Source: Piscinibacter sp. (GTDB lineage Bacteria > Pseudomonadota > Gammaproteobacteria > Burkholderiales > Burkholderiaceae_C). From it: DNA of 64,000 nt. A model generated the notes under the pieces. It ran no database searches. It was not told the DNA's origin and was given only the letters and a program-made list of their open reading frames with translations. Every line of letters starts with the position of its first letter. The stretch's first letter is position 1. Location of the stretch: the NCBI GenBank assembly GCA_017983795.1, contig JAGOAS010000005.1, positions 117,955 through 181,954 of the forward strand, read 5' to 3'. The translations under genes and the position numbers were made by a program. Positions 1 to 64,000 of this stretch are shown piece after piece.

Positions 1-4
1 CAGA

Positions 5-1117
5 ATGAAACAAGTTGGGCGCTGGGCAGCCGTGGCGCTGGGCCTGTGTGTATCGCTCGCCGCGCAAGCTCAGATCCTGATCGGCCAGACCGCCGGCTTC
101 AGCGGCGCGGTGGCCGCCGGCGTCAAGGAAACGACCGACGGCGCGAAGCTCTATCTCGACGCGATCAACGCGCAGGGCGGCGTCAACGGCCAGAAGATCG
201 AACTGATCCAGATGGACGACAAGTTCGATCCCAAGCTCGCGGCCGAGAACGCCAAGGTGCTGATCACCGAGAAGAACGTGGCGGCGCTGTTCCTCGCGCG
301 CGGCACGCCGACCACGCAGGCCATCATGCCGCTGCTCGAGCAGTACAAGGTACCGCTGATCGGGCCGTCTTCCGGCGCGATGGTGCTGCACAAGCCGGTC
401 AACCCCTGGGTGTTCAACGTGCGCGCCACCTACCAGCGCGAGGCCGAACGCGCGGTGCAGCACCTGAGCCTGATCGGCATCGAGCGCATCGGCGTCATCC
501 ACGTCGACGACAGCTTCGGCGGCGACTTGCTCGAGGGCGCCAAGAAGGGCTTCGCGGCGGTGGCCAAGAACCCGGTGTTCGTCGAGAAGTACGACCGCGC
601 CAAGTGGGACTTCAGCAAGATCGCGCCGCTGGTGGCCAGCTCCGACGTGCAGGCGGTGCTGTTCATGGGCTCGGGCAACGGGGTGGTCGACGGCGTCGCC
701 GCCATCCGCAAGGCCGGCTCGCGCGCGCAGATCGTCACCTTCTCGAACAACGCATCCGGCGGCTTCGTCAAGTCGCTCAAGGAGAACGCGCGCGGCGTGA
801 TCGTCACGCAGGTGTTCCCCTACGAGCGCTCGCTGGCCGCGCCGATCGTGAAGGAGGCGCACGACTACGCCGTCGCCAAGGGCCTGGAGGGCGTGACGCC
901 CGCCATGCTGGAAGGCTACGCCGCCGCCAAGGTGCTGGTGATCGCCCTCCGGCGCGCCGGGGCGAGCCCCTCGCGCCAGAAGATCCAGCAAGCGCTGGAG
1001 TCGATGAACAAGGTCGACCTCGGCGGGCTGGAACTCAGCTTCAGCCCGACCGACCACACCGGCCTGGAATTCGTCGACCTGTCCATCATCGGGCAGGACG
1101 GCAAGTTCCGTCGTTAG
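5..1117 (+). CDS. Periplasmic ABC-transporter substrate-binding protein, LivJ/K type
   Basis: Predicted periplasmic receptor of an ABC importer of the branched-chain amino acid/amide family (periplasmic-binding fold type I). The N-terminus is a signal peptide (basic MKQVGR, hydrophobic core, cleavage near AQAQ-I at about residue 23), followed by the typical opening ILIGQTAGFSG and the GGVNGQKIEL motif at about residue 57. The 370 aa length is normal for the family. No permease or ATPase genes are next to it here, so its ligand cannot be named and it may be an orphan receptor. The gene starts 4 bases from the window edge, so its upstream context is unseen. It converges on rlhA with only 9 nt between the stops. 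Confidence 0.85.
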   Translation: MKQVGRWAAVALGLCVSLAAQAQILIGQTAGFSGAVAAGVKETTDGAKLYLDAINAQGGVNGQKIELIQMDDKFDPKLAAENAKVLITEKNVAALFLARGTPTTQAIMPLLEQYKVPLIGPSSGAMVLHKPVNPWVFNVRATYQREAERAVQHLSLIGIERIGVIHVDDSFGGDLLEGAKKGFAAVAKNPVFVEKYDRAKWDFSKIAPLVASSDVQAVLFMGSGNGVVDGVAAIRKAGSRAQIVTFSNNASGGFVKSLKENARGVIVTQVFPYERSLAAPIVKEAHDYAVAKGLEGVTPAMLEGYAAAKVLVIALRRAGASPSRQKIQQALESMNKVDLGGLELSFSPTDHTGLEFVDLSIIGQDGKFRR

Positions 1118-1126
1118 CCCAGGTCG

Positions 1127-3088
1127 CTACGCTGCCGGCCGCGTCCGGTAGAAGCGCACCGGCGCGGCGGCCGCCTCCCGGGCGGCGTCGCGCAGCACGT
1201 TCTTGCGCATGCGGCCGACCACGTGCATCTCGCAGGGCTTGCAGTCGAAGCGCAGCGTGAGCCGGTCGCTGCCGTGCAGCAGCGTCAGCGGTTCGGCGCG
1301 CAGCGTGCCCTGTACGCCGATCACGCCCTTGGCCTGCCTGGGGCACAGGCTCAGGCTGTAGCGCACGCAGTGCTTGGTGATCATCAGGCTGACCTCGCCG
1401 AGCTCCTCGTGACTCTCGTAGGCGGCGGCGATGAGCTTCACGCCGTGCTTCGCATAGAAGGCCGCCGCCTTGCCGTTGTAGACATTGGCGAGGTAGCTCA
1501 GCGTGTCGTCCGGATACGGCGCCGGCGGCTGCACCGGCGCCGCGCGCGGCAGCCGCGCCAAGGCCGCGGCGCGCGCCGCTTCGAGTGACTCGATCGCCGC
1601 GCGGCGCAGGCCGTTGGCGACGGCGGCGGGGACGAACAGCGCGCGCTGCGGCAGCGTGATCGAGTGCGCCTCGAAGATCGTCGCGCCGAGTTTTCCGAGC
1701 TGCTCGCGCAAGCCCGCGTCCGCCCTGCCCGCATCGTGCGCCGGCTCGTGGGCGTGTGACGCCTCGGCGCGCGCGTGGTGGCCGTCCTCGTCGATGGCGT
1801 CGAGCGCGAAGCCGCCGGCCGTCACGCTCCACACCAGGTCGACGCCGATGCGCCGCTCGGCCGACTTCTTGGCCAGCAGCCGCTCCCAGGCCATGTCGCG
1901 GTTGCGGCTGATGGCGGTGCCGCGGCGCAGATCCTTCAGCGCCGCCATCTCGGCGTTCGGCTCGACGCGCCACGCGCGCCCGCCCAGCGGCGTGGCCACG
2001 TTCACCGGCACGCCCTGCAGCTCGCCCTGCAGGTCGACCCAGGTGAGCGCGTCGCCGTTGTGCAGCGCCTCGGCAGCGTCGTCGAGCTCGACCTCGAAAT
2101 GCTCGCGCGTCGCCTTGGTGACGTGGCCGAGCGCCAGGCCGGCGTGCTTGGGCGTATCGAAGGCGCCGATGTCGTCCTGCCGGCCGTTGACGAAATAGTC
2201 GGTGCCGCCGCGGTTGAAGTTGCGCGCCGGGTCGGGCGTGAAGGTATAGCGGCAGCGGCCCGACGAGGCGCGCGCCAGCTCGGGCCGCTGCTCGAGCAGC
2301 GCGTCGAGCAGCTGCCGGTAGTGGGCCGTCACGTTCTTGACGGTGCCCATGTCCTTGTAGCGGCCTTCGATCTTGAAGCTGCGGATGCCGGCGTCGACCA
2401 GCGCGGCGAGGTTGGCGCTCTGGTCGTTGTCCTTCAGCGAGAGCACGTGCTTGTCGTGCGCGACGATGCGGCCGGCCGCGTCGGTCACCGTGTAGGGCAG
2501 GCGGCACTCCTGCGAGCAGTTGCCGCGGTTCGCGCTGCGCCCGGTGTGGGCGTGGCTGATGAAACACTGGCCGCTGTAGGCCACGCACAGCGCGCCGTGC
2601 ACGAAGAACTCCAGCGTGGCCTGCTGCACCTCGGCGGCGATGGCTTCGATCTGCGAGCGCGTCAGCTCGCGCGCCAGCACCATCTGCGAGAAGCCGGCGT
2701 CCTGCAGGAAGCGCGCCTTCTCGGGCGTGCGGATGTCGGCCTGCGTGCTGGCGTGCAGCTGCAGCGGCGGCAGCTCGAGCTCGAGCAGGCCCATGTCCTG
2801 CACGATCAGCGCGTCGATGCCGATGTTCCAGGCATCCCAGGCGAGGCGGCGTGCGCCTTCCAGCTCGTCGTCGCGCAGGATGGTGTTGAGGGTCAGGAAG
2901 ATGCGCGCACCGTAGCGATGCGCGTGCTTCGCCAGCCGCTCCAGATCGGCCAGCGCATTGCCCGCCTTGTCGCGCGCGCCGAAGGCCGGGCCACCGATGT
3001 ACACCGCATCGGCGCCATGGTTGATCGCCTCGATGCCGATCTCGGCATCACGGGCGGGGGCGAGCAGTTCGAGTTCGCGGCGCGGCAT
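1127..3088 (-). CDS. rlhA: 23S rRNA 5-hydroxycytidine synthase (U32 peptidase-like)
   Basis: Belongs to the peptidase U32 family, whose characterised bacterial members hydroxylate RNA rather than cut protein. The 653 aa length equals E. coli RlhA (YdcP), which makes 5-hydroxycytidine at C2501 of 23S rRNA, and exceeds the tRNA enzyme TrhP (about 450 aa). Visible family motifs are ELLAPARD at the N-terminus, HGADAVYIGGP, LHASTQADIRT, the cysteine segment GNCSQECRLPYT (about residue 190) that probably helps hold an Fe-S cluster, and SFKIEGRYKD. The C-terminal collagenase-like region has KHCVRYSLSLCPRQ and FDCKPCEMHV. Assignment to RlhA over other U32 paralogues rests on length and recalled similarity. 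Confidence 0.88.
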   Translation of the reverse strand: MPRRELELLAPARDAEIGIEAINHGADAVYIGGPAFGARDKAGNALADLERLAKHAHRYGARIFLTLNTILRDDELEGARRLAWDAWNIGIDALIVQDMGLLELELPPLQLHASTQADIRTPEKARFLQDAGFSQMVLARELTRSQIEAIAAEVQQATLEFFVHGALCVAYSGQCFISHAHTGRSANRGNCSQECRLPYTVTDAAGRIVAHDKHVLSLKDNDQSANLAALVDAGIRSFKIEGRYKDMGTVKNVTAHYRQLLDALLEQRPELARASSGRCRYTFTPDPARNFNRGGTDYFVNGRQDDIGAFDTPKHAGLALGHVTKATREHFEVELDDAAEALHNGDALTWVDLQGELQGVPVNVATPLGGRAWRVEPNAEMAALKDLRRGTAISRNRDMAWERLLAKKSAERRIGVDLVWSVTAGGFALDAIDEDGHHARAEASHAHEPAHDAGRADAGLREQLGKLGATIFEAHSITLPQRALFVPAAVANGLRRAAIESLEAARAAALARLPRAAPVQPPAPYPDDTLSYLANVYNGKAAAFYAKHGVKLIAAAYESHEELGEVSLMITKHCVRYSLSLCPRQAKGVIGVQGTLRAEPLTLLHGSDRLTLRFDCKPCEMHVVGRMRKNVLRDAAREAAAAPVRFYRTRPAA

Positions 3089-3430
3089 GACGAGGCGGAT
3101 TGTCGGTCAGGCCCTCGTGTCACGAATGACTTCGCCCACGCGCAACAAGGACGGGACGCCCCCGGCCACACCGGGGCGCCGACACGGCCAAGGTGAATCG
3201 GATGAACGGCGTGGCGCTGTGCGAATCAATGGCTTAAATGTCAAATATCAACATGCCAGCGTTTGCGCCTCGCGCCACGTCCTCCCTCCCGACCCTCACG
3301 CCGCGGCCCTGGCTGGCCGTGGCGGTTGGTCCTGCCGGGTCGCAAGCCCCCGACGACCTTGTCTCACCACATCCAGAGAGCCCCCTCGCGGCCGACGCGC
3401 GCCCACCGCGCGGATGCGGAGCCGCTGATC

Positions 3431-4399
3431 GTGCGCCACATCGCGCACGAGGTATCGCGCCAGCACGGCGACGCCACGGCGCTGTGTCGCGGACTCGGCT
3501 TCAGCCCGGCTGACCTCGAGCGCGTCGACTTCCGCGTCTCCTACGCCCAGACCGGCCGCGTGATCGTGCGCGCCCAGCAGCTGCTGGGTGACCCCCATCT
3601 CGGCCTGCGCCTCGGCACCAGCTTCAGCCTCGTCTCCTGGGGGCTGTGCCTGGTCGGCATGATGGCCTCGCCCACCGCGCGCGAGGCACTCGACTTCGCG
3701 CTCGACTTCCTGCCCTCGACCGAACGCTTCCTGCGCCTGCAGCGCGACGACGCCGAGGGCCAGCTCGCCGCCACCGCCGAGCCGATGCACGACGACGACG
3801 CCGAGGTCTCGCGCTTTCTCGTCGAGCATGCCTTCGCGGCGCTCACGCGCGCCTGCCGCTTCGTGGTCGGCCCGTGGTACGGCCCCAAGCGCGTCGAGTT
3901 TCGCGCCGACGCCCCGGCGGACCCGCGCGGCCACGAGGAGGCGTTCGGCTGCCCGGTGCTGTTCGGCTACCGCGTCGACCGCCTGGTGTTCGACCCGATC
4001 GATCAACCGGTCGCCACCGCCGACGCGCTGGTCGCGCGGCTGTGCCGCCACCAGCTCGAACAGCGTGCCGGCGCCGGCGCGCCCTCCGAGCTGGAAGCGG
4101 TGATCGTGCGCGCGCTGCGCGCGGACCTGCGCTCGCCGCCGACGATGGCGGCGATCGCCACCTCGATCAACGTCAGCGAGCGCACCCTGCGGCGCCGCCT
4201 CGTCGACGCCGATCTCTCCTACGCCGGCCTGCTCGACCAGGAGCGCATGCGCCGCGCGCTCGGCCTGCTCGGCGCCAGCGAGGCGCCGATGGCGCGCGTC
4301 GCCGCGGAAGCCGGCTTCTCCGACGCGCGCAGCCTGCGCCGCGCGATCAAGCGCTGGACCGGGCAGACGCCCTCGGCCCTGCGTCGCCATGGGGACTGA
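3431..4399 (+). CDS. AraC-family transcriptional regulator (OruR/ArgR-like)
   Basis: DNA-binding regulator with an N-terminal arabinose-binding-like effector domain and a C-terminal double helix-turn-helix of AraC type. The second half shows the HTH region SINVSERTLRRRLVDADLSY and the second helix pair ARVAAEAGFSDARSLRRAIKRWTGQTPSALRR. The reading frame is open further upstream to a TTG at 3263, but that stretch is an Arg/Pro-rich run with no ribosome site. I chose GTG 3431 because GGAG lies 9 nt before it and the conserved domain begins there (322 aa). Its stop overlaps the start of the following kinase by 11 nt, so the two are probably co-translated. Effector unknown. Confidence 0.75.
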   Translation: MRHIAHEVSRQHGDATALCRGLGFSPADLERVDFRVSYAQTGRVIVRAQQLLGDPHLGLRLGTSFSLVSWGLCLVGMMASPTAREALDFALDFLPSTERFLRLQRDDAEGQLAATAEPMHDDDAEVSRFLVEHAFAALTRACRFVVGPWYGPKRVEFRADAPADPRGHEEAFGCPVLFGYRVDRLVFDPIDQPVATADALVARLCRHQLEQRAGAGAPSELEAVIVRALRADLRSPPTMAAIATSINVSERTLRRRLVDADLSYAGLLDQERMRRALGLLGASEAPMARVAAEAGFSDARSLRRAIKRWTGQTPSALRRHGD

Positions 4400-5963
4400 G
4401 CCGCAGGCCCGGTGGACGCAGCTGCACGGCGTGCTGCAGCAGGCCAGCGACGCGATCATCACGATCGACGTGCAGCAGCGCGTGGTGTTCTTCAACCGCG
4501 CCGCCGAGCAGGTATTCGGCGTGGCCGCGCACGAGGCGCTCGGCCAGCCGCTGGACCGCTTCATCCCGCAGCGCCAGCAGATGGCGCACCGGCTGCACGT
4601 CGACCGCTTCGGCCGCAGCGGCAAGACCGCGCGCCAGATGGGCCGGCTGCACGAGCTCGCCGGCCGGCGCGCCGACGGCGAGGTCTTCCCGATCGAAGCC
4701 TCGATCTCGCGCTCCGGCGCGGGCGAGGAGCAGCTGATGACGGTACTGCTGCGCGACGTCGGCACGCTGCGCGAGGCCGAGGCGCAGCAGGCGGCCCAGG
4801 CGCGCGCGGAAGCCGCGCGCCGCGCGATGGCCGAGTTCATCGGCCGGCTCGGCCACGAGATGCGCACGCCGCTGAACGCCGTGCTCGGCTTCTCGCAGCT
4901 GCTGCAGACCGACGAGCACGAGCCGCTCGCGCCCGGGCAGCGGCGCCGCGTCGAGCAGATCCGCACGGCGGGCTGGCACCTGCTGCGCCTGCTGGCCGAC
5001 GCCTCCGACCCCGCGGTGCTGGAAAGCGGCGCGCTGCGCCTGGAGCTGGCCAGCGTGGCGCCGCTGGCGGTGATCGACGAGGCGCTGGCCATCTGCGAAA
5101 CCGCGGCGCGCGCCCGCGGCATCGCCGTGCACGTGCACGAGCGCGGCACACAGGCGCCGCTGCACGTGCAGTGCGACCCGCTGCGCCTGCGCCAGGTGCT
5201 CATCAACCTGCTGTCCAACGCCGTCAAGTACAACCGCGACGGCGGCGCGATCGACATCCACCTGCGCCGCGACGACGCCGGCGTGAGCATCGAGGTGGTC
5301 GACACCGGCATCGGCATGACGCCCGAGCAGCTCTCGCACCTCTACGAACCCTACAACCGCCTCGGCCGCGAGCGCGAGGTGGCCGAGGGCAGCGGCATCG
5401 GCCTGGTGCTGACGCGCCAGCTCGTCGAGCGCATGCACGGCCGCCTCGAGATCGACAGCGAGGCCGGGCGCGGCACGCAGGTGCGCGTCACCCTGCCGGC
5501 CGCCGAGGTGGCGCCGGGGCTGCCCGAGACCCCTCCGCCGCCGCCCGCGCCGGCACGCGGCGCGGACGACGAGGCGCTGCCGGGCGCCGTGGTGCTCTAC
5601 GTCGAAGACAACCCGGTCAACGTGCTGCTGGTCGAGCAGCTGCTCGCGCGCTGGCCGCAGATCGGGCTGGTGCACGCGGAGGACGGCCACGCCGGACTGG
5701 AACTCGCGCGCCGCCTGCAGCCCGACCTCGTGCTGCTCGACATGCACCTGCCCGACATGAGCGGCCTGCAGGTGCTGGCCGCGCTGCGCAGCGACCCCGC
5801 CACCGCATCGCTGGGCGTGGTGGCGCTGTCCGCCAGCGCCGAAGCCGACGACATGCAGCGCGCCCGCGAGGCCGGCGCGATCGAGTACTGGACCAAGCCG
5901 CTGGACATGCACGGCTTCCACGCCGACGTGGCGAGGGCGCTGGGGCGGCGGGTGGTGGCATAG
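4389..5963 (+). CDS. PAS hybrid histidine kinase with C-terminal receiver
   Basis: Soluble hybrid sensor kinase of 524 aa with no membrane segment. The order is PAS domain (about residues 10-125), HisKA with the phospho-accepting H156 in GRLGHEMRTPL, HATPase with N277 in LLSNAVKYN and the G-boxes DTGIGM and GSGIGL, a Pro-rich linker at about 375-395, then a receiver domain with D451 in LVLLDMHLPDMSG and the conserved Lys in YWTKPLD. It should autophosphorylate and pass phosphate to its own receiver. It lacks a visible HPt or output domain, so a separate partner is expected. The start ATG overlaps the AraC gene, tying the two into one unit. The signal is unknown. Confidence 0.88.
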   Translation: MGTEPQARWTQLHGVLQQASDAIITIDVQQRVVFFNRAAEQVFGVAAHEALGQPLDRFIPQRQQMAHRLHVDRFGRSGKTARQMGRLHELAGRRADGEVFPIEASISRSGAGEEQLMTVLLRDVGTLREAEAQQAAQARAEAARRAMAEFIGRLGHEMRTPLNAVLGFSQLLQTDEHEPLAPGQRRRVEQIRTAGWHLLRLLADASDPAVLESGALRLELASVAPLAVIDEALAICETAARARGIAVHVHERGTQAPLHVQCDPLRLRQVLINLLSNAVKYNRDGGAIDIHLRRDDAGVSIEVVDTGIGMTPEQLSHLYEPYNRLGREREVAEGSGIGLVLTRQLVERMHGRLEIDSEAGRGTQVRVTLPAAEVAPGLPETPPPPPAPARGADDEALPGAVVLYVEDNPVNVLLVEQLLARWPQIGLVHAEDGHAGLELARRLQPDLVLLDMHLPDMSGLQVLAALRSDPATASLGVVALSASAEADDMQRAREAGAIEYWTKPLDMHGFHADVARALGRRVVA

Positions 5964-6104
5964 GTGGCGCAAGAGGCCCGTCACCGCTGCTTCTGCTGAT
6001 CCAGGGCAGGGCGCGCCAGCGTCAAGAACTGCACGCTTCACGGCAGGCGTTGCGATTGACCCGGCATCGCACTTGTGCGAGCTTCGCCGAGAAGCCTGCG
6101 CGCC

Positions 6105-6196
6105 AATAGGAAAGCCCGGCACGAAGCCGGGCTTGGGTACGGATCCCTCGCGGGATCCTTATTGCAGCAACGGCTCTCACCCCGGATAGCTACAAC
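6105..6196 (-). ncRNA. tracrRNA of the type II-C CRISPR system
   Basis: On the minus strand the RNA begins GUUGUAGCUAUCCGGGG. It contains an anti-repeat (6174-6194) perfectly complementary over 21 nt to the 3' part of the CRISPR repeat. A small bulge follows, then GCUGCAAU, which pairs, with G-U wobbles, to the repeat 5' end GUUGUAGC. This matches the Neisseria meningitidis tracrRNA plan, including the shared run GCUGCAAUAAGG (Neisseria GCUACAAUAAGG). Downstream are a 7-bp hairpin (GGATCCC/GGGATCC, 6141-6158) and a 9-bp terminator hairpin. Expected length is about 92 nt. It guides crRNA maturation and loads Cas9. The ends are inferred from promoter spacing and terminator. Confidence 0.92.
6112..6134 (-). 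terminator. Rho-independent terminator of tracrRNA
   Basis: Perfect 9-bp inverted repeat AAGCCCGGC / GCCGGGCTT with a 5-nt loop. On the minus strand it is followed by a short U-rich tail (TTCCTATT). Its position at the end of the tracrRNA matches the terminal hairpin that II-C tracrRNAs retain for Cas9 binding. Confidence 0.85.
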
Positions 6197-6202
6197 AAGA
6201 CC

Positions 6203-6231
6203 ATTATGGGAGACCTCGGCATGACTGGCAA
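6203..6231 (-). promoter_or_regulatory. tracrRNA promoter overlapping the cas9 start
   Basis: Reading the minus strand, TTGCCA (6226-6231, 5/6 to the sigma-70 -35 box) is followed by exactly 17 bp and CATAAT (6203-6208, 5/6 to the -10 box). The predicted start, 7 nt downstream at 6196, is the first G of the anti-repeat. The -35 box lies inside the first codons of cas9 and the -10 box overlaps the upstream alternative ATG, so polymerase here and translation or transcription of cas9 share the same DNA. Confidence 0.8.
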
Positions 6232-9200
6232 CCCGGCCGCGCATCCGCTCACTTTCGGCTTCGACATCGGCATTGCATCGGTCGGCTGGGCAGTGCTCGA
6301 CGACAGGCGCATCGTCGACCACGGCGTCAGAGCCTTCGACAAGGCAGAGACTGCGGATCGCGGCGAGCCACTGAACCTTGCTCGACGAACGGCCCGGTTG
6401 CTGCGCCGGCGCCTGCGTCGCCGGGCCTGGCGTCTCGTACGAGTGGCTCGGCTGCTCAAACGCGAAGGTCTCATTGCCGATTCGCGCTGGTTCCTCGCGC
6501 AACCGTCGTTTGCAGACTCCACCTGGCGCCTGCGCATCGAAGGCCTGAACCGACGGCTCAGCGACGAGGAGTGGGCCCGAGTGATCTACCACCTGTGCAA
6601 GCACCGCGGCTTCCATTGGACAAGCCGCGCCGAGGAGCGCATGGCCGAGGCCGACGCCCAGGGCGAAGGAGGCAAGGTCAAGCAGGGGCTTGCGGGCACC
6701 GAACGGCTGATGAAGCAGAAGAACTACCGCAGCATCGCCGAGATGGTGCTGGCGGAGTTTCCCGAAGCGCAGCGCAACAAGCAGGGTGAGTACACCAAGG
6801 CGCTGCCGCGCCGACTGCTCGGTGACGAGTTCGCGCTACTGTTCAGGCGCCAGCGCGAGTTGGGTCAGCCGCATTCCGGCGAAGGCCTCGAAGCGGCGCT
6901 GCTCGAACCGAAGAAGGGCTTGTTCTGGACTCAGAAGCCGTCGCTCACCGGTGAAGCACTGCTTGCCATGCTGGGCCGCTGCACCTTCGAGCGCGCCGAG
7001 TACCGCGCACCTCGCGCCAGCTTCACGGCGGAACGACACGTATGGCTGACGCGTTTGAACAACCTGCGCATCGTCGTCGACGGAATTGTTCGTCCGCTGA
7101 ACCCTGCTGAGCGCGACGCCGCCCTGCCCTTGCCCTATGAGCTCGTGCAAGTCACCTTCAAGCAGCTCCACGCGGCGCTGGTCGACAAGGCCGGGCTCCC
7201 CGACGAGGCGACGTTCTCGGGCCTGCGTCCGGCGAAGGAGGGCAAGGATCCGCTGTCGGAGCGGCTCATCCGGTTGCCGGCATGGCAGGAACTGCGCACC
7301 ACCCTCAAGAGAGCGAACCTGGAAACGGAATGGAAGAGCATCGCTGGCGCGGCCGTGGGTGGCTCGCCGGGACTGCTCGACGATATCGCGCGGGTGTTGA
7401 GCGTCTACAAGGAAGACGACGAGGTCCGCGCCGAACTGGCCCGCCTGCCACTGCCTGGAGCCCGCAGTGCCGTCGCCAATGCGCTGCTCGACATCCGCTT
7501 CGAGGGCTTTCACGCGCTGTCGCTGAAGGCGCTGCGCAAGATCGTGCCGCTGATGGCGACGGGTTTGCGCTACGACGAGGCCTGCGTGCAGGCGGGCTAT
7601 CACCACAGCCAGATCGTCGAGCCGGGAAGCGGCGAGCACGATCTGCTGCCGCCTTTCTACAAGTATCGTGACCGCAGCGGCCGGATGGTGTTGCGCGACG
7701 ACGGTGACATCCCACGCAACCCGGTGGTGCTGCGCGCACTGAACCAGGCGCGCAAGGTCATGAACGCGCTGGTGCGACGATACGGCGCACCCGCTGAAGT
7801 GCATATCGAGATGGCGCGCGATCTGTCGCGCGACTTCGATGAGCGTCGCAAGATCGAGAAGGAGCAGTCCCAATTCCGCGAGCGCAACGAGAAGGATCGC
7901 CAGGACTTCGCGCAAGCCTTTCACATCGCAGGTCGCGTGCAGGGCAGCGATTTCGAGAAGTGGCGGCTTTACCGCGAGCAGCAGGGCAAGTGCGCGTACT
8001 CGCTGAGCGCGATCGACGTTGACCGGCTCTTGGAACCCGGCTACGTCGAGGTCGACCATGCGCTGCCCTACTCGCGCAGCTTCGACGACAGCAAAAACAA
8101 CAAGGTACTCGTGTTCGCGAGCGAGAACCGCACCAAAGGCAACCTTACGCCCTGGGAGTACCTCGGCGGCGCACAGGACAGCGAGCGCTGGCGCCACTTC
8201 GCAGCATTCGTTCAGGCCAACAAGGCCTACCGAATCGCCAAGCGTTCGCGCCTACTGCGCAAGGACTTCGACGAGAAGGCGGCCGCTGAGTTCATGGACC
8301 GCAATCTGAACGACACGCGCTACGTGTGCCGTTTCTTCAAGAACTACGTCGAACGCCATCTCAAGCTGGCCCACGGCAGCAGCGCCAAGCGCTGTGTGGT
8401 GCTGAGCGGCCAGCTGACGGCCTTCCTGCGCGTGCGCTGGGGTCTGCTGAAGTTGCGCGCGGAGAGCGATCGACATCACGCGCTCGATGCGGCGGTCATC
8501 GCGGCATGCAGCCATGCGCTGGTCAAGCGTCTGTCGGACTACTCGCGCCGTCGCGAACTGGAACAGGTGCGCTCGGGCTTCGTCGATCCCGCCACCGGCG
8601 AGATCGTCGACCTCGCGGCATTGCGGCAGCTCGAACAAGCCTTCCCAGCGCCCTGGCCGCATTTCCGGCACGAGCTGGAGGGGCGGCTGAAGATCGACGA
8701 TGCGGAACAGCTGCGCGCGGAGATGGCACGGTTCGGCACCTATCCGGCCGACGCGCTGGAGGCGTTGAGGCCGCTGTTCGTGTCGCGCGCGCCGCAGCGG
8801 CGCAATGGCGGCGCGGCCCACAAGGACACCATCTATGGCCAATCGGCGCGAATGAAGGCGAGTGGCAGCGTTACCCAGAAAGTGCCCTTGCAGAGTCTCA
8901 CGTTGAAAGACTTGGACCGCTTGGCCGATCCACAGCGCAATCAGAAGCTCTATGCGGCCATTCGCGCTCGCCTCGAGATGCATGGCGGCAAAGGCGACAA
9001 GGCCTTCCCGGCCGATGCCCCGCTTCGCAAACCGGGCCGGGACGGCATGCCGGATGGTCCGGTCGTCCGAACCGTGACGATGGTGGTCGAGAAGATGTCG
9101 GGCATCCCGATCCGCGGCGGCATCGCGAAGAACGATTCGATGCTGCGCATCGACGTGTTCAGCAAGAACGGGAAGTTCCATCTGGTGCCGGTGTATGTGC

Positions 9201-9544
9201 ACCACCGGGTCAGCGGACTGCCGAATCTCGCGATCGTGGCCCACAAAGACGAATCAGAGTGGCCAGCCATGGACGAGACCTTCTTGTGGTGCTTCTCTGT
9301 CTATCCGAACGACCTGCTCCGGGTCACATTGAAACGAGAGACTCATCAAGGCTACTACGCGGGATGTGATCGTGGGTCCGGCACCATCAACATATGGACG
9401 CACGACCGGAGCCGGAGCGTAGGCAACGAAGGACTCATTCGAGGCATCGGCGTCAAGACCGCTCTGAATATCGAGAAGTTCAACGTAGGCGTCCTCGGCG
9501 ACGTCCATCCCGCCAAGCCGGAGAAGCGCCGTGGTCTGGCGTAG
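6221..9544 (+). CDS. cas9: CRISPR-associated endonuclease Cas9, subtype II-C
   Basis: RNA-guided DNA endonuclease, about 1107 aa, near the length of Neisseria Cas9 (1082). I chose ATG 6221 because GGGAG sits 8 nt upstream; ATG 6206 in frame has no such site. From this start: RuvC-I D15 (FGFDIGIASVGWA), Arg-rich bridge helix at about 55-83, compact REC lobe, RuvC-II E530 (HIEMARD), HNH D612/H613 and N636 (YVEVDHALPYS, ASENRTKGN), RuvC-III H753 and D756 (DRHHALDAA), then the PAM-interacting C-terminus. All catalytic residues are present, so it should be active. In the segment matching the Neisseria PAM-reading region (AGCDRGSGTINI) key residues differ: D1050, S1053 and T1055. First gene of cas9-cas1-cas2. 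By eye it is less GC-rich than its neighbours, consistent with transfer. Confidence 0.97.
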   Translation: MTGNPAAHPLTFGFDIGIASVGWAVLDDRRIVDHGVRAFDKAETADRGEPLNLARRTARLLRRRLRRRAWRLVRVARLLKREGLIADSRWFLAQPSFADSTWRLRIEGLNRRLSDEEWARVIYHLCKHRGFHWTSRAEERMAEADAQGEGGKVKQGLAGTERLMKQKNYRSIAEMVLAEFPEAQRNKQGEYTKALPRRLLGDEFALLFRRQRELGQPHSGEGLEAALLEPKKGLFWTQKPSLTGEALLAMLGRCTFERAEYRAPRASFTAERHVWLTRLNNLRIVVDGIVRPLNPAERDAALPLPYELVQVTFKQLHAALVDKAGLPDEATFSGLRPAKEGKDPLSERLIRLPAWQELRTTLKRANLETEWKSIAGAAVGGSPGLLDDIARVLSVYKEDDEVRAELARLPLPGARSAVANALLDIRFEGFHALSLKALRKIVPLMATGLRYDEACVQAGYHHSQIVEPGSGEHDLLPPFYKYRDRSGRMVLRDDGDIPRNPVVLRALNQARKVMNALVRRYGAPAEVHIEMARDLSRDFDERRKIEKEQSQFRERNEKDRQDFAQAFHIAGRVQGSDFEKWRLYREQQGKCAYSLSAIDVDRLLEPGYVEVDHALPYSRSFDDSKNNKVLVFASENRTKGNLTPWEYLGGAQDSERWRHFAAFVQANKAYRIAKRSRLLRKDFDEKAAAEFMDRNLNDTRYVCRFFKNYVERHLKLAHGSSAKRCVVLSGQLTAFLRVRWGLLKLRAESDRHHALDAAVIAACSHALVKRLSDYSRRRELEQVRSGFVDPATGEIVDLAALRQLEQAFPAPWPHFRHELEGRLKIDDAEQLRAEMARFGTYPADALEALRPLFVSRAPQRRNGGAAHKDTIYGQSARMKASGSVTQKVPLQSLTLKDLDRLADPQRNQKLYAAIRARLEMHGGKGDKAFPADAPLRKPGRDGMPDGPVVRTVTMVVEKMSGIPIRGGIAKNDSMLRIDVFSKNGKFHLVPVYVHHRVSGLPNLAIVAHKDESEWPAMDETFLWCFSVYPNDLLRVTLKRETHQGYYAGCDRGSGTINIWTHDRSRSVGNEGLIRGIGVKTALNIEKFNVGVLGDVHPAKPEKRRGLA

Positions 9545-10445
9545 CGTCGTCATCTCCAAACCGGCCAAGCTGCGTCGCGAGCACTTCTCGCTCGTCGTCG
9601 AACAGGAGCAGGCGGCAACGGTGCCGTTCGAGGACATCGCCGTCATCGTGCTCAACCACCGCGAGATCACGCTGACACATCCCGTGCTGTCGGCTTGCGG
9701 CGAGTACGGCATCGGCTTGTTCGCCACCGGCGACAACCACCAGCCCGCCGGCGTCTTCATGCCCTTTCTCTCGCACAGCCGCAGCACGCGCATGCTGCGG
9801 CTGCAGCTCGACATCGACAGGCCATCGGCGAAACGAGCGTGGGCCGAGATCGTCAAGGCGAAGATTGCCAACCAGGCCGAATGCATGCGGCTATACGGCG
9901 CTCAAGGCGCCGACCGCCTCGACTCCTATGCGCGCCGCGTGCGGTCGGGCGACACCGGCAACATGGAGGCACAGGCCAGCGCGTACTACTTCCCGCAGGT
10001 GTTCGGTCGCAGCTTTCACCGCAGCCAGGAAGGCTGGACGAACTCGGCGCTCGACTATGGATATGCCGTGCTTCGCGGCGCGATCACGCGCGCGCTGGTG
10101 GCGCATGGGCTGCATCCCAGCGTCGGCCTGTTCCACGCCAGCGAGCAGAACGCCTTCAACTTGGCCGACGACCTGATCGAACCCTTCCGGCCGCTGGTGG
10201 ATCTGCACGTCGCGAAGAACCGCGTGCCGCAGGACGGCGAGGACAACGAGTTGTCGCCGGCGGACAAGGTCGCTCTCGTCGGCTTGCTCAATGTCGACAT
10301 GCGCATGCCGCGCGGAGAGATGACCGTCCTGTCGGCGATCGAGCATGCGACGGAAGCGATCGCCAGGTTGTTTGACGGTGCCAGCGAGACCTTGCTGGAG
10401 TTGCCGTCGCTGATCGGCTTGCGTCAGCATCGCATCGAGGCATAG
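9531..10445 (+). CDS. cas1: CRISPR integrase Cas1, subtype II
   Basis: Metal-dependent integrase that, with Cas2, inserts new spacers into the array. At 304 aa it is normal for type II. The catalytic triad is visible as E146 (SGDTGNMEAQA), H202 (GLFHASEQN) and E217 (LADDLIEPFRPL), with the same 15-residue H-to-E spacing as other subtype II Cas1 proteins. The opening VWRSVVIS and the SGDTGN motif match the Neisseria protein. It starts with GTG and overlaps the end of cas9 by 14 nt, indicating coupled translation. No csn2 or cas4 is present, which defines the minimal II-C gene set. Confidence 0.95.
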   Translation: MVWRSVVISKPAKLRREHFSLVVEQEQAATVPFEDIAVIVLNHREITLTHPVLSACGEYGIGLFATGDNHQPAGVFMPFLSHSRSTRMLRLQLDIDRPSAKRAWAEIVKAKIANQAECMRLYGAQGADRLDSYARRVRSGDTGNMEAQASAYYFPQVFGRSFHRSQEGWTNSALDYGYAVLRGAITRALVAHGLHPSVGLFHASEQNAFNLADDLIEPFRPLVDLHVAKNRVPQDGEDNELSPADKVALVGLLNVDMRMPRGEMTVLSAIEHATEAIARLFDGASETLLELPSLIGLRQHRIEA

Positions 10446-10450
10446 ACACT

Positions 10451-10783
10451 GTGAGCAAGGACACGAGGCGCTTCATGAGGCTGATGGTGTTCTTCGATCT
10501 GCCGGTAGTCACGAAGTCGGAGCGGCGGGCTTATACGCAGTTCAGACGCTTTCTGCTCAACGACGGCTACGACATGATCCAGTTCTCCGTGTACGGGCGG
10601 ATCCTCAACGGCAACGACGCGGAGGAGAAGCACATGAAGCGGCTGCTGGACAACCTCCCGCCGGAAGGCTCGGTGCGCGTGCTCTCGGTCACCGAGAAGC
10701 AGTACCCGAGCATGAAGCTGCTCGTCGGCATGCCTCTGTTTCAGGAAAAACAGGTCAATGCCGCGCAGATCCTGCTGTTCTGA
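10451..10783 (+). CDS. cas2: CRISPR-associated protein Cas2
   Basis: Small ferredoxin-fold protein of 110 aa forming the Cas1-Cas2 spacer integration complex. The first strand LMVFFDLP carries the conserved Asp, followed by the usual helix TKSERRAYTQFRRFL and strand GYDMIQFSVYGRI. It starts with GTG 5 nt after the cas1 stop and is the last gene of the operon. A strong hairpin begins 19 nt after its stop. Confidence 0.95.
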   Translation: MSKDTRRFMRLMVFFDLPVVTKSERRAYTQFRRFLLNDGYDMIQFSVYGRILNGNDAEEKHMKRLLDNLPPEGSVRVLSVTEKQYPSMKLLVGMPLFQEKQVNAAQILLF

Positions 10784-10802
10784 AAGTGGATTCCTCAAAG
10801 GA

Positions 10803-10835
10803 AAACCCGCGCCAAGCGAGACTTGGCGCGGGTTT
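10803..10835. terminator. Bidirectional terminator between cas2 and the CRISPR array
   Basis: Perfect 14-bp inverted repeat AAACCCGCGCCAAG / CTTGGCGCGGGTTT with a 5-nt loop. On the plus strand it would end the cas9-cas1-cas2 transcript. On the minus strand it is followed by TCCTTT and would end the precursor crRNA. It lies exactly between the two converging units. Confidence 0.8.
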
Positions 10836-10846
10836 CCGCGGGGCCG

Positions 10847-11553
10847 GAGTGTAGCTATCCGGGGTGAGAGAGGGAGCTACAACCCCTTCGATGCCCAAGA
10901 ACACCGGCGCGAAGAGTGTAGCTATCCGGGGTGAGAGAGGGAGCTACAACCACTTGCGGCACGTCTTGCGGAAGCGGTCAGAGTGTAGCTATCCGGGGTG
11001 AGAGAGGGAGCTACAACGTCGTTGGCGAACTGCGCGCCGAAGAAGATGAGTGTAGCTATCCGGGGTGAGAGAGGGAGCTACAACTCGCCGCGCTGGGTGG
11101 CCTGACGATCGCCGGAGTGTAGCTATCCGGGGTGAGAGAGGGAGCTACAACCCTGACTGCTCGTCTCCGGCGTGCCGGAGAGAGTGTAGCTATCCGGGGT
11201 GAGAGAGGGAGCTACAACCAGCATGCCCGCCAGCGCCCATGATTCCGCGAGTGTAGCTATCCGGGGTGAGAGAGGGAGCTACAACCTGGACATGCGCGAA
11301 GCGAGGCGCGGCGACGAGTGTAGCTATCCGGGGTGAGAGAGGGAGCTACAACTGGGAAGATGAAGGACCGTCTTCACCTCTGGAGTGTAGCTATCCGGGG
11401 TGAGAGAGGGAGCTACAACGGGATCGGCATCGCCTTGGTCCCATCCGCCGAGTGTAGCTATCCGGGGTGAGAGAGGGAGCTACAACCGGCCGTGGCATTA
11501 AGTGCAACGCGGAGAGGAGTGTAGCTATCCGGGGTGAGAGAGGGAGCTACAAC
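10847..11553 (-). CRISPR. Type II-C CRISPR array, 11 repeats and 10 spacers
   Basis: Eleven repeats occur with an exact 67-bp period (36-bp cores starting at 10848, 10915, 10982, 11049, 11116, 11183, 11250, 11317, 11384, 11451 and 11518). By my reading every copy is identical. On the minus strand the repeat opens GUUGUAGCUCCCUCUCUCAC, continues CCCGGAUAGCUACACU and closely follows the Neisseria meningitidis repeat. The base 5' of each core on the plus strand is always G, so the true unit is 37 bp with ten 30-nt spacers. crRNA orientation is minus, opposite to the cas operon, as expected for II-C and required by the tracrRNA pairing. Perfect repeats at both ends give no degenerate trailer. Spacer targets were not identified. 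Confidence 0.98.
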
Positions 11554-11594
11554 GAAATGCGCGGAGCCGGCTTGCACCCGGCTCCGCGCATTTC
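11554..11594. terminator. Perfect 17-bp hairpin abutting the array (leader-side terminator-like element)
   Basis: GAAATGCGCGGAGCCGG and its exact reverse complement flank a 7-nt loop (CTTGCAC). The first arm starts at the base immediately after the last repeat, so it occupies the position where a leader would meet the array in crRNA orientation. It lies between parE and the array. It has the A-rich 5' arm and T-rich 3' arm of a bidirectional terminator but no clean T run outside the stem. It may stop parDE transcription before the array, or serve as a structural leader mark. Confidence 0.65.
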
Positions 11595-11646
11595 GACGGG
11601 CTTCGCCCTCACTGGTCTTGAAGCCGCTGCCGCTCCAAGACCACGA

Positions 11647-11958
11647 CTACTCCACGTCGATGCGTTCGCGGTCCTGGCGGTGCGCGACCAGACGCGCGAC
11701 GTCCACATGGTCGCTGCGCTCGAAGTACCAGAGACTCATCGGAAAGCCGTCGATGGGCCATGCGCGCAAGCCATCGACGTCGAGCACCTGGCCGATGCGT
11801 GGTGAGCCGAGCCCTGGCTGCATCGAAAGTCGGCGCTCAGCTTGACGAAGGCTCTTCATCAGCTTCCTGGCCACGGTGCTACCCGCCTCACGCTGGTGGT
11901 AGGCCACCTCGCGGCGCATGTCTGCCTTGGCTGTCGGCCGGAGGCGAACCGGCTTCAC
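11647..11958 (-). CDS. parE: ParE/RelE-family toxin
   Basis: 103 aa toxin of the ParE/RelE superfamily. ParE proteins usually block DNA gyrase, while RelE proteins cut mRNA on the ribosome; the sequence does not decide which. Typical features are an early helix with ADMRREVAYHQREAG, GLGSPRI, the strand LRAWPIDGFPMSLWYFERSD and the final DVARLVAHRQD. It starts with GTG overlapping the parD stop by 4 nt (GTGA). Its stop is 93 bp from the first CRISPR repeat and it is transcribed toward the array. Confidence 0.88.
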   Translation of the reverse strand: MKPVRLRPTAKADMRREVAYHQREAGSTVARKLMKSLRQAERRLSMQPGLGSPRIGQVLDVDGLRAWPIDGFPMSLWYFERSDHVDVARLVAHRQDRERIDVE

Positions 11959-12209
11959 GCGGCCTTGCCGTCAGCGATGGCGTCGAGTTCGGCCCAATCG
12001 GCCTTGGTCATCGGCGTTGCCGGCCCGCTGGCCAAGCCTTCCTCAAGCAGCGCTCTGAGCCGCAAGCGTTCCTGGTCTCGTTGGTCGCGGCGGATGAGTT
12101 CGCGAACGTACTCGCTGGTGTTTCCGTAATGGCCCGCCGACACCCGCTCGGCCACGTAGGCCCGCATGGGCTCGGGCAAGGCGATGTTCATCGTGCTGGT
12201 GTTGCTCAT
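11955..12209 (-). CDS. parD: ParD-type antitoxin (ribbon-helix-helix)
   Basis: 84 aa antitoxin with an N-terminal ribbon-helix-helix DNA-binding domain (MNIALPEPMRAYVAERV, then SEYVRELIRRDQ) and a C-terminal tail that should wrap the toxin. It neutralises ParE and represses its own promoter in this family. ATG 12209 was chosen because the frame upstream encodes only hydrolase shadow sequence and the promoter ends just before it. The RHH domain closely resembles that of the second ParD at 52559-52807. Confidence 0.9.
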   Translation of the reverse strand: MSNTSTMNIALPEPMRAYVAERVSAGHYGNTSEYVRELIRRDQRDQERLRLRALLEEGLASGPATPMTKADWAELDAIADGKAA

Positions 12210-12215
12210 GCGGCG

Positions 12216-12244
12216 ATGCTGATCCGATTGGCAATAGTTGTCAA
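12216..12244 (-). promoter_or_regulatory. parD promoter with tandem operator half-sites
   Basis: On the minus strand: TTGACA (12239-12244, 6/6), a 17-bp spacer, then CAGCAT (12216-12221, weak), with 6 nt to the parD ATG. Two half-sites TTGACAA (12238-12244) and TTGCCAA (12228-12234) lie 10 bp apart, one helical turn, with the first overlapping the -35 box. A transcript starting at normal distance would be essentially leaderless. The -35 box overlaps the stop codon of the hydrolase gene. Confidence 0.6.
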
Positions 12245-13077
12245 CCCGCGAAGAAACGCTCCACCAACGCGAACTGCTCCGGCGTGTTGAGCGCGGGGGC
12301 ATGGCCGCAGCCGGCGATCTCGACCACCACGGCGCGCGGGCCGCGGTTGCGCATGGCTTCCGCGGTCTCGGGCAGCAGCAGGTCGGAGGCCTCGCCGCGC
12401 AGGCACAGCACCGGGATGTCCAGCGTGTCCCACTCGTCCCAGCGCCGGTAGTCGTCGGCATGGTGGGTGAACTGCATCACCATCGCCGGGTCGTAGTGCG
12501 GCGTCACGCGGCCGTCGCTCAGGCGGCGCGTCGAGGTCTCGGTGAGGCGGCGCCATTGCGCGTCGCTCAACCAGCCATAGGGTTTGTAGATGGTGCGGAA
12601 GTACTGCTCGAGCTCGCTCACCGTGGCGAACGCCGCCGGGCTGCCGGCATAGCTGCGGATGCGCTGCAGCGCGGGCTCGGCGAGTTGCGGGCCGATGTCG
12701 TTGAGCAGCAGGCGGCGGATGCGGCCGCGCAGCGTGGTGGCCGCCGCCAGCGTGCCGATGGCGCCGCCCATCGAGGTGCCGAGCCAGTGGAAGCGCGCGA
12801 TGCCGAGCGCATCCACCAGCGCGGTGGCGAGCTTCACGTAGAAATCCAGGCAGTACTCCTGCTCCGGCGCCGGGCTCCACTGGCTGAGCCCGCGCCCGAT
12901 GGTGTCGGGGCAGATCACGCGCCAGCGCTGCGAGAGGTGCGCCGCGATGTCGTCCATGTCGCGCCCGGTGCGCGCCAGGCCGTGCCAGGCGATCACCGTC
13001 TCGGCGTGCTGCGCGCCCCACTCGGTGTAGTGGAGCTCGCGGCCTTCGCACTGAACGTAGTTCGACGTGAAGCTCAT
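12241..13077 (-). CDS. Alpha/beta hydrolase
   Basis: 278 aa alpha/beta-hydrolase-fold enzyme. Nucleophile S102 lies in the elbow LGTSMGG, the acid is probably the Asp in GEASDLL, and the base is His in GCGHAP. Gly-containing VIAWHGLARTG forms the oxyanion-hole region. ATG 13077 is favoured by AGAAGG just upstream and overlaps the livM stop by 4 nt, so it is the last gene of the ABC importer operon. A plausible role is hydrolysing an ester, amide or lactone imported by that transporter; substrate unknown. Confidence 0.85.
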   Translation of the reverse strand: MSFTSNYVQCEGRELHYTEWGAQHAETVIAWHGLARTGRDMDDIAAHLSQRWRVICPDTIGRGLSQWSPAPEQEYCLDFYVKLATALVDALGIARFHWLGTSMGGAIGTLAAATTLRGRIRRLLLNDIGPQLAEPALQRIRSYAGSPAAFATVSELEQYFRTIYKPYGWLSDAQWRRLTETSTRRLSDGRVTPHYDPAMVMQFTHHADDYRRWDEWDTLDIPVLCLRGEASDLLLPETAEAMRNRGPRAVVVEIAGCGHAPALNTPEQFALVERFFAG

Positions 13078-14144
13078 GTCCTTCTCGCTCTCCATGCGCG
13101 CAAACGCCCCACCACGCCGGTGGGGAAGTGGTAGACCGAGAGCACGAACAGCAGGCCCAGCCAGAGCAGCCAGCGATCCGGCGAGACCAGCGCGGCCAGC
13201 ACGGGCACGCCCTCGGCGGCCGAGGCGCCGAGCTTGAGCAGATCCTGCAGGTAGTTCTGCGCGATGACGAACAGCACCGAGCCGATCACCGCGCCGTAGA
13301 TCGTGCCCATGCCGCCGATCACGACGACGAGCAGGATGTCCAGCATGATCTCGAAGGAGAGCGAGGTGTCGGGCCCCTGGTAGCGCAGCCACAGCGCGAG
13401 CAGGCAGCCAGCGAGCGTGGCGAACAGCGCCGACAGCACCGAGGCGATGGTGCGCCACACCACCGTGCGGTAGCCGATCGCCTCGGCGCGGAAGTCGTTC
13501 TCGCGGATCGCCTGCAGCACGCGCCCGAACGGCGAGTTGACGATGCGCAGCATCGCCAGCACCAGCACGAGCGCGGTGAAGAAGAGCAGGTAGTAGGTGG
13601 CGAAGCGGCCGTCGATCGCGGCGCCCAGCAGCGGCGCCTCGCGGTACGAGGTGCCGGGCTGCAGCGCCTCGGGCACCTTGAAGTTCAGGCCATCCTCGCC
13701 GCCGGTGAAGTCCGACAGCTGCGAGGCGAGCGTGAGGAAGGCCGAAGCCACCGCCAGCGTGATCATCGCGAAAAAGATCGCCTTCACGCGCAGCGAGGCC
13801 AGGCCGATCAGCAGGGAGAGCAGCAGCGACACGGCGAGTGCCGCGCCCACGCCCAGCGCCAGCGAAGCCCAGCCCGGGCCCATGCGCGTGCTGGCGATCG
13901 CCACGCCGTAGGCGCCGATGCCGAAGAACATGGTGTGCGCGAAGCTGACGATGCCGGTGTAGCCGAGCAGCAGGTCGAAGCTCGCCACCAGCACGATGAA
14001 GACGATGATCTTGGCCGCGACGTTGAGCGCCTTGGTGCCCGGGAACAGGAAGGGCGTCAGCGCGAGCGCGAGCACGATCACGATCAGCAGCGCCGCCAGC
14101 ACGCGGCTGCGCGGCCCGTCGTGGGAGAGCAGACGACTCATCAT
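13074..14144 (-). CDS. livM: Branched-chain amino acid-type ABC permease LivM
   Basis: 356 aa inner-membrane permease with multiple hydrophobic segments. It has family motifs LLLGYTGIVSFAHTMFFGIGAY near residue 60 and the EAA-like loop GRVLQAIRENDFRAEAIGY that docks on the ATPases. It forms the translocation pore with LivH. Its ATG overlaps the livH stop by 4 nt and its stop overlaps the hydrolase start. The transported substrate is uncertain because this family also carries amides, urea and aromatic compounds. Confidence 0.9.
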   Translation of the reverse strand: MMSRLLSHDGPRSRVLAALLIVIVLALALTPFLFPGTKALNVAAKIIVFIVLVASFDLLLGYTGIVSFAHTMFFGIGAYGVAIASTRMGPGWASLALGVGAALAVSLLLSLLIGLASLRVKAIFFAMITLAVASAFLTLASQLSDFTGGEDGLNFKVPEALQPGTSYREAPLLGAAIDGRFATYYLLFFTALVLVLAMLRIVNSPFGRVLQAIRENDFRAEAIGYRTVVWRTIASVLSALFATLAGCLLALWLRYQGPDTSLSFEIMLDILLVVVIGGMGTIYGAVIGSVLFVIAQNYLQDLLKLGASAAEGVPVLAALVSPDRWLLWLGLLFVLSVYHFPTGVVGRLRAWRARRT

Positions 14145-15139
14145 CGGTTCGCCACCGGGTAGAGGCCTTGCGGGCGCCACAGCAGCACCGCCACCATCAG
14201 CGCGATGCTCGCGAAGGCGGTGAACACCGGCGCGACGAAGCCGGTGTAGTTGGTCAGCAAGCCCACCAGCAGCGCGCCGACCAGGCAGCCCAGCGTCGAG
14301 CCCAGGCCGCCGATGATGATGACGATGAAGATCAGCACGTTGACCTGCGCGCCGAGCTGCGGGATGACGTTCTGCTGGAACAGCCCCCACATCACGCCGC
14401 CCAGGCCGGCGAGCGCCGAGCCGACCACGAAGACGCCGACGAAGAGGCGGCGGATGCGGTAGCCGAGCGATTCGACCATCTCGCGGTCCTGCACGCCGGC
14501 ACGCACCAGCAGGCCGATCTTGGTGCGGTTCAGCGCCCACAGCATCGCCACCAGCACCACGGCGCCGATCACCACCGCGAGCACGCGGTATTTGCCGATC
14601 GCCGCATCGCCGATCAGGAGCGAGCCGCGCAGCGCCTCGGGCAGCGCCAGCGGGCGCTGCTCGGGGCCCCAGATCACCTTGATCAGCTCCTCGCCGATGA
14701 TCATGCCGCCCATGGTGATGAGGATCTGCTTGAGGTGCTGGCCGTAGACCGGCCGCACCATCAGGCGCTCGAAGGCCCAGCCGATCGCGCCGGCCAGCGC
14801 CATCGCGGCGAGCATGGCGGCGAACACCGCGACGAGGTTGCGTGCCAGCGAGTCCACGCTGGTCCAGTCGGCCAGGCCGGCGAATACCGTGGTGGCGACG
14901 AAGGCGCCGAAGGCGATGAACACGCCGTGGCCGAAATTCAGCACATCCATCAGGCCGAAGACGAGCGTGAGGCCGGAGGCGGTGACGAAGACGATCATGC
15001 CCATCGCCAGGCCGGCGACGGTGAGCGTCAGCCAGGTCGAGGGCGAGCCGACCAGCGGCAGCGCGGCCAGCGCGAGCAGCGGCACCAGCGCGAGGGGCAG
15101 CCAGTCGAAGCGTGCCTTCGGGATCGCGGCGCTGCTCAT
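14141..15139 (-). CDS. livH: Branched-chain amino acid-type ABC permease LivH
   Basis: 332 aa inner-membrane permease, partner of LivM. Motifs include GLTLVFGLMDVLNFGHGVFIAFGAF, typical of LivH, and the coupling loop TKIGLLVRAGVQDREMVESLGY. At about 330 aa it is slightly longer than E. coli LivH (308). The start overlaps the livF stop by 4 nt (ATGA). Confidence 0.9.
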   Translation of the reverse strand: MSSAAIPKARFDWLPLALVPLLALAALPLVGSPSTWLTLTVAGLAMGMIVFVTASGLTLVFGLMDVLNFGHGVFIAFGAFVATTVFAGLADWTSVDSLARNLVAVFAAMLAAMALAGAIGWAFERLMVRPVYGQHLKQILITMGGMIIGEELIKVIWGPEQRPLALPEALRGSLLIGDAAIGKYRVLAVVIGAVVLVAMLWALNRTKIGLLVRAGVQDREMVESLGYRIRRLFVGVFVVGSALAGLGGVMWGLFQQNVIPQLGAQVNVLIFIVIIIGGLGSTLGCLVGALLVGLLTNYTGFVAPVFTAFASIALMVAVLLWRPQGLYPVANR

Positions 15140-15873
15140 TGATGCGCTCCCAGCGAGAGGCCGAGCAGGCGCTGCTGCAGCGCTTCGTCCTCCACCAGCT
15201 GCTTCATCGCACCGGCGTGGACCACGCGGCCGTCGTCCATCACCGCCACGGTGTCGCCGAGCGCTTTCGCCATCGCGAAGTTCTGCTCCACCAGCAGCAC
15301 CGTGGTCTGCGTCGCCTTCAGCTCGCGCAAGGCGGCGATCAGGTTGGCGACGATGGCCGGCGCGAGGCCCTTGCTGGGCTCGTCGATCAAGAGCAGCCGG
15401 CGCGGCTCGACGATCGCACGCGCGATCGCCAGCATCTGCTTCTGCCCGCCGGAGAGCTTGCCGGCCGGGTAGAGCCAGAACTTCTTCAGCGCCGGAAAGA
15501 GGCCGAAGATCCACTCGAGGCGCTGCGTGTCGATGTCGGCCAGGCTTCTCGCGCCGCGCGCGGCCAGCAGCAGGTTCTCTCGCACTGCGAGGTCGGCGAA
15601 GATGCCCATGCTCTCGGGCACGTAGGCGATGCCGAGCTGCGCGATGTCGGGCGTGGCGTGGCGGTGGATGGGTGCGCCATCGAACTCCACCGCACCTGCC
15701 GAAGCGCGCCACAAGCCCATGATGGTGCGCAGCGTGGTCGTCTTGCCCGCGCCGTTGCGGCCCAGCAGCATGGTCACCTGGCCCGCCGGCACGGCGAGAT
15801 CCACGCCGTGCAGGATGTGATAACTGCCGATGTGCGTGTGCACACCATGCAGGCTCAGCAGCTCGCCGCTCAC
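15136..15873 (-). CDS. livF: ABC transporter ATP-binding protein LivF
   Basis: 245 aa ATPase. Walker A is LGRNGAGKTTT, the ABC signature is LSGGQKQMLAIARAI, Walker B is RLLLIDEPSKGLAP and the switch His is in LLVEQNF. The LivF subgroup is indicated by YVPESMGIFADLAVRENL. It starts at GTG 15873, overlapping the livG stop (GTGA), because the frame upstream is an unrelated shadow of livG. It powers transport together with LivG. Confidence 0.92.
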   Translation of the reverse strand: MSGELLSLHGVHTHIGSYHILHGVDLAVPAGQVTMLLGRNGAGKTTTLRTIMGLWRASAGAVEFDGAPIHRHATPDIAQLGIAYVPESMGIFADLAVRENLLLAARGARSLADIDTQRLEWIFGLFPALKKFWLYPAGKLSGGQKQMLAIARAIVEPRRLLLIDEPSKGLAPAIVANLIAALRELKATQTTVLLVEQNFAMAKALGDTVAVMDDGRVVHAGAMKQLVEDEALQQRLLGLSLGAHQ

Positions 15874-16628
15874 GCGCCTTCCTCCACCGTGCTCACGCCG
15901 AGGTAGGCGTTCTGCACCACCGGCGAGGCAATCACCGCTTCCGGCTCGCCGTCGGCGACGAGCTGGCCGTTGTGCAGCACGATGATGCGGTCGGCCAGCT
16001 CGCGCACCACGTCCATCTTGTGCTCGACCAGCAGGATGGTCTTGTTGCGCTGCGCCTTGAGCGCGCGGATGAGATCGAGCACCACCGGCACGTCGTCCAC
16101 GCTCATGCCGGCGGTGGGCTCGTCGAACATGTAGACGCTGGGTTCCAGCGCCATCAGCATCGCCACCTCGAGCTTGCGCTGGTCGCCGTGCGGCAGGCTG
16201 GCCGCGGGCAGCTCGGCGCGCTCGCCCAGACGCACACGATCGAGCAACTGGTGCGCACGCTCCAGCGTATTGCGGTGGTCGCTCCATACCGACCACAGGT
16301 TCAGCCCCTCGTGGCGGCGCGATTGCACCGCCAGCCGCACGTTCTCCAGCACCGAGAGGTTGGGGAACAGCTGCGTCAGCTGGAAGGCGCGCCCCAGGCC
16401 GCGGTGCGTGCGCTGCGACGCGCTCTCGGCGGTGATGTCGCGGCCGTTCAGGTGCACCGAGCCGGCCGTGGCGCGCAGCTGGCCCGAGATCAGGTTGAAG
16501 TAGGTGGTCTTGCCCGCGCCGTTGGGGCCCACGATGGCCGTCAGCGTGCCCGGCTCGAAGCGGCACGACACCGCATCGACGGCCAGGTGGCCGCCGAAGC
16601 GGATCGTCAGATCGCGGGTCTCCAGCAC
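15870..16628 (-). CDS. livG: ABC transporter ATP-binding protein LivG
   Basis: 252 aa ATPase. Walker A is VGPNGAGKTTYFN, the LivG-type degenerate signature is SLPHGDQRKLEVAM in place of LSGGQ, Walker B is VYMFDEPTAGMS and the switch His is in LLVEHKMD. It starts with GTG, 25 nt after the receptor gene. It pairs with LivF as the asymmetric ATPase dimer of this importer. Confidence 0.92.
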   Translation of the reverse strand: MLETRDLTIRFGGHLAVDAVSCRFEPGTLTAIVGPNGAGKTTYFNLISGQLRATAGSVHLNGRDITAESASQRTHRGLGRAFQLTQLFPNLSVLENVRLAVQSRRHEGLNLWSVWSDHRNTLERAHQLLDRVRLGERAELPAASLPHGDQRKLEVAMLMALEPSVYMFDEPTAGMSVDDVPVVLDLIRALKAQRNKTILLVEHKMDVVRELADRIIVLHNGQLVADGEPEAVIASPVVQNAYLGVSTVEEGA

Positions 16629-16653
16629 GGCAAGCAGCGCGCGAAACAGCGCC

Positions 16654-17850
16654 TCAGCGCTTGTTGCGGATGGGAACGGCCATCTCCTCGGGCTTGATCT
16701 CGCGCACCAGCTCCGGCACGCCCCAGGCGAAGGCCGGGTCCACCTTGATCTTGAAGTGGTACATGGACTGCATCGCCTGGTGGTCTTCGGCGCGGAAGCT
16801 CATCTTGCCCTTGGGCGTCTCGAAGCTCATGCCTTCCATGGTCTTGATGAGCTTGTCGGTGTTGGTGTCGCCGGCGCTCTTCTTCAGCGCCTCCACCACG
16901 GCGATCGCCGCGCTCATGCCGCCGGCGGTGAAGAAATCGGGCGGGTTCTTGAACTGCTTGTAGTGGTTGGCCACCAGCCACTCGTTGACCGGGTTCTTCG
17001 GGATGCCGAAGTAGTAGTAGGTCGCGCCTTCCATGCCGGGGAAGTTCTTGTAGGCGGCCATGGCTGGCAGGATGTTGCCGCCGGTGGCGATCTCGATGCC
17101 GTAGCGCTTGAGGTCGAGGTCGGCGATCTTGAACGGATTGCCCGCGCCGGCCCAGATCACGAAGATCACCTTGCGGCCGGGCTGGTCCTTCAGCTTGTCG
17201 ATCAGGCGCTGCGCACCGGCGGTGAAGTCGGTGGTGTTGGTCGGCAGGTATTCCTCGTGGACGATCTTCGCGGTCTTGATCGCATCCTTGAAGGCCTTCA
17301 CGCCGTCGCGGCCGAAGGCGTAGTCCTGCGCCAGCGTGGCGATCACGGTGTCCTTCTTGTCCAGCGCCACCGCGTTGCTGACCGCATCCTGGCTGCTGTT
17401 GCGGCCGGTGCGGAAGATGTACTTGTTCCACTTGTCGCCGGTGATCGAATCGGCCACCGCCGGCTCGACGAGCAGGATCTTCTTGTACTCCTCGGCCACC
17501 GGCAGCAGCGCGAGCGCCACGCCGCTGGACGTCGGGCCCACCGCGATGTCGGCCTTGTCGTCACCGTAGGCGGCGGCGAGCAGGCTCTTGCCCACGTCGG
17601 GCTTGCCCTGGTCGTCCTTCTCGATCACGACCAGCTTCTTGCCGGCCACGCTCATGGTGCCGCCGGTGGCGTAGTCCAGGCCCATCATGAAGCCGGTGGC
17701 GGTCTGCTTGCCGTAGGCCTCGAGCGGGCCGGTCTTGCTGTAGACGTGGGCGATGCGGATCTCGCCCTTGGCTTGCGCGAAGGCGAGGGTCGGCAGCGCG
17801 AAGGCGGCGGTGGCGATGGCGCTCAGCCAGAAGCGGCGTGCGTGCGGCAT
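16654..17850 (-). CDS. ABC transporter periplasmic substrate-binding protein (LivK-like)
   Basis: 398 aa receptor, first gene of the importer operon. Signal peptide MPHARRFWLSAIATAAFALPTLAFAQA, with cleavage near residue 26. The mature protein begins GEIRIAHVYSKTGPLEAYG, as in type I periplasmic receptors. GGAGA precedes the ATG. Its length and sequence style are nearer to aromatic-acid or amide receptors than to E. coli LivK, but the ligand cannot be fixed from sequence. Confidence 0.88.
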   Translation of the reverse strand: MPHARRFWLSAIATAAFALPTLAFAQAKGEIRIAHVYSKTGPLEAYGKQTATGFMMGLDYATGGTMSVAGKKLVVIEKDDQGKPDVGKSLLAAAYGDDKADIAVGPTSSGVALALLPVAEEYKKILLVEPAVADSITGDKWNKYIFRTGRNSSQDAVSNAVALDKKDTVIATLAQDYAFGRDGVKAFKDAIKTAKIVHEEYLPTNTTDFTAGAQRLIDKLKDQPGRKVIFVIWAGAGNPFKIADLDLKRYGIEIATGGNILPAMAAYKNFPGMEGATYYYFGIPKNPVNEWLVANHYKQFKNPPDFFTAGGMSAAIAVVEALKKSAGDTNTDKLIKTMEGMSFETPKGKMSFRAEDHQAMQSMYHFKIKVDPAFAWGVPELVREIKPEEMAVPIRNKR

Positions 17851-17949
17851 GCGGATGTCTCCGAGTCGTTTGGAAGTGGCCGATTCGAATGCAACGCATG
17901 TGCCACACAGGCCCTCGTTAACCCGGAGGGCGGGGCCTCGCTGCGCCGC

Positions 17950-18897
17950 TCAGCGCAGCATCGCGCGCATCAGCGGCAGCTGCGGCGAGGGGCCGGTGAC
18001 GCCGGCATCGAAGGGGTGGCTGACGCGCCCGTAGCCGCCGAGGATGCGCGCCACGTAGGCGCGCGTCTCGGCATAGGGCGGCACGCCGCGGTAACGGTTC
18101 ACCGCGCCCTCGCCGGCGTTATAGGCCGCCGCCACCAGGGGCACGTTGCCCTCGAAGTAGGCCATCAGCCAGCTCAGGTAGGCCATGCCGCCGCGGATGT
18201 TCTGCTCGGCGTCGTAGGGGCGCGCCACGCCGAAGCGCGCCGCCGTCTCGGGGATCAGCTGCATCAGGCCCTTGGCGTTCTTGGGCGAGAGCGCGATGGT
18301 GTCGTAGTTCGATTCGACCTTGATGAAGGAAAGCACCAGCGTCGGCGAGAGCCGGTACTGCGCCGCGTGGCGCTTGACGATGTCGACGATGTGGCGCGGC
18401 GCATCGGGCGGGATCACCTCGATCGGCGGCGCGGCTGCCACCCGCGGCGGCGGCGGCGCCATCTGCGGCGGCGCACGGTCGATCATGCACTCGGGCACGT
18501 AGTTGGGCGGGCCGCCGACGGTGGCGAGCATGCGCACCGCCTGCTCCAGGCCCTGCTCGGCGGCGGCGTGGAAGAAGAAGGCTGCGGTGGCATCGCTGCG
18601 CTCCACGCCGCGGCCGTTGGCATACATCCAGCCGAGGTTGAACTGCGCTTGCGCGTCGCCCAGCCGGGCCGCCTTGCAGTAGAGCGCGGCGGCCTTCACG
18701 GCGTCGCGCTCCACGCCTTCGCCGTTCTCGTAGCCCAGCGCTTCCTGGCGCAGCAGGGAACGCACGCTGCGCTCCTCCTCGGTCTCGGGCGTATGCACGG
18801 CGGCCTGCGCCGGTGCCACCAGCAGCATCAATTGCATGATTGCCGGACAGAGTCCGCGCAACAATTGCCTGAATTCCGGACAACGCAGGGGACTCAT
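17950..18897 (-). CDS. Lytic transglycosylase with Sel1-like repeats
   Basis: 315 aa exported protein. After a signal-like hydrophobic N-terminus (LCPAIMQLMLLVAPAQA) come about two Sel1/TPR-like repeats (ALYCKAARLGDAQAQFNLGWMYANGRGV), a Pro-rich linker, and a C-terminal SLT lysozyme-like domain from about residue 175. Catalytic Glu is in FIKVESNYD, with the GLMQLIPETAARFGV and AAYNAGEGAV motifs. It should cleave peptidoglycan glycan strands. ATG 18897 overlaps the stop of the sigma-54 activator by 4 nt. A weak hairpin (17911-17931, GCCCTC/GAGGGC) follows its stop. Confidence 0.88.
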   Translation of the reverse strand: MSPLRCPEFRQLLRGLCPAIMQLMLLVAPAQAAVHTPETEEERSVRSLLRQEALGYENGEGVERDAVKAAALYCKAARLGDAQAQFNLGWMYANGRGVERSDATAAFFFHAAAEQGLEQAVRMLATVGGPPNYVPECMIDRAPPQMAPPPPRVAAAPPIEVIPPDAPRHIVDIVKRHAAQYRLSPTLVLSFIKVESNYDTIALSPKNAKGLMQLIPETAARFGVARPYDAEQNIRGGMAYLSWLMAYFEGNVPLVAAAYNAGEGAVNRYRGVPPYAETRAYVARILGGYGRVSHPFDAGVTGPSPQLPLMRAMLR

Positions 18898-20375
18898 GAG
18901 GCCAGCTTCTCGTAGAGCGTGGCGCGCGAGATGCCGAGCAGGCGCGAGGCCGCCAGCTTGTTGCCGCCGGTGGCCTGCAGCGCCTCGCGGATCGCCTGCG
19001 CTTCCAGCTCGGCAACGGCCTGCGGCAGCGACTTCACGCCGGCCACGCGCGGCGCCGCGGCCGATGCTGCCGGCTCGGCCGGCGCCGCAGGCAGCGGCGC
19101 GCTGACCGCATCCGGCGTGCCCAGCACGGCGGCGAAGTGGCGCGCCCCCAGCACCAGATCGTCGGTCATCAGGCTGGCCTGCTCGAGCACGTTGCGCAGC
19201 TCGCGGATGTTGCCCGGCCAGGGCTGGCGCGCCAGCAGTTCCAGCGCGTCGACCGCCAGGCTCTTGTGCGGCATGCCGCTGCGCCGCGCGATGTCGTCGG
19301 CCAGCGCGTCGGCGAGCGATTCCAGGTCGGCCAGGCGCTCGCGCAGCGGCGGCACGCGGATCGGCAGCACGTTGAGGCGGTAGTAGAGGTCGGCGCGGAA
19401 CGTACCGGCGCGCACCATGGCGGCGAGGTCGCGGCTGGTGGCGGCGATCACGCGCACGTCGACATGCTGCACCTGGTTGCTGCCCAGCGGCTCCACCTCC
19501 TGCTCCTGCAGCACGCGCAGCAGCTTGGCCTGCAGCGGCAGCGGCATGTCGCCGATCTCGTCGAGGAAGAGCGTGCCGCCGTGCGCCAGCTTGAACTTGC
19601 CGTCGCGGCCCTTGCGGTCGGCGCCGGTGTAGGCGCCCGGCGCGACGCCGAAGAACTCGGCCTCCAGCAAGGTGTCGGGCACGGCCGCGATGTTGACGCC
19701 GACGAAGGGCTTGGCCGCACGCGCGCTCGCCGCGTGGATGGCGTGGGCGAGCAGCTCCTTGCCGGTGCCGGTTTCGCCCAGCAGCAGCACCGTGCTGTCG
19801 GTCTGCGCGACGCGGCGCGCCTGGCGCTTGACCTCCATCGCCGCCGTGCTCGCGCCGATGAAGCTCGCGATGCTGTGCTTGGGCCGGCGTTCGCGCGTCA
19901 GGTGCTCGGCGAGCTGCTGGCGGGCGTTGTCGAGGTCGCGCTGCAGACGGCTGAACTTGCCGATCAGCGGTTGCATGGTCGTCTCGGGATGGTCGAGCAG
20001 CACCATGCCCATCGCGCCGATCACCTGGCCGCCCGCATCGCGCAGCGGCAGGCGGCTGACGAGGAAGGTGCCGGCCTGGTTGGTGAGCAGGTCCACCAGG
20101 ATGGGCTGGCCGGTCTCGATGACCTGCGCCATCAGCGTGTTGGGCACCACCTCCTCGACGCGCCGGCCGACGAAGTCGCGCTCGTCGGCATGGCCGAGCG
20201 CCGGCAGGAAGCGCTTGTAGCCCTCGCTGATCCAGACGATGCGGTGCGCGCGGTCGACCACCATCATGCCCATCGCGGTCTGCGCGAAGGTGTCGAACAT
20301 CGACTGCGCGGCCAGGCGCAGCAGGCTCGCGGCATCCAGCGGCAGGGTCGGTCCGGAATGGGGCGAAACGGGCAT
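18894..20375 (-). CDS. Sigma-54-dependent transcriptional activator with PAS domain
   Basis: 493 aa enhancer-binding protein. N-terminal PAS domain (about 20-130), AAA+ domain with Walker A GETGTGKE, the sigma-54 contact loop as GAYTGA (variant of GAFTGA), Walker [10 protein letters not shown] and arginine-finger region [14 protein letters not shown], then a Fis-type HTH at the C-terminus ([24 protein letters not shown]). It should open sigma-54 promoters in response to a signal sensed by the PAS domain. The Tyr in the GAFTGA loop is a known natural variant. Start ATG 20375; the frame further upstream is shadow sequence. Targets unknown; candidates are the adjacent liv operon or its own downstream gene. 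Confidence 0.9.
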
Positions 20376-20384
20376 CGGGCCGGG

Positions 20385-20407
20385 CAGTGTCGGAAAGGCG
20401 GACACTG
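20385..20407. promoter_or_regulatory. Inverted repeat in the leader of the sigma-54 activator gene
   Basis: CAGTGTC and GACACTG form perfect 7-bp arms separated by 9 nt, 10 nt upstream of the activator ATG (20375). The position in the 5' leader suggests autoregulation by the activator or another dimeric regulator, or an RNA hairpin. No -24/-12 promoter was found here. Confidence 0.4.
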
Positions 20408-20451
20408 TAGCCGGGCCCGCCCCGCCAGACACCCATTCATCCGCAGGGTCG

Positions 20452-20480
20452 TTGTAATTATGAATTAGCAATCGTAGACT
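20452..20480 (+). promoter_or_regulatory. Promoter and probable GntR operator ahead of the malonate operon
   Basis: An AT-rich island in GC-rich surroundings. It contains TTGTAA (20452-20457) and TAGACT (20475-20480) with a 17-bp spacer, each 4/6 to consensus. An imperfect dyad TTGTAATT-ATG-AATTAGCAA (20452-20471) fills the -35 to spacer region, where a bound dimer would block polymerase. The FCD-type GntR gene starts 40 bp downstream, so autorepression released by malonate or malonyl-CoA is likely. Confidence 0.45.
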
Positions 20481-20519
20481 GGCTCGCAGCGCAGCTCGCG
20501 CGGCCTTCGAAAGTGGCGC

Positions 20520-21209
20520 ATGGCAGATCCGATTCCCCTGCGTCCTTCCTCGCTTCACGAGGAAGTGGCCACTCGCCTGAGAAACATGATCTTCGAGCGC
20601 CAGCTGGCGCCCGGGCAGTGGATCGACGAGCTGGCGCTGGCGCGCGAGTGGCAGATCAGCCGCACGCCGCTGCGCGAGGCGCTCAAGGTGCTGGCCGCCG
20701 AAGGGCTGGTGCTGCCGGTGCCGCGCCAGGGCTGCAAGGTGGCCGAGATGTCGGAGGACGAGGCTGACGAGCTGCTGCCCATCATGGCCCTGCTGGAAGG
20801 GCGCTGCGCCTACGAGGCGGTGCGCAAGGCCGGCGAGGCCGACATCCGCCGCCTGCAGCAGCTGCATGCGCAGCTCGAACGCCATGCCGCGGCGCAGGAC
20901 ATCGAGGCCTACTACCGCGCCAACCACGAGTTCCACAGCGCCGTGCAGGCGCTCGCCGCCAACCGCTGGCTGGACCGCGCCACAGGCGACCTGCGCCGCT
21001 TCGTGCGCCTGCTGCGCGGCCGCCAGCTGCACTGGCCGGGGCGCATCGAGGCCTCGATCAACGAGCACCGCGTGCTGCTCGACGCCATCGTGCAGCGCGA
21101 CGCCGCGCGCGCCGAGCGTGTCATGCACGACCACCTGATGGCGCAGCTCGCCGCGCTGAAGGCGCTGCGCCAGAGCGAACGTGCCCAGGGAGCCCCGCAT
21201 GCTGGATGA
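20520..21209 (+). CDS. GntR-family regulator, FCD subfamily (MatR-like)
   Basis: 229 aa regulator. N-terminal winged helix (LHEEVATRLRNMIFERQLAPGQWIDELALAREWQISRTPLREALKVLAAEGLV) and C-terminal all-helical FCD effector domain with metal-binding His/Asp candidates (NHEFHSAV, NEHRVLLDAI, MHDHL). It precedes and overlaps malonyl-CoA decarboxylase, so a role as malonate-responsive repressor is inferred by analogy with Rhizobium MatR. Confidence 0.85.
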   Translation: MADPIPLRPSSLHEEVATRLRNMIFERQLAPGQWIDELALAREWQISRTPLREALKVLAAEGLVLPVPRQGCKVAEMSEDEADELLPIMALLEGRCAYEAVRKAGEADIRRLQQLHAQLERHAAAQDIEAYYRANHEFHSAVQALAANRWLDRATGDLRRFVRLLRGRQLHWPGRIEASINEHRVLLDAIVQRDAARAERVMHDHLMAQLAALKALRQSERAQGAPHAG

Positions 21210-22497
21210 GCTGAAGAATGCAGCGCGCAACCTCAACGGCGCGCGCCAGCTGCGCGGCCTGCTGATCGACTGCCGGCGGCTGCTCTCCGAACGCGGCGAG
21301 GCCAACAGCGTGGCGATCGCGCGCGACCTGGTGGCGCGCTTCCGCGAGCTGCCCGAGGATGCGCAGGCGACCTTCTTCGAGCGCCTCTCGCGCGATTTCA
21401 GCCCCGACCCCAAGGCCGTGCTGGCGAGCGCGCGCGCCTACGCCGAGACACCCAACGCCGCCACGCTGCAGCGCCTGACGCGCAGCGCCGAACCGCCACG
21501 CCAGGAGCTGCTGCGCCGCATCAACCGCTCGCCCGGCGGCACCGGCAGCATCGTCGCGATGCGCCGCGCGCTGCTGCAGCGCATGCGCGAGCAGCCCGAG
21601 CTGCAGGCGGTCGAGGCCGATTTCCTGCACCTGCTGTCGAGCTGGTTCAACCCCGGCTTCCTCAGGCTCGAACGCGTCGACTGGAACTCGCCGGCGCAAC
21701 TGCTCGAGCAGATCATCCGCCACGAGGCGGTGCACCAGATCGACGGCTGGGACGACCTGCGCCGCCGCCTGCAGCCCGATCGCCGCTGCTTCGCCTTCTT
21801 CCACCCGCAGCTGCCGGCCGAGCCGCTGATCTTCGTCGAGGTGGCGCTGCTGCCGGCCATGCCGGCGGCCATCGCGCCGCTGATCGACAAGGCCTCCGAG
21901 CCGCTGCCGGCGAGCCAGTTCAAGGTGGCGGCGTTCTACTCGATCAGCAACTGCCAGCCCGGGCTCAAGGGCGTGTCGCTGGGCAACTTCCTGATCAAGC
22001 GCGTGGCCGATGAGCTGAAGCGCGAGCTGCCGCAGCTCAAGACCTTCTGCACGCTCTCGCCCATCCCCGGCTTCGCGCGCTGGGTGAAGGCCGGCGCGCG
22101 CTGCGAGGGCCTGCCGAAAGCCCGTGCGCAGCGCGTGCTGCAGGCCCATGCGGCCGTGCTCGACGCCTGCGGCGGCGATCTCGACAAGCTGGCCCAGACC
22201 GCCACCCTGCGCGCGCTGGCCGAACCCGCCGGCGAGGCGCTGCTGCGCCTGGCCGCCTACTACCTCGGCTGGCACGCCACCGCGCCCGACGGCGACCCGG
22301 TGGCGCGCTTCCACCTCGACAACGGCGCGCGCCTGGAGCGGCTCGACCCGCTCGGCGACCTGTCCGAGAAGGGGCGCCGCCAGTCCTGGGGCATGATGGT
22401 CAATTACCTCTACGACCTCGACCGCATCGAGGCCCACCACGAGAAGTTCGTCCACGGAGAAGTGGCACAGTCACGGCTCCTGACGTCGTTGCTCTGA
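21199..22497 (+). CDS. matA: Malonyl-CoA decarboxylase
   Basis: 432 aa enzyme converting malonyl-CoA to acetyl-CoA and CO2. The N-terminal helical oligomerisation region is followed by the catalytic GNAT-like domain. Family hallmarks are RRCFAFFHPQLPAEPLIFVEVALLP, FYSISNCQPGLKGVSLGNFLIKRV, and FCTLSPIPGFARW, where the catalytic Ser is expected, with the His in the VARFHLDNGARLERL region. ATG 21199 was chosen because GGGAG lies upstream; it overlaps the GntR gene end by 11 nt. Together with the synthetase downstream it completes malonate to acetyl-CoA. Confidence 0.93.
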   Translation: MLDELKNAARNLNGARQLRGLLIDCRRLLSERGEANSVAIARDLVARFRELPEDAQATFFERLSRDFSPDPKAVLASARAYAETPNAATLQRLTRSAEPPRQELLRRINRSPGGTGSIVAMRRALLQRMREQPELQAVEADFLHLLSSWFNPGFLRLERVDWNSPAQLLEQIIRHEAVHQIDGWDDLRRRLQPDRRCFAFFHPQLPAEPLIFVEVALLPAMPAAIAPLIDKASEPLPASQFKVAAFYSISNCQPGLKGVSLGNFLIKRVADELKRELPQLKTFCTLSPIPGFARWVKAGARCEGLPKARAQRVLQAHAAVLDACGGDLDKLAQTATLRALAEPAGEALLRLAAYYLGWHATAPDGDPVARFHLDNGARLERLDPLGDLSEKGRRQSWGMMVNYLYDLDRIEAHHEKFVHGEVAQSRLLTSLL

Positions 22498-22524
22498 ATC
22501 GAAGAAACCACCCTGGAGACACGC

Positions 22525-23520
22525 ATGCATCGTTCCCGCCTCTCGACCCTGCGCCGCGCCACCCTCGTGCTGGCGGGCCTCGCCGCACTCGGCGCCGCGC
22601 CCTGCGCCTCGGCCGCGGACGCCTGGCCGGCCAAGCCGGTCACCATCGTCGTGCCCTTCCCGGCCGGCGGCGGCACCGACGCCTTCGCGCGGCCGCTGTT
22701 CGCGGTGATGACCAAGAACCTCGGCAAGCAGTTCGTCATCGACAACAAGGGCGGCGCGGGCGGCACGGTGGGCGCGGGCATCGCCGCCAAGGCCGCGCCC
22801 GACGGCTACACCTTCTTCATGGGCGCGGTGCACCACACCATCGCACCCTCGATGTACCCCAGGCTCGACTACAACATCGAGACCGACTTCGTGCCCGTCG
22901 GCCTGATCTCCAGCGTGCCGCAGGTGATCGTGGTGAACCCGCAGCGCGTCGCCGCCAACGACCTGCCCGGCCTGCTCGACACCCTGCGCAAGAACCCCGG
23001 CAAGCTCAACTACGGCTCGGCCGGCAACGGCACCTCGCACCACCTGGCCGGCGAGCTCTTCAAGCTGCAGACCCAGACCTTCATCACCCACATTCCCTAC
23101 CGCGGCGCGGGCCCGGCGCTGCAGGACCTGATCGCCGGCCAGGTCGACATGATGTTCGACGGCCTGGGCTCCTCGGCCACGCACATCAAGGCCGGCCGCA
23201 TCAAGGCCATCGCGGTGGCCAGCGAGAAACGCGCGCCCGGCTTCGCCAACGTGCCCACCGCCAAGGAAGCCGGCGTGCCCACCTACCAGGTCGCCACCTG
23301 GTACGGCCTGTGGGCGCCCAAGGGCACGCCGGCGGCGGTGGTCGAGGCCATGCAGGCCGAGATGAAGAAGGCGCTCAACTCGGACGAGCTGAAGGGCGTC
23401 TGGAACGGGCTGGGCGCCGACACGCCCAACCTCTACGGCGCCGACTTCGGCAAGTTCGTCGGCAGCGAGGTGAAGCGCTGGGCCGAGGTGGTGAAGGCCT
23501 CCGGCGCGAAGCTGGATTGA
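22525..23520 (+). CDS. Tripartite tricarboxylate transporter receptor (Bug family)
   Basis: 331 aa periplasmic solute receptor with a signal peptide ending near PCASAADAWP. Family motifs are KPVTIVVPFPAGGGTDAFAR, QFVIDNKGGAGGTVGAG and INYGSAGNGTSHHLAGELF-like GKLNYGSAGNGTSHH. GGAG precedes the ATG. Bug receptors bind carboxylates and pass them to TctA/TctB membrane subunits, which are absent from this window. Its place between matA and matB points to malonate as ligand, taking the role MatC plays in Rhizobium. Confidence 0.88.
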   Translation: MHRSRLSTLRRATLVLAGLAALGAAPCASAADAWPAKPVTIVVPFPAGGGTDAFARPLFAVMTKNLGKQFVIDNKGGAGGTVGAGIAAKAAPDGYTFFMGAVHHTIAPSMYPRLDYNIETDFVPVGLISSVPQVIVVNPQRVAANDLPGLLDTLRKNPGKLNYGSAGNGTSHHLAGELFKLQTQTFITHIPYRGAGPALQDLIAGQVDMMFDGLGSSATHIKAGRIKAIAVASEKRAPGFANVPTAKEAGVPTYQVATWYGLWAPKGTPAAVVEAMQAEMKKALNSDELKGVWNGLGADTPNLYGADFGKFVGSEVKRWAEVVKASGAKLD

Positions 23521-23530
23521 GCCCGCGCCC

Positions 23531-24319
23531 ATGCCCGGTTCGATCACGCTGGAGCACGGTGCGGAAGGCGTCGCCCGCCTGACGCTGGCCAACCCGGCCA
23601 AGCTCAACGCCATCGACATCGCGATGTGGCGCGAGCTGCAGGCGCTGATGCTGCACCTGCAGGCGCTGCCGCCCGCCGAGGCGCCGCACGCGGTGGTGGT
23701 GTGCGGCGCCGGCGGGCATTTCGCGGCCGGCGGCGACATCGTCGAGTTCGCCGAGTTCCGCTTCGAGGAAGCCACGCTGCGCGACTTCCACGAGAACGTG
23801 GTGGCGCCGGCGCTGCACGCCATGCTCGCCTGCGACATCCCGCTGATCGCGCAGATCGAGGGCAACTGCATCGGCGGCGGGCTGGAGATCGCGGCCTGCT
23901 GCGACCTGCGCGTGTGCGGCGAGGGCAGCCGCTTCGGTGCGCCGATCGCGCGGCTGGGCTTCCCGATGGCGCCGCTCGAACTGGAGGTGGTGGCGCGCGT
24001 GGTGCCCGAGGCGGTGCTGCGCGAGATGCTGCTCGAGGCGCGCCTGTTCAACGCCGCTGCCGCGCAGCACCACGGCCTGGTGCACGCCGTGCTGCCCGAT
24101 GCCGAGGTGGCGGCGCACGCGCTGGCGCGCGCCAGGGCGATGGGGCATCTCTCGCCGCAGGCCGCGCGCATCAACAAGCGCACGCTGCGCCAGCTCGCCA
24201 GCGGCGGGCCGAGCGAGGCCGAGCGCCTTGCGCACTACGCCTACGCGCCCAGCGAGGAACACCGCGAAGGCGTCAGCGCCTTCATCGAGAAGAGAACGCC
24301 GCGCTTCCAGAGGGGCTGA
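23531..24319 (+). CDS. Enoyl-CoA hydratase/isomerase family protein
   Basis: 262 aa crotonase-fold protein. The oxyanion-hole segments are GGHFAAGGDI (about residue 60) and NCIGGGLEIAACCDLRV (about 115). The glutamates used by true enoyl-CoA hydratases are not obvious at their usual places (LGFPMAPLELEVV in the second), so the reaction may be isomerisation, hydrolysis or decarboxylation of an acyl-CoA. It lies 10 nt after the receptor gene inside the malonate operon. A role in malonyl-CoA or side-product handling is an inference only. Confidence 0.8.
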   Translation: MPGSITLEHGAEGVARLTLANPAKLNAIDIAMWRELQALMLHLQALPPAEAPHAVVVCGAGGHFAAGGDIVEFAEFRFEEATLRDFHENVVAPALHAMLACDIPLIAQIEGNCIGGGLEIAACCDLRVCGEGSRFGAPIARLGFPMAPLELEVVARVVPEAVLREMLLEARLFNAAAAQHHGLVHAVLPDAEVAAHALARARAMGHLSPQAARINKRTLRQLASGGPSEAERLAHYAYAPSEEHREGVSAFIEKRTPRFQRG

Positions 24320-24338
24320 CGCGGCCGGAGCTTTCCCC

Positions 24339-25883
24339 ATGCACGAGAACCAGAACCTGTTCGTCGCCCTGCGCGAGGGCTTTCCCGCCGAGCTCGACGG
24401 CATCGCCATCGAGACCGCCGACGGCCCCGGCGCGCCGCTCTTCTACACCTGGCGCGACATCGAGCGCGCCACGGCGATGATCGCCAACCTGCTCGATTCG
24501 CTCGGGCTGCCGGCGGGCGCGCGCGTGGCGGTGCAGACCGAGAAGTCGGTCGAGGCGCTGCTGCTCTACCTCGCGGTGCTGCGCGCCGGCTATGTCTACC
24601 TGCCGCTGAATACCGCCTACCAAGCCGCCGAGATCGAATATTTCGTCGGCAACGCCGAGCCCAGCGTCGTGGTGTGCTCGGGCAGGAATTTCGGCTGGGT
24701 GTCGAAGATCGCCTTCAAGGCCGGCACGCGGCACGTATTCACCCTCAACGAAGACCGCACCGGCACGCTGCTGGATCGCGCCGCCTTCCAGGGCGACACG
24801 CACGCGCCGGCGCAGAAGTGGGCCGACGACCTCGCCGCCATCCTCTACACCAGCGGCACCACCGGGCGCAGCAAGGGCGCGATGCTGACGCACGGCAACA
24901 TGCTCTCCAACGCGCGCGTGCTGAAGGACTACTGGGGCTGGGTGAAAGGCGACGTGCTGCTGCACGCGCTGCCGATCTTCCACGTGCACGGCCTGTTCGT
25001 CGCCTCGCACGGCGCGCTGCTCAACGGCAGCAGGATGATCTGGTTCGCGAGGTTCGACCCGGCGGCGGTGGTGAAGCGCCTGCCCGAAGCGAGCGTATTC
25101 ATGGGCGTGCCCACGCTCTACGTGCGCCTGCTCGCCGAAGCCGGCTTCGGCCGCGAGGCCTGCCGCAACATGCGCCTCTTCATCGCCGGTTCGGCGCCGC
25201 TCCTGATCGAGACCTTCAACGAATTCCGCGAGCGCAGCGGCCACACCATCCTCGAGCGCTACGGCATGAGCGAGACGGTGATGCTCACCTCCAACCCCTA
25301 CCACGCCAAGGACGGCGAGCGCCGCGGCGGCACGGTGGGCTTCCCGCTGCCGGGCGTGGGCCTGCGCGTCGCCGACGACCGGGGCGGCCTGTGCCCCAGC
25401 GGCGAGATCGGCGGCATCGAGGTCCGGGGGCCGAACGTCTTCAAGGGCTACTGGCGCATGCCGGAGAAGACGAAAGAGGAGTTCACCGCCGACGGCTGGT
25501 TCAAGACCGGCGACGTGGGCAAGGTCGACGGCGACGGCTACGTCACCATCGTCGGGCGCAGCAAGGACCTGATCATCACCGGCGGCTACAACGTCTACCC
25601 GGCCGAGATCGAGGGCTACCTCAACGAGATGGACGGCGTGGCCGAGAGCGCGGTGATCGGCGTGCCGCACCCCGATTTCGGCGAAGGCGTGGTGGCGGTG
25701 GTGGTGGGCAGGCCGGGCGCGACGCCCGACGCCGCCGCGCTGATCACCGCGCTGAAGGGCAGGATCGCCAACTTCAAGGTGCCCAAGCACTGCTTCGTGG
25801 TCGACGCGCTGCCGCGCAACACCATGGGCAAGGTGCAGAAGAACCTGCTGCGCGACGCGCACAAGGGGCTGTTCCTTGGCTGA
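24339..25883 (+). CDS. matB: Malonyl-CoA synthetase (acyl-adenylate-forming)
   Basis: 514 aa ANL-superfamily ligase activating malonate with ATP and CoA. P-loop-like LYTSGTTGRSKGAM, ILERYGMSETVMLTSNPY motif, hinge DGWFKTGDVGKVDGDGYVTIVGRSKDLIITGGYNVYPAEIE, and the catalytic Lys near the C-terminus in LPRNTMGKVQKNLLR. The MatB-like Arg is probably in KDGERRGGTVGFPLPGV. ATG 24339 has GGAG upstream and is supported by the start of homology. It forms the first step that feeds matA. Confidence 0.9.
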   Translation: MHENQNLFVALREGFPAELDGIAIETADGPGAPLFYTWRDIERATAMIANLLDSLGLPAGARVAVQTEKSVEALLLYLAVLRAGYVYLPLNTAYQAAEIEYFVGNAEPSVVVCSGRNFGWVSKIAFKAGTRHVFTLNEDRTGTLLDRAAFQGDTHAPAQKWADDLAAILYTSGTTGRSKGAMLTHGNMLSNARVLKDYWGWVKGDVLLHALPIFHVHGLFVASHGALLNGSRMIWFARFDPAAVVKRLPEASVFMGVPTLYVRLLAEAGFGREACRNMRLFIAGSAPLLIETFNEFRERSGHTILERYGMSETVMLTSNPYHAKDGERRGGTVGFPLPGVGLRVADDRGGLCPSGEIGGIEVRGPNVFKGYWRMPEKTKEEFTADGWFKTGDVGKVDGDGYVTIVGRSKDLIITGGYNVYPAEIEGYLNEMDGVAESAVIGVPHPDFGEGVVAVVVGRPGATPDAAALITALKGRIANFKVPKHCFVVDALPRNTMGKVQKNLLRDAHKGLFLG

Positions 25884-26118
25884 GCCGCTCGCGCCGGATT
25901 CGCGCTGCCCGCGCTGCGGCGGCGCCTTCCACTGCGGTGCGAACGACCCCCGCGACGCCGGCCCCTGCGCCTGCACCACGCTCACGCTGACGCCCGGGCT
26001 GCGCGCCGCACTGGCCCAACGCTGGCACGGCTGCCTCTGCCTGCGCTGCCTGGCCGAACTGGCGGCCGATCCGTCGCGGGTATCCTGCGCGCCATGTACG
26101 CCCGCTTCTTCGGCCTGA
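25876..26118 (+). CDS. Cysteine-rich CWC family protein
   Basis: 80 aa protein starting with TTG inside the matB end. It has paired cysteines CPRCGGAFHCG, GPCACTTL and CLCLRCLAELA, arranged as in the short CWC proteins of betaproteobacteria, and probably binds zinc. Function unknown. Its end overlaps the gspA start by 25 nt. Confidence 0.65.
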   Translation: MAEPLAPDSRCPRCGGAFHCGANDPRDAGPCACTTLTLTPGLRAALAQRWHGCLCLRCLAELAADPSRVSCAPCTPASSA

Positions 26119-27755
26119 GGCAGCAGCCCTTCTCGATCGCGCCCGATCCGCGCTACCTCTTCATGAGCGAGCGCCACCGCGAGGCGCTCGCGCACCTGCT
26201 GTACGGCGTGCGCGGCGGCGGCGGCTTCGTGCTGCTGACCGGCGAGATCGGCGCGGGCAAGACCACGGTGTGCCGCTGCTTCCTCGAGCAGATCCCCAAG
26301 CGCTGCAACGTCGCCTACATCTTCAACCCCAAGCAGACGGTGGAGGAGCTGCTGCGCTCGGTGTGCGACGAGTTCCGCGTGCCGCACCGCGCCGAGGGCG
26401 CGACGGTGAAGGACTATGTCGACGCGCTCAACGAGTTCCTGCTGCAGACGCACGCGGTCGGCCAGACCAACGTGCTGATCATCGACGAGGCGCAGAACCT
26501 CTCGGCCGGCGTGCTCGAACAGCTGCGCCTGCTGACCAACCTGGAGACCAACGAGCGCAAGCTGCTGCAGATCGTGCTGATCGGCCAGCCCGAGCTGCGC
26601 ACGATGCTGGCGCGGCCCGAGCTGGAGCAGCTCGCGCAGCGCGTCATCGCGCGCTTCCACCTCGAGGCGCTGAGCCTCAAGGAGACGGCGCAGTACATCC
26701 GCCACCGCCTCGCGGTGGCAGGCCTCAGCCGGCCGCTGCCCTTCGAGCGCGAGGCGCTGCGGCGCGTGCACCAGCTCTCGCGCGGCGTGCCGCGCCGCAT
26801 CAACCTGCTGTGCGATCGCGCGCTGCTGGGCGCCTATGCCGTCAACAAGCCCATCGTCGACGTCGAGATCGTCGAGAAGGCCGCGCGCGAGGTGTTCGAC
26901 GGCGCCCTGCCCGGCGACGCCACGCCGGCGCGCCGCGCCGCCTGGCAACGGCCGCTGCTGGCGGCCTGCGGCCTGGCCGCGCTGGGGCTGGCGGTCTGGG
27001 CCGGGCTGAGCTTCGAGCGCCGCAACGCCGCGCCGCCACCGGCGGCGGCCGCCGCGAGCGCTGCCGCTTCGGCGGTGGCGCTGGCGGCTTCGGAGGCCGC
27101 GTCCGAGGCCGGCTCCGCCGCGCCGGCCGCAACGGCCCCCGCCGCATCGACTGCCCCGCCGCCGCTCGCCGACGCGAAGACCGTGCTGGCCGCCGGTTGG
27201 CGCAACGAGGCGGATGCCTGGCGCGCGCTGGGCAACGCCTGGCAGGCCCGGCTCGACGAGGGTGAACCCTGCGCCGCCGCGGCGCGCCAGCAGCTGCAGT
27301 GCTTCCGCAGCGGCGGCACGGGCACGCTGGCGCTGGTGCGCCAGCTCGATCGCCCGGTGCTGCTCACGCTCGGCAGCGGCGCCGCGCGATGCCAGGTGCT
27401 GCTGGCCGGCCTGTCGATGCGCCATGCCACGCTCTCCACCCGCGAGGGCGCCATGAACCTGCCGCTGGCGGCGCTGGCCGGGCTGTGGCGCGGCGAGTTC
27501 GCCACGCTGTGGCGCACGCCGCCCGGCTACGACGACGGCGCGCCGGTGGACTGGCTCTCGGCCCGCCTCGCCGCTGCGCAAGGCGAGCCCGCGCCGGAGG
27601 CGCCCACCAAGTTCGATGCGGCGCTGCGCAGCCGGCTCAATGCCTTCCAGGTCGCGCAGGGGCTCAAGCCCGACGGCCTGGCCGGGCCGGTGACGCTGAT
27701 GCTGCTCAACCGCGCCAGCGGCGTGGCCGAACCCCGCCTGCAGCCGGAGAAGTAA
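26094..27755 (+). CDS. gspA: General secretion pathway protein A (ExeA-like AAA ATPase, peptidoglycan-binding)
   Basis: 553 aa. N-terminal AAA ATPase with the opening MYARFFGLRQQPFSIAPDPRYLFMS, Walker A GEIGAGKTTVCR and Walker B NVLIIDEAQNLS. One membrane segment at about 285-305 (LLAACGLAALGLAVWAGLSF) is followed by an Ala/Pro-rich periplasmic linker and a C-terminal peptidoglycan-binding domain (LRSRLNAFQVAQGLKPDGLAGPVTL). ExeA with ExeB helps pass the type II secretin through the cell wall. The rest of the gsp genes are not here. Confidence 0.88.
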   Translation: MYARFFGLRQQPFSIAPDPRYLFMSERHREALAHLLYGVRGGGGFVLLTGEIGAGKTTVCRCFLEQIPKRCNVAYIFNPKQTVEELLRSVCDEFRVPHRAEGATVKDYVDALNEFLLQTHAVGQTNVLIIDEAQNLSAGVLEQLRLLTNLETNERKLLQIVLIGQPELRTMLARPELEQLAQRVIARFHLEALSLKETAQYIRHRLAVAGLSRPLPFEREALRRVHQLSRGVPRRINLLCDRALLGAYAVNKPIVDVEIVEKAAREVFDGALPGDATPARRAAWQRPLLAACGLAALGLAVWAGLSFERRNAAPPPAAAAASAAASAVALAASEAASEAGSAAPAATAPAASTAPPPLADAKTVLAAGWRNEADAWRALGNAWQARLDEGEPCAAAARQQLQCFRSGGTGTLALVRQLDRPVLLTLGSGAARCQVLLAGLSMRHATLSTREGAMNLPLAALAGLWRGEFATLWRTPPGYDDGAPVDWLSARLAAAQGEPAPEAPTKFDAALRSRLNAFQVAQGLKPDGLAGPVTLMLLNRASGVAEPRLQPEK

Positions 27756-27758
27756 GCG

Positions 27759-28412
27759 ATGTCCTACATCCTCGATGCGCTGCGGCGGGCCGATGCGGAA
27801 CGCGAACGCGGCGGCGTGCCCGGCCTGCACACGCAGACCATGGCCGAGCCCGGCGACGAAGCCGACATCGCGCCGCGAGCGCGCGGCTTGAAGCCCTGGC
27901 ACTGGCTGGCCATCGGCCTGGCCGGCGGGCTGGCAGTGGCGATCGCCTGGAGCTGGCGCGGCGAGGAGCCGCCGCCACCCGTGGCGGTGCTGCCGCCTGC
28001 GCCACCGCCGCCGGCTTTGCCGGCTCCGGCGGCGCCTGCCGCCATTGCGCCCATCGCGGTGACCGAAGCGCCGCCGGCGAGCCCGGTGGCGATCGCACCG
28101 ATGCGCGCCGCGCCGCCGCCGCCGGCAGCGGCGGCACGACCGGCCGCGCCTGCACCGGCCAGCGCCGCAGCGTCGACGATCCCGCGCATCGCCTCGCTCG
28201 CCGAACTGCCGCCCGAGCTGCGCAGCGGCCTGCCGGCGCTCGCCTTCGGCGGCTCGATCTATTCGGGCACGCCGGCCAACCGGCTGCTGATCGTCAACGG
28301 CCAGCTGATGCACGAGGGCGAATCGCTCGCCCCCGGCGTCACGCTTGAGCAGATCAAGCCCAAGGCCGCGGTGTTGAACATCCGCGGCCAGCGCTTCGAG
28401 ATCGGCTTGTAG
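27759..28412 (+). CDS. gspB: General secretion pathway protein B
   Basis: 217 aa partner of GspA. Short cytoplasmic N-terminus MSYILDALRRADAERERG, typical of GspB, one membrane segment at about 47-65 (WLAIGLAGGLAVAIAWSW), a long Pro/Ala linker, and a C-terminal GspB domain ending LNIRGQRFEIGL. It starts 3 nt after gspA. The two form a membrane complex assisting secretin assembly. Confidence 0.88.
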   Translation: MSYILDALRRADAERERGGVPGLHTQTMAEPGDEADIAPRARGLKPWHWLAIGLAGGLAVAIAWSWRGEEPPPPVAVLPPAPPPPALPAPAAPAAIAPIAVTEAPPASPVAIAPMRAAPPPPAAAARPAAPAPASAAASTIPRIASLAELPPELRSGLPALAFGGSIYSGTPANRLLIVNGQLMHEGESLAPGVTLEQIKPKAAVLNIRGQRFEIGL

Positions 28413-28423
28413 AAAAGTACAAA

Positions 28424-28478
28424 GGCCGGCGGGTCTTGCGACCGGCCGGCCTGCAATGGGCGGGCGCCTTGCCCGCCC
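28424..28478. terminator. Double hairpin terminator between convergent genes
   Basis: Two hairpins fill the space between gspB and the convergent small gene: GGCCGG/CCGGCC (28424-28429 with 28442-28447) and the perfect GGGCGGGC/GCCCGCCC (28458-28478, 5-nt loop). Neither has a long T run, so termination efficiency is uncertain. Confidence 0.55.
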
Positions 28479-28482
28479 GGGC

Positions 28483-28680
28483 CTAGTTCGACGCCGCCGA
28501 AGCAGGCGCCGCCGCCGAGGCGGGCAGCGTCACCGCCGACGCGGGAGCGGGTGCCGCCGCCGGGGCGTGGGTCGCCTCGGCGCCGTGCTTCTCGCCGCCC
28601 ATGTCGATGTCACCGCCCTTGCTCAGCACGAAGATGGCAAGGGCAGCGAACACGACGAAGGCCAATAGCAATTTCCACAT
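28483..28680 (-). CDS. Small single-pass membrane protein, unknown
   Basis: 65 aa: a hydrophobic N-terminal segment (LLLAFVVFAALAIFVLS), a short charged stretch with His and Asp, then an Ala/Pro/Ser-rich tail. It follows the MHS transporter by 15 nt on the same strand and is probably co-transcribed, so it could be a small accessory protein. No family recognised. Confidence 0.55.
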   Translation of the reverse strand: MWKLLLAFVVFAALAIFVLSKGGDIDMGGEKHGAEATHAPAAAPAPASAVTLPASAAAPASAASN

Positions 28681-28695
28681 GTGAGCGTGCTCCGA

Positions 28696-30372
28696 TCAGT
28701 CCTTGGCGTAGATGTCCACGTCCTTGGTCTCGCGCACGAACAGCATGCCGACCACGAAGGTGAGCGCGGCGATGATGATCGGGTACCACAGGCCGTTGTA
28801 CATGTTGCCGGTCTGCGCCACGATGGCGAAGGCGGTGGTCGGCAGCAGGCCGCCGAACCAGCCGTTGCCGATGTGGTACGGCAGGCTCATCGAGGTGTAG
28901 CGGATGCGCGTCGGGAACAGCTCGACCAGCATCGCGGCGATCGGGCCGTACACCATCGTCACCAGGATCACCAGGATGACCAGGATGCCGATGATCATCG
29001 GCTTGTTCATCTTCGCCGGGTCGGCCTTGGCCGGGTAGCCGGCGGCCTTCAGCGCATCGCCCACGCCCTTCTTGAACTCGGCGTCGGCCTTCTTCGCGTC
29101 GTCGGCCGCGAGGCCCTTGGCAGCGTAGCTCTTGATGACCGTCTCGCCCACCGTGATGGTGGCCGGCGTGCCCGCCGGCGCAACCGCGTTGTCGTAGCTC
29201 ACCGAGCCGGCGGCCAGCACCTGCTTGGCGATGTCGCACGAGCTGGTGAACTTCACCGTGCCGGTCGGGTTGAACTGGAACGAGCACTCGGCCGGATCGG
29301 CGTGCACCACGACCTTGTTCTTCGCCTGGGCGGCGGCGAGGTCGGGGTTGGCGGCCTCGGTCAGCGCCTTGAACAGCGGGAAGTAGGTCAGCGCGGCGAT
29401 CAGGCAGCCGGCCATGATGATGGGCTTGCGGCCGATCTTGTCGGACAGCGCGCCGAACACGATGAAGAACGGCGTGCCGATCAGCAGCGAGATCGCGATC
29501 ATGATGTTCGCCGTCGCGGCGTCGACCTTGAGCTGCTGCGTCAGGAAGAACAGCGCGTAGAACTGGCCCGTGTACCAGACCACGGCCTGGCCGGCGGTCA
29601 GGCCGATCAGCGCCAGGATCACGATCTTCAGGTTCTTCCACTGGCCGAAGGATTCGGTCAGCGGCGCCTTGGAGGTCTTGCCCTCTTCCTTCATCTTCTT
29701 GAAGGCGGGCGACTCGTTCATCGACAGGCGGATCCACACGCTGACGGCCAGCAGGGCGATCGAGACGATGAACGGGATGCGCCAGCCCCAGTCGGCGAAG
29801 GCCGCCTCGCCGATGGCGGTGCGGGTGCCGAGGATGACCATCAGCGACAGGAACAGGCCCAGCGTCGCCGTGGTCTGGATCCACGAGGTGTAGGCACCGC
29901 GCTTGCCGTGCGGCGCGTGCTCGGCGACGTAGGTCGCCGCGCCGCCGTACTCGCCGCCGAGCGCGAGGCCCTGCAGCAGGCGCAGCGCGATCAGGATCAC
30001 CGGGGCGGCGACGCCGATCGAGGCGTAGGCGGGCAGGATGCCGACGATGAAGGTCGACAGGCCCATGATCAGGATGGTGACCAGGAAGGTGTACTTGCGG
30101 CCGATCATGTCGCCGAGGCGGCCGAACACCAGCGCGCCGAACGGACGCACGATGAAGCCGGCCGCGAAGGCGAGCAGCGCGAAGATGAAGGCCGAGCCGG
30201 CGTCGAGGCCGGAGAAGAACTGCTTGGCGATGATCGCGGCGAGCGAGCCGTACAGGTAGAAGTCGTACCACTCGAACACGGTGCCTAGCGAGGAAGCGAA
30301 GATGACCTTCTTCTCCTCGCCCGTCATCGGCGCGTTCGCTGCGGCCGACTTGCCGAGCGTGCTGGTTGCCAT
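28696..30372 (-). CDS. MFS transporter, metabolite:H+ symporter (MHS) family
   Basis: 558 aa inner-membrane transporter of the group containing ProP, KgtP and ShiA. MHS hallmarks are GTVFEWYDFYLYGSLA near the N-terminus, the loop GRLGDMIGRKYTF, RLLQGLALGGEYGGAATYVAEHAP and DKIGRKPIIM. It is over 100 residues longer than ProP because of an inserted segment at about 335-456, carrying C363 and C379, in the predicted periplasmic loop after TM9. GAGGAG precedes the ATG. The substrate is probably an organic acid, amino acid or osmolyte. It shares an upstream repeat array with yjcH-actP. Confidence 0.88.
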   Translation of the reverse strand: MATSTLGKSAAANAPMTGEEKKVIFASSLGTVFEWYDFYLYGSLAAIIAKQFFSGLDAGSAFIFALLAFAAGFIVRPFGALVFGRLGDMIGRKYTFLVTILIMGLSTFIVGILPAYASIGVAAPVILIALRLLQGLALGGEYGGAATYVAEHAPHGKRGAYTSWIQTTATLGLFLSLMVILGTRTAIGEAAFADWGWRIPFIVSIALLAVSVWIRLSMNESPAFKKMKEEGKTSKAPLTESFGQWKNLKIVILALIGLTAGQAVVWYTGQFYALFFLTQQLKVDAATANIMIAISLLIGTPFFIVFGALSDKIGRKPIIMAGCLIAALTYFPLFKALTEAANPDLAAAQAKNKVVVHADPAECSFQFNPTGTVKFTSSCDIAKQVLAAGSVSYDNAVAPAGTPATITVGETVIKSYAAKGLAADDAKKADAEFKKGVGDALKAAGYPAKADPAKMNKPMIIGILVILVILVTMVYGPIAAMLVELFPTRIRYTSMSLPYHIGNGWFGGLLPTTAFAIVAQTGNMYNGLWYPIIIAALTFVVGMLFVRETKDVDIYAKD

Positions 30373-30430
30373 GTGTGTGTCTCCTCGTTTGAACGGGGCC
30401 GCCCCCATTGGCGACATGGGGCCGGACTGT

Positions 30431-30478
30431 CTGAGCGCCCTCTGACCGATTTCTGACGCGCGCCCAACAGAAGCTGAC
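30431..30478 (-). promoter_or_regulatory. 11-bp-phased CTGAC repeat array upstream of the MHS transporter
   Basis: On the plus strand CTGAG (30431), CTGAC (30442), CTGAC (30453), CCAAC (30464) and CTGAC (30474) recur every 10-11 bp, 60-107 bp upstream of the transporter ATG. The block CTGACGC-N4-CCAACAG-N2-GCTGAC (30453-30478) is repeated with identical spacing before yjcH. Direct repeats in helical phase suggest a protein binding as a tandem row on one DNA face, for example an OmpR/PhoB-type regulator. Confidence 0.6.
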
Positions 30479-30562
30479 AAACTCAGGCTCAACCCTGAAG
30501 TTTCGTTCCTCGATGCGGAAACCGCGGGTTAGCGAGCATCCAGGCGCGTGGCCGCGCGAAGC

Positions 30563-31447
30563 TCATTTCTGCGCGGCCATGCGCGCAAGATCACGCCGCT
30601 TCTCACTCAGATACTCCTCGAGCGAGTACTCGTGCAGCTGCGCCGCGTGGCGCTCGGTGAGCGCGAACCAGGTGCGCAGCCGGGCCTGCTGGCGCTCCTG
30701 CGGCGTGCCGGCGCGCTCGCGGCAATGCGCCTGCAGCGCGAGGTAGTAGCGCATCACGTTGCGCTCCAGCGAGCCGCGCTCGCCGCGCACATATTGCGGC
30801 CGGCCCTCGGCATCGCGGCCGGTGACGGAGAAGCCGAACTTGTCGCGCCCGGCGGTGGCGAGGTAGGTCTGCATCGCCATGCGTGCCAGCAGCCCGGTGT
30901 TGTGCGCGTAGCCGAAGTGCACGAAGCTGCGCGCCTCGTCGAGCGGCACGGCCTCGAAGACCATGCGGTAGTCGGTGGTCGAGAGCGGCCCGGTCGGCGC
31001 GGCGAGCACCACGCGCAGCTGCTCGGGCGCATCGGCCTCGATGCGCACGGAGTAGCGCATCTGCGCCGTCATGCCCGCGCCGCCGCTCTTCTTCGGCCCG
31101 GCGAGCAGCTCCAGCAGGTTGGCCTCGCGCGGCACGCAGCCGTGCACGTTCAGGTGCAGGAAGAGCAGCTCGCACAGCGCCGCCGGCGTGCGCAGCGCCG
31201 CGCCGACCACGCCGAAGGCGAAGGGCAGCTCGGCGTAGACCTCGCCGGCGATGCGGTCGGGCGATTCCTTCACCTCGATCACCAGCGGCTCGCCGAAGGC
31301 GTTGTCGCGCAGCGCCGCCTGCAGCTCGCTGCGCCTGGCGCGCAGGGCCGCGGCGCCGCCGGCCGATGCGTCGAGCGCGAAGGCACTGGATGCAGCAGCC
31401 AGCCAGGCGAGTGCAGCGATGAGGAGGGCGGCGAGATATCGGCGCAT
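30563..31447 (-). CDS. Exported protein of unknown function
   Basis: 294 aa, with signal peptide MRRYLAALLIAALAWLAAASSAFALDA. The mature part has a mixed alpha/beta look, with YRMVFEAVPLDEARSFVHFGYAHNTGLLARMAMQTYLAT reminiscent of lipid-binding START/SRPBCC-like proteins, but I do not recognise the family. An alternative ATG lies 12 nt upstream (31459); neither has a good ribosome site. It is divergent from the MipA gene. The intergenic region toward the MHS gene holds the repeat array. Confidence 0.65.
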   Translation of the reverse strand: MRRYLAALLIAALAWLAAASSAFALDASAGGAAALRARRSELQAALRDNAFGEPLVIEVKESPDRIAGEVYAELPFAFGVVGAALRTPAALCELLFLHLNVHGCVPREANLLELLAGPKKSGGAGMTAQMRYSVRIEADAPEQLRVVLAAPTGPLSTTDYRMVFEAVPLDEARSFVHFGYAHNTGLLARMAMQTYLATAGRDKFGFSVTGRDAEGRPQYVRGERGSLERNVMRYYLALQAHCRERAGTPQERQQARLRTWFALTERHAAQLHEYSLEEYLSEKRRDLARMAAQK

Positions 31448-31531
31448 GAGGACAAGCATGCGCCCGGACGGCCGGCGCGGCGCTGTGCTGGCGCAATCGC
31501 GCGCCCTGCCGGCGCGGCGATACTGCGCGCC

Positions 31532-32362
31532 ATGCAACGCCCCGCCCTCGCCCTGCTGCTGGCCGCGCTGGCGCCGGCCCCGGCCTGCGCCCAGTCGGGT
31601 ACGGAGCCCGCCTTGCCGCGCTGGGAGGCCGGCCTCGCCGCCGGCGGCGGCCGCATCCCCGACTACCCGGGCGCCGACCAGTCGCACTGGCGCGCCATCG
31701 TCGTGCCCTGGCTGGTCTACCGCGGCCCCGTGCTCAGCATCGACGAGCGCGGCATCCGCAGCCGTTTCGTCGACACCTCGCACTGGGAGTTCGACCTCAC
31801 CGCCACGGCCGCCTTCAACACGCGCAGCAACGCGCGGCGCGACGGCATGCCCGAGCTCGACTACCTGTTCGGCGTCGGCCCGCAGCTGGTCTACAAGGGC
31901 TGGCAGACGGCGGGCGGCGGCGGCGCCTCGGCGCACTTCAAGCTGCGCGCGATCCAGTCCACCGACTTCCACCGCATCGCTTCACGCGGCGGCACCGCCT
32001 CGGCGGAACTGCGCTGGCGCGAGTTCGGCGTGACCGGCGCGGGCTCGGTGCTGACGGCCTCGCTCGAGCCGACCTGGGCGAGCCGGCCCTTGCAGCGCTA
32101 CTTCTACCAGGTGGATGCGAGCCAGGCCACGGCCACCCGCCCGGCCTACGAGGCGCGCGCCGGCTACCTGGGCACGGCGCTCGGCCTCTCGCTGCGCCAG
32201 CGTTTTACGCGCGAGCTCTCGTGGTTCGCCGCCGCCGAGCTCAACGCGATGCAGGGCGCGGCCAATCGCGCCAGCCCGCTGCTCGCATCGCGCAGCAACC
32301 TGAGCGTCGGCGCCGGGCTGGTGTGGACGCCCTGGCGCAGCAGCGAAGCGGCGTCGAACTGA
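31532..32362 (+). CDS. MipA/OmpV family outer-membrane protein
   Basis: 276 aa outer-membrane beta-barrel. Signal peptide ends near PACAQS. Family features are WEAGLAAGGGRIPDYPGADQSHWRAIVVPWLVYRG, GIRSRFVDTSHWEFDLTATAAFNTRSN and the terminal strand NLSVGAGLVWTPW. MipA proteins scaffold cell-wall enzymes and OmpV relatives act as porins; which applies here is unknown. It converges on the exonuclease fusion gene with almost no gap. Confidence 0.82.
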   Translation: MQRPALALLLAALAPAPACAQSGTEPALPRWEAGLAAGGGRIPDYPGADQSHWRAIVVPWLVYRGPVLSIDERGIRSRFVDTSHWEFDLTATAAFNTRSNARRDGMPELDYLFGVGPQLVYKGWQTAGGGGASAHFKLRAIQSTDFHRIASRGGTASAELRWREFGVTGAGSVLTASLEPTWASRPLQRYFYQVDASQATATRPAYEARAGYLGTALGLSLRQRFTRELSWFAAAELNAMQGAANRASPLLASRSNLSVGAGLVWTPWRSSEAASN

Positions 32363-32363
32363 A

Positions 32364-34529
32364 TCAGTAGCTCACCCGCGCGTAGTAGGTCTGCTGCGCC
32401 GCCTCGCGCGCCTGGCCGAGCGTGTGGATGCCGCGCTCGGCCAGCAGCGGGATCAGCTTGAGGAAGATCTCCGCCGTCACCATCGCATCGCCCACCGCGG
32501 TGTGCCGGCCCAGCACGTTGACGCCCAGGCGCTCGGCGATCGCCTCCAGCCGGTGCGATTCCTGCTGCGGGTGCACCACCGCCGAGAGCAGCAGCGTGTC
32601 GAGCACCGGCTGGTCGAAGACGATGCCGGTGGAGCGCTGCTTGAGCTCGAGGAAGCGCATGTCGAAGGCGGCGTTGTGCGCCACCAGCACGGTCTCCTGC
32701 GCGAAGGCGTGGAAGGCGGGCAGCACGGCGGCGATGGTGGGCGCGCCCTGCACCATCTCCGGCGTGATGCCGTGGATGGGGATGCCGGCCTCGGGAATCG
32801 AGCGCTGCGGGTCGACCAGCTGGTCGAATACGTCCTCGCGGCGCAGCTTGCCGGCGACGATGCGCGTCGCGCCGATCTGGATGATCTCGTCGCCCTCGCC
32901 CGGGTTGAGGCCGGTGGTCTCGGTGTCGAACACCGTATAGGCGAGCTCGGCCAGCGGCCGCTCGGCCAGCTCGCGCGACTGCTCGCTGGCGCGGAACAGG
33001 TCGAAGTCGTAGACCTCGGGGCGGCTCTCGGTCTTGACGATCTGCGCCGCGTCGAGCTGCTCGCTGCTCGCGGCCAGCGGCAGCAGCCAGCGGAAGAAGG
33101 ATTCGTGGCGCACGCGCTCGCGCTCGAACCAGAAGGCGCCGTCGTGGCGCTCGACCACGTCGCGCACGGAGAGCGCGAGCGTCTCGCTGCCGATGCGCAT
33201 CGCATCGGTCTCCCAGCCCATCACGATCTCGGTGCTCATGGTCGCGCCGATCCAGGCCAGATCGAGGCGCGCGCGACCCGAGGCCTCGCCCAGGCGCAGC
33301 GACACCGACTTGAGCTCGTACTCGTCGACCAGCCGCTGCGCCAGGTAGACCAGCGCCTGCAGCAGCGAGAAGCTGTCGACCTTCAGCCACAGCGCGCCGT
33401 CGACCGCGCCGGTGGAGACGCGGCAGCCGCATTGCGCCTCGATGCGGCGCGCGGCGGCGGCGAGCAGGTCGGCGCCCAGCATGTCTTCCAGCGGCCAGCG
33501 CGTCTTCATGGTCTGCGCGGTGTGGCTGGCGAGCTCCTGGATGCGGCGGCTCATCGCGCGCACCTCGTCGCGGATCACGCCGTGGAAGCGCTCGCGCGTG
33601 GCGGCGTCGATGCCTTCGTCGTCGAGCAGTTCCACCGCCGCCTGCAGGTTGCCCAGCGAAGCGCGGCTGCCTTCGGTGAGGCCGTGCAGCAGCGTGTCGC
33701 GCTCGGACTCGTCGGCGAAGTCGCGCGTGATGTTCTCCAGCATCAGCACGAAGCCGTTGAGCGAAACCTCGCCGGGCGCGGCGTCGATCTCGCGCACCGG
33801 TGCCATCTGCACGCGCAGCAGCTGCCCCGCGCGCGTGCCGGTGACGAACTGCGCCGAAGGGTGCGCGGCGCCGCGCTGCAGGCGCTGCTGCACGCTCTCC
33901 AGCGCATGGGCGATGAGGGCGCGGTCGAACACCGTGTAGATCGAGCGGCCCAGGCCGATCAGCTCGGCGCCGCCGGAAACGCTGGGCGCACTCGACAGCG
34001 CGCGGAACTGCGTGCGCGCGCGGCTGTTGTAGAGCAGGATGCGGCCGTCGAGGTTGCACACCACCACGCTCTGCGTCAGCTCGGCCATCAGCGCGGCGAG
34101 GCGGTTGCGCTCCTGCTCGACGCTGCGGCTGGCCTCGCGCACCTGCGCGGCCACGTCGGCGCGCAGCTCGGCGCGCTGGGCGGCGAGCCGGTTGATCAGC
34201 TCGGCGAGCGCACGCGTCTCGGCGCTGCCCGCGGGTTCGATCTCGCGCTCGACGTCGGCGGCGAGCAGCACGCGCCCTTCTTCCGCGAGCCGCGCCGAGG
34301 CCGCCACCCAGCGCAGATAGGCCTCGCGCAGCGCCCAGCCCAGCACGCCGGCCAGCAGCAGCCCGCCGAGCAGGATCAGCGCCACGCGCTCCTGCAGCAT
34401 GGCGGCCAGCGCCGCACGGTCGGCCGCATCGAGCGTCGCGGAGAAGGCGGCCCAGCCGCCGATCGCCCACAGCGCGAGCGCCGCGCCCGGCAGCAGCGCG
34501 GCGGCAATCTCGCGCTTGTCGATCTTCAT
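32364..34529 (-). CDS. Membrane PAS/degenerate-kinase module fused to a DnaQ-like 3'-5' exonuclease
   Basis: 721 aa fusion. Two membrane segments (about 10-30 and 50-68), a HAMP-like linker, PAS domain (about 145-270), a helical region where a HisKA box would lie but which has no phospho-accepting His (TEGSRASLGN at about 286-294), a kinase-like ATPase region lacking the N-box, then from about 528 a DEDDh exonuclease: D535 and E537 (VFDTETTG), D623 (AHNAAFDMRF), H676 and D681 (GRHTAVGDA). The nuclease appears intact and the kinase dead. Its stop is 1 nt from the MipA stop and its start overlaps the response regulator gene by 4 nt. As I recall, a nuclease gene beside DUF294-CBS and actP is also seen in Pseudomonas; its role is unknown. 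Confidence 0.85.
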   Translation of the reverse strand: MKIDKREIAAALLPGAALALWAIGGWAAFSATLDAADRAALAAMLQERVALILLGGLLLAGVLGWALREAYLRWVAASARLAEEGRVLLAADVEREIEPAGSAETRALAELINRLAAQRAELRADVAAQVREASRSVEQERNRLAALMAELTQSVVVCNLDGRILLYNSRARTQFRALSSAPSVSGGAELIGLGRSIYTVFDRALIAHALESVQQRLQRGAAHPSAQFVTGTRAGQLLRVQMAPVREIDAAPGEVSLNGFVLMLENITRDFADESERDTLLHGLTEGSRASLGNLQAAVELLDDEGIDAATRERFHGVIRDEVRAMSRRIQELASHTAQTMKTRWPLEDMLGADLLAAAARRIEAQCGCRVSTGAVDGALWLKVDSFSLLQALVYLAQRLVDEYELKSVSLRLGEASGRARLDLAWIGATMSTEIVMGWETDAMRIGSETLALSVRDVVERHDGAFWFERERVRHESFFRWLLPLAASSEQLDAAQIVKTESRPEVYDFDLFRASEQSRELAERPLAELAYTVFDTETTGLNPGEGDEIIQIGATRIVAGKLRREDVFDQLVDPQRSIPEAGIPIHGITPEMVQGAPTIAAVLPAFHAFAQETVLVAHNAAFDMRFLELKQRSTGIVFDQPVLDTLLLSAVVHPQQESHRLEAIAERLGVNVLGRHTAVGDAMVTAEIFLKLIPLLAERGIHTLGQAREAAQQTYYARVSY

Positions 34530-34894
34530 GAAGCGAGCAGCTCACGCACCTTCTCGGCCAGTTCCTTGGTCGAGAAGGGCTTGGTCATGTAGGCATCGGC
34601 GCCCAGCGCCTGGCCCTTGGCGATGTCGGTGTCGCGGCCCTTGGCGCTGAGCATCAGGATCTTCACGCCGGCCAGCGCCTCGTCGCCGCGCACCGCCTGG
34701 CAGACCTCGAAGCCGGAGAGGCCCGGCATCATCACGTCGAGCAGCACCAGGTCGGGCTTGGCCGTGCGGATCGCTTCCAGCGCCGAGGGGCCGTCGCGCG
34801 CCACGCTCACCGCGTGGCCCTCGCGCTTCATCAGAAACTCCAGCGAGATGACGATGTTGGGTTCGTCGTCGGCGATGAGCACCTTCTTGCTCAT
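34526..34894 (-). CDS. Single-domain response regulator
   Basis: 122 aa receiver with no output domain. Acidic pocket ADDE (residues 8-11), phospho-acceptor D53 (LVLLDVMMPGLSG), and conserved Lys in YMTKPFS. It overlaps the symporter-kinase upstream and the exonuclease fusion downstream by 4 nt each. It should take phosphate from the symporter-kinase and act by binding a partner, possibly the fused PAS/nuclease protein. Confidence 0.88.
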   Translation of the reverse strand: MSKKVLIADDEPNIVISLEFLMKREGHAVSVARDGPSALEAIRTAKPDLVLLDVMMPGLSGFEVCQAVRGDEALAGVKILMLSAKGRDTDIAKGQALGADAYMTKPFSTKELAEKVRELLAS

Positions 34895-37545
34895 GATGTC
34901 GTCTCCTCTTCTTGTGTCCCTTGCCACGGCAACTCGAAGCCGAAGCAGGCGCCCTGCCCCGGCGCCGAGCGCAGCCACATGCGCCCGCCGAAATGCTCGA
35001 CGATCTGGCGGCTGATCGGCAGGCCCAGGCCGGTGCCCTGCGGCCGGTTGCTCGCATCGCCACCTTGGCGGAATTTCTCGAATACGAGTTGCTGCTGCTC
35101 AAACGGAACGCCGGGGCCGTTGTCCTGCACCTCGATGCGTGCCGCGCGTGCGTCGGCGGCGAGCGTCACCGTGACGCGGCCCTCGCCCACCGGCACGAAC
35201 TTGGCGGCGTTCGACAGCAGGTTGATCAGCACCTGCAGCAGCCGGTCGCGGTCGGCGTGCAGCGTGGGCACGCGCTCGGGCTGCTGCACGCTCACGCTCG
35301 CGCCGCGCTCGCGGAAGGCCTCGGCGGTGGTTTGCACCGCGTGCGCGATCAGCTCGCGCAGGTCGATCGCCTCGTGCGCCCACTGCGCGTGGCCGGATTC
35401 GATCTTCGCCATGTCCAGCACCTGGTTGACGAGCCGGCTCAGGCGTTCCGCCTCGGCCACCACCAGGCCGAGAAACTGCTGGCGCTGCTCGCTCTCCATC
35501 TGCGGGTCGTCGCGCATCAGTTCGGCGAAGGCGCGGATCGAGGTCAGCGGCGTGCGCAGCTCGTGCGTCACCGAGGACATGAAATCGTCCTTGAGCCGAT
35601 CCAGGCTTTCGAGCTGGCGGTTCAGCGCGCGCACCTGCGAGGCCTCGTCGAGCATGCGCAGGATGTCGTCGGCTCCGAGTGCTTCCTCCTCCACCACCGA
35701 GGCCATCACCGCGCGCGCCGAGGCGCTGCCGATCGCGCCGGCGAGCTGCGTCTCGACATGCTGCACCAGCGCCGCATCGGGCACGAGGCGTTCGGCATCG
35801 GCGATGCCGCGGCGCCGCGCTTCCTCGGCGAACAGGCGCAGCGCCGGCTCGGCGCCGAGGAAGCGCGCCGCGAGCTGCTTCAGCTCGGCGAGCTGGGCGC
35901 GGCCGCGCCAGAACACCGGCGCACCGGCGCTGCGTTCCTGCACGTCGACGAACAGCACCGCCTGGCTGGCCTCGCGCGCCGAGGGCGCCTTGGCGAGCGA
36001 CACCGCCACGTAGGCCGCGAGGTTGGCGAGCAGGCTCCACAGCAGCGCGTGCGTCAGGCTGTCCAGCCCCGTGAGGCCGAGAAACTGCTCGGGCTTGAAG
36101 AGCGCGAGGCCGAAGGGCCCGTGGTCGAGGAAGCCGCGCGGCATCCAGCCCGACTTGGCGATCGAGGGCAGCAGCAGCGTCCAGCTCCACAGCGCGAAGC
36201 CGAGCGCGAGGCCGGCCAGCGCGCCGGCGCGCGTGCCGCCCTTCCAGTACATGCCGCCCAGCAGCGCCGGCGCGAACTGCGCCACCGCCGCGAAGCTGAT
36301 CAGCCCGATGCTGACCAGCGCGTAGGCCTCGCCGGCGATGCGGAAGTAGAGGTAGCCCAGCAGCAGCAGCGCGACGATCACCACGCGCCGCACCGCCAGC
36401 GGCACGGCGCTCAGATCGCTGGCGGCGCGATGGCGCAGGCGCAGCAGCAGCGGCATCACCAGGTCGTTGCTGACCATGGTCGAGACCGCGATCGCCTCGA
36501 CGATCACCATGCCGGTGGCCGCCGACAGCCCGCCGATGAAGGCGGCGAGCGCGAGCGCCGGTGCCTCGTTGGCCAGCGGCAGCGAGAGCACGAAGGTCTC
36601 GGGGTCGGCACGGCCGGCGCCGAAGTGCAGCAGCCCGCCGAGCGCGATCGGCAGCACGAACAGGTTGATGAGCAGCAGGTAGGCCGGAAAGGCCCAGGTG
36701 GCGCGCTGCACGTGACGCTCGTCGACGTTCTCCACCACCATCACCTGGAACTGGCGCGGCAGGAAGATCACCGAGAGCATGGCCAGCAGCGTGAGCGCGG
36801 CCCATTGGCCGCCGGCGAACTTGGTCTCCGCGCCGAGGCCAGTGAGCGCGCGCAGCTGCGGCTCGGCGGCGGCGCGCGCGAAGATGTCGGCCGGCCCGTC
36901 GAACAGGCCCCAGCAGACGAAGGCGCCGACGGCCAGGAAGGCCACCAGCTTGACCACCGACTCGAGCGCGACCGCGGCCACCATGCCTTCGTGGCGCTCG
37001 CTGGTGTCGAGATGCCGCGTGCCGAAAGCCACCGTGAAGCCGGCCAGCGCCAGCGCGATGTAGAGCGTGCTGTCCTGCCACCACGCGGCGGCGTGGCCGC
37101 TGCCGCCGGTGAGCACCGCCAGGCCGCTGGCGATCGCCTTCAGCTGCAGCGCCACGTAGGGCAGGATGCCGACCAGCGCGATGAGCGTCACCAGCGCCGC
37201 CAGCGCGCGGCTCTTGCCGTAGCGGCTGGCGATGAAGTCGGCAATCGAGGTGATGCGGTAGCGCCGCGCGATGCGGATCATCTTGCGCAGCACCGAGCCG
37301 GCCAGCAGCAGCGCGAGCGTCGGGCCGAGGTAGATGGGCAGGAACCACAGCCCCGAGCCCGCTGCGCGGCCGATGCTGCCGAAGTAGGTCCAGGCCGTGC
37401 AGTACACGCCCATCGAGAGCGTGTAGACCCAGGCGTTGCCGATCACCGAGCGGCCCTCGCGCGCACGCCGGTCGGCCCAGTGCGCGACTGCAAAGAGCAG
37501 CAGCAGGTAGGCGAACGACGCAGCGAGAACCAAGGCGGTACTCAT
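34891..37545 (-). CDS. Sodium:solute symporter-histidine kinase (CrbS/CbrA-like)
   Basis: 884 aa. N-terminal SSF transporter-like domain of about 13 membrane segments (1-500), a linker of about 100 residues (STAC-like region possible), then a kinase core: H661 in SSVTHELRTPL, N-box LLSNAAKFV, G-boxes DNGPGVP and GTGLGL. Known relatives (CrbS in Vibrio and Pseudomonas, CbrA) couple nutrient status to control of acetate or carbon use. Its position two genes from yjcH-actP supports an acetate-responsive role. Overlaps both neighbours by 4 nt. Confidence 0.88.
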   Translation of the reverse strand: MSTALVLAASFAYLLLLFAVAHWADRRAREGRSVIGNAWVYTLSMGVYCTAWTYFGSIGRAAGSGLWFLPIYLGPTLALLLAGSVLRKMIRIARRYRITSIADFIASRYGKSRALAALVTLIALVGILPYVALQLKAIASGLAVLTGGSGHAAAWWQDSTLYIALALAGFTVAFGTRHLDTSERHEGMVAAVALESVVKLVAFLAVGAFVCWGLFDGPADIFARAAAEPQLRALTGLGAETKFAGGQWAALTLLAMLSVIFLPRQFQVMVVENVDERHVQRATWAFPAYLLLINLFVLPIALGGLLHFGAGRADPETFVLSLPLANEAPALALAAFIGGLSAATGMVIVEAIAVSTMVSNDLVMPLLLRLRHRAASDLSAVPLAVRRVVIVALLLLGYLYFRIAGEAYALVSIGLISFAAVAQFAPALLGGMYWKGGTRAGALAGLALGFALWSWTLLLPSIAKSGWMPRGFLDHGPFGLALFKPEQFLGLTGLDSLTHALLWSLLANLAAYVAVSLAKAPSAREASQAVLFVDVQERSAGAPVFWRGRAQLAELKQLAARFLGAEPALRLFAEEARRRGIADAERLVPDAALVQHVETQLAGAIGSASARAVMASVVEEEALGADDILRMLDEASQVRALNRQLESLDRLKDDFMSSVTHELRTPLTSIRAFAELMRDDPQMESEQRQQFLGLVVAEAERLSRLVNQVLDMAKIESGHAQWAHEAIDLRELIAHAVQTTAEAFRERGASVSVQQPERVPTLHADRDRLLQVLINLLSNAAKFVPVGEGRVTVTLAADARAARIEVQDNGPGVPFEQQQLVFEKFRQGGDASNRPQGTGLGLPISRQIVEHFGGRMWLRSAPGQGACFGFELPWQGTQEEETTS

Positions 37546-37751
37546 GACCGTTCCTCGTCCTCGGGCGCCTCGGCCACCCAGGCCGCCAGCGCGATCAGCA
37601 CCGCCCAGCCGACAAACAGCGCCAGCGGCAGCAGCGGGATGCCGGCCAGCGTGAGCGGCCTATCCCACAGCGTCAGCAGCGGAAAGTTGAGCAGCGCCCA
37701 GCCGGCGGCGAAGAGGGCGACGAGCCGTTGGTTGCGCATCCGTGCGGACAT
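37542..37751 (-). CDS. Small two-pass membrane protein
   Basis: 69 aa with two hydrophobic segments (LVALFAAGWALLNFPLLTLW and PLLPLALFVGWAVLIALAAWV) and a charged tail. It resembles the small proteins that accompany SSF-family transporters, as DUF485 YjcH accompanies ActP. It overlaps the symporter-kinase start by 4 nt, so it is probably the kinase's small membrane partner. Confidence 0.7.
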   Translation of the reverse strand: MSARMRNQRLVALFAAGWALLNFPLLTLWDRPLTLAGIPLLPLALFVGWAVLIALAAWVAEAPEDEERS

Positions 37752-37764
37752 CGGCTCGCCTCCC

Positions 37765-39207
37765 TCACAGCGTGTCGAGCCGGAAGCGCTGGCGCAGCAG
37801 CGCGCGGAAGCGCTTGTTGATGGCCAGCGCGTCCTTGAACTGATCGCGGTCCATGGTGCTCAGGTCGGAAGGCCGCACCTGGTTGCTGGGCGCTTCGCCG
37901 TGCTCGCGCTGGCGCAGCTGGTGGCGCAGCTTCAGGCCCATCAGGTAGTGCAGCGCCTCGATCAGGTCGCGGCCCAGCTCGGCATCGACCGTGCCGCGCT
38001 CGACCAGCGCGCGCACGCGCTCGACCGTGCCGCTCTCGCGCACGCCTTGCGCCAGGCTGAGCGCACGCACGCCATGCACGATCGGGAAGGTGCCGAGCTT
38101 CTTCAGGTCCAGCGGCTGCTCGTCGCCGCGCGCGGTGAGCTTGAGCCACCAGCTCTGCGGCTCGTCGAACTGGTCGGCCGCGGCGGCGAAGCGCGCCAGG
38201 AAGGCGTCGCTGCCCGAGAGCATCTTCTGCAGGTGCGCGCGCGCCTCGGCCAGCAGCGCCGCATCGCCGGCCACCACCGCGGCGTCGAAGAAGATCGCCA
38301 GGTGCATGGGGCCGTCGCTGCCCGTGCCGTAGACCCACTCGCCCAGCGACTCGCGGAAGCGCGACACGCTGCACCGCCACAGCGGGTTGGTCAGCATGAT
38401 GTTGCCCGGGCAGGGCGGGTAGCCGAAGGCGGCCAGCGCCTCGTTGAAGCGCTGCGCCACGGCGGCGAGCTGCGGGTGCTCGAAGCCGTCGCGCAGCAGC
38501 AGCGCGTTGTCCTGGTCGGTCTTGAGGATCTGCTCGCCGCGGCCCTCGCTGCCCATCACCAGCAGGCAGCTGTTGTCGACGATCTCGGCCGGCGCGATCA
38601 GGCTCCAGGCACGCGCGAAGAGGCGCTGGTTGAGTTCGTTGACGAGGCGCGCGATGCGCTCGATCTTGATGCCACCGTCCTGCAGCAGCTCGACCAGCGC
38701 GTCCACGCGGCGCGCCGCGGCGGCGAGCTCCTCGATGCTCGTGGCCTCGTCGATCTGCACCGCGACGATGTGCGAGTGGTTGGCGACGAAGCTCACCAGG
38801 TCGAGCTGGCCGAGCAGGCCCAGCACCGCGCCACCGTCGCGCACCAGCAGGCGGTGCACGCGGTGCCGCACCATCAGCCACAGCGCCTCGAAGAGCTCGG
38901 CGTCGGCATCGACCTCGATCAGCCCGAAGCGCGCCACCTCGCGCACCGCCAGCTGCGCCGGCGGCGTCTCGCGCAGCAGCGCGTCGCGCAGGTCGGTGGT
39001 GGTGAAGATGCCCAGGCGCGGACCGTTCTCATCAGCATCGTTGACCAGCGCGCTGGTCAGCCCCTGCGCCGAGAGCTCGCGGCACACCGAGACGAGATCG
39101 AGCGTGCCGTCCACGTAGAAAGGCTTGCGCACGTAGGCGTCGCGCACGCGTGCGGTGACCAGCGAGAGCATCTCGCGCTGCGATTCGGGGCCGCGGGTAT
39201 GGGGCAT
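37765..39207 (-). CDS. DUF294 nucleotidyltransferase-like protein with CBS domains
   Basis: 480 aa. N-terminal CBS pair (about 20-150) expected to bind adenine nucleotides, then a nucleotidyltransferase-like domain with the motif GSEGRGEQILKTDQDNAL near residue 218, comparable to GlnD-type enzymes, and a helical C-terminal substrate-binding domain. It probably senses energy charge and may modify a partner by nucleotidylation; the partner is unknown. It heads the signalling unit (this gene, small membrane protein, kinase, regulator, nuclease). Confidence 0.85.
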   Translation of the reverse strand: MPHTRGPESQREMLSLVTARVRDAYVRKPFYVDGTLDLVSVCRELSAQGLTSALVNDADENGPRLGIFTTTDLRDALLRETPPAQLAVREVARFGLIEVDADAELFEALWLMVRHRVHRLLVRDGGAVLGLLGQLDLVSFVANHSHIVAVQIDEATSIEELAAAARRVDALVELLQDGGIKIERIARLVNELNQRLFARAWSLIAPAEIVDNSCLLVMGSEGRGEQILKTDQDNALLLRDGFEHPQLAAVAQRFNEALAAFGYPPCPGNIMLTNPLWRCSVSRFRESLGEWVYGTGSDGPMHLAIFFDAAVVAGDAALLAEARAHLQKMLSGSDAFLARFAAAADQFDEPQSWWLKLTARGDEQPLDLKKLGTFPIVHGVRALSLAQGVRESGTVERVRALVERGTVDAELGRDLIEALHYLMGLKLRHQLRQREHGEAPSNQVRPSDLSTMDRDQFKDALAINKRFRALLRQRFRLDTL

Positions 39208-39220
39208 GGCGGATGTGGAA

Positions 39221-39253
39221 ACGGGACTGCAGGCAGTGTGCCCGCAGCCCCGT
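39221..39253 (-). terminator. Terminator after actP
   Basis: A 15-bp imperfect inverted repeat with a 3-nt loop. In the plus-strand arms ACGGGACTGCAGGCA and TGCCCGCAGCCCCGT the two mismatches become G-U pairs in one strand. On the minus strand it is followed by TTTCC. It separates yjcH-actP from the DUF294 gene. Confidence 0.7.
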
Positions 39254-39286
39254 CCTTGGGCTTGAGATGAATCTAGCCGTGAACCA

Positions 39287-41014
39287 TCAGTGGCCGGAAG
39301 CTCCCGCCGCGCCGATGCCCGTCTCCGAACGAACCTGCTGGGCCAGGAAGCCCGCGCGGTCCTTCTGGGCGCGCGCGCCGCGATCCAGCACCGAGAACAG
39401 CCAGATGCCCACGAAGCCGATGGTCATCGAGAACAGCGCCGGCGAGGTGTAGGGGAACAGCGACGAACCCTTGGGGTTGCCCAGCGTGGCTTCCCACACC
39501 GAGGGCGACACCACCGTCAGCACCACCGACGAGATCAGGCCGAGGAAGCCGCCGATCACCGCGCCCTTGGTCGTGCAATCCTTCCACAGCACGCTCATGA
39601 AGAGCACCGGGAAGTTGGCCGAGGCGGCGATCGCGAAGGCCAGCGACACCATGAAGGCGATGTTCTGCTTCTCGAAGGCGATGCCCAGCACGACGGCGAT
39701 GATGCCCAGCGCGATGGTGGTGGCCTTGGAGACGCGCAGTTCGGCAGCGCTGTCGGCCTTGCCGCCCTTGAGCACCGTGGCGTAGATGTCGTGCGACACC
39801 GCCGAGGCGCCCGACAGCGTCAGGCCGGCCACCACGGCGAGGATGGTCGCGAAGGCCACCGCCGAGATGAAGCCGAGGAACACGTTGCCGCCCACCGCGT
39901 TGGCGAGGTGGATGGCCGCCATGTTGCCGCCACCCAGCAGCGCGCCCTTGGCGTCGAGGAACTGCGGGTTGGTCAGCACGAAGGTGATCGCGCCGAAGCC
40001 GATGATGAAGGTCAGCAGGTAGAAGTAGCCGATCCAGCCGGTGGCCCACATCACGCTCTTGCGCGCTTCCTTGGCCGAGGGCACGGTGAAGAAGCGCATC
40101 AGGATGTGCGGCAGGCCGGCGGTGCCGAACATCAGCGCCATGCCGAAGCTGATCGCCGAGATCGGATCCTTCACGAAGTTGCCCGGGCCCATGATGGACT
40201 GGCCGAGCTTGGCCGCCTCCTCGGGCGTCTTGCCGCCGGCGGTGGCGAGGTCGGCCTTGATCTGCACCGCCTTGGCGAACATCGCCTCGGGGCTGAAGCC
40301 GAACTGCCACATCACCATGAAGGCCATGAACGAGGCGCCACCGAGCAGCAGGCAGGCCTTGATGATCTGCACCCAGGTGGTCGCCGTCATGCCGCCGAAC
40401 AGCACGTAGACCATCATCAGCACGCCGACGATGATCACCGCGTACATGTAGTCGAGGCCGAACAGCAGCTTGATGAGCTGGCCCGCGCCGACCATCTGCG
40501 CGATCAGGTAGAAGGCCACCACCACCAGCGTGCCGGCCGCCGCGAAGATGCGCACCGGCGTCTGCTCGAAGCGGAACGCGGCCACGTCGGCAAAGGTGAA
40601 CTTGCCGAGGTTGCGCAGGCGTTCGGCCATCAGGAAGGTGATGACCGGCCAGCCGACCAGGAAGCCGATCGAGTAGATCAGGCCGTCGAAGCCGGAGGCC
40701 ATCACCGCGGCCGAGATGCCGAGGAAGGAGGCCGCCGACATGTAATCGCCGGCGATCGCCAGGCCGTTCTGGAAGCCGGTGATGCCGCCGCCGGCGGTGT
40801 AGAAATCGGCCGCGCTCTTGGTGCGCGCCGCGGCCCACTTGGTGATGAACAGCGTGAAGATCACGAACACGCCGAACATGCCGATGGCCGTCCAGTTGGT
40901 GGCCTGCTTCTGCGCCTGGCCGAGGTCGGCGCCGGCAGCCAGCGCGGCGCCGGCAGCGCCCATCAGCGCCGCCAGCGTGAGCGCGCGGCGGGCGGTGTCG
41001 TTCAAACGGATCAT
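39287..41014 (-). CDS. actP: Acetate/glycolate permease ActP (SSF family)
   Basis: 575 aa sodium:solute symporter with a cleavable signal-like N-terminus, as in E. coli ActP. Motifs include [53 protein letters not shown] and [18 protein letters not shown]. Imports acetate and related short acids. The start overlaps yjcH by 4 nt. Confidence 0.93.
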
Positions 41015-41319
41015 TTCAGCACCCCCTGGCGCACGGCATCGGTGAGGTCGTCGTACTGCTTGTTGGCGCGCAGCACGTAGAAGGCGGTGATCACCACGGT
41101 GAACACGATCACGCCGAAGCCGATGGGAATGCCCATCGTCATCACGCCTTCGCCGAGGCGCTGCGACAGGAAGGGCTTGTTGAAGGCCACCAGCAGGATG
41201 AAGCCGTAGTACACGAGCATCATCGCCAGCGTGAGCCACCAGCCGAAGGCGGAGCGCTTGGACTTCAGCTCCAGGTATTTGGGGTGGGTCGAGATCTTTC
41301 TGACCAGATCGTCATCCAT
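41011..41319 (-). CDS. yjcH: DUF485 inner-membrane protein YjcH
   Basis: 102 aa with two membrane segments (about 25-47 and 60-82), beginning [26 protein letters not shown], which is the DUF485 signature. It is always paired with ActP-type permeases and presumably assists them. GAGGAG lies upstream of the ATG. Confidence 0.9.
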
Positions 41320-41381
41320 GCTGTCTCCTCGCAAGGGTCGCGGCCCCGACGGGGCCTTGCCGTGAATACTCCACGCGAGGA

Positions 41382-41440
41382 CTGACCCCCCTCTGACGCT
41401 CAGCCAACAGGGGCTGACGCGGAACTGATGCGAGGCTGAC
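41382..41440 (-). promoter_or_regulatory. 11-bp-phased CTGAC repeat array upstream of yjcH-actP
   Basis: On the plus strand CTGAC (41382), CTGAC (41393), CCAAC (41404), CTGAC (41414), CTGAT (41425) and CTGAC (41436) recur every 10-11 bp, 63-121 bp upstream of the yjcH ATG. The central block matches that before the MHS transporter with identical spacing (CTGACGC-N4-CCAACAG-N2-GCTGAC at 41393-41418). The array lies between yjcH and a divergent gene starting at 41471 and could affect both. Confidence 0.65.
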
Positions 41441-41470
41441 GCGAGGCGGGCTCCCGTACAGTGCAGGGCC

Positions 41471-42289
41471 ATGCAAGCCGCTACACCGCCCTCCCCCGCC
41501 GGATCGGCCACGCCGCGCAGCATGCTGGCACTCGTCTGCGCGCTCGCCGTCTACGCGGGCTCGGTGGCGCTGCTCGATGGCGTCGGCAGCGCGCTCGGCC
41601 GTGACATGTCGATGCTGGACAAGCATCTGGCCGTGATTGCCTTCGCCGGCCTGGCTGCGCTCAGCCATGGCGAGGCGCTCTGGGTGGCCCTGTGCGTGCT
41701 GGGCTTCGGCGTCTATCGCTGGTATCGCAACGGCCGCCGCATGGATGCGGCGATCGCGCTGAGCTTCACGTCGATCGCTCTCGTCGTGGCATCCATGCTC
41801 CACGCCGTCGACGCCGCCGAGCGGCGCACGGGACTTCACGCGCAGGCGCTGGCCGCGGCGGTGAACCAGGGCGATCGCCAGCGGCTGCGCGAGGTGGCCC
41901 TGGGTTGCGAAGTCTTCTGCGGCTTCGCGCGGGACAGCGGCCCGCTGGTGTGGCTGGTCGGCAACGCGGCATCGGACGCGGACTTCAATGCCATCGGCGC
42001 CATGCTGAACCGCGGCGCGCTGCGCAACGCCCGCTCGGGCTGGCTGCCCGATCGCCGGACACCGCTGGAAGCAGCGGTGGACCGGTACGCCACCGATTCG
42101 AACCTGGCGCCTTACCTGCTGGGCATCAGCCGGGTGAACTTCCACTTCACGGTGCCGCGCGCCAGCCAGGTCGAGCTCGATGCCGCGCTGGCCCATGCCG
42201 TGCAGGCACGCACGCCGCAGGCACTGATCAGCGAGCTGCTGCAGAACGGCGCCCGCCCGCCGGCTGCACGGCCCGGCACGGTCGATTGA
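41471..42289 (+). CDS. Membrane protein with ankyrin-like C-terminus, unknown
   Basis: 272 aa. Three or four hydrophobic segments in the first half (MLALVCALAVYAGSVALL, LAVIAFAGLAALSHG, ALWVALCVLGFGVY, AIALSFTSIALVVASML), followed by a soluble region with ankyrin-like pieces (LPDRRTPLEAAVDRYA, ALISELLQNGARPP). No function recognised. It ends 28 nt before the end of the convergent next gene. Confidence 0.65.
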   Translation: MQAATPPSPAGSATPRSMLALVCALAVYAGSVALLDGVGSALGRDMSMLDKHLAVIAFAGLAALSHGEALWVALCVLGFGVYRWYRNGRRMDAAIALSFTSIALVVASMLHAVDAAERRTGLHAQALAAAVNQGDRQRLREVALGCEVFCGFARDSGPLVWLVGNAASDADFNAIGAMLNRGALRNARSGWLPDRRTPLEAAVDRYATDSNLAPYLLGISRVNFHFTVPRASQVELDAALAHAVQARTPQALISELLQNGARPPAARPGTVD

Positions 42290-42316
42290 CGCCGTGCGCC
42301 CGCGGACGCCGCGACG

Positions 42317-43222
42317 CTACTGCAGCCAAGGGTGATCCGGCACGAAGGCGGAGTCGGACTGGAAGCGCGCCGTCCCGTCCTGCGGGTTGAACAGGCGGAA
42401 CTCCATCGCTGCATCGCGGAATCGGGGCCCGCATGCATGCGTGAAGACAGCAGCCCGGCCGGCCGCGAGCACCGGCTGGTTGTCGATGCCGACGATGCCC
42501 TTCGCCGCGACCTTGGTGCCGTCCTTGGCCAGCTGGTAGGCGCACCCGCCCGCGCCGGGCGTGCAACCCTCGTCCGAGACGCCGGCCCAGCAGCGCTCCC
42601 ATTGCCGGCCATGGGGCAGCACGAACATCAGGTTGACCCGCAACGACTCGTTGCTGCGATTGGTGACATGGATGGCCTCGCCCTCGCGCCGCAGTTCGAG
42701 CTGCGGGGGCACGCTGCCGGCCGGTGCATGCGGCGTGGTCTGCATCTGCGCCTGCAGCCTGGCGAGGTTGTCTTCGAACCAGGCGAGCTCGGCGGCGCTG
42801 CTGCGCGCGCGGGCGCCCTCGGCATCCTTGTGCATCGGCAGGAACAGGCCGACACACAGCACCAGCAGCATGACGGCGGCGATCACGCCACGCCCCGCGA
42901 CGCCTAGTGATCGGCCGAGGAATCCGGCCAGCGCCACCGCGGCCCCGCTCGCGATGACAAAGACGCCGGCCGCGAAGAAGAAAAAGACCAGTCCGCCGAA
43001 GCTGTAGTCACCCGCCGGGATGGACTTCCAGTAAAGACGCGTGGCCAGCGCGCCGATGCCGAGACCGAGGATCCACACCGAGAGGTACCACGCGATGGTG
43101 CCGCCGGAGCCGGGATCGTCGCCATGCTGGCTCGCCATGTCCTTCAGCGCGGCGAGCATCCGCGGCCCTTTGGCCACGAGCAGATAGACGACGATCAGGA
43201 TCGCGAGCCACGAAATACTCAT
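42317..43222 (-). CDS. Membrane protein of unknown function
   Basis: 301 aa with about four membrane segments in the first 130 residues (MSISWLAILIVVYLLVAKG, IAWYLSVWILGLGIGALA, FGGLVFFFFAAGVFVIASGAAVAL, GVIAAVMLLVLCVGLFLPM) and a soluble C-terminal half with four cysteines (ERCWAG, DEGCTPGAGGCAY, FTHACGPRF) that could form disulfides outside the cytoplasm. No family recognised. Confidence 0.65.
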   Translation of the reverse strand: MSISWLAILIVVYLLVAKGPRMLAALKDMASQHGDDPGSGGTIAWYLSVWILGLGIGALATRLYWKSIPAGDYSFGGLVFFFFAAGVFVIASGAAVALAGFLGRSLGVAGRGVIAAVMLLVLCVGLFLPMHKDAEGARARSSAAELAWFEDNLARLQAQMQTTPHAPAGSVPPQLELRREGEAIHVTNRSNESLRVNLMFVLPHGRQWERCWAGVSDEGCTPGAGGCAYQLAKDGTKVAAKGIVGIDNQPVLAAGRAAVFTHACGPRFRDAAMEFRLFNPQDGTARFQSDSAFVPDHPWLQ

Positions 43223-43249
43223 GCGGGAATTCTCGCTGCCGCGCGAGCC

Positions 43250-43894
43250 TCAGCCGCGCACCACGCCCGCCCGCGCCCGCGCGGCCTCGTCCCAGTCCGG
43301 GCCGTCGAACCACGCATCACCCTTCAGATAGGCCGCCAGCATGGCCAGCGAATCGAGGCCCCAGAACAGGCGGCCGTCGACGGCGACCGTGGGCACGCCG
43401 AAGAGGCCGAGCGCCAGCGCGCGGGCCGTGTTGCCCTTCAGCGATTGCTTGACCGCCTCGCTGTCCGGATCGCGCTGCGGCGCGAGCGTGGCGCGCAGGG
43501 CTTGGAGGCGTGCCGCGTCGTTCGCGTCCGCGCCCTCGCCGCGCCACACGTGGTGGAACACGCGCTCGCACTGCCAGCGGTTCGGCGTGCCGCCCTCGCC
43601 CGCGCAGGCGTGCAGCAGGCGCAGCAGCGCGAGCGGGTTGAAGGGGTGCTGCGCCGGCGTGGCGATGGGAATGCCGAGCTGATGTGCTGCCCAAGCGATC
43701 TGCCGGAAGGTCCAGGCGCGCTTGGGCTCGATCTCGGCCGGGCCCTTCTGGCCCCATTGCCTGAGCAGGCCGGCGAACAGGATGGGCTGGTAGTCGACGC
43801 GGTAGGAGAGGCCTTCCAGCGCCTGCGGCAGCTGCTCGAAGGCGAGGTAGGCGTAGGGCGAGATCGGGTCGAACCAGAACTCGAGATGCTTCAT
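43250..43894 (-). CDS. DsbA-family 2-hydroxychromene-2-carboxylate isomerase-like protein
   Basis: 214 aa thioredoxin-fold protein. It opens HLEFWFDPISPYAYLAFEQLP, where the Ser replaces the redox Cys as in kappa-class glutathione transferases and HCCA isomerases, and ends with LFGVPTVAVDGRLFWGLDSL. Glutathione-dependent isomerase or transferase activity is expected; substrate unknown. It overlaps the DUF1289 gene by 4 nt. A second member of this family is at 53427-54038. Confidence 0.85.
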   Translation of the reverse strand: MKHLEFWFDPISPYAYLAFEQLPQALEGLSYRVDYQPILFAGLLRQWGQKGPAEIEPKRAWTFRQIAWAAHQLGIPIATPAQHPFNPLALLRLLHACAGEGGTPNRWQCERVFHHVWRGEGADANDAARLQALRATLAPQRDPDSEAVKQSLKGNTARALALGLFGVPTVAVDGRLFWGLDSLAMLAAYLKGDAWFDGPDWDEAARARAGVVRG

Positions 43895-44091
43895 CGCGGA
43901 TCACCCTTGGCCGCGGCAAAGGCCTCGCGGCGCTGCGCGAGCAGCTGCCACACCGCCAGCTTCTGCGCGTCGTCCATCACCGACCAGGCGGCGATCTCGT
44001 CGAGCGTGCGCAGGCAGCCTTCGCACCAGCCGCTGCGTGCGTCCATCTTGCACACGCTGATACACGGCGAGGGCACGGTGGCGGTGCTCAT
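43891..44091 (-). CDS. DUF1289 protein
   Basis: 66 aa. Four-cysteine motif PCISVCKMDARSGWCEGCLRTLDEIAAW, the signature of DUF1289, probably a metal-binding knuckle. Overlaps the genes on each side by 4 nt within a tightly packed operon. Function unknown. Confidence 0.85.
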   Translation of the reverse strand: MSTATVPSPCISVCKMDARSGWCEGCLRTLDEIAAWSVMDDAQKLAVWQLLAQRREAFAAAKGDPR

Positions 44092-44582
44092 GCCTGCGTC
44101 ACGTCGGCCACCGGCGCGCCGGTGAGCGCTTCGAGCTGCGCCGGGCTCAAGCGGAATACGCCGTTCGGGTGCCCGGCCGCGGCCCAGATCTCGTCGAAGC
44201 GGAACAGCTCGCGGTCGATCAGCGTCACCGCCGGCGTGGCGTGCGCCAGCGGCGACACGCCGCCGATGGTGAAGCCGGTGCGCGCCTTGACGAAATCGGC
44301 ATCGGCACGGCCCAGCGAGCCGACCTGCGCCGCCACCTTCTTCTCGTCGACACGCTTGTCGCCCGAGGTCACGACGAGCACCGCCACTTCATCGGCCTTG
44401 CGCCGGAAGATCACGCTCTTGGCGATCTGGCCGACCTGCACGCCGAGCGCGTCGGCCGCCTCCTGCGAGGTGCGCGCCGACACCTCGAGCCAGCGCGGCG
44501 CATGCGGATGGCCGCGCTCGGCGAGCGCGCGTGCGACGCGCTGGAAACCTTCGGGGCGCTGTGAGAGATCGTCCTCGCTCAT
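44088..44582 (-). CDS. YbaK/EbsC-type aminoacyl-tRNA deacylase
   Basis: 164 aa trans-editing domain protein. Motifs are GQIAKSVIFRRKADEVAVLVVTSGDKRVDEKKV and FTIGGVSPLAHATPAVTLIDREL, where the GxxP-like GGVSPLAH loop and the conserved Lys are seen in YbaK/ProX proteins. It hydrolyses mischarged tRNA (Cys-tRNAPro or Ala-tRNAPro in the family). The exact substrate is not decided by sequence. Confidence 0.87.
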   Translation of the reverse strand: MSEDDLSQRPEGFQRVARALAERGHPHAPRWLEVSARTSQEAADALGVQVGQIAKSVIFRRKADEVAVLVVTSGDKRVDEKKVAAQVGSLGRADADFVKARTGFTIGGVSPLAHATPAVTLIDRELFRFDEIWAAAGHPNGVFRLSPAQLEALTGAPVADVTQA

Positions 44583-45493
44583 GCCGCCACCTTCTCGCGC
44601 TTGGCCAGCAGCGCCTTGCCGGCGCGCGACACCGGCGGCCGGCCCAGCACCGCGGAGATGAAGGCCCCCGCATCGACCAGCGCATCCAGATCGATGCCGG
44701 TCTGGATGCCCAGCCCGTTGAGCATGAACACCACGTCCTCGGTGGCGACGTTGCCGGTCGCGCCCTTCGCATACGGGCAGCCGCCCAGGCCGGCCACGCT
44801 GGCGTCGAAGGTGTGGATGCCCATCTCCAGGCAGGCGTAGATGTTGGCCAGCGCCTGGCCGTAGGTGTCGTGGAAATGGCCGCTGACTTCTTCGATCGGG
44901 AAGTGCTTGAGCGCGCGCTCCATCGCCGCCTGCACGCGCCGCGGCGTGCCCACGCCGATGGTGTCGGCCACGCCGCAGTGATCGACGGCTATGCCCTTCA
45001 TCAGCCGCACGATGTTCTCGACCTCGTCGGGCGTCACCTCGCCCTGGTAGGGGCAGCCGAGCGCGCAGGAGATCGCCGCGCGCACCTTCAGGCCCTTCTC
45101 GTGCGCCAGCGCCACCACCGGCGCGAAGCGCTCCACCGATTCGGCGATCGAACAGTTGATGTTGCGCTGGCTGAAGGCCTCGCTGGCCGCGCCGAATACC
45201 ACCACCTCGTCGGGCCGCGTAGTCAGCGCCGCCTCCAGGCCCTTGAGGTTGGGCGTCAGCACCGAGTAGCGCACGTCGCTGCGGCGCGTGATGTCAGCCA
45301 TCACTTGCGCGTTGTCGGCCATCTGCGGCACCCACTTGGGGCTGACGAAGCTGGTGACCTCGATCTCGCGCAGCCCCGCCGCCTGCAGGCGATGCACGAG
45401 CTCCACCTTGTGCGCCGTGGCCACCGGCTGCTTCTCGTTCTGCAAACCGTCGCGTGGCCCCACGTCGACGATGCGCACAGTCGAAGGAATCAT
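44579..45493 (-). CDS. mvaB: Hydroxymethylglutaryl-CoA lyase
   Basis: 304 aa TIM-barrel enzyme cleaving HMG-CoA to acetyl-CoA and acetoacetate, the last step of leucine degradation. Motifs are VDVGPRDGLQNEK with catalytic Arg/Asp, VTSFVSPKWVPQMAD, the metal-binding HFHDTYGQA, and the active-site Cys loop GLGGCPYAKGATGN. It is separated from the carboxylase genes by a small divergent gene. Overlaps the YbaK gene by 4 nt. Confidence 0.93.
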   Translation of the reverse strand: MIPSTVRIVDVGPRDGLQNEKQPVATAHKVELVHRLQAAGLREIEVTSFVSPKWVPQMADNAQVMADITRRSDVRYSVLTPNLKGLEAALTTRPDEVVVFGAASEAFSQRNINCSIAESVERFAPVVALAHEKGLKVRAAISCALGCPYQGEVTPDEVENIVRLMKGIAVDHCGVADTIGVGTPRRVQAAMERALKHFPIEEVSGHFHDTYGQALANIYACLEMGIHTFDASVAGLGGCPYAKGATGNVATEDVVFMLNGLGIQTGIDLDALVDAGAFISAVLGRPPVSRAGKALLAKREKVAA

Positions 45494-45600
45494 GAAAAAA
45501 GTCCCGTGCAAATGGGCAGTTTCAACTGGTAACCCCGTGGCTAGGGATGGCGCTTCGACGCCTGATACAGGAAGATACATCCACTCGAACAGGAACCTTC

Positions 45601-45969
45601 GTGGACACCAGCACCCGCCTCCGTCTCGCCACCCGCATCCATTTTGCGCTGCTGCGCCACTATGGGCAGAAGGTGGAGATCGGCGAGCTGATGAAGGCCG
45701 AGGGTGAAGTGCGCGAGGCGATCTGGGTGTGCGAAGCCTCGGGCGACGCCGAACTGGCCACGATCGCGCGCCAGCTGCGCGAAGCCAACGACGCACCCGA
45801 GACGCCCGAGGTGCCCGGCCGCGTGCCGCAAGACACCGCCTGGGCCAGCGAAACCTCGGGCTTCGGCGTGTCGCGCCCGGTCGAGCTGGAGATGACGCAG
45901 CAGCCGCCGGCCAACTGGCTCAAGCCCTCCACCTGGGGCCGCCGCAGCGGCCCGGCGCGCCACAGCTGA
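45601..45969 (+). CDS. Conserved hypothetical protein
   Basis: 122 aa soluble protein from GTG 45601, which has AGGAA upstream; an ATG 54 nt earlier (45547) is in frame but codes a Thr/Arg-rich piece of doubtful meaning. The body starts DTSTRLRLATRIHFALLRHYGQKVEIGELM, is helical and acidic, and ends in a Pro/Trp-containing tail (PPANWLKPSTWGRR). No family recognised. It is the only plus-strand gene inside the leucine catabolic block. Confidence 0.6.
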   Translation: MDTSTRLRLATRIHFALLRHYGQKVEIGELMKAEGEVREAIWVCEASGDAELATIARQLREANDAPETPEVPGRVPQDTAWASETSGFGVSRPVELEMTQQPPANWLKPSTWGRRSGPARHS

Positions 45970-45988
45970 GCGCCGCCGCGCGCGCCGC

Positions 45989-47989
<2,001 letters not shown>

Positions 47990-47996
47990 GCGGACC

Positions 47997-48614
47997 TCAG
48001 GGAGTCGAATCGGCACTGCGCAGGAAACCGGACGCGCGACGCAGCAGCGCACGCAGGAACTTGCCGAGCACCACGATCACGACGATCGCGGCCACCAGCG
48101 CGACGAACAGCACCACCGCCAGCGCTGCCGGATGCGTCCACGACAGCCACAGCGAGGCCGGCACGAAGGCATCGCCGAGCAGCGACAGGCCGATGTTGGA
48201 GAAGGGCTCGGGGGAGGTGTTGGCGGCGGCGCGCGTGGTCGCCTTGGCGACGTGGCTGGTGGCGGCCAGCGTGCCGCCCATCAGCGCGGCGGCCATCGCC
48301 CAGGTGGCCTGGTCGGCGCCGAATACGGAAGCCGCCAGCGCCGCGCCGGCGGGGATGCGCACCAGCGTGTGGATCAGATCCCACAGCGTATCGACGCCGG
48401 GAATCTTGTCGGCGAAGAACTCGACGAACAGCATGAAGCCGCTCGCGCCCAGCATGGCCGGATGCTGCAGCAGCTTCAGGCCCTGCGGCAGCTCGACCCA
48501 GCCGAGATACCCGGCGAGGCCGGTGAGGAAGACGACGAGGTACAGCCGCAGGCCGCTCGCCCAGCCGAGCGCGGCTGCGATCGCAAGCAACTGCGTGGTG
48601 TCGAGCGCCTGCAT
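47997..48614 (-). CDS. DUF4126 membrane protein
   Basis: 205 aa with about five hydrophobic segments. It opens LLAIAAALGWASGLRLYLVVFLTGLAGYLGWVELP and contains GFMLFVEFFADKIPGVDTLWD, typical of DUF4126. It lies inside the leucine operon between the hydratase and mccA, 7 nt from the latter. A transport role has not been shown. Confidence 0.75.
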   Translation of the reverse strand: MQALDTTQLLAIAAALGWASGLRLYLVVFLTGLAGYLGWVELPQGLKLLQHPAMLGASGFMLFVEFFADKIPGVDTLWDLIHTLVRIPAGAALAASVFGADQATWAMAAALMGGTLAATSHVAKATTRAAANTSPEPFSNIGLSLLGDAFVPASLWLSWTHPAALAVVLFVALVAAIVVIVVLGKFLRALLRRASGFLRSADSTP

Positions 48615-48619
48615 GCTGT

Positions 48620-49402
48620 TCAGGCGAGCCAGTTCGGCGCGCGTTTGCCGAGGAAGGACTGGATGCCTTCGCGGCCTTCGTCGCTGGCGCGGATGTCGGC
48701 GATGCGGCGCGCGGTATCGGCGCGCAGTTCGGCGGCTATGGCTCGGCCGGCCACGTCCTGCACCAGAGACTTGCAGGCGCGCACCGCCATCGGCCCGTTG
48801 GCCACCAGCGCGGCGACGATCTCGTCGACCTTGGCATCGAGCGCTTCGGGCGCGACGCACTCGTGCACGAAGCCCATCGCGTGGGCTTGCGCCGCGCTGA
48901 AGCGTTCGGCGGTGAGAAACCAGCGCCGCGCGGCCTGCTCGCCCATCGCCTTCACCACATAGGGCCCGATGGTGGCTGGCAGCAGCCCGAGCTTCGCTTC
49001 GCTGAGGCAGAAGTTCACGCCCTCGGCCGCCACCAGCACGTCGCACACCGCGGCCAGGCCCAGGCCGCCGGCATAACAGTCGCCGTGCACGCGGCCGACG
49101 ATGGGCCGCGGGCACGAATAGATCGTCCACAGCATGTCGGCCAAAGCCTGCGCGTCGGCGCGGTTCTGCTCCCAGCTGTAGCCGGCCATGGCGCGCATCC
49201 AGTTCAAGTCGGCGCCGGCGCAGAAGGCCTTGCCGTGGCCGCCGAGCACGATGCAGCGCAGCGTGCTGTCGGCGGCCAGCGCGGCGAAGGTCTGCGTGAG
49301 CTCCACGATCACACCGTCGTTGAAGGCGTTGCGCACCTCGGGGCGATTGAGGAATACGCGCGCCACGGGGCCGCTGCGTTGCACGTCGAGGGTGGTGCTC
49401 AT
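48620..49402 (-). CDS. liuC: Methylglutaconyl-CoA hydratase (enoyl-CoA hydratase family)
   Basis: 260 aa crotonase. Oxyanion segments GKAFCAGADLNWMR and DCYAGGLGLAAVCDVLVA. Active-site Glu candidates include the one in FCLSEAKLGLLPATIGPYV. Hydrates 3-methylglutaconyl-CoA to HMG-CoA. The assignment rests on its place directly between carboxylase subunits (8 nt from mccB) and on general family similarity. Confidence 0.85.
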   Translation of the reverse strand: MSTTLDVQRSGPVARVFLNRPEVRNAFNDGVIVELTQTFAALAADSTLRCIVLGGHGKAFCAGADLNWMRAMAGYSWEQNRADAQALADMLWTIYSCPRPIVGRVHGDCYAGGLGLAAVCDVLVAAEGVNFCLSEAKLGLLPATIGPYVVKAMGEQAARRWFLTAERFSAAQAHAMGFVHECVAPEALDAKVDEIVAALVANGPMAVRACKSLVQDVAGRAIAAELRADTARRIADIRASDEGREGIQSFLGKRAPNWLA

Positions 49403-49410
49403 GCCCGGCC

Positions 49411-51033
49411 TCACATGCGGAACACGCCGAACTTCGCCTCGGGAATCGGCGCGTTCAGGCTCGCGCTGATCGCCAGCGCGAGCACGCGGCGCGTATCGGC
49501 CGGGTCGATGATGCCGTCGTCCCACAGCCGCGCGCTGGCGTAGTACGGATGCGCCTGGTGCTCGAACTGGTCGAGGATAGGTTGCCTGAAGGCCTTCTCC
49601 TCCTCCGCGCTCCACGTGCCGCCCTTGGCCTCGATGCCGTCACGCTTGACGGTGGCCAGCACGCTGGCCGCCTGCTCGCCGCCCATCACCGAGATGCGCG
49701 CGCTCGGCCACATCCACAGGAAGCGCGGGCTGTAGGCGCGGCCGCACATGCCGTAGTTGCCGGCGCCGAAGCTGCCGCCGGTGATGATGGTGAACTTGGG
49801 CACGTTGACGGTCGACACCGCCGTGACCATCTTCGCGCCGTTCTTGGCGATGCCTTCGTTCTCGTACTTGCGGCCGACCATGAAGCCGGTGATGTTCTGC
49901 AGGAAGATCAGCGGGATCTTGCGCTGGCCGCACAGCTCGATGAAGTGCGCACCCTTGAGCGCGCTCTCGCTGAACAGGATGCCGTTGTTGGCGACGATGC
50001 CCACCGGCATGCCCTCGATGTGCGCGAAGCCGCACACCAGCGTGGTGCCGTAGCGCGCCTTGAACTCGTCGAACTCGCTGCCGTCGACGATGCGCGCGAT
50101 GATCTCGTGCACGTCGTAGGGCTTGCGCGGGTCGGTGGGGATGATGCCGTGCAACTCGCTGGCGTCGAACAGCGGCGGCTTCGGCGCGGCGAGGCGCTGC
50201 CCGTGCTCCTTGCGCCAGTTGAGATTCGCCACCACGCCGCGCGCCAGCGCCAGCGCGTGCGTGTCGTTCTGCGCGAGGTGGTCGACCACGCCCGACAGGC
50301 GCGTGTGCACGTCGCCGCCGCCGAGATCCTCGGCGCTCACCACCTCGCCGATTGCCGCCTTCACCAGCGGCGGGCCGCCGAGGAAGATGGTGCCCTGGTT
50401 CTTCACGATGATCGATTCGTCGCTCATCGCCGGCATGTAGGCGCCGCCCGCGGTGCACGAGCCCATCACCACCGCGATCTGCGGGATGCCCTGGGCGCTC
50501 ATGTTGGCCTGGTTGAAGAAGATGCGGCCGAAGTGCTCGCGATCCGGGAACACGTCGTCCTGATTCGGCAGGTTGGCGCCGCCGCTGTCGACCAGGTAGA
50601 CGCACGGCAGGCGGTTCTGCAGCGCGATCTCCTGCGCGCGCAGGTGCTTCTTCACCGTCAGCGGGAAGTAGGTGCCGCCCTTCACCGTGGCGTCGTTGCA
50701 CACGATCATGCAATCGACGCCGCTGATGCGGCCGATGCCGGCGATCAGGCCCGCACCCGGCGCGGCATCGACCCCGCCTTTCTCCTTGTACATGTTCAAG
50801 GCGGCGAGCGGCGCCACCTCGAGGAAGGGCGTGTCGGGGTCGAGCAGCATCTCGACGCGCTCGCGCGGCAGCAGCTTGCCGCGTGCGGTGTGCTTGGCGC
50901 GCGCCGCCTCGCCGCCGCCCAGGGCGACTTGCGCAAGACGCGCGTTCAGGTCGTCGACCAGCGCGCGCATCGCCGCGGCGTTGGCCTTGAAATCCTCGGA
51001 GCGGGGGCTGAGGTTGGAGGCGAGAACGGGCAT
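49411..51033 (-). CDS. mccB: Methylcrotonoyl-CoA carboxylase beta subunit
   Basis: 540 aa carboxyltransferase. N-terminal acyl-CoA part ([29 protein letters not shown]), [32 protein letters not shown] and [18 protein letters not shown], the biotin-side [15 protein letters not shown], and [20 protein letters not shown]. These are strongly typical of MCC beta rather than propionyl-CoA carboxylase. First gene of the leucine operon, divergent from an AraC regulator. Confidence 0.94.
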
Positions 51034-51170
51034 GGGGTCTTTCGTGGTTCTTCTGCGCCGCGGGCACGGGCCGTGCCGGGGATTGTGCAAGCGGCGAGCT
51101 TACGCGCGCACGCGTCGCCTTGCCTGCCAACGAGGTTGCAAATCGTGCCACGGTGCGCGAGACTGCAGCC

Positions 51171-52199
51171 ATGCCCACCCCACCGCCCGCCGCGCGCCGC
51201 CCGGCCGTCACGCCGATGGCCTTCGTGCGTGCGATGGTGCGGGCCTACGAGCGGCGCGGGCTGGATCCTTCCGCGGCGCTGCGCGAGGCACAAATCACGC
51301 CATCCGCCTTGCGCCGCGCCGACGCCCGCATCACCGCCGCGCAGATGGAGACGATCTCGGGGCTGGCGATGCAGCAGCTCGACGACGAGGCGCTCGGCTG
51401 GTTCTCGCGCCGCCTGCCCTGGGGCAGCTACGGCATGCTGTGCCGCGCGTCGATCACCTCGCCGCAGCTCGGCCTCGCGCTGCAGCGCTGGTGCCGCCAC
51501 CACCGCCTGCTGACCGAAGACATCGTGCTGCACCTGGCCACCGACGGCGCCGCCGCGCGGCTGTGGATCGAGGAGCGGCGCGATCTCGGCGAGATGCGCG
51601 AGATCTGCTGCGTGACGCTGCTGCGCTACGTGCACGGCTTCGCCTGCTGGGCGATCGACTCGCGCATCCCGCTGCGCGAGGTGCACTTTCCGTTTCCCGC
51701 GCCGCGCCACCGCGACGCGTACCCGGTGATGTTTCCGGGGCCGGTGCGCTTTCGCATGCCGCACGCCGGCCTGGTGTTCGACGCCGCCTACCTGGCGCTG
51801 CCGCTGCGGCGAGACGAACGCGCGCTACAGGCGATGCTGCAGCGCGCGCTGCCGCTGACGGTGCTGCAGTACCGCCGCGACCGCCTGCTCGCGCAGCGCG
51901 TGCGCGAGGCGCTGCACGCCGACACGGCGGGCCTGGCCGACGCGGCCGCGGTGGCGGCGGCGCTGAACGTGTCGGTGCGCACGCTGCACCGCCAGTTGCG
52001 CGACGAGGGCTGCTCGCTGCAGCAGCTCAAGGACGAGGCGCGCCGCGCCCGCGCGACCGAACTGCTCGAGCGCAGCCGCCGGCCGATCAAGCAGATCGCG
52101 GCGGCGGTGGGCTTTCGCAACGAGAAGAGTTTTGCGCGCGCGTTCGCGGGGTGGACGGGGGTGGCGCCGAGCGCATGGCGGGAGGGGGTGCGGCGGTAG
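51171..52199 (+). CDS. AraC-family transcriptional regulator
   Basis: 342 aa regulator. N-terminal arabinose-binding-like domain (about 20-200) and C-terminal HTH pair (LNVSVRTLHRQLRDEGCSLQQLKDEARRARATELLE, then IKQIAAAVGFRNEKSFARAFAGWTGVAPSAWR). It is divergent from mccB and probably activates or represses the leucine degradation operon. ATG 51171 was preferred to TTG 51120. The 137-bp gap to mccB holds a perfect dyad GGCACGG-G-CCGTGCC (51063-51077). Confidence 0.85.
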   Translation: MPTPPPAARRPAVTPMAFVRAMVRAYERRGLDPSAALREAQITPSALRRADARITAAQMETISGLAMQQLDDEALGWFSRRLPWGSYGMLCRASITSPQLGLALQRWCRHHRLLTEDIVLHLATDGAAARLWIEERRDLGEMREICCVTLLRYVHGFACWAIDSRIPLREVHFPFPAPRHRDAYPVMFPGPVRFRMPHAGLVFDAAYLALPLRRDERALQAMLQRALPLTVLQYRRDRLLAQRVREALHADTAGLADAAAVAAALNVSVRTLHRQLRDEGCSLQQLKDEARRARATELLERSRRPIKQIAAAVGFRNEKSFARAFAGWTGVAPSAWREGVRR

Positions 52200-52247
52200 C
52201 GGTCAAGGAGCTGGCGCCCTAGCAGGTCAGTTCAGCGCCGCATCGAC

Positions 52248-52562
52248 TCAGGCTTCGTTCATCCACGCCGGAATGTCTCGCTTCTCGTGAAGCACGCGCC
52301 AGACGTCGATCTGCTCGTCGCGTTCGATGTAGAAGACCAGGTAGGGGTAGCGCCCAAGAGGCCAGAATCTCAGATCTGCGAGCCCGAGCTGGTGCGCATA
52401 GCGCGGGGATCCCGCCGCCGGATGGCGTGCGATATGCGCGTATGCCTTCTCGAGCTCGTCGACGAATCCCAGGGCGACCTTCGCAGAGGCTTCGGCCAAG
52501 TAGCGATCGATTGCCTCCTCGACATCCCTGTTGGCGAGTTCCCGGGGGACGACGACCTTCAC
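52248..52562 (-). CDS. parE: ParE/RelE-family toxin (second module)
   Basis: 104 aa toxin. Typical pieces are VEEAIDRYLAEASAKVALGFVDELEKAYAHIARHPAAGSPRY, LRFWPLGRYPYLVFYIERDEQIDVWRVLHEKRDIP. The toxin is clearly diverged from the first ParE at 11647-11958, while the antitoxins' DNA-binding parts are alike. It overlaps parD by 4 nt (ATGA). Confidence 0.9.
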   Translation of the reverse strand: MKVVVPRELANRDVEEAIDRYLAEASAKVALGFVDELEKAYAHIARHPAAGSPRYAHQLGLADLRFWPLGRYPYLVFYIERDEQIDVWRVLHEKRDIPAWMNEA

Positions 52563-52807
52563 GACCTTCGCGTCGACGTTCGGCCGCCGATCCTGCCGCG
52601 CAGTGTCGCGAAGTAGGCGCCGTCCGCCGCCGCAGCGGGCCGGGATCTCGCGCCGGCGAGCAGCAGTTCCCGCAGTTGAAGGCGCTCCTGGTCCTTGCGA
52701 ATCAGCTCTCGAACGTACTCGCTGCTGGTCCCGAAACCGCGGCTGTCGACCTGCTCGTCGACGAAGGCCTTCAGTGCCTCCGGAAGAGAGATGTTCATCG
52801 TGCTCAT
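52559..52807 (-). CDS. parD: ParD-type antitoxin (second module)
   Basis: 82 aa. RHH domain MNISLPEALKAFVDEQV then SEYVRELIRKDQERLQL, followed by a toxin-binding tail. ATG 52807 gives MSTMNIS; an ATG 9 nt later is also possible. There is no Shine-Dalgarno sequence before it, and the promoter lies only 6 nt upstream, so the mRNA may be leaderless. Confidence 0.9.
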   Translation of the reverse strand: MSTMNISLPEALKAFVDEQVDSRGFGTSSEYVRELIRKDQERLQLRELLLAGARSRPAAAADGAYFATLRGRIGGRTSTRRS

Positions 52808-52813
52808 CGGGAC

Positions 52814-52842
52814 ATCATAGAAATCTTGGCAAACTTTGGCAA
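52814..52842 (-). promoter_or_regulatory. Second parD promoter with tandem operator half-sites
   Basis: On the minus strand: TTGCCA (52837-52842, 5/6), 17-bp spacer, TATGAT (52814-52819, 5/6), then 6 nt to the parD ATG. Two identical half-sites TTGCCAA (52836-52842 and 52826-52832) lie 10 bp apart. The geometry is identical to the first parDE promoter. Confidence 0.75.
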
Positions 52843-52863
52843 ACGACTTGCGGCAGGCGGCAT

Positions 52864-53427
52864 TCACCCCCTGCCGTAGACCTCTTCCTCCCGCCACCCC
52901 AGCGCCGCCATATCCGCGCTGCGAAACCCCGCATCACTGGGCATCAGGAACTCATCCAACTGTGGCGGCGCCACCGGCGTGCCGGCGAGCATCGCGTGCA
53001 CCTGGCCGCGGTGGTGGGTCTGGTGCATGAACAGGTGCGCCAGCACGTGGGCAGCGCGGTCGCGTTGCACGTGCTCGCCGCGGTCCATCGCGATCATCGC
53101 GTCGCAGCCGGCGTCGTCGAGCGCATCGCACCAGGCGACCAGGCGTTCGTCGCTGGCTTGCTGTCGCGCACGGAGCTCGGCCAGCGTCGCCGCCGGCACG
53201 AAGCTGCGGTACAGGCGCGGCAGCTCCGCGTCGCCGTGAAGTGCGCCGATGTAGTACTCGTCGATGGCGAGGATGTGGTTCAGCGTCGCGGCCAGGCTCG
53301 GGAAGAAGCTGGTGCGCGGCGCGTGGAAATCCTCGGCGGACAGCGCCGCCATCGCCGCGTGCAGCCGGTGATTGGCCAGCCGGTTGGCATGCGCCTGGAT
53401 GCGCAACTGGCCGGCCAGCGCGAGCAT
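52864..53427 (-). CDS. DinB-family protein
   Basis: 187 aa four-helix-bundle protein of the DinB/YfiT superfamily. The metal-binding histidines are in TLNHILAIDEYY and HLFMHQTHHRGQVHAML, and the N-terminus has RLANHRLHAAM. These proteins are probably metal-dependent thiol transferases. ATG overlaps the preceding stop by 1 nt (TGATG). Confidence 0.87.
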   Translation of the reverse strand: MLALAGQLRIQAHANRLANHRLHAAMAALSAEDFHAPRTSFFPSLAATLNHILAIDEYYIGALHGDAELPRLYRSFVPAATLAELRARQQASDERLVAWCDALDDAGCDAMIAMDRGEHVQRDRAAHVLAHLFMHQTHHRGQVHAMLAGTPVAPPQLDEFLMPSDAGFRSADMAALGWREEEVYGRG

Positions 53428-54038
53428 CAGAACGGCCCCTTCTCCAGCCAGCGCTCGATCTGCGGCCGGCGGTCGTTGCCCCAGAAGGGCTCGCCGTCGA
53501 CGACGAAGAAGGGCGCGCCGAATACGCCCGCGGCGATGGCGGCTTCGTTCTCGGCCTTCAGCCGCGCCTTCCAGGCCGGGTCGTTCCACACCGCTTCCGC
53601 CGCGTCGGCGGCGATGCCGAAGTCCGCGGCGAGCTCGCGCAGTTGCGCGGCATCGCTCAGGTCGACGCCGCGCGCGAAGTAGGCGCGCAAGCAGTGGCGT
53701 GCCCACTGCCGCGCACGCTCGGCATCGCTGTCGGCCAGCCACCAGAACACGCGCGCGGCGTTCTGCGTGGGAATGGGAAACTTCTGCGGGTTCTTCAGCG
53801 GCACGCCGGCGAAGCGCGCCGAGCGCTCGAAGTCGTGCAGCGAATACTCGCGCTTGATCGGGTACGACACCGGGCTCTTCAGCTCGGCGGCCTGGAAGGT
53901 GGCGCCGAGCAGGATGGCCTTCCAGTTCACCGTGCGGCCGTGGCGCGCGGCGAGTGCGTCGATCCACTCGGAGGCGATGTACGAGTAGGGCGAGGAGAAG
54001 TCGAAATAGAAGTCGATCGGGCGTGCGAGGAGCGTCAT
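53427..54038 (-). CDS. 2-hydroxychromene-2-carboxylate isomerase (DsbA superfamily)
   Basis: 203 aa. It opens IDFYFDFSSPYSYIASEWID, with Ser at the kappa-GST active site, and ends AGVFGAPFFVVDGEPFWGNDRRPQIERWL, typical of HCCA isomerases of naphthalene-like pathways. No aromatic pathway genes are near, so the physiological substrate is open. Coupled to the DinB gene. Confidence 0.88.
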   Translation of the reverse strand: MTLLARPIDFYFDFSSPYSYIASEWIDALAARHGRTVNWKAILLGATFQAAELKSPVSYPIKREYSLHDFERSARFAGVPLKNPQKFPIPTQNAARVFWWLADSDAERARQWARHCLRAYFARGVDLSDAAQLRELAADFGIAADAAEAVWNDPAWKARLKAENEAAIAAGVFGAPFFVVDGEPFWGNDRRPQIERWLEKGPF

Positions 54039-54109
54039 GCCCCCAGCCTACTGCGGGTGTTGATGGCTGTCATGCTGGCATCAACCCGGGCGCCGCTAGC
54101 ATCCCAGCG

Positions 54110-54727
54110 ATGGGTCTGTCGCTCGCCTTGGTGATCGTCGCGCTGGCCGTGGCGCTCGCGCTGCGGCCCTGGCGCGCGCTGCGCGGCGCGCAGCTGCTGC
54201 ACCCCTGGTTCGCGAGCCTGGTGCTGATGCCCTGGCTGTGGGCGGCGCAGCGCTTCATGCCCGGTGGCGTGGCGGTGCAGTTGAGCGGCGCCTGCCTGAT
54301 GGTGCTGATGCTGGGCTGGCCGCTGGCGGTGCTGAGCCTGGTGCCGATCGCGGCGCTGGGCGCATGGCTGGGCGGCATCGCCTGGCCGCAGGCGCTGGAT
54401 CATCTGGCCTGGAACGGCATCGTCACCGCGACGCTGGCGCTGGCCATCGGGCTGGCCACGCGGCGCTGGCTGCCGCGGCATCCCTTCGTATTCATCCTCG
54501 GGCGCGGCTTCCTCGTCACCGCGCTGGCCACGGTGCTCGCCGGCGCGCTGTCGGCCCTGGTGTCGCCGCTGCCGCCGGGCAGCGAGCTCGGCTCCATCCT
54601 GCTCGGCCACTGGTTGATGGCCTGGGGCGAAGCTTTCGCCACCGGCATGCTGGTGGCGATCTTCGTGGCCTTCAAGCCGCAATGGCTGGCCACCTGGTCG
54701 GACGCGCGCTACCTGACCGACGCCTGA
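54110..54727 (+). CDS. CbiM-like energy-coupling factor permease family membrane protein (putative)
   Basis: 205 aa with about six membrane segments. The pattern LRPWRALRGAQLLHPWFASLVLMPWLW, GGVAVQLSGACLMVLMLGWPLAVL and the terminal LGHWLMAWGEAFATGMLVAIFVAFKPQWL resembles short CbiM-like ECF permeases found alone in betaproteobacteria. Cargo unknown. Converges on the acyl-CoA dehydrogenase with 2 nt between stops. Confidence 0.65.
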   Translation: MGLSLALVIVALAVALALRPWRALRGAQLLHPWFASLVLMPWLWAAQRFMPGGVAVQLSGACLMVLMLGWPLAVLSLVPIAALGAWLGGIAWPQALDHLAWNGIVTATLALAIGLATRRWLPRHPFVFILGRGFLVTALATVLAGALSALVSPLPPGSELGSILLGHWLMAWGEAFATGMLVAIFVAFKPQWLATWSDARYLTDA

Positions 54728-54729
54728 GC

Positions 54730-55860
54730 TCAGGCCAGCGCCCGGCCGATGAGGATCTTCTGCACGTCCGAAGTGCCTTCGTAGATCTGGCAGACGCGCA
54801 CGTCGCGGTAGATGCGCTCGACGGGAAAGTCGCTGACGTAGCCGTAGCCGCCCAGCGTCTGGATGGCCGCGCTGCAGACGCGCTCGGCCATCTCGGAGGC
54901 ATTGAGCTTGGCCATCGCCGCTTCCTTCAGGCAGGGGCGGCCAGCGTCCTTGAGGCTCGCGGCGTGGTGGATGAGCTGGCGCGCCGCTTCGATCTGCGTC
55001 GCCATCTCGGCGAGGCGGAACTGCACCGCCTGGTGCTCGAAGATGGGTTGGCCGAAGGCGATGCGCTCCTTCGAGTACACCAGCGCCGCCTCGAAGGCCG
55101 CGCGCGCCATGCCCACGCTCTGCGCGGCGATGCCGATGCGCCCGCCTTCCAGGCCCGACAGCGCGATCTTCAGGCCCTGGCCTTCCTCGCCGATCAGGTT
55201 GGCGGCACTGACGAGGCAGTTCTCGAACAGGATCTGCGCGGTGTCGCTGCTGTGCTGGCCCATCTTGTCTTCCAGCCGCGCGACGAGGTAGCCGGGCGCG
55301 TTGGTCGGCACGAGGAAGGCGCTGATGCCCTTCTTGCCCGCGGCCTTGTCGGTCACGGCCATGACGATCGCCACGTCGCCGTTCTTGCCGCTGGTGATGA
55401 ACTGCTTGACGCCGTTGAGCAGGTAATGATCACCATCGCGCACGGCCGTGGTCTTCAAGCCGTCGGCCTGCGAGCCCACGTGCGGCTCGGTGAGGCAGAA
55501 GGCGCCCAGCATCTCGCCGCGCGCCAGCGGCGTGAGCCACTGCGCCTTCTGCGCTTCGCTGCCCCAGGCCATGAGGATGGAACACACCGGGCAGTTGTTG
55601 ACGCTCACCACCGTGGAGGTGCCGCCGTCGCCGGCGGCGATCTCCTCGAGGATGATGGCCAGCGCCAGGTAGTCCAGCCCCGCGCCGCCCCACTGCTCGG
55701 GCACCGCCACGCCGTAGCAGCCCAGCGCCGCCAGGCCCTTCAGCTCGACGGCGGGGAAGTGGCTCTCACGGTCCCAGCGCGCTGCGTGCGGCGCGATCTG
55801 CTCCTGCACGAAGTTACGCACCGCCTCCTGCACCGCGCGGTGCTCGTCGCTCAGCAACAT
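54730..55860 (-). CDS. Acyl-CoA dehydrogenase
   Basis: 376 aa flavoenzyme. FAD/substrate motifs are [19 protein letters not shown] and [17 protein letters not shown], and the catalytic Glu is E361 in [10 protein letters not shown], the short-/medium-chain position. Likely oxidises a short-chain acyl-CoA and hands electrons to ETF. Followed upstream by SDR and thiolase genes, suggesting a short beta-oxidation set. Confidence 0.9.
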
Positions 55861-55870
55861 GTTCTTGTCC

Positions 55871-56536
55871 TCACCAAGGGATCTCGCTGCCGTCGTAGTT
55901 GAGGAAACGGCCGTTGTCCTGCGCCGCGAGGCCGGCGATCACGCGGCGCATGCCGGCCACGCTGTCTTCGACGCCGATGTCGGCGCCGGCGCCGCCCATG
56001 TCGGTGCGCACCCAGCCGGGGTGGAAGCTCACGCACACCGCCTTGCCCGCCCATTCGAGCGAGATGTCCTTCAGCACCGAGTTGGCCGCCGCCTTGGAGG
56101 CGCGGTAGAGCCAGCTGCTCGTGGCGTTGCGCGCGCCCATCGAGCCCATCTTCGAGGAGATCAGCGCCAGCTTCGCGCCCGGCGCCAGTTTGTCGACGAG
56201 CTGCGGCAGCACGCGCATGGGCGCCAGCACGTTGGCGTGCATGGTGTGGTCGAAGTCGGCATCGCTGGGCGCTTCCAGGCCGCTCTGGCGCTTGAGCACG
56301 CCGGCAACGTTGACGATCACGTCGAAGCTCACGCCCTCGAGCTGCCAGGCCAGGCGCGAGACGCTCTCGGCGCTGGTCACGTCGAGCGCGATGGCGGTCG
56401 CGCCCTGCGCACGCAGCGCGGCGAGCGCCTCGTCGCCGCGCGCCGTGGCCGTCACCTGCCAGCCCTCGGCACGGTACTGGCGCACGAACTCGGCGCCGAT
56501 GCCGCGCGAGGCGCCGATGATGAGGGCGTGGGCCAT
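55871..56536 (-). CDS. Short-chain dehydrogenase/reductase
   Basis: 221 aa Rossmann-fold oxidoreductase. Nucleotide motif IIGASRGIGAEF, NVAGV, and catalytic Ser with Tyr/Lys in SSWLYRASKAAAN. The TARGDEA after the second strand suggests NADP preference, but this is weak. Lies between thiolase and acyl-CoA dehydrogenase genes, 1 nt from the thiolase stop. Substrate unknown. Confidence 0.88.
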   Translation of the reverse strand: MAHALIIGASRGIGAEFVRQYRAEGWQVTATARGDEALAALRAQGATAIALDVTSAESVSRLAWQLEGVSFDVIVNVAGVLKRQSGLEAPSDADFDHTMHANVLAPMRVLPQLVDKLAPGAKLALISSKMGSMGARNATSSWLYRASKAAANSVLKDISLEWAGKAVCVSFHPGWVRTDMGGAGADIGVEDSVAGMRRVIAGLAAQDNGRFLNYDGSEIPW

Positions 56537-56537
56537 C

Positions 56538-57716
56538 TCAGAGCAGCTCGACGGCCAGCGCGGTGGCCTCGCCGCCGCCGATGCACAGCGCCGCCACGCC
56601 CTTCTTCTTGCCCTGCTTGCGCAAAGCGCCCAGCAGCGTGACGACGATGCGCGCGCCCGAGGCGCCGATCGGATGGCCGAGCGCGCAGGCGCCGCCGTGC
56701 ACGTTGACGATCTCGTGCGGCAGCTTGAACTCGGCCATCGCGGCCATGGTCACCGCGGCGAAGGCTTCGTTGACTTCCCAGAGGTCGACGTCCTTGGGCG
56801 CCCAGCCGGCCTTCTTCAGCGCCTTGTCGATCGCACCCACGGGCGCGGTGGTGAACCACTCCGGCGCCTGCGCGTGCACGGCGTGCGAGACGATGCGCGC
56901 GATCGGCTTGGCGCCCATCTTCTTGGCGGTCGACTCGCGCATCAGCACCAGCGCGGCCGCGCCGTCGGAGATGCTCGACGAGGTGGCGGCGGTGATCGCG
57001 CCGTCTTTCTTGAACGCAGGCTTGAGGCCGGGGATCTTGTCGAGCTTGGCCTTGAAAGGCTGCTCGTCGAGCTTGATCACCGTGTCGCCCGCCTTGCCGG
57101 GCAGCGTGACGGGCGCGATCTCCCATTCGAAGCTGCCATCCTCGTTGGCCTTCTTGCTGCGCTGGGTGGAGGCAATCGCGAACTGGTCCATCGCCTCGCG
57201 CGTGAAGTTGTATTTGCCCACGCACTGTTCGGCGAATACGCCCATCGCCTTGCCGCGCTCGTAGGCGTCTTCCAGGCCGTCGAGCGCCATGTGGTCGTAC
57301 ACGGCGCTCGCGCCGTACTTGATGCCCTTGCGCGCGAACATCAGGTGCGGCGCGTTGGTCATGCTCTCCATGCCGCCGGCCAGCATCACGTTCGCCGAGC
57401 CCGCGGCGAGCATGTCGTGCGCGAACATCATCGCGCGCATGCCCGAGCCGCACATCTTGCTCATCGTGACGGCGCCGGTGGAATCGGGCAGGCCGGCCCT
57501 GCGCATCGCCTGGCGCGCCGGCGCCTGGCCTTGCCCGGCCATCAGGCAGTTGCCGAACAGCACTTCGTCGACGGCGTCGCCGGGCACGCCGGCGCGCTCC
57601 ACCGCCGCCTTGATCGCGACGGCGCCCAGCTCCCAGGCGGCGAGGTTGGCGAAGTCACCCAGCAGTCCGGCGATGGGCGTGCGCGCGGCGGAAACGATGA
57701 CGATGGGGTCGGACAT
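56538..57716 (-). CDS. Acetyl-CoA C-acetyltransferase (thiolase)
   Basis: 392 aa thiolase. Nucleophile C89 in MSKMCGSGM, His in NVHGGACALGHPIGASG and the second Cys in AALCIGGGEATAL. N-terminus VIVSAARTPIAGLLGDF. Catalyses acetoacetyl-CoA formation or cleavage, linking acetoacetate from HMG-CoA lyase to acetyl-CoA after activation. ATG 57716 was chosen because upstream sequence is a shadow of the next gene. Confidence 0.92.
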   Translation of the reverse strand: MSDPIVIVSAARTPIAGLLGDFANLAAWELGAVAIKAAVERAGVPGDAVDEVLFGNCLMAGQGQAPARQAMRRAGLPDSTGAVTMSKMCGSGMRAMMFAHDMLAAGSANVMLAGGMESMTNAPHLMFARKGIKYGASAVYDHMALDGLEDAYERGKAMGVFAEQCVGKYNFTREAMDQFAIASTQRSKKANEDGSFEWEIAPVTLPGKAGDTVIKLDEQPFKAKLDKIPGLKPAFKKDGAITAATSSSISDGAAALVLMRESTAKKMGAKPIARIVSHAVHAQAPEWFTTAPVGAIDKALKKAGWAPKDVDLWEVNEAFAAVTMAAMAEFKLPHEIVNVHGGACALGHPIGASGARIVVTLLGALRKQGKKKGVAALCIGGGEATALAVELL

Positions 57717-57735
57717 GGCAATGCTCCTTTGATGA

Positions 57736-58224
57736 TCAGGCCGTGAGGATGGGCGAGCCGCGCTCTTCCTGAGCGACTCGCCGGAGGTAGTTCTGGAAGG
57801 CGGCGTCCTCGCCGCGCAGCAGCACCGGCAGGGTGTTGTAGAAGTCGTCGCGCCGGCACCATTCGCGCATGTAGTCGTCCCACGAGTTCCAGCGCCGCTG
57901 CTCGGCGCCCGACATGCGCTCCTTGTGGGCGACGAGGTAGGCACGTTCGAACAGCGACATCAGCATGTCGAAGATGACCAGCATGCGCTCGTTCTGCTCG
58001 GGCGTCGGGTTGGGCAGCGCGCTGTTGGTGCGCAGCTGCAGATCGGCGTTGTTCAGCACGATCTCGAGGAAGTGGTTGTAGGCGTCGGAGAGATGCTGGT
58101 AGGCCTCTTCCTCCTCGTTCTCGCGCTCCTTGCGCTGCTCGACGAGGAACACCCACACCGCGAAGGGCAGCGCCACCACGGTGACCACGAAGCTGGCCAG
58201 CTCGAAGGCGTCCTTCACGTCCAT
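57736..58224 (-). CDS. Conserved membrane-anchored protein (DUF4760-like)
   Basis: 162 aa. One N-terminal membrane segment (FELASFVVTVVALPFAVWVFLVEQ), a charged coiled-coil-like region (RKERENEEEEAYQHLSDAYNHFLEIVL) and a helical C-terminus with several Trp and Arg. No function assigned. Starts 14 nt after aceK ends. Confidence 0.65.
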   Translation of the reverse strand: MDVKDAFELASFVVTVVALPFAVWVFLVEQRKERENEEEEAYQHLSDAYNHFLEIVLNNADLQLRTNSALPNPTPEQNERMLVIFDMLMSLFERAYLVAHKERMSGAEQRRWNSWDDYMREWCRRDDFYNTLPVLLRGEDAAFQNYLRRVAQEERGSPILTA

Positions 58225-58238
58225 CTTCGTTCAGGCCT

Positions 58239-60023
58239 TCAGATGCCCGCTTCGGCGGCCTCCGCCTCGCTCTGGCGGTGGCGGCGGAAGCGCTTGTCCT
58301 GGTCGTAGGGGAATACGTCGTGCACGTGGCCGGCCTGGATGCGCTCCTTGTGGCCCTGCCAGAAGGCCACGTCGAGCAGGTCGGCGTGGTGCTTCATGAA
58401 CACCTCGCGCACGCGCGTGTCGCCGAGCAGGAAGGGGCCGAAGGTCTCGGGGAAGACGTCGCGCGCTCCGACGTGGTACCAGACCTCGCCGGACATCTCC
58501 TCCTCCTCGGTGCGCGGCTCGGGCACCTTGCGGAAGTTGCAGTCGCTCAGGTACTCGATCTCGTCGTAGTCGTAGAACACCACCTTGCCGTGGCGCGTGA
58601 CGCCGAAGTTCTTCCACAGCATGTCGCCGGGGAAGATGTTGGCGCGCACCAGATCCTTGATGGCGTTGCCGTACTCGATCACCGCGTGCTCGAGCTGGTG
58701 CGCGTTGGCTTCCTGCAGGTAGATGTTCAGCGGGATCATGCGCCGCTCGATGTAGACGTGGCGGATCACCAGCGTGTCGCCGTCCTCCTCGATCAGGCTG
58801 GGGCAGTAGTGCTTCAGCTCGGCGATCAGCTCGGGCTCGAAGCGCGCGCGCGGGAAGGCGACCTTGCTGTACTCCAGCGTGTCGGCCATGCGGCCGACGC
58901 GGTCGTGCGTCTTCACCAGCAGGTACTTGCTCTGGATGAGCTCGCGCGAGGTCTCCTTGGGCGCCGGGTAGAAATCCTTGATCACCTTGAACACGTAGGG
59001 AAAGCTCGGCAGGTCGAACACCAGCATCACCATGCCCTTGATGCCCGGCGCGATGCGGAAGCGATCGCTGCTGTGCTTCAGGTGGTAGAGGAAGTCGCGG
59101 TAGAAGATATTCTTGCCCTGCTTCTGCAGGCCGATCGCGTTGTAGAGCTCGCTCTTGGGCTTGCGCGGCAGCATCGAGCGCAGGAACTGCACGCAGGCCG
59201 AGGGCACCTCCATGTCGACCATGAAGTAGGCGCGCGCGAAGCTGAACAGCATCAGCAGGTCGTCTTCGCCGAACAGCGCCGCGTCGATGGCGAGCTTGCC
59301 GTCCGGCGTGTGCAGGATCGGCAGCGCGAAGGGCATCTCGTTGAAGCCGTTGATGATCTTGCCGACCGCGTAGGCGCCCTTGTTGCGATAGAAGAGCGAC
59401 GACAGCACCTGCAGCTGGAAGTTCGCGCGCATGCGGAAATCGCCCAGGCGCGCCAGCACGGCAGCCAGCACGTGGTCGACGTCGCGGCCCAGATCCTCGA
59501 ACTCGCGCCCGAGCTGGAAGTTGTCGATCACGCGCAGCAGCGTGTCGCGGAGCGTCTCCTTGGTCGGGTAGTAGGCGCGGTAGGTCGGCAGCGAGGCCGG
59601 CTCGTCGTTCTCGATGTACTCGGTCGAGACCGCCGGGCGCACGAAGATGAAGTCGTTGTTGAAGTAGCTGCGGTGCAGGATCTTCGTCGTCACCGAGTTG
59701 AAGAAGGTCTCGGCGAGTTCGGGCTGGTGGTGGTTGGTGAGCAGGCCGATGTAGTGCAGCTTGACCTGCTGCCACACGTCCATCTCCAGGCTGCCGGCCT
59801 GGAACTCGGTCTGCAGCCGCTCGGCCGCCTCGTCGACGCGCTTGTCGTAGAACTCGATGCGCTCGCGCTGGGCACGCTGCTGGCCGTGCCAGTCGGCCTG
59901 CTCGAAGCGGCGCTTGGCCGCGGCGCTGGTTTCGCGGAACAGGCGGTAGTGGCGGTTGAAGCCTTCGAGCAGCGCCTGGGCGATGTCGAAGCCGCGCGAA
60001 TCGGTGAGGCGGGTCGGGAACAT
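58239..60023 (-). CDS. aceK: Isocitrate dehydrogenase kinase/phosphatase
   Basis: 594 aa (E. coli 578). Bifunctional enzyme that phosphorylates isocitrate dehydrogenase to divert isocitrate into the glyoxylate bypass during growth on acetate or other two-carbon sources. Recognisable segments include [16 protein letters not shown], the nucleotide-binding [26 protein letters not shown], and [29 protein letters not shown] containing catalytic Asp residues. It is away from aceA/aceB. Its presence fits the acetyl-CoA-producing genes around it. Confidence 0.95.
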
Positions 60024-60036
60024 CGCGTCGAGCCGT

Positions 60037-60720
60037 TCAGGGTTTGCCGTTCTTACGGATCGCGTCGTAGCGCGTCTTGATCGCGCCCAGCGCCAGGCCG
60101 TAGGCCGCGGCCACGTCGGCCGGCTTCGCCACCGTCATCTTCAGGTCGTCGATCAGGCCGTTGTGCAGGCCGTAGACCCAGCCATGCACCACCACCGACT
60201 GCTCGCGCGCCCAGGCGTCCTGCACGACGGTGGATTCGCAGACGTTGAGCGACTGCTCCAGCACGTTGAGCTCGCACAGCGCCTTGTGCGCCAGCGTCTC
60301 GTCGGCGATGCCGTCCAGCCAGGTGCGGTGCTTGTGGCGCACGTCCTGCACGTGGCGGATCCAGTTGTCGGCCAGGCCGATGCGGCGGTTCTGCAGCGCC
60401 GCCAGCACGCCGCCGCAGCCGTAGTGGCCCACCACCATGATGTGCTGCACCTTCAGCATGTCGATGGCGAACTGGATCACCGACAGCGCGTTGAGATCCG
60501 AGTGCACCACCACGTTGGCCACGTTGCGGTGCACGAATACGTCGCCCGGCAGCAGGCCGAGGATCTCGTTGGCCGGCACGCGGCTGTCGGCGCAGCCGAT
60601 CCACAGGTACTGCGGCGCCTGCTGCGCGATCAGCTTGGTGAAGAAGCCGGGTGCGCGGCGCTCGGTCTCGGCCGCCCAGCGGCGGTTGCTTTCGAAGAGT
60701 TCGTCGAGGGAGGTGCTCAT
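60037..60720 (-). CDS. can: Beta-class carbonic anhydrase
   Basis: 227 aa. Zinc ligands C43, D45 or water, H99 and C102 ([24 protein letters not shown]), with the D45-R47 dyad intact. Interconverts CO2 and bicarbonate, supplying bicarbonate for the biotin carboxylase in this window. Spaced 13 nt from aceK on the same strand. Confidence 0.94.
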
Positions 60721-60754
60721 GCGGGCAGTTTACGCAGCCGGCCCGGGTCTCACA

Positions 60755-61933
60755 TCACATCGTCTCGGCAAACAGCTCCCGGCCGATCAGCATGCGGCGG
60801 ATCTCCGAGGTGCCGGCACCGATTTCGTAGAGCTTGGCGTCGCGCCACAGGCGGCCGAGCGGGTATTCGTTGATGTAGCCGTTGCCGCCGAACAGCTGGA
60901 TGCCTTCGCCCGCCATCCAGGTCGCCTTCTCGGCGCACCAGAGGATCACGCTGGCGCAGTCCTTGCGCACCTGGCGCACGTGCTCGCTGCCGAGCATGTC
61001 GAGGTTCTTGCCGATGGTGTAGCAGAAGGCGCGGCCGGCCTGCAGCACGGTATACATGTCGGCCAGCTTGCCCTGCACGAGCTGGAACTCGCCGATGCTC
61101 TGGCCGAACTGCTTGCGGTCGTGCACGTAGGGCACCACGCTGTCCATCACCGCCTGCATGATGCCGATCGGCCCGGCCGCGAGCACGGCGCGCTCGTAGT
61201 CCAGGCCCGACATCAGCACCTTGGCGCCGCCGTTGAGCGCGCCCAGGATGTTGGCTGCCGGCACCTCCACGTTGTCGAACACCATCTCGCCGGTGTGCGA
61301 GCCGCGCATGCCGAGCTTGTCGAGCTTCTGCGCCGTGCTGAAGCCCTTCATGCCCTTCTCGACGATGAAGGCGGTGACGCCGCGCGCGCCCAGCTCGGGC
61401 TCGGTCTTGGCGTAGACCACCATGGTGTCGGCGTCGGGGCCGTTGGTGATCCACATCTTGGTGCCGTTGAGCACGTAGACGCCGCCCTTCTCGACCGCCT
61501 TGAGCTTCATGCTGATGACGTCGGAGCCGGCACCCGGCTCGCTCATCGCCAGCGCGCCGACATGCTCGCCGCTGATCAGCTTGGGCAGGTATTTCTTCTT
61601 CTGCGCCTCGCTGCCGTTGCGCTTGATCTGGTTGACGCACAGGTTGCTGTGCGCGCCGTAGCTCAGGCCCACCGAGGCGCTGGCGCGGCTGATCTCCTCC
61701 ATCGCGATCATGTGCGCGAGGTAGCCCATGTTGGCGCCGCCGTACTCCTCCGGCACGGTGATGCCGAGCACGCCGAGCTCGCCCATCTTGCGCCACAGGT
61801 CCATGGGGAACTGGTCGTTGCGGTCGATCTCGGCGGCGCGCGGCGCGATCTCGGCCTCGGCAAAGGCGCGCACCGCGTCGCGCAGCGCGTCGATGTCGTC
61901 GCCGAGCTGGAAGTTGAGTCCGGGCAGGTTCAT
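60755..61933 (-). CDS. ivd: Isovaleryl-CoA dehydrogenase
   Basis: 392 aa acyl-CoA dehydrogenase. The usual C-terminal catalytic Glu is Gly here ([11 protein letters not shown]), and Glu is instead E247 in [12 protein letters not shown], the arrangement that marks isovaleryl-CoA dehydrogenases. Other motifs are [11 protein letters not shown] and [17 protein letters not shown]. It makes 3-methylcrotonoyl-CoA, the substrate of MccAB encoded about 10 kb away. Follows the thioesterase gene by 14 nt. Confidence 0.93.
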
Positions 61934-61947
61934 GGCTTGTCGTCTCC

Positions 61948-62400
61948 TCAGTGTTTGAGCGCCTCGCGGCCGCGCACGGTCATGATCGTCGCCGTCATCG
62001 TGGCAATGAGCTTCTCGTTGCCGCCGTCTTCATCGTGCTGCGTCGCGCGGCCGTCGACCACGCTGATCGTGCGGCCGGGCTTGATGACCAGGCCTTCGAA
62101 GCGGAAGCGCGGCCCGCGCGCCGGGGCGATCAGGTTGATCTTGAATTCGATGGTGAGCACGGCGGCGTCGTCGGGCATCAGTGAAAACGCCGCGTAGCCG
62201 CAGGCCGAGTCGAGCGCGCACGACACCATGCCGGCGTGGATGAAGCCGTGCTGCTGCGTCAGCGCCTGCTTGTGCGCCATCGCCAGCACCACGCGGCCCG
62301 GCTCGACCAGTTCGAGCGTGGCGCCCAGCGTGTCCATCGCCGCCTGGCGGGCGAAGGAGTCGCGCGTGCGCTGGGCATATCCATCGTCGTGAGGCTTCAT
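61948..62400 (-). CDS. PaaI-like hotdog thioesterase
   Basis: 150 aa hotdog-fold protein. [26 protein letters not shown] matches the PaaI/YbgC active-site helix, with the Asp in ALDSACG as catalytic acid. Hydrolyses acyl-CoA thioesters. GAGGGG precedes the ATG. First gene of the unit with ivd, directly downstream of an 18-bp palindrome. Confidence 0.87.
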
Positions 62401-62418
62401 CGCGACCCCTCGGTTGAT

Positions 62419-62436
62419 GTGACGTTTACGTAAACG
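62419..62436. promoter_or_regulatory. Perfect 18-bp palindrome, candidate LiuR-type operator
   Basis: GACGTTTACGTAAACGTC is exactly self-complementary. It sits 19 bp upstream of the thioesterase-ivd operon and 109 bp upstream of the divergent rutG. A minus-strand TATGAT lies next to it (62438-62443), so binding would cover the start site. It resembles, from memory, the sites reported for the MerR-family regulator LiuR of leucine catabolism. No liuR gene is in the window. Confidence 0.6.
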
Positions 62437-62544
62437 TCAATCATAGCGGAAGCTCGCTGCCGCTTTCGGCTCCGCCTGCCTACACTTCCGCCGCCGCCCA
62501 CCGGTGGCGCAGAACAAACGAACAACCTGATCGAGGAGAAGACC

Positions 62545-63825
62545 ATGAGCCTGTTCCCGCAGTGGCGCGAAGTGGCCGCCACCCCCGGCACCGTGGTGGC
62601 GCCGGACGAACGCCTGCCCTGGCCGCAGACCGCCGCGATGGGCGTGCAGCACGTCATCGCGATGTTCGGCGCGACCGTGCTGGCGCCCATCCTGATGGGC
62701 TTCGACCCCAACGTCGCGATCCTGATGAGCGGCATCGGCACGCTGATCTTCTTCGTGCTGGTGGGCGGCCGCGTGCCCAGCTACCTGGGCTCGAGCTTCG
62801 CCTTCATCGGCGTGGTGATCGCGGCCAGCGGCTACGCCGGGCCGGGGCCGAACGCCAACCTCGGCGTGGCGCTGGGCGGCATCATCGCCTGCGGCGCGGT
62901 CTACACGTTGATCGGCCTGGTGGTGATGGGCATCGGCACGAAGTGGGTCGAGACGCTGATGCCGCCGGTGGTGACCGGCGCGGTGGTCGCGGTGATCGGC
63001 CTGAACCTGGCCGGCATCCCGGTGAAGAACATGGCGCCCACCGGCTTCGACGCCTGGATGCAGGCGGTGACCTTCGTCTGCGTCGGCCTGGTGGCGGTGT
63101 ATGCGAGCGGCATGACGCAGCGCCTGCTGATCCTCGTCGGCCTGATCCTCGCGAGCGTGGTCTACGCGATCCTCACCAACGGCATGGGGATGGGCAAGCC
63201 GATCGACTTCTCCGGCATCGCCGCCGCCGCCTGGTTCGGCGCGCCGAAGTTCGCCGCGCCGGTATTCGACGCCAAGGCCATGCTGCTGATCGCGCCGGTG
63301 GCGATCATCCTGGTGGCCGAGAACCTCGGCCACCTCAAGGCCGTGAGCGCGATGACCGGCCGCGATCTCGACCAGTACATGGGCCGCGCCTTCATCGGGG
63401 ACGGCGTGGCGACCATGGTCTCGGGCGCCTCGGGCGGCACCGGCGTCACCACCTACGCCGAGAACATCGGCGTGATGGCCGCCACCAAGATCTACTCGAC
63501 GGCGATGTTCGTGGTCGCCGCGCTGATCGCCGTGCTGCTCGGCTTCAGCCCCAAGTTCGGCGCGCTGATCCAGGCGATTCCGCTGGCGGTGATGGGCGGC
63601 GTCTCGATCGTGGTGTTCGGCCTGATCGCGGTGGCCGGCGCGAAGATCTGGGTCGACAACAAGGTCGACTTCGCCAACAACACCAACCTGATCGTCGCGG
63701 CGGTGACGCTGGTGCTGGGCACGGGCGACTTTACGCTGCGCTTCGGCGGGTTTGCGCTGGGCGGCATCGGGACCGCGACGTTCGGGGCGATCCTGCTGCA
63801 CGCGCTGCTGAGGAAGCGCGGCTGA
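62545..63825 (+). CDS. rutG: Uracil/pyrimidine permease, RutG-like (NCS2 family)
   Basis: 426 aa nucleobase:cation symporter with about 14 membrane segments. Motifs [49 protein letters not shown], the NCS2 substrate loop [20 protein letters not shown], and [19 protein letters not shown]. It is closer in recalled sequence to E. coli RutG (442 aa) than to UraA. GAGGAG precedes the ATG. Other rut genes are not visible before the window ends. Confidence 0.85.
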
Positions 63826-63881
63826 GCGATGCGTTGCCGTGGCGCGGGCGCGGCAAGCGCGGCCCCGCGCGGGCTTGTATG

Positions 63882-63986
63882 GTTCGAGACGCTGGGGTGG
63901 AGAGACGCCCTTGGGGGCATCGGCCGCCAAGACGGACCGACGGAATGAGAACTCTCCCACCCCGCCTTCCAGCGTCGATGAGGAAC
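63882..63986. other. Strongly folded RNA candidate downstream of rutG, family unknown
   Basis: Nested complementary segments form a long interrupted stem: GTTC/GAAC (63882-63885 with 63983-63986), GACGCTGG/CCAGCGTC (63888-63895 with 63969-63976), GGTGG/CCACC (63896-63900 with 63957-63961) and AGAG/CTCT (63901-63904 with 63952-63955). It encloses two smaller hairpins (GCCC/GGGC at 63907-63918; TCGG/CCGA around CCG/CGG at 63920-63940). No open reading frame fits here. It may be a riboswitch-like leader of a gene beyond the edge or an independent small RNA; strand is undetermined. Confidence 0.35.
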
Positions 63987-64000
63987 TGAGCGGCGTCCGT

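What the first reader, a model, noticed from the sequence alone, without database searches (positions are those of the whole stretch)
6105..11594. Compact, apparently complete type II-C CRISPR-Cas9 locus with a likely uncharacterised Cas9
tracrRNA, cas9, cas1, cas2 and an 11-repeat array occupy about 5.5 kb. All RuvC and HNH catalytic residues, the Cas1 triad and a 21-nt perfect repeat:anti-repeat match are visible. Subtype II-C follows from the absence of csn2 and cas4 and the close resemblance to the Neisseria meningitidis system. The GC-rich betaproteobacterial host and the roughly 1107 aa size make it a useful comparison ortholog.
Basis: partly seen in the sequence, partly recalled or inferred. 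Interest (0 to 1): 0.8.

Follow-up and report, generated by a model that had tools for sequence, protein, structure and literature searches.

The report
Complete type II-C CRISPR-Cas9 locus
This is an apparently intact, ordinary bacterial immune system of the compact Cas9 kind, from a large and little-studied group in betaproteobacteria, whose DNA array ends in an unusual hairpin that probably silences a useless guide RNA.

Summary
At 6105-11594 there is a complete II-C locus: divergent tracrRNA, cas9 (1107 aa, or 1112 from an upstream ATG), cas1, cas2, and 11 identical 37-nt repeats with ten 30-nt spacers. It belongs to a large, mostly betaproteobacterial clade: 251 stretches encoding a relative were confirmed in GTDB contigs and the best 80 kept, at 55-70% identity. 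The anti-repeat core lies upstream of cas9 on the opposite strand in 81 of 81 loci and co-varies with the repeats. So it is a new member of a known kind, probably acquired as an island: none of 7 congeners searched matches it.

(2) A PAM of N4C is predicted from one Cas9 residue and agrees with 3 of 3 close protospacers. (3) The oldest repeat abuts a perfect 18-bp hairpin. Fold-backs in the same place, with different sequences, occur at 23 of 56 distinct array ends, mainly where that repeat is undecayed. This fits a 2025 proposal that II-C systems silence the "extraneous" crRNA. Nothing was shown by experiment here.

The parts
6203..6231 (-). predicted tracrRNA promoter: -35 TTGCCA (6226-6231), 17-nt spacer, -10 CATAAT (6203-6208); its -35 box overlaps the first cas9 codons (ATG 6221)
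   Evidence: Only sigma-70-like site listed in 5900-12300; shuffles give 0.8 on average, so the count itself is no evidence, the position is; similar sites in relatives
6105..6196 (-). tracrRNA: anti-repeat, hairpin, terminator-like hairpin
   Evidence: Co-fold with the repeat; anti-repeat core in the same place and strand in 81 of 81 loci; co-varies with repeat
6221..9544 (+). cas9, 1107 aa (or from ATG 6206, 1112 aa)
9368..9370 (+). codon for Asp at the position of Nme1Cas9 H1024 (residue 1050 from ATG 6221), predicts C at PAM position 5
   Evidence: alignment, rule from PMC9433092
9531..10445 (+). cas1
10451..10783 (+). cas2
10803..10835 (.). 14-bp perfect hairpin with A3/T3 at its ends between cas2 and array; possible two-way terminator
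   Evidence: the scan lists a minus-strand terminator-like site at 10820-10806
10847..11553 (-). CRISPR array, 11 identical 37-nt repeats, ten 30-nt spacers, transcribed leftward (inferred)
   Evidence: direction from pairing with the tracrRNA
11553..11595 (-). array-end hairpin, 18-bp perfect stem (17 bp without the repeat's last base), fills the guide position of the extra repeat
11598..11608 (-). second small hairpin (GGGC TTC GCCC)
   Evidence: 4-bp stem; at least 4 bp in 21 of 23 elements
11647..12209 (-). parE/parD toxin-antitoxin pair; lies inside the inserted segment, not part of the CRISPR machinery

Best explanation
A complete II-C CRISPR-Cas9 adaptive immune locus. Steps inferred from sequence and homology: the tracrRNA starts at about 6196 on the minus strand, pairs with the repeat of each crRNA, and loads Cas9. 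crRNAs run leftward, probably from promoter elements inside the repeats. Cas9 cuts DNA whose protospacer is followed by N4C. Cas1-Cas2 add spacers at the cas-proximal end. The oldest repeat (distal end) has no spacer upstream; a hairpin occupies that guide position and extends to the repeat junction, so that any read-through 'extraneous' crRNA is folded and useless. Shown here by sequence: gene families, repeat:anti-repeat pairing with co-variation, the hairpin's recurrence with compensatory changes in two pairs of related loci, and one spacer's close match to mobile elements. Nothing was shown by experiment.
For: Families. Best PDB hits are II-C Cas9s of the Nme/Hpa kind (the species names are recalled). 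Own anti-repeats pair with own repeats at 944 of 1008 positions in 63 loci; 1000 shuffles average 779, maximum 834. A promoter-like site in the right place. Spacer 7 protospacer 29 of 30 in L128, L138, L139 (twice), L140. D-type PAM residue and C at +5 in 3 of 3 protospacers matching 28-29 of 30. Hairpin: 23 of 56 distinct distal ends against 4 of 54 control stretches; 19 of 31 ends with an undecayed last repeat against 4 of 25 with a decayed one, Fisher p 0.0009. Repeat decay is seen in 13 of 42 visible distal ends but 1 of 63 cas-proximal ones, as expected if the distal end is the old one. Matches the II-C picture in PMC12080349.
Against: No expression or cleavage data. The repeat-internal -10 here is TACACT, weaker than the TACAAT of most relatives (41 of 63; TACACT in 14 of 63). 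Only 1 of 10 spacers has a convincing target. Six spacers were searched one by one in viral contigs: 7 hit, 9 gave only a 21-of-30 match, 1, 2, 3 and 8 gave nothing; spacers 4, 5, 6 and 10 were searched only within the whole array. For the hairpin: 12 of 31 undecayed distal ends lack it at the threshold used, and its guide-sequestering role is borrowed from a C. jejuni experiment.
Confidence: 0.9

Rival explanations
1. The locus is a decaying or silent passenger that arrived with an island and is not used by this host.
For: No match in 7 of 7 other congeners searched; only ten spacers; no close match to phage or plasmid records; locus GC 63.7% against 69.4% for the window.
Against: All three genes open, all 11 repeats identical, anti-repeat intact and a promoter-like site in place. 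Recent arrival is not inactivity.
Confidence: 0.12
2. The array-end hairpin is only a transcription terminator or insulator, not a guide-sequestering structure.
For: A minus-strand gene pair (parDE, 11647-12209) reads toward the array; PMC12080349 reports Rho-independent terminators upstream of some II-C arrays; 2 of 23 elements (L049, L241) have a T-rich end.
Against: 21 of 23 elements have 4 or fewer T in the last 8 bases before the repeat; the stem abuts the repeat, and its first junction pair, with the repeat's own last base, forms in 22 of 23; a plain terminator has no reason to keep that register.
Confidence: 0.3
3. The hairpin is a host element (REP-like or a terminator) beside which arrays were inserted, with no role in CRISPR.
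For: Sequences differ between loci.
Against: A second small hairpin follows in 21 of 23 (3.5 expected from shuffles); the stem differences between two pairs of related loci (L040/L115, L056/L078) are paired double changes (sequences); in the own genome this sequence has no second copy, only weak matches of 24 nt or less; only two perfect hairpins of 12 bp or more exist in the 64 kb and both flank the array.
Confidence: 0.1

Closest known systems
Neisseria meningitidis II-C CRISPR-Cas9 (Nme1Cas9)
   Same: Cas9 aligns over its whole length; gene order and repeat:anti-repeat layout as recalled for Nme
   Different: PAM residue is Asp where Nme1 has His1024, so N4C-like rather than N4GATT is predicted (PMC9433092, passages)
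Bordetella pseudohinzii II-C locus (PMC4624362, passages read)
   Same: Same architecture with divergent tracrRNA; that paper reports expressed cas genes and mature crRNAs; genes homologous to those of Alicycliphilus denitrificans
   Different: 36-nt repeats there, 37 here; sequences not aligned here
Relatives L039-L118, e.g. Propionivibrio limicola, Dechloromonas denitrificans, Comamonas granuli
   Same: Cas9 55-70% identical, near-identical repeats, anti-repeat in the same place
   Different: PAM residue is mixed within the clade: D in 36, H in 21, N in 15, other or gap in 9 of 81, window included
Guide-sequestering hairpins against extraneous crRNA in II-C (PMC12080349; outline, passages, sections 18 and 19 read)
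   Same: Hairpin in the guide position of the oldest repeat; mutation of that repeat as another remedy
   Different: Here the stem has a fixed register, runs into the repeat, is a perfect 13-18 bp in the best cases, and is followed by a second hairpin; that paper cites earlier work that found no hairpin formed with the extra repeat in II-C

Membership tests
CRISPR-Cas type II | Cas9 with RuvC and HNH nuclease domains | tested here: met
   TIGR01865 704 bits; HNH_4 and RuvC_III Pfam hits; D20, E535, D617, H618, N641, H758, D761 invariant in 11 orthologs (which are catalytic is recalled)
CRISPR-Cas type II | tracrRNA with anti-repeat pairing to the repeat | tested here: met
   (by sequence; no RNA data)
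Subtype II-C | cas9-cas1-cas2 only, no csn2 or cas4 in the locus | tested here: met
   ORFs and families of the locus and next neighbours
Subtype II-C | No Csn2 elsewhere in the genome | tested here: inconclusive
   No match, but the 14 control genomes gave none either; Cas4 was not searched in the genome
Subtype II-C | crRNAs transcribed from promoters inside repeats | tested here: inconclusive
   TACACT here, TACAAT in 41 of 63 arrays; no RNA data
Functional CRISPR-Cas9 | DNA cleavage and spacer acquisition | not testable with these tools
   Needs experiment
II-C extraneous-crRNA hairpin | Helix involving the guide region of the extra (oldest) repeat | tested here: met
   18-bp stem at 11553-11595
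II-C extraneous-crRNA hairpin | Reduces targeting by the extraneous crRNA | not testable with these tools
   Tested only for C. jejuni in PMC12080349

The most novel reading that the evidence does not exclude
In this betaproteobacterial II-C clade the oldest end of the array carries a dedicated two-hairpin element, in fixed register with the repeat and drifting freely in sequence while keeping its pairs, that silences the extraneous crRNA. Many lineages use either this element or decay of the last repeat. The fixed register and the pairing into the repeat would make it a distinct class from the hairpins and terminators described so far.
Probability: 0.5. Interest if true: 0.55.

Novelty: new member of a known kind. 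Interest (0 to 1): 0.4.

Why it matters
The Cas9 itself adds one more compact ortholog with a predicted single-base PAM (N4C), from a clade in which the key PAM residue switches between D, H and N among close relatives, a natural set for testing PAM rules. The array-end hairpin gives an evolution-backed test case for how II-C systems deal with the repeat that has no spacer.

Tried and rejected
Self-targeting: the whole array against the own genome gave no near-complete spacer match; the best spacer-length match was 25 of 30 (spacer 4, L033) and is treated as chance. Phage and plasmid records: only weak spacer matches in phages; the best plasmid record (Acidovorax temperans) holds one 44-bp repeat-like place matched by many repeats of the query, and was not followed up. 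Viral contigs encoding such a Cas9: none confirmed. Arrays of L110 and L088 against phage records: no match. L090, an N-type control array for the PAM test, gave 16 matches in 11 of 280 genomes; by place and length I read them as CRISPR arrays and repeats, not protospacers. So the H/N side of the rule was not tested.

Matches dropped from the PAM count because they are weak: window spacers in L033 (25 of 30, +5 is G), L130 (26, G), L131 (26, T), L132 (25, T), L136 (25, T), L137 (26, C); spacer 9 in L141 (21 of 30, +5 is G); and a spacer of the H-type array L086 in L077 (25 of 30, +5 is A, which would agree with the rule). Counting the window ones would weaken the N4C support. Integron attC sites, the phage tail genes of L139 and the integrase-like ORF of L128 were judged by eye, not by a model. 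Rfam gave nothing in the window.
Full report
What is there. The window holds, between a PAS-histidine kinase-response regulator gene (4389-5963) and an alpha/beta hydrolase gene (near 12241), a complete II-C CRISPR-Cas locus. Cas9, Cas1 and Cas2 score far above the curated cut-offs. The Cas9 start is better placed at ATG 6221 (1107 aa) than at ATG 6206: only 6221 has a Shine-Dalgarno-like GGGAG at a usual distance, and 6206 lies inside the predicted -10 box of the tracrRNA promoter. Both the tracrRNA and the crRNAs are read on the minus strand, against the cas genes.

Relatives. One cas9 was found in the own genome of 4.24 Mb. In a sample of the order, 47 of 399 genomes had a match at E 0.001 or better, own genome and distant Cas9s included. 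In GTDB contigs 251 stretches encoded a relative and the best 80 were kept, at 55-70% identity over the best segment; most of their titles name betaproteobacteria, a few are MAGs titled Bacteroidia, Zetaproteobacteria, Gammaproteobacteria and others. The host lies in the same family as the genome carrying L101 (Comamonas sp. SCN 67-35), judged from G487 having a contig of the same length with the array in the same place. Among 8 genomes of the genus only the own one matches the CRISPR part; two of the other seven are 77% and 84% complete. In G654 the aligned parts of the two flanking genes lie 62 bp apart, in G689 454 bp, against about 6.3 kb here. With a GC of 63.7% against 69.4% for the window, this points to an inserted segment that also carries parDE.

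Guide RNAs. The anti-repeat core (14 nt, up to 2 mismatches) was found upstream of cas9, on the opposite strand, in 81 of 81 loci. In the 63 loci with a detected array, own anti-repeat and repeat pair at 944 of 1008 positions, against a mean of 779 and a maximum of 834 in 1000 shuffles. A tracrRNA promoter (TTGCCA-17-CATAAT) is predicted at the right distance; it is the only such site listed in 6.4 kb, but shuffles give 0.8, so the count alone is no evidence. In the 81 loci the best promoter score averages 8.6 of 12 against 6.6 shuffled; 77 have a recognisable cas9 start, and in 63 of these the -35 box overlaps the start of cas9. This overlap suggests that the two promoters interfere, which was not tested.

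PAM. Wei et al. (PMC9433092, outline and passages) report that II-C orthologs with Asp at the position of Nme1Cas9 H1024 prefer C at PAM position 5, and those with His or Asn prefer a purine. The window protein has Asp there (residue 1050 from ATG 6221). Three spacers of D-type arrays have close protospacers: window spacer 7 with CGCGCGGA downstream, an L088 spacer with TTCACCAA or TTCACCGA in two genomes, and an L098 spacer with GAAACCAA. All three have C at position 5. With about one third C expected in such DNA, three of three is suggestive (about 0.04), not proof. Seven weaker matches of window spacers (6 at 25-26 of 30, 1 at 21 of 30) were dropped; one of those seven has C.

Spacer 7. The sequence shared by these records is 0.43-0.53 kb, with no other similarity between them. 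In L139 the gene next to it is an integron integrase (TIGR02249, 420 bits, cut-off 265), and the borders look like attC sites by eye. Phage-borne integrons are already in print (PMC9892861, start of abstract and passages), so spacer 7 most likely guards against a gene cassette carried by phages.

The array-end hairpin. The last repeat runs directly into an 18-bp perfect stem with a 7-nt loop, 11553-11595. In the whole window only two perfect hairpins of 12 bp or more (loop 3-15) were found, and both flank the array. I collected 68 distal ends from the window and fetched loci, 56 distinct by their first 45 nt, a few of them from more distant II-C systems. The eight outermost pairs of the best fold-back starting at the repeat's end are at least 7 of 8 in 23 of 56; the same statistic 70 nt further out gives 4 of 54. 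Per locus, 17 of 56 have a base-shuffle p of 0.01 or less. Two of the 23 are poor examples: L089 folds weakly and L241 is a T-rich, terminator-like hairpin. The arms differ in sequence between loci: own arms pair at 176 of 184 positions, exchanged arms at 27% (these elements were chosen for pairing, so the fair test is the control and the shuffles). Junction pairs, not used in the choice, form at 66 of 92 positions in these 23 and 44 of 132 in the rest. In two pairs of related loci (L040/L115 and L056/L078) the differences in the stem are paired double changes, read from the sequences. A second small hairpin follows in 21 of 23, against 3.5 expected.

Against and for a role. The element is present in 19 of 31 ends whose last repeat is undecayed and 4 of 25 whose last repeat is decayed (Fisher p 0.0009). 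Thus 12 of 31 undecayed ends have neither remedy at these thresholds. Some of those may be broken arrays, and L238 and L090 look like imperfect elements by eye; related loci are not fully independent, so the p value is optimistic.

What it means. Feussner et al. 2025 (PMC12080349; [quoted passage not shown] They list three remedies: upstream terminators, hairpins in its guide, and mutation of that repeat. The present data fit the second and third as alternatives within one clade. Decay of the last repeat is distal (13 of 42 visible distal ends, 1 of 63 proximal), which agrees with growth at the cas-proximal end. What appears new is the fixed register, the pairing into the repeat, the second hairpin and the compensatory changes. 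That I found none of this in print rests on two searches of an open-access library and on the parts of PMC12080349 that I read; its supplement was not read.

Verdict. The finding is real and correctly read. As a II-C locus it is one member of a populous known group. The array-end element is the part worth following.

Noticed in passing
   Followed up: partly
window 6203-6231: The predicted tracrRNA promoter overlaps the cas9 start; the same overlap was seen in 63 of the 77 loci with a recognisable start, of 81 examined. Possible mutual regulation of cas9 and tracrRNA.
   Followed up: partly
L039-L118, Cas9 position of Nme1 H1024: The PAM-determining residue switches among D, H, N and others between close relatives, a natural panel for PAM evolution.
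   Followed up: partly
window 11647-12209 and 52248-52897: Two ParE/ParD-type toxin-antitoxin pairs; the first lies inside the inserted segment next to the array. The second ParD is just below its Pfam cut-off.
   Followed up: no
window 18894-21413: Sigma-54 activator whose AAA and HTH part matches PADLOC RtcR/PspF models; probably an ordinary regulator.
   Followed up: no
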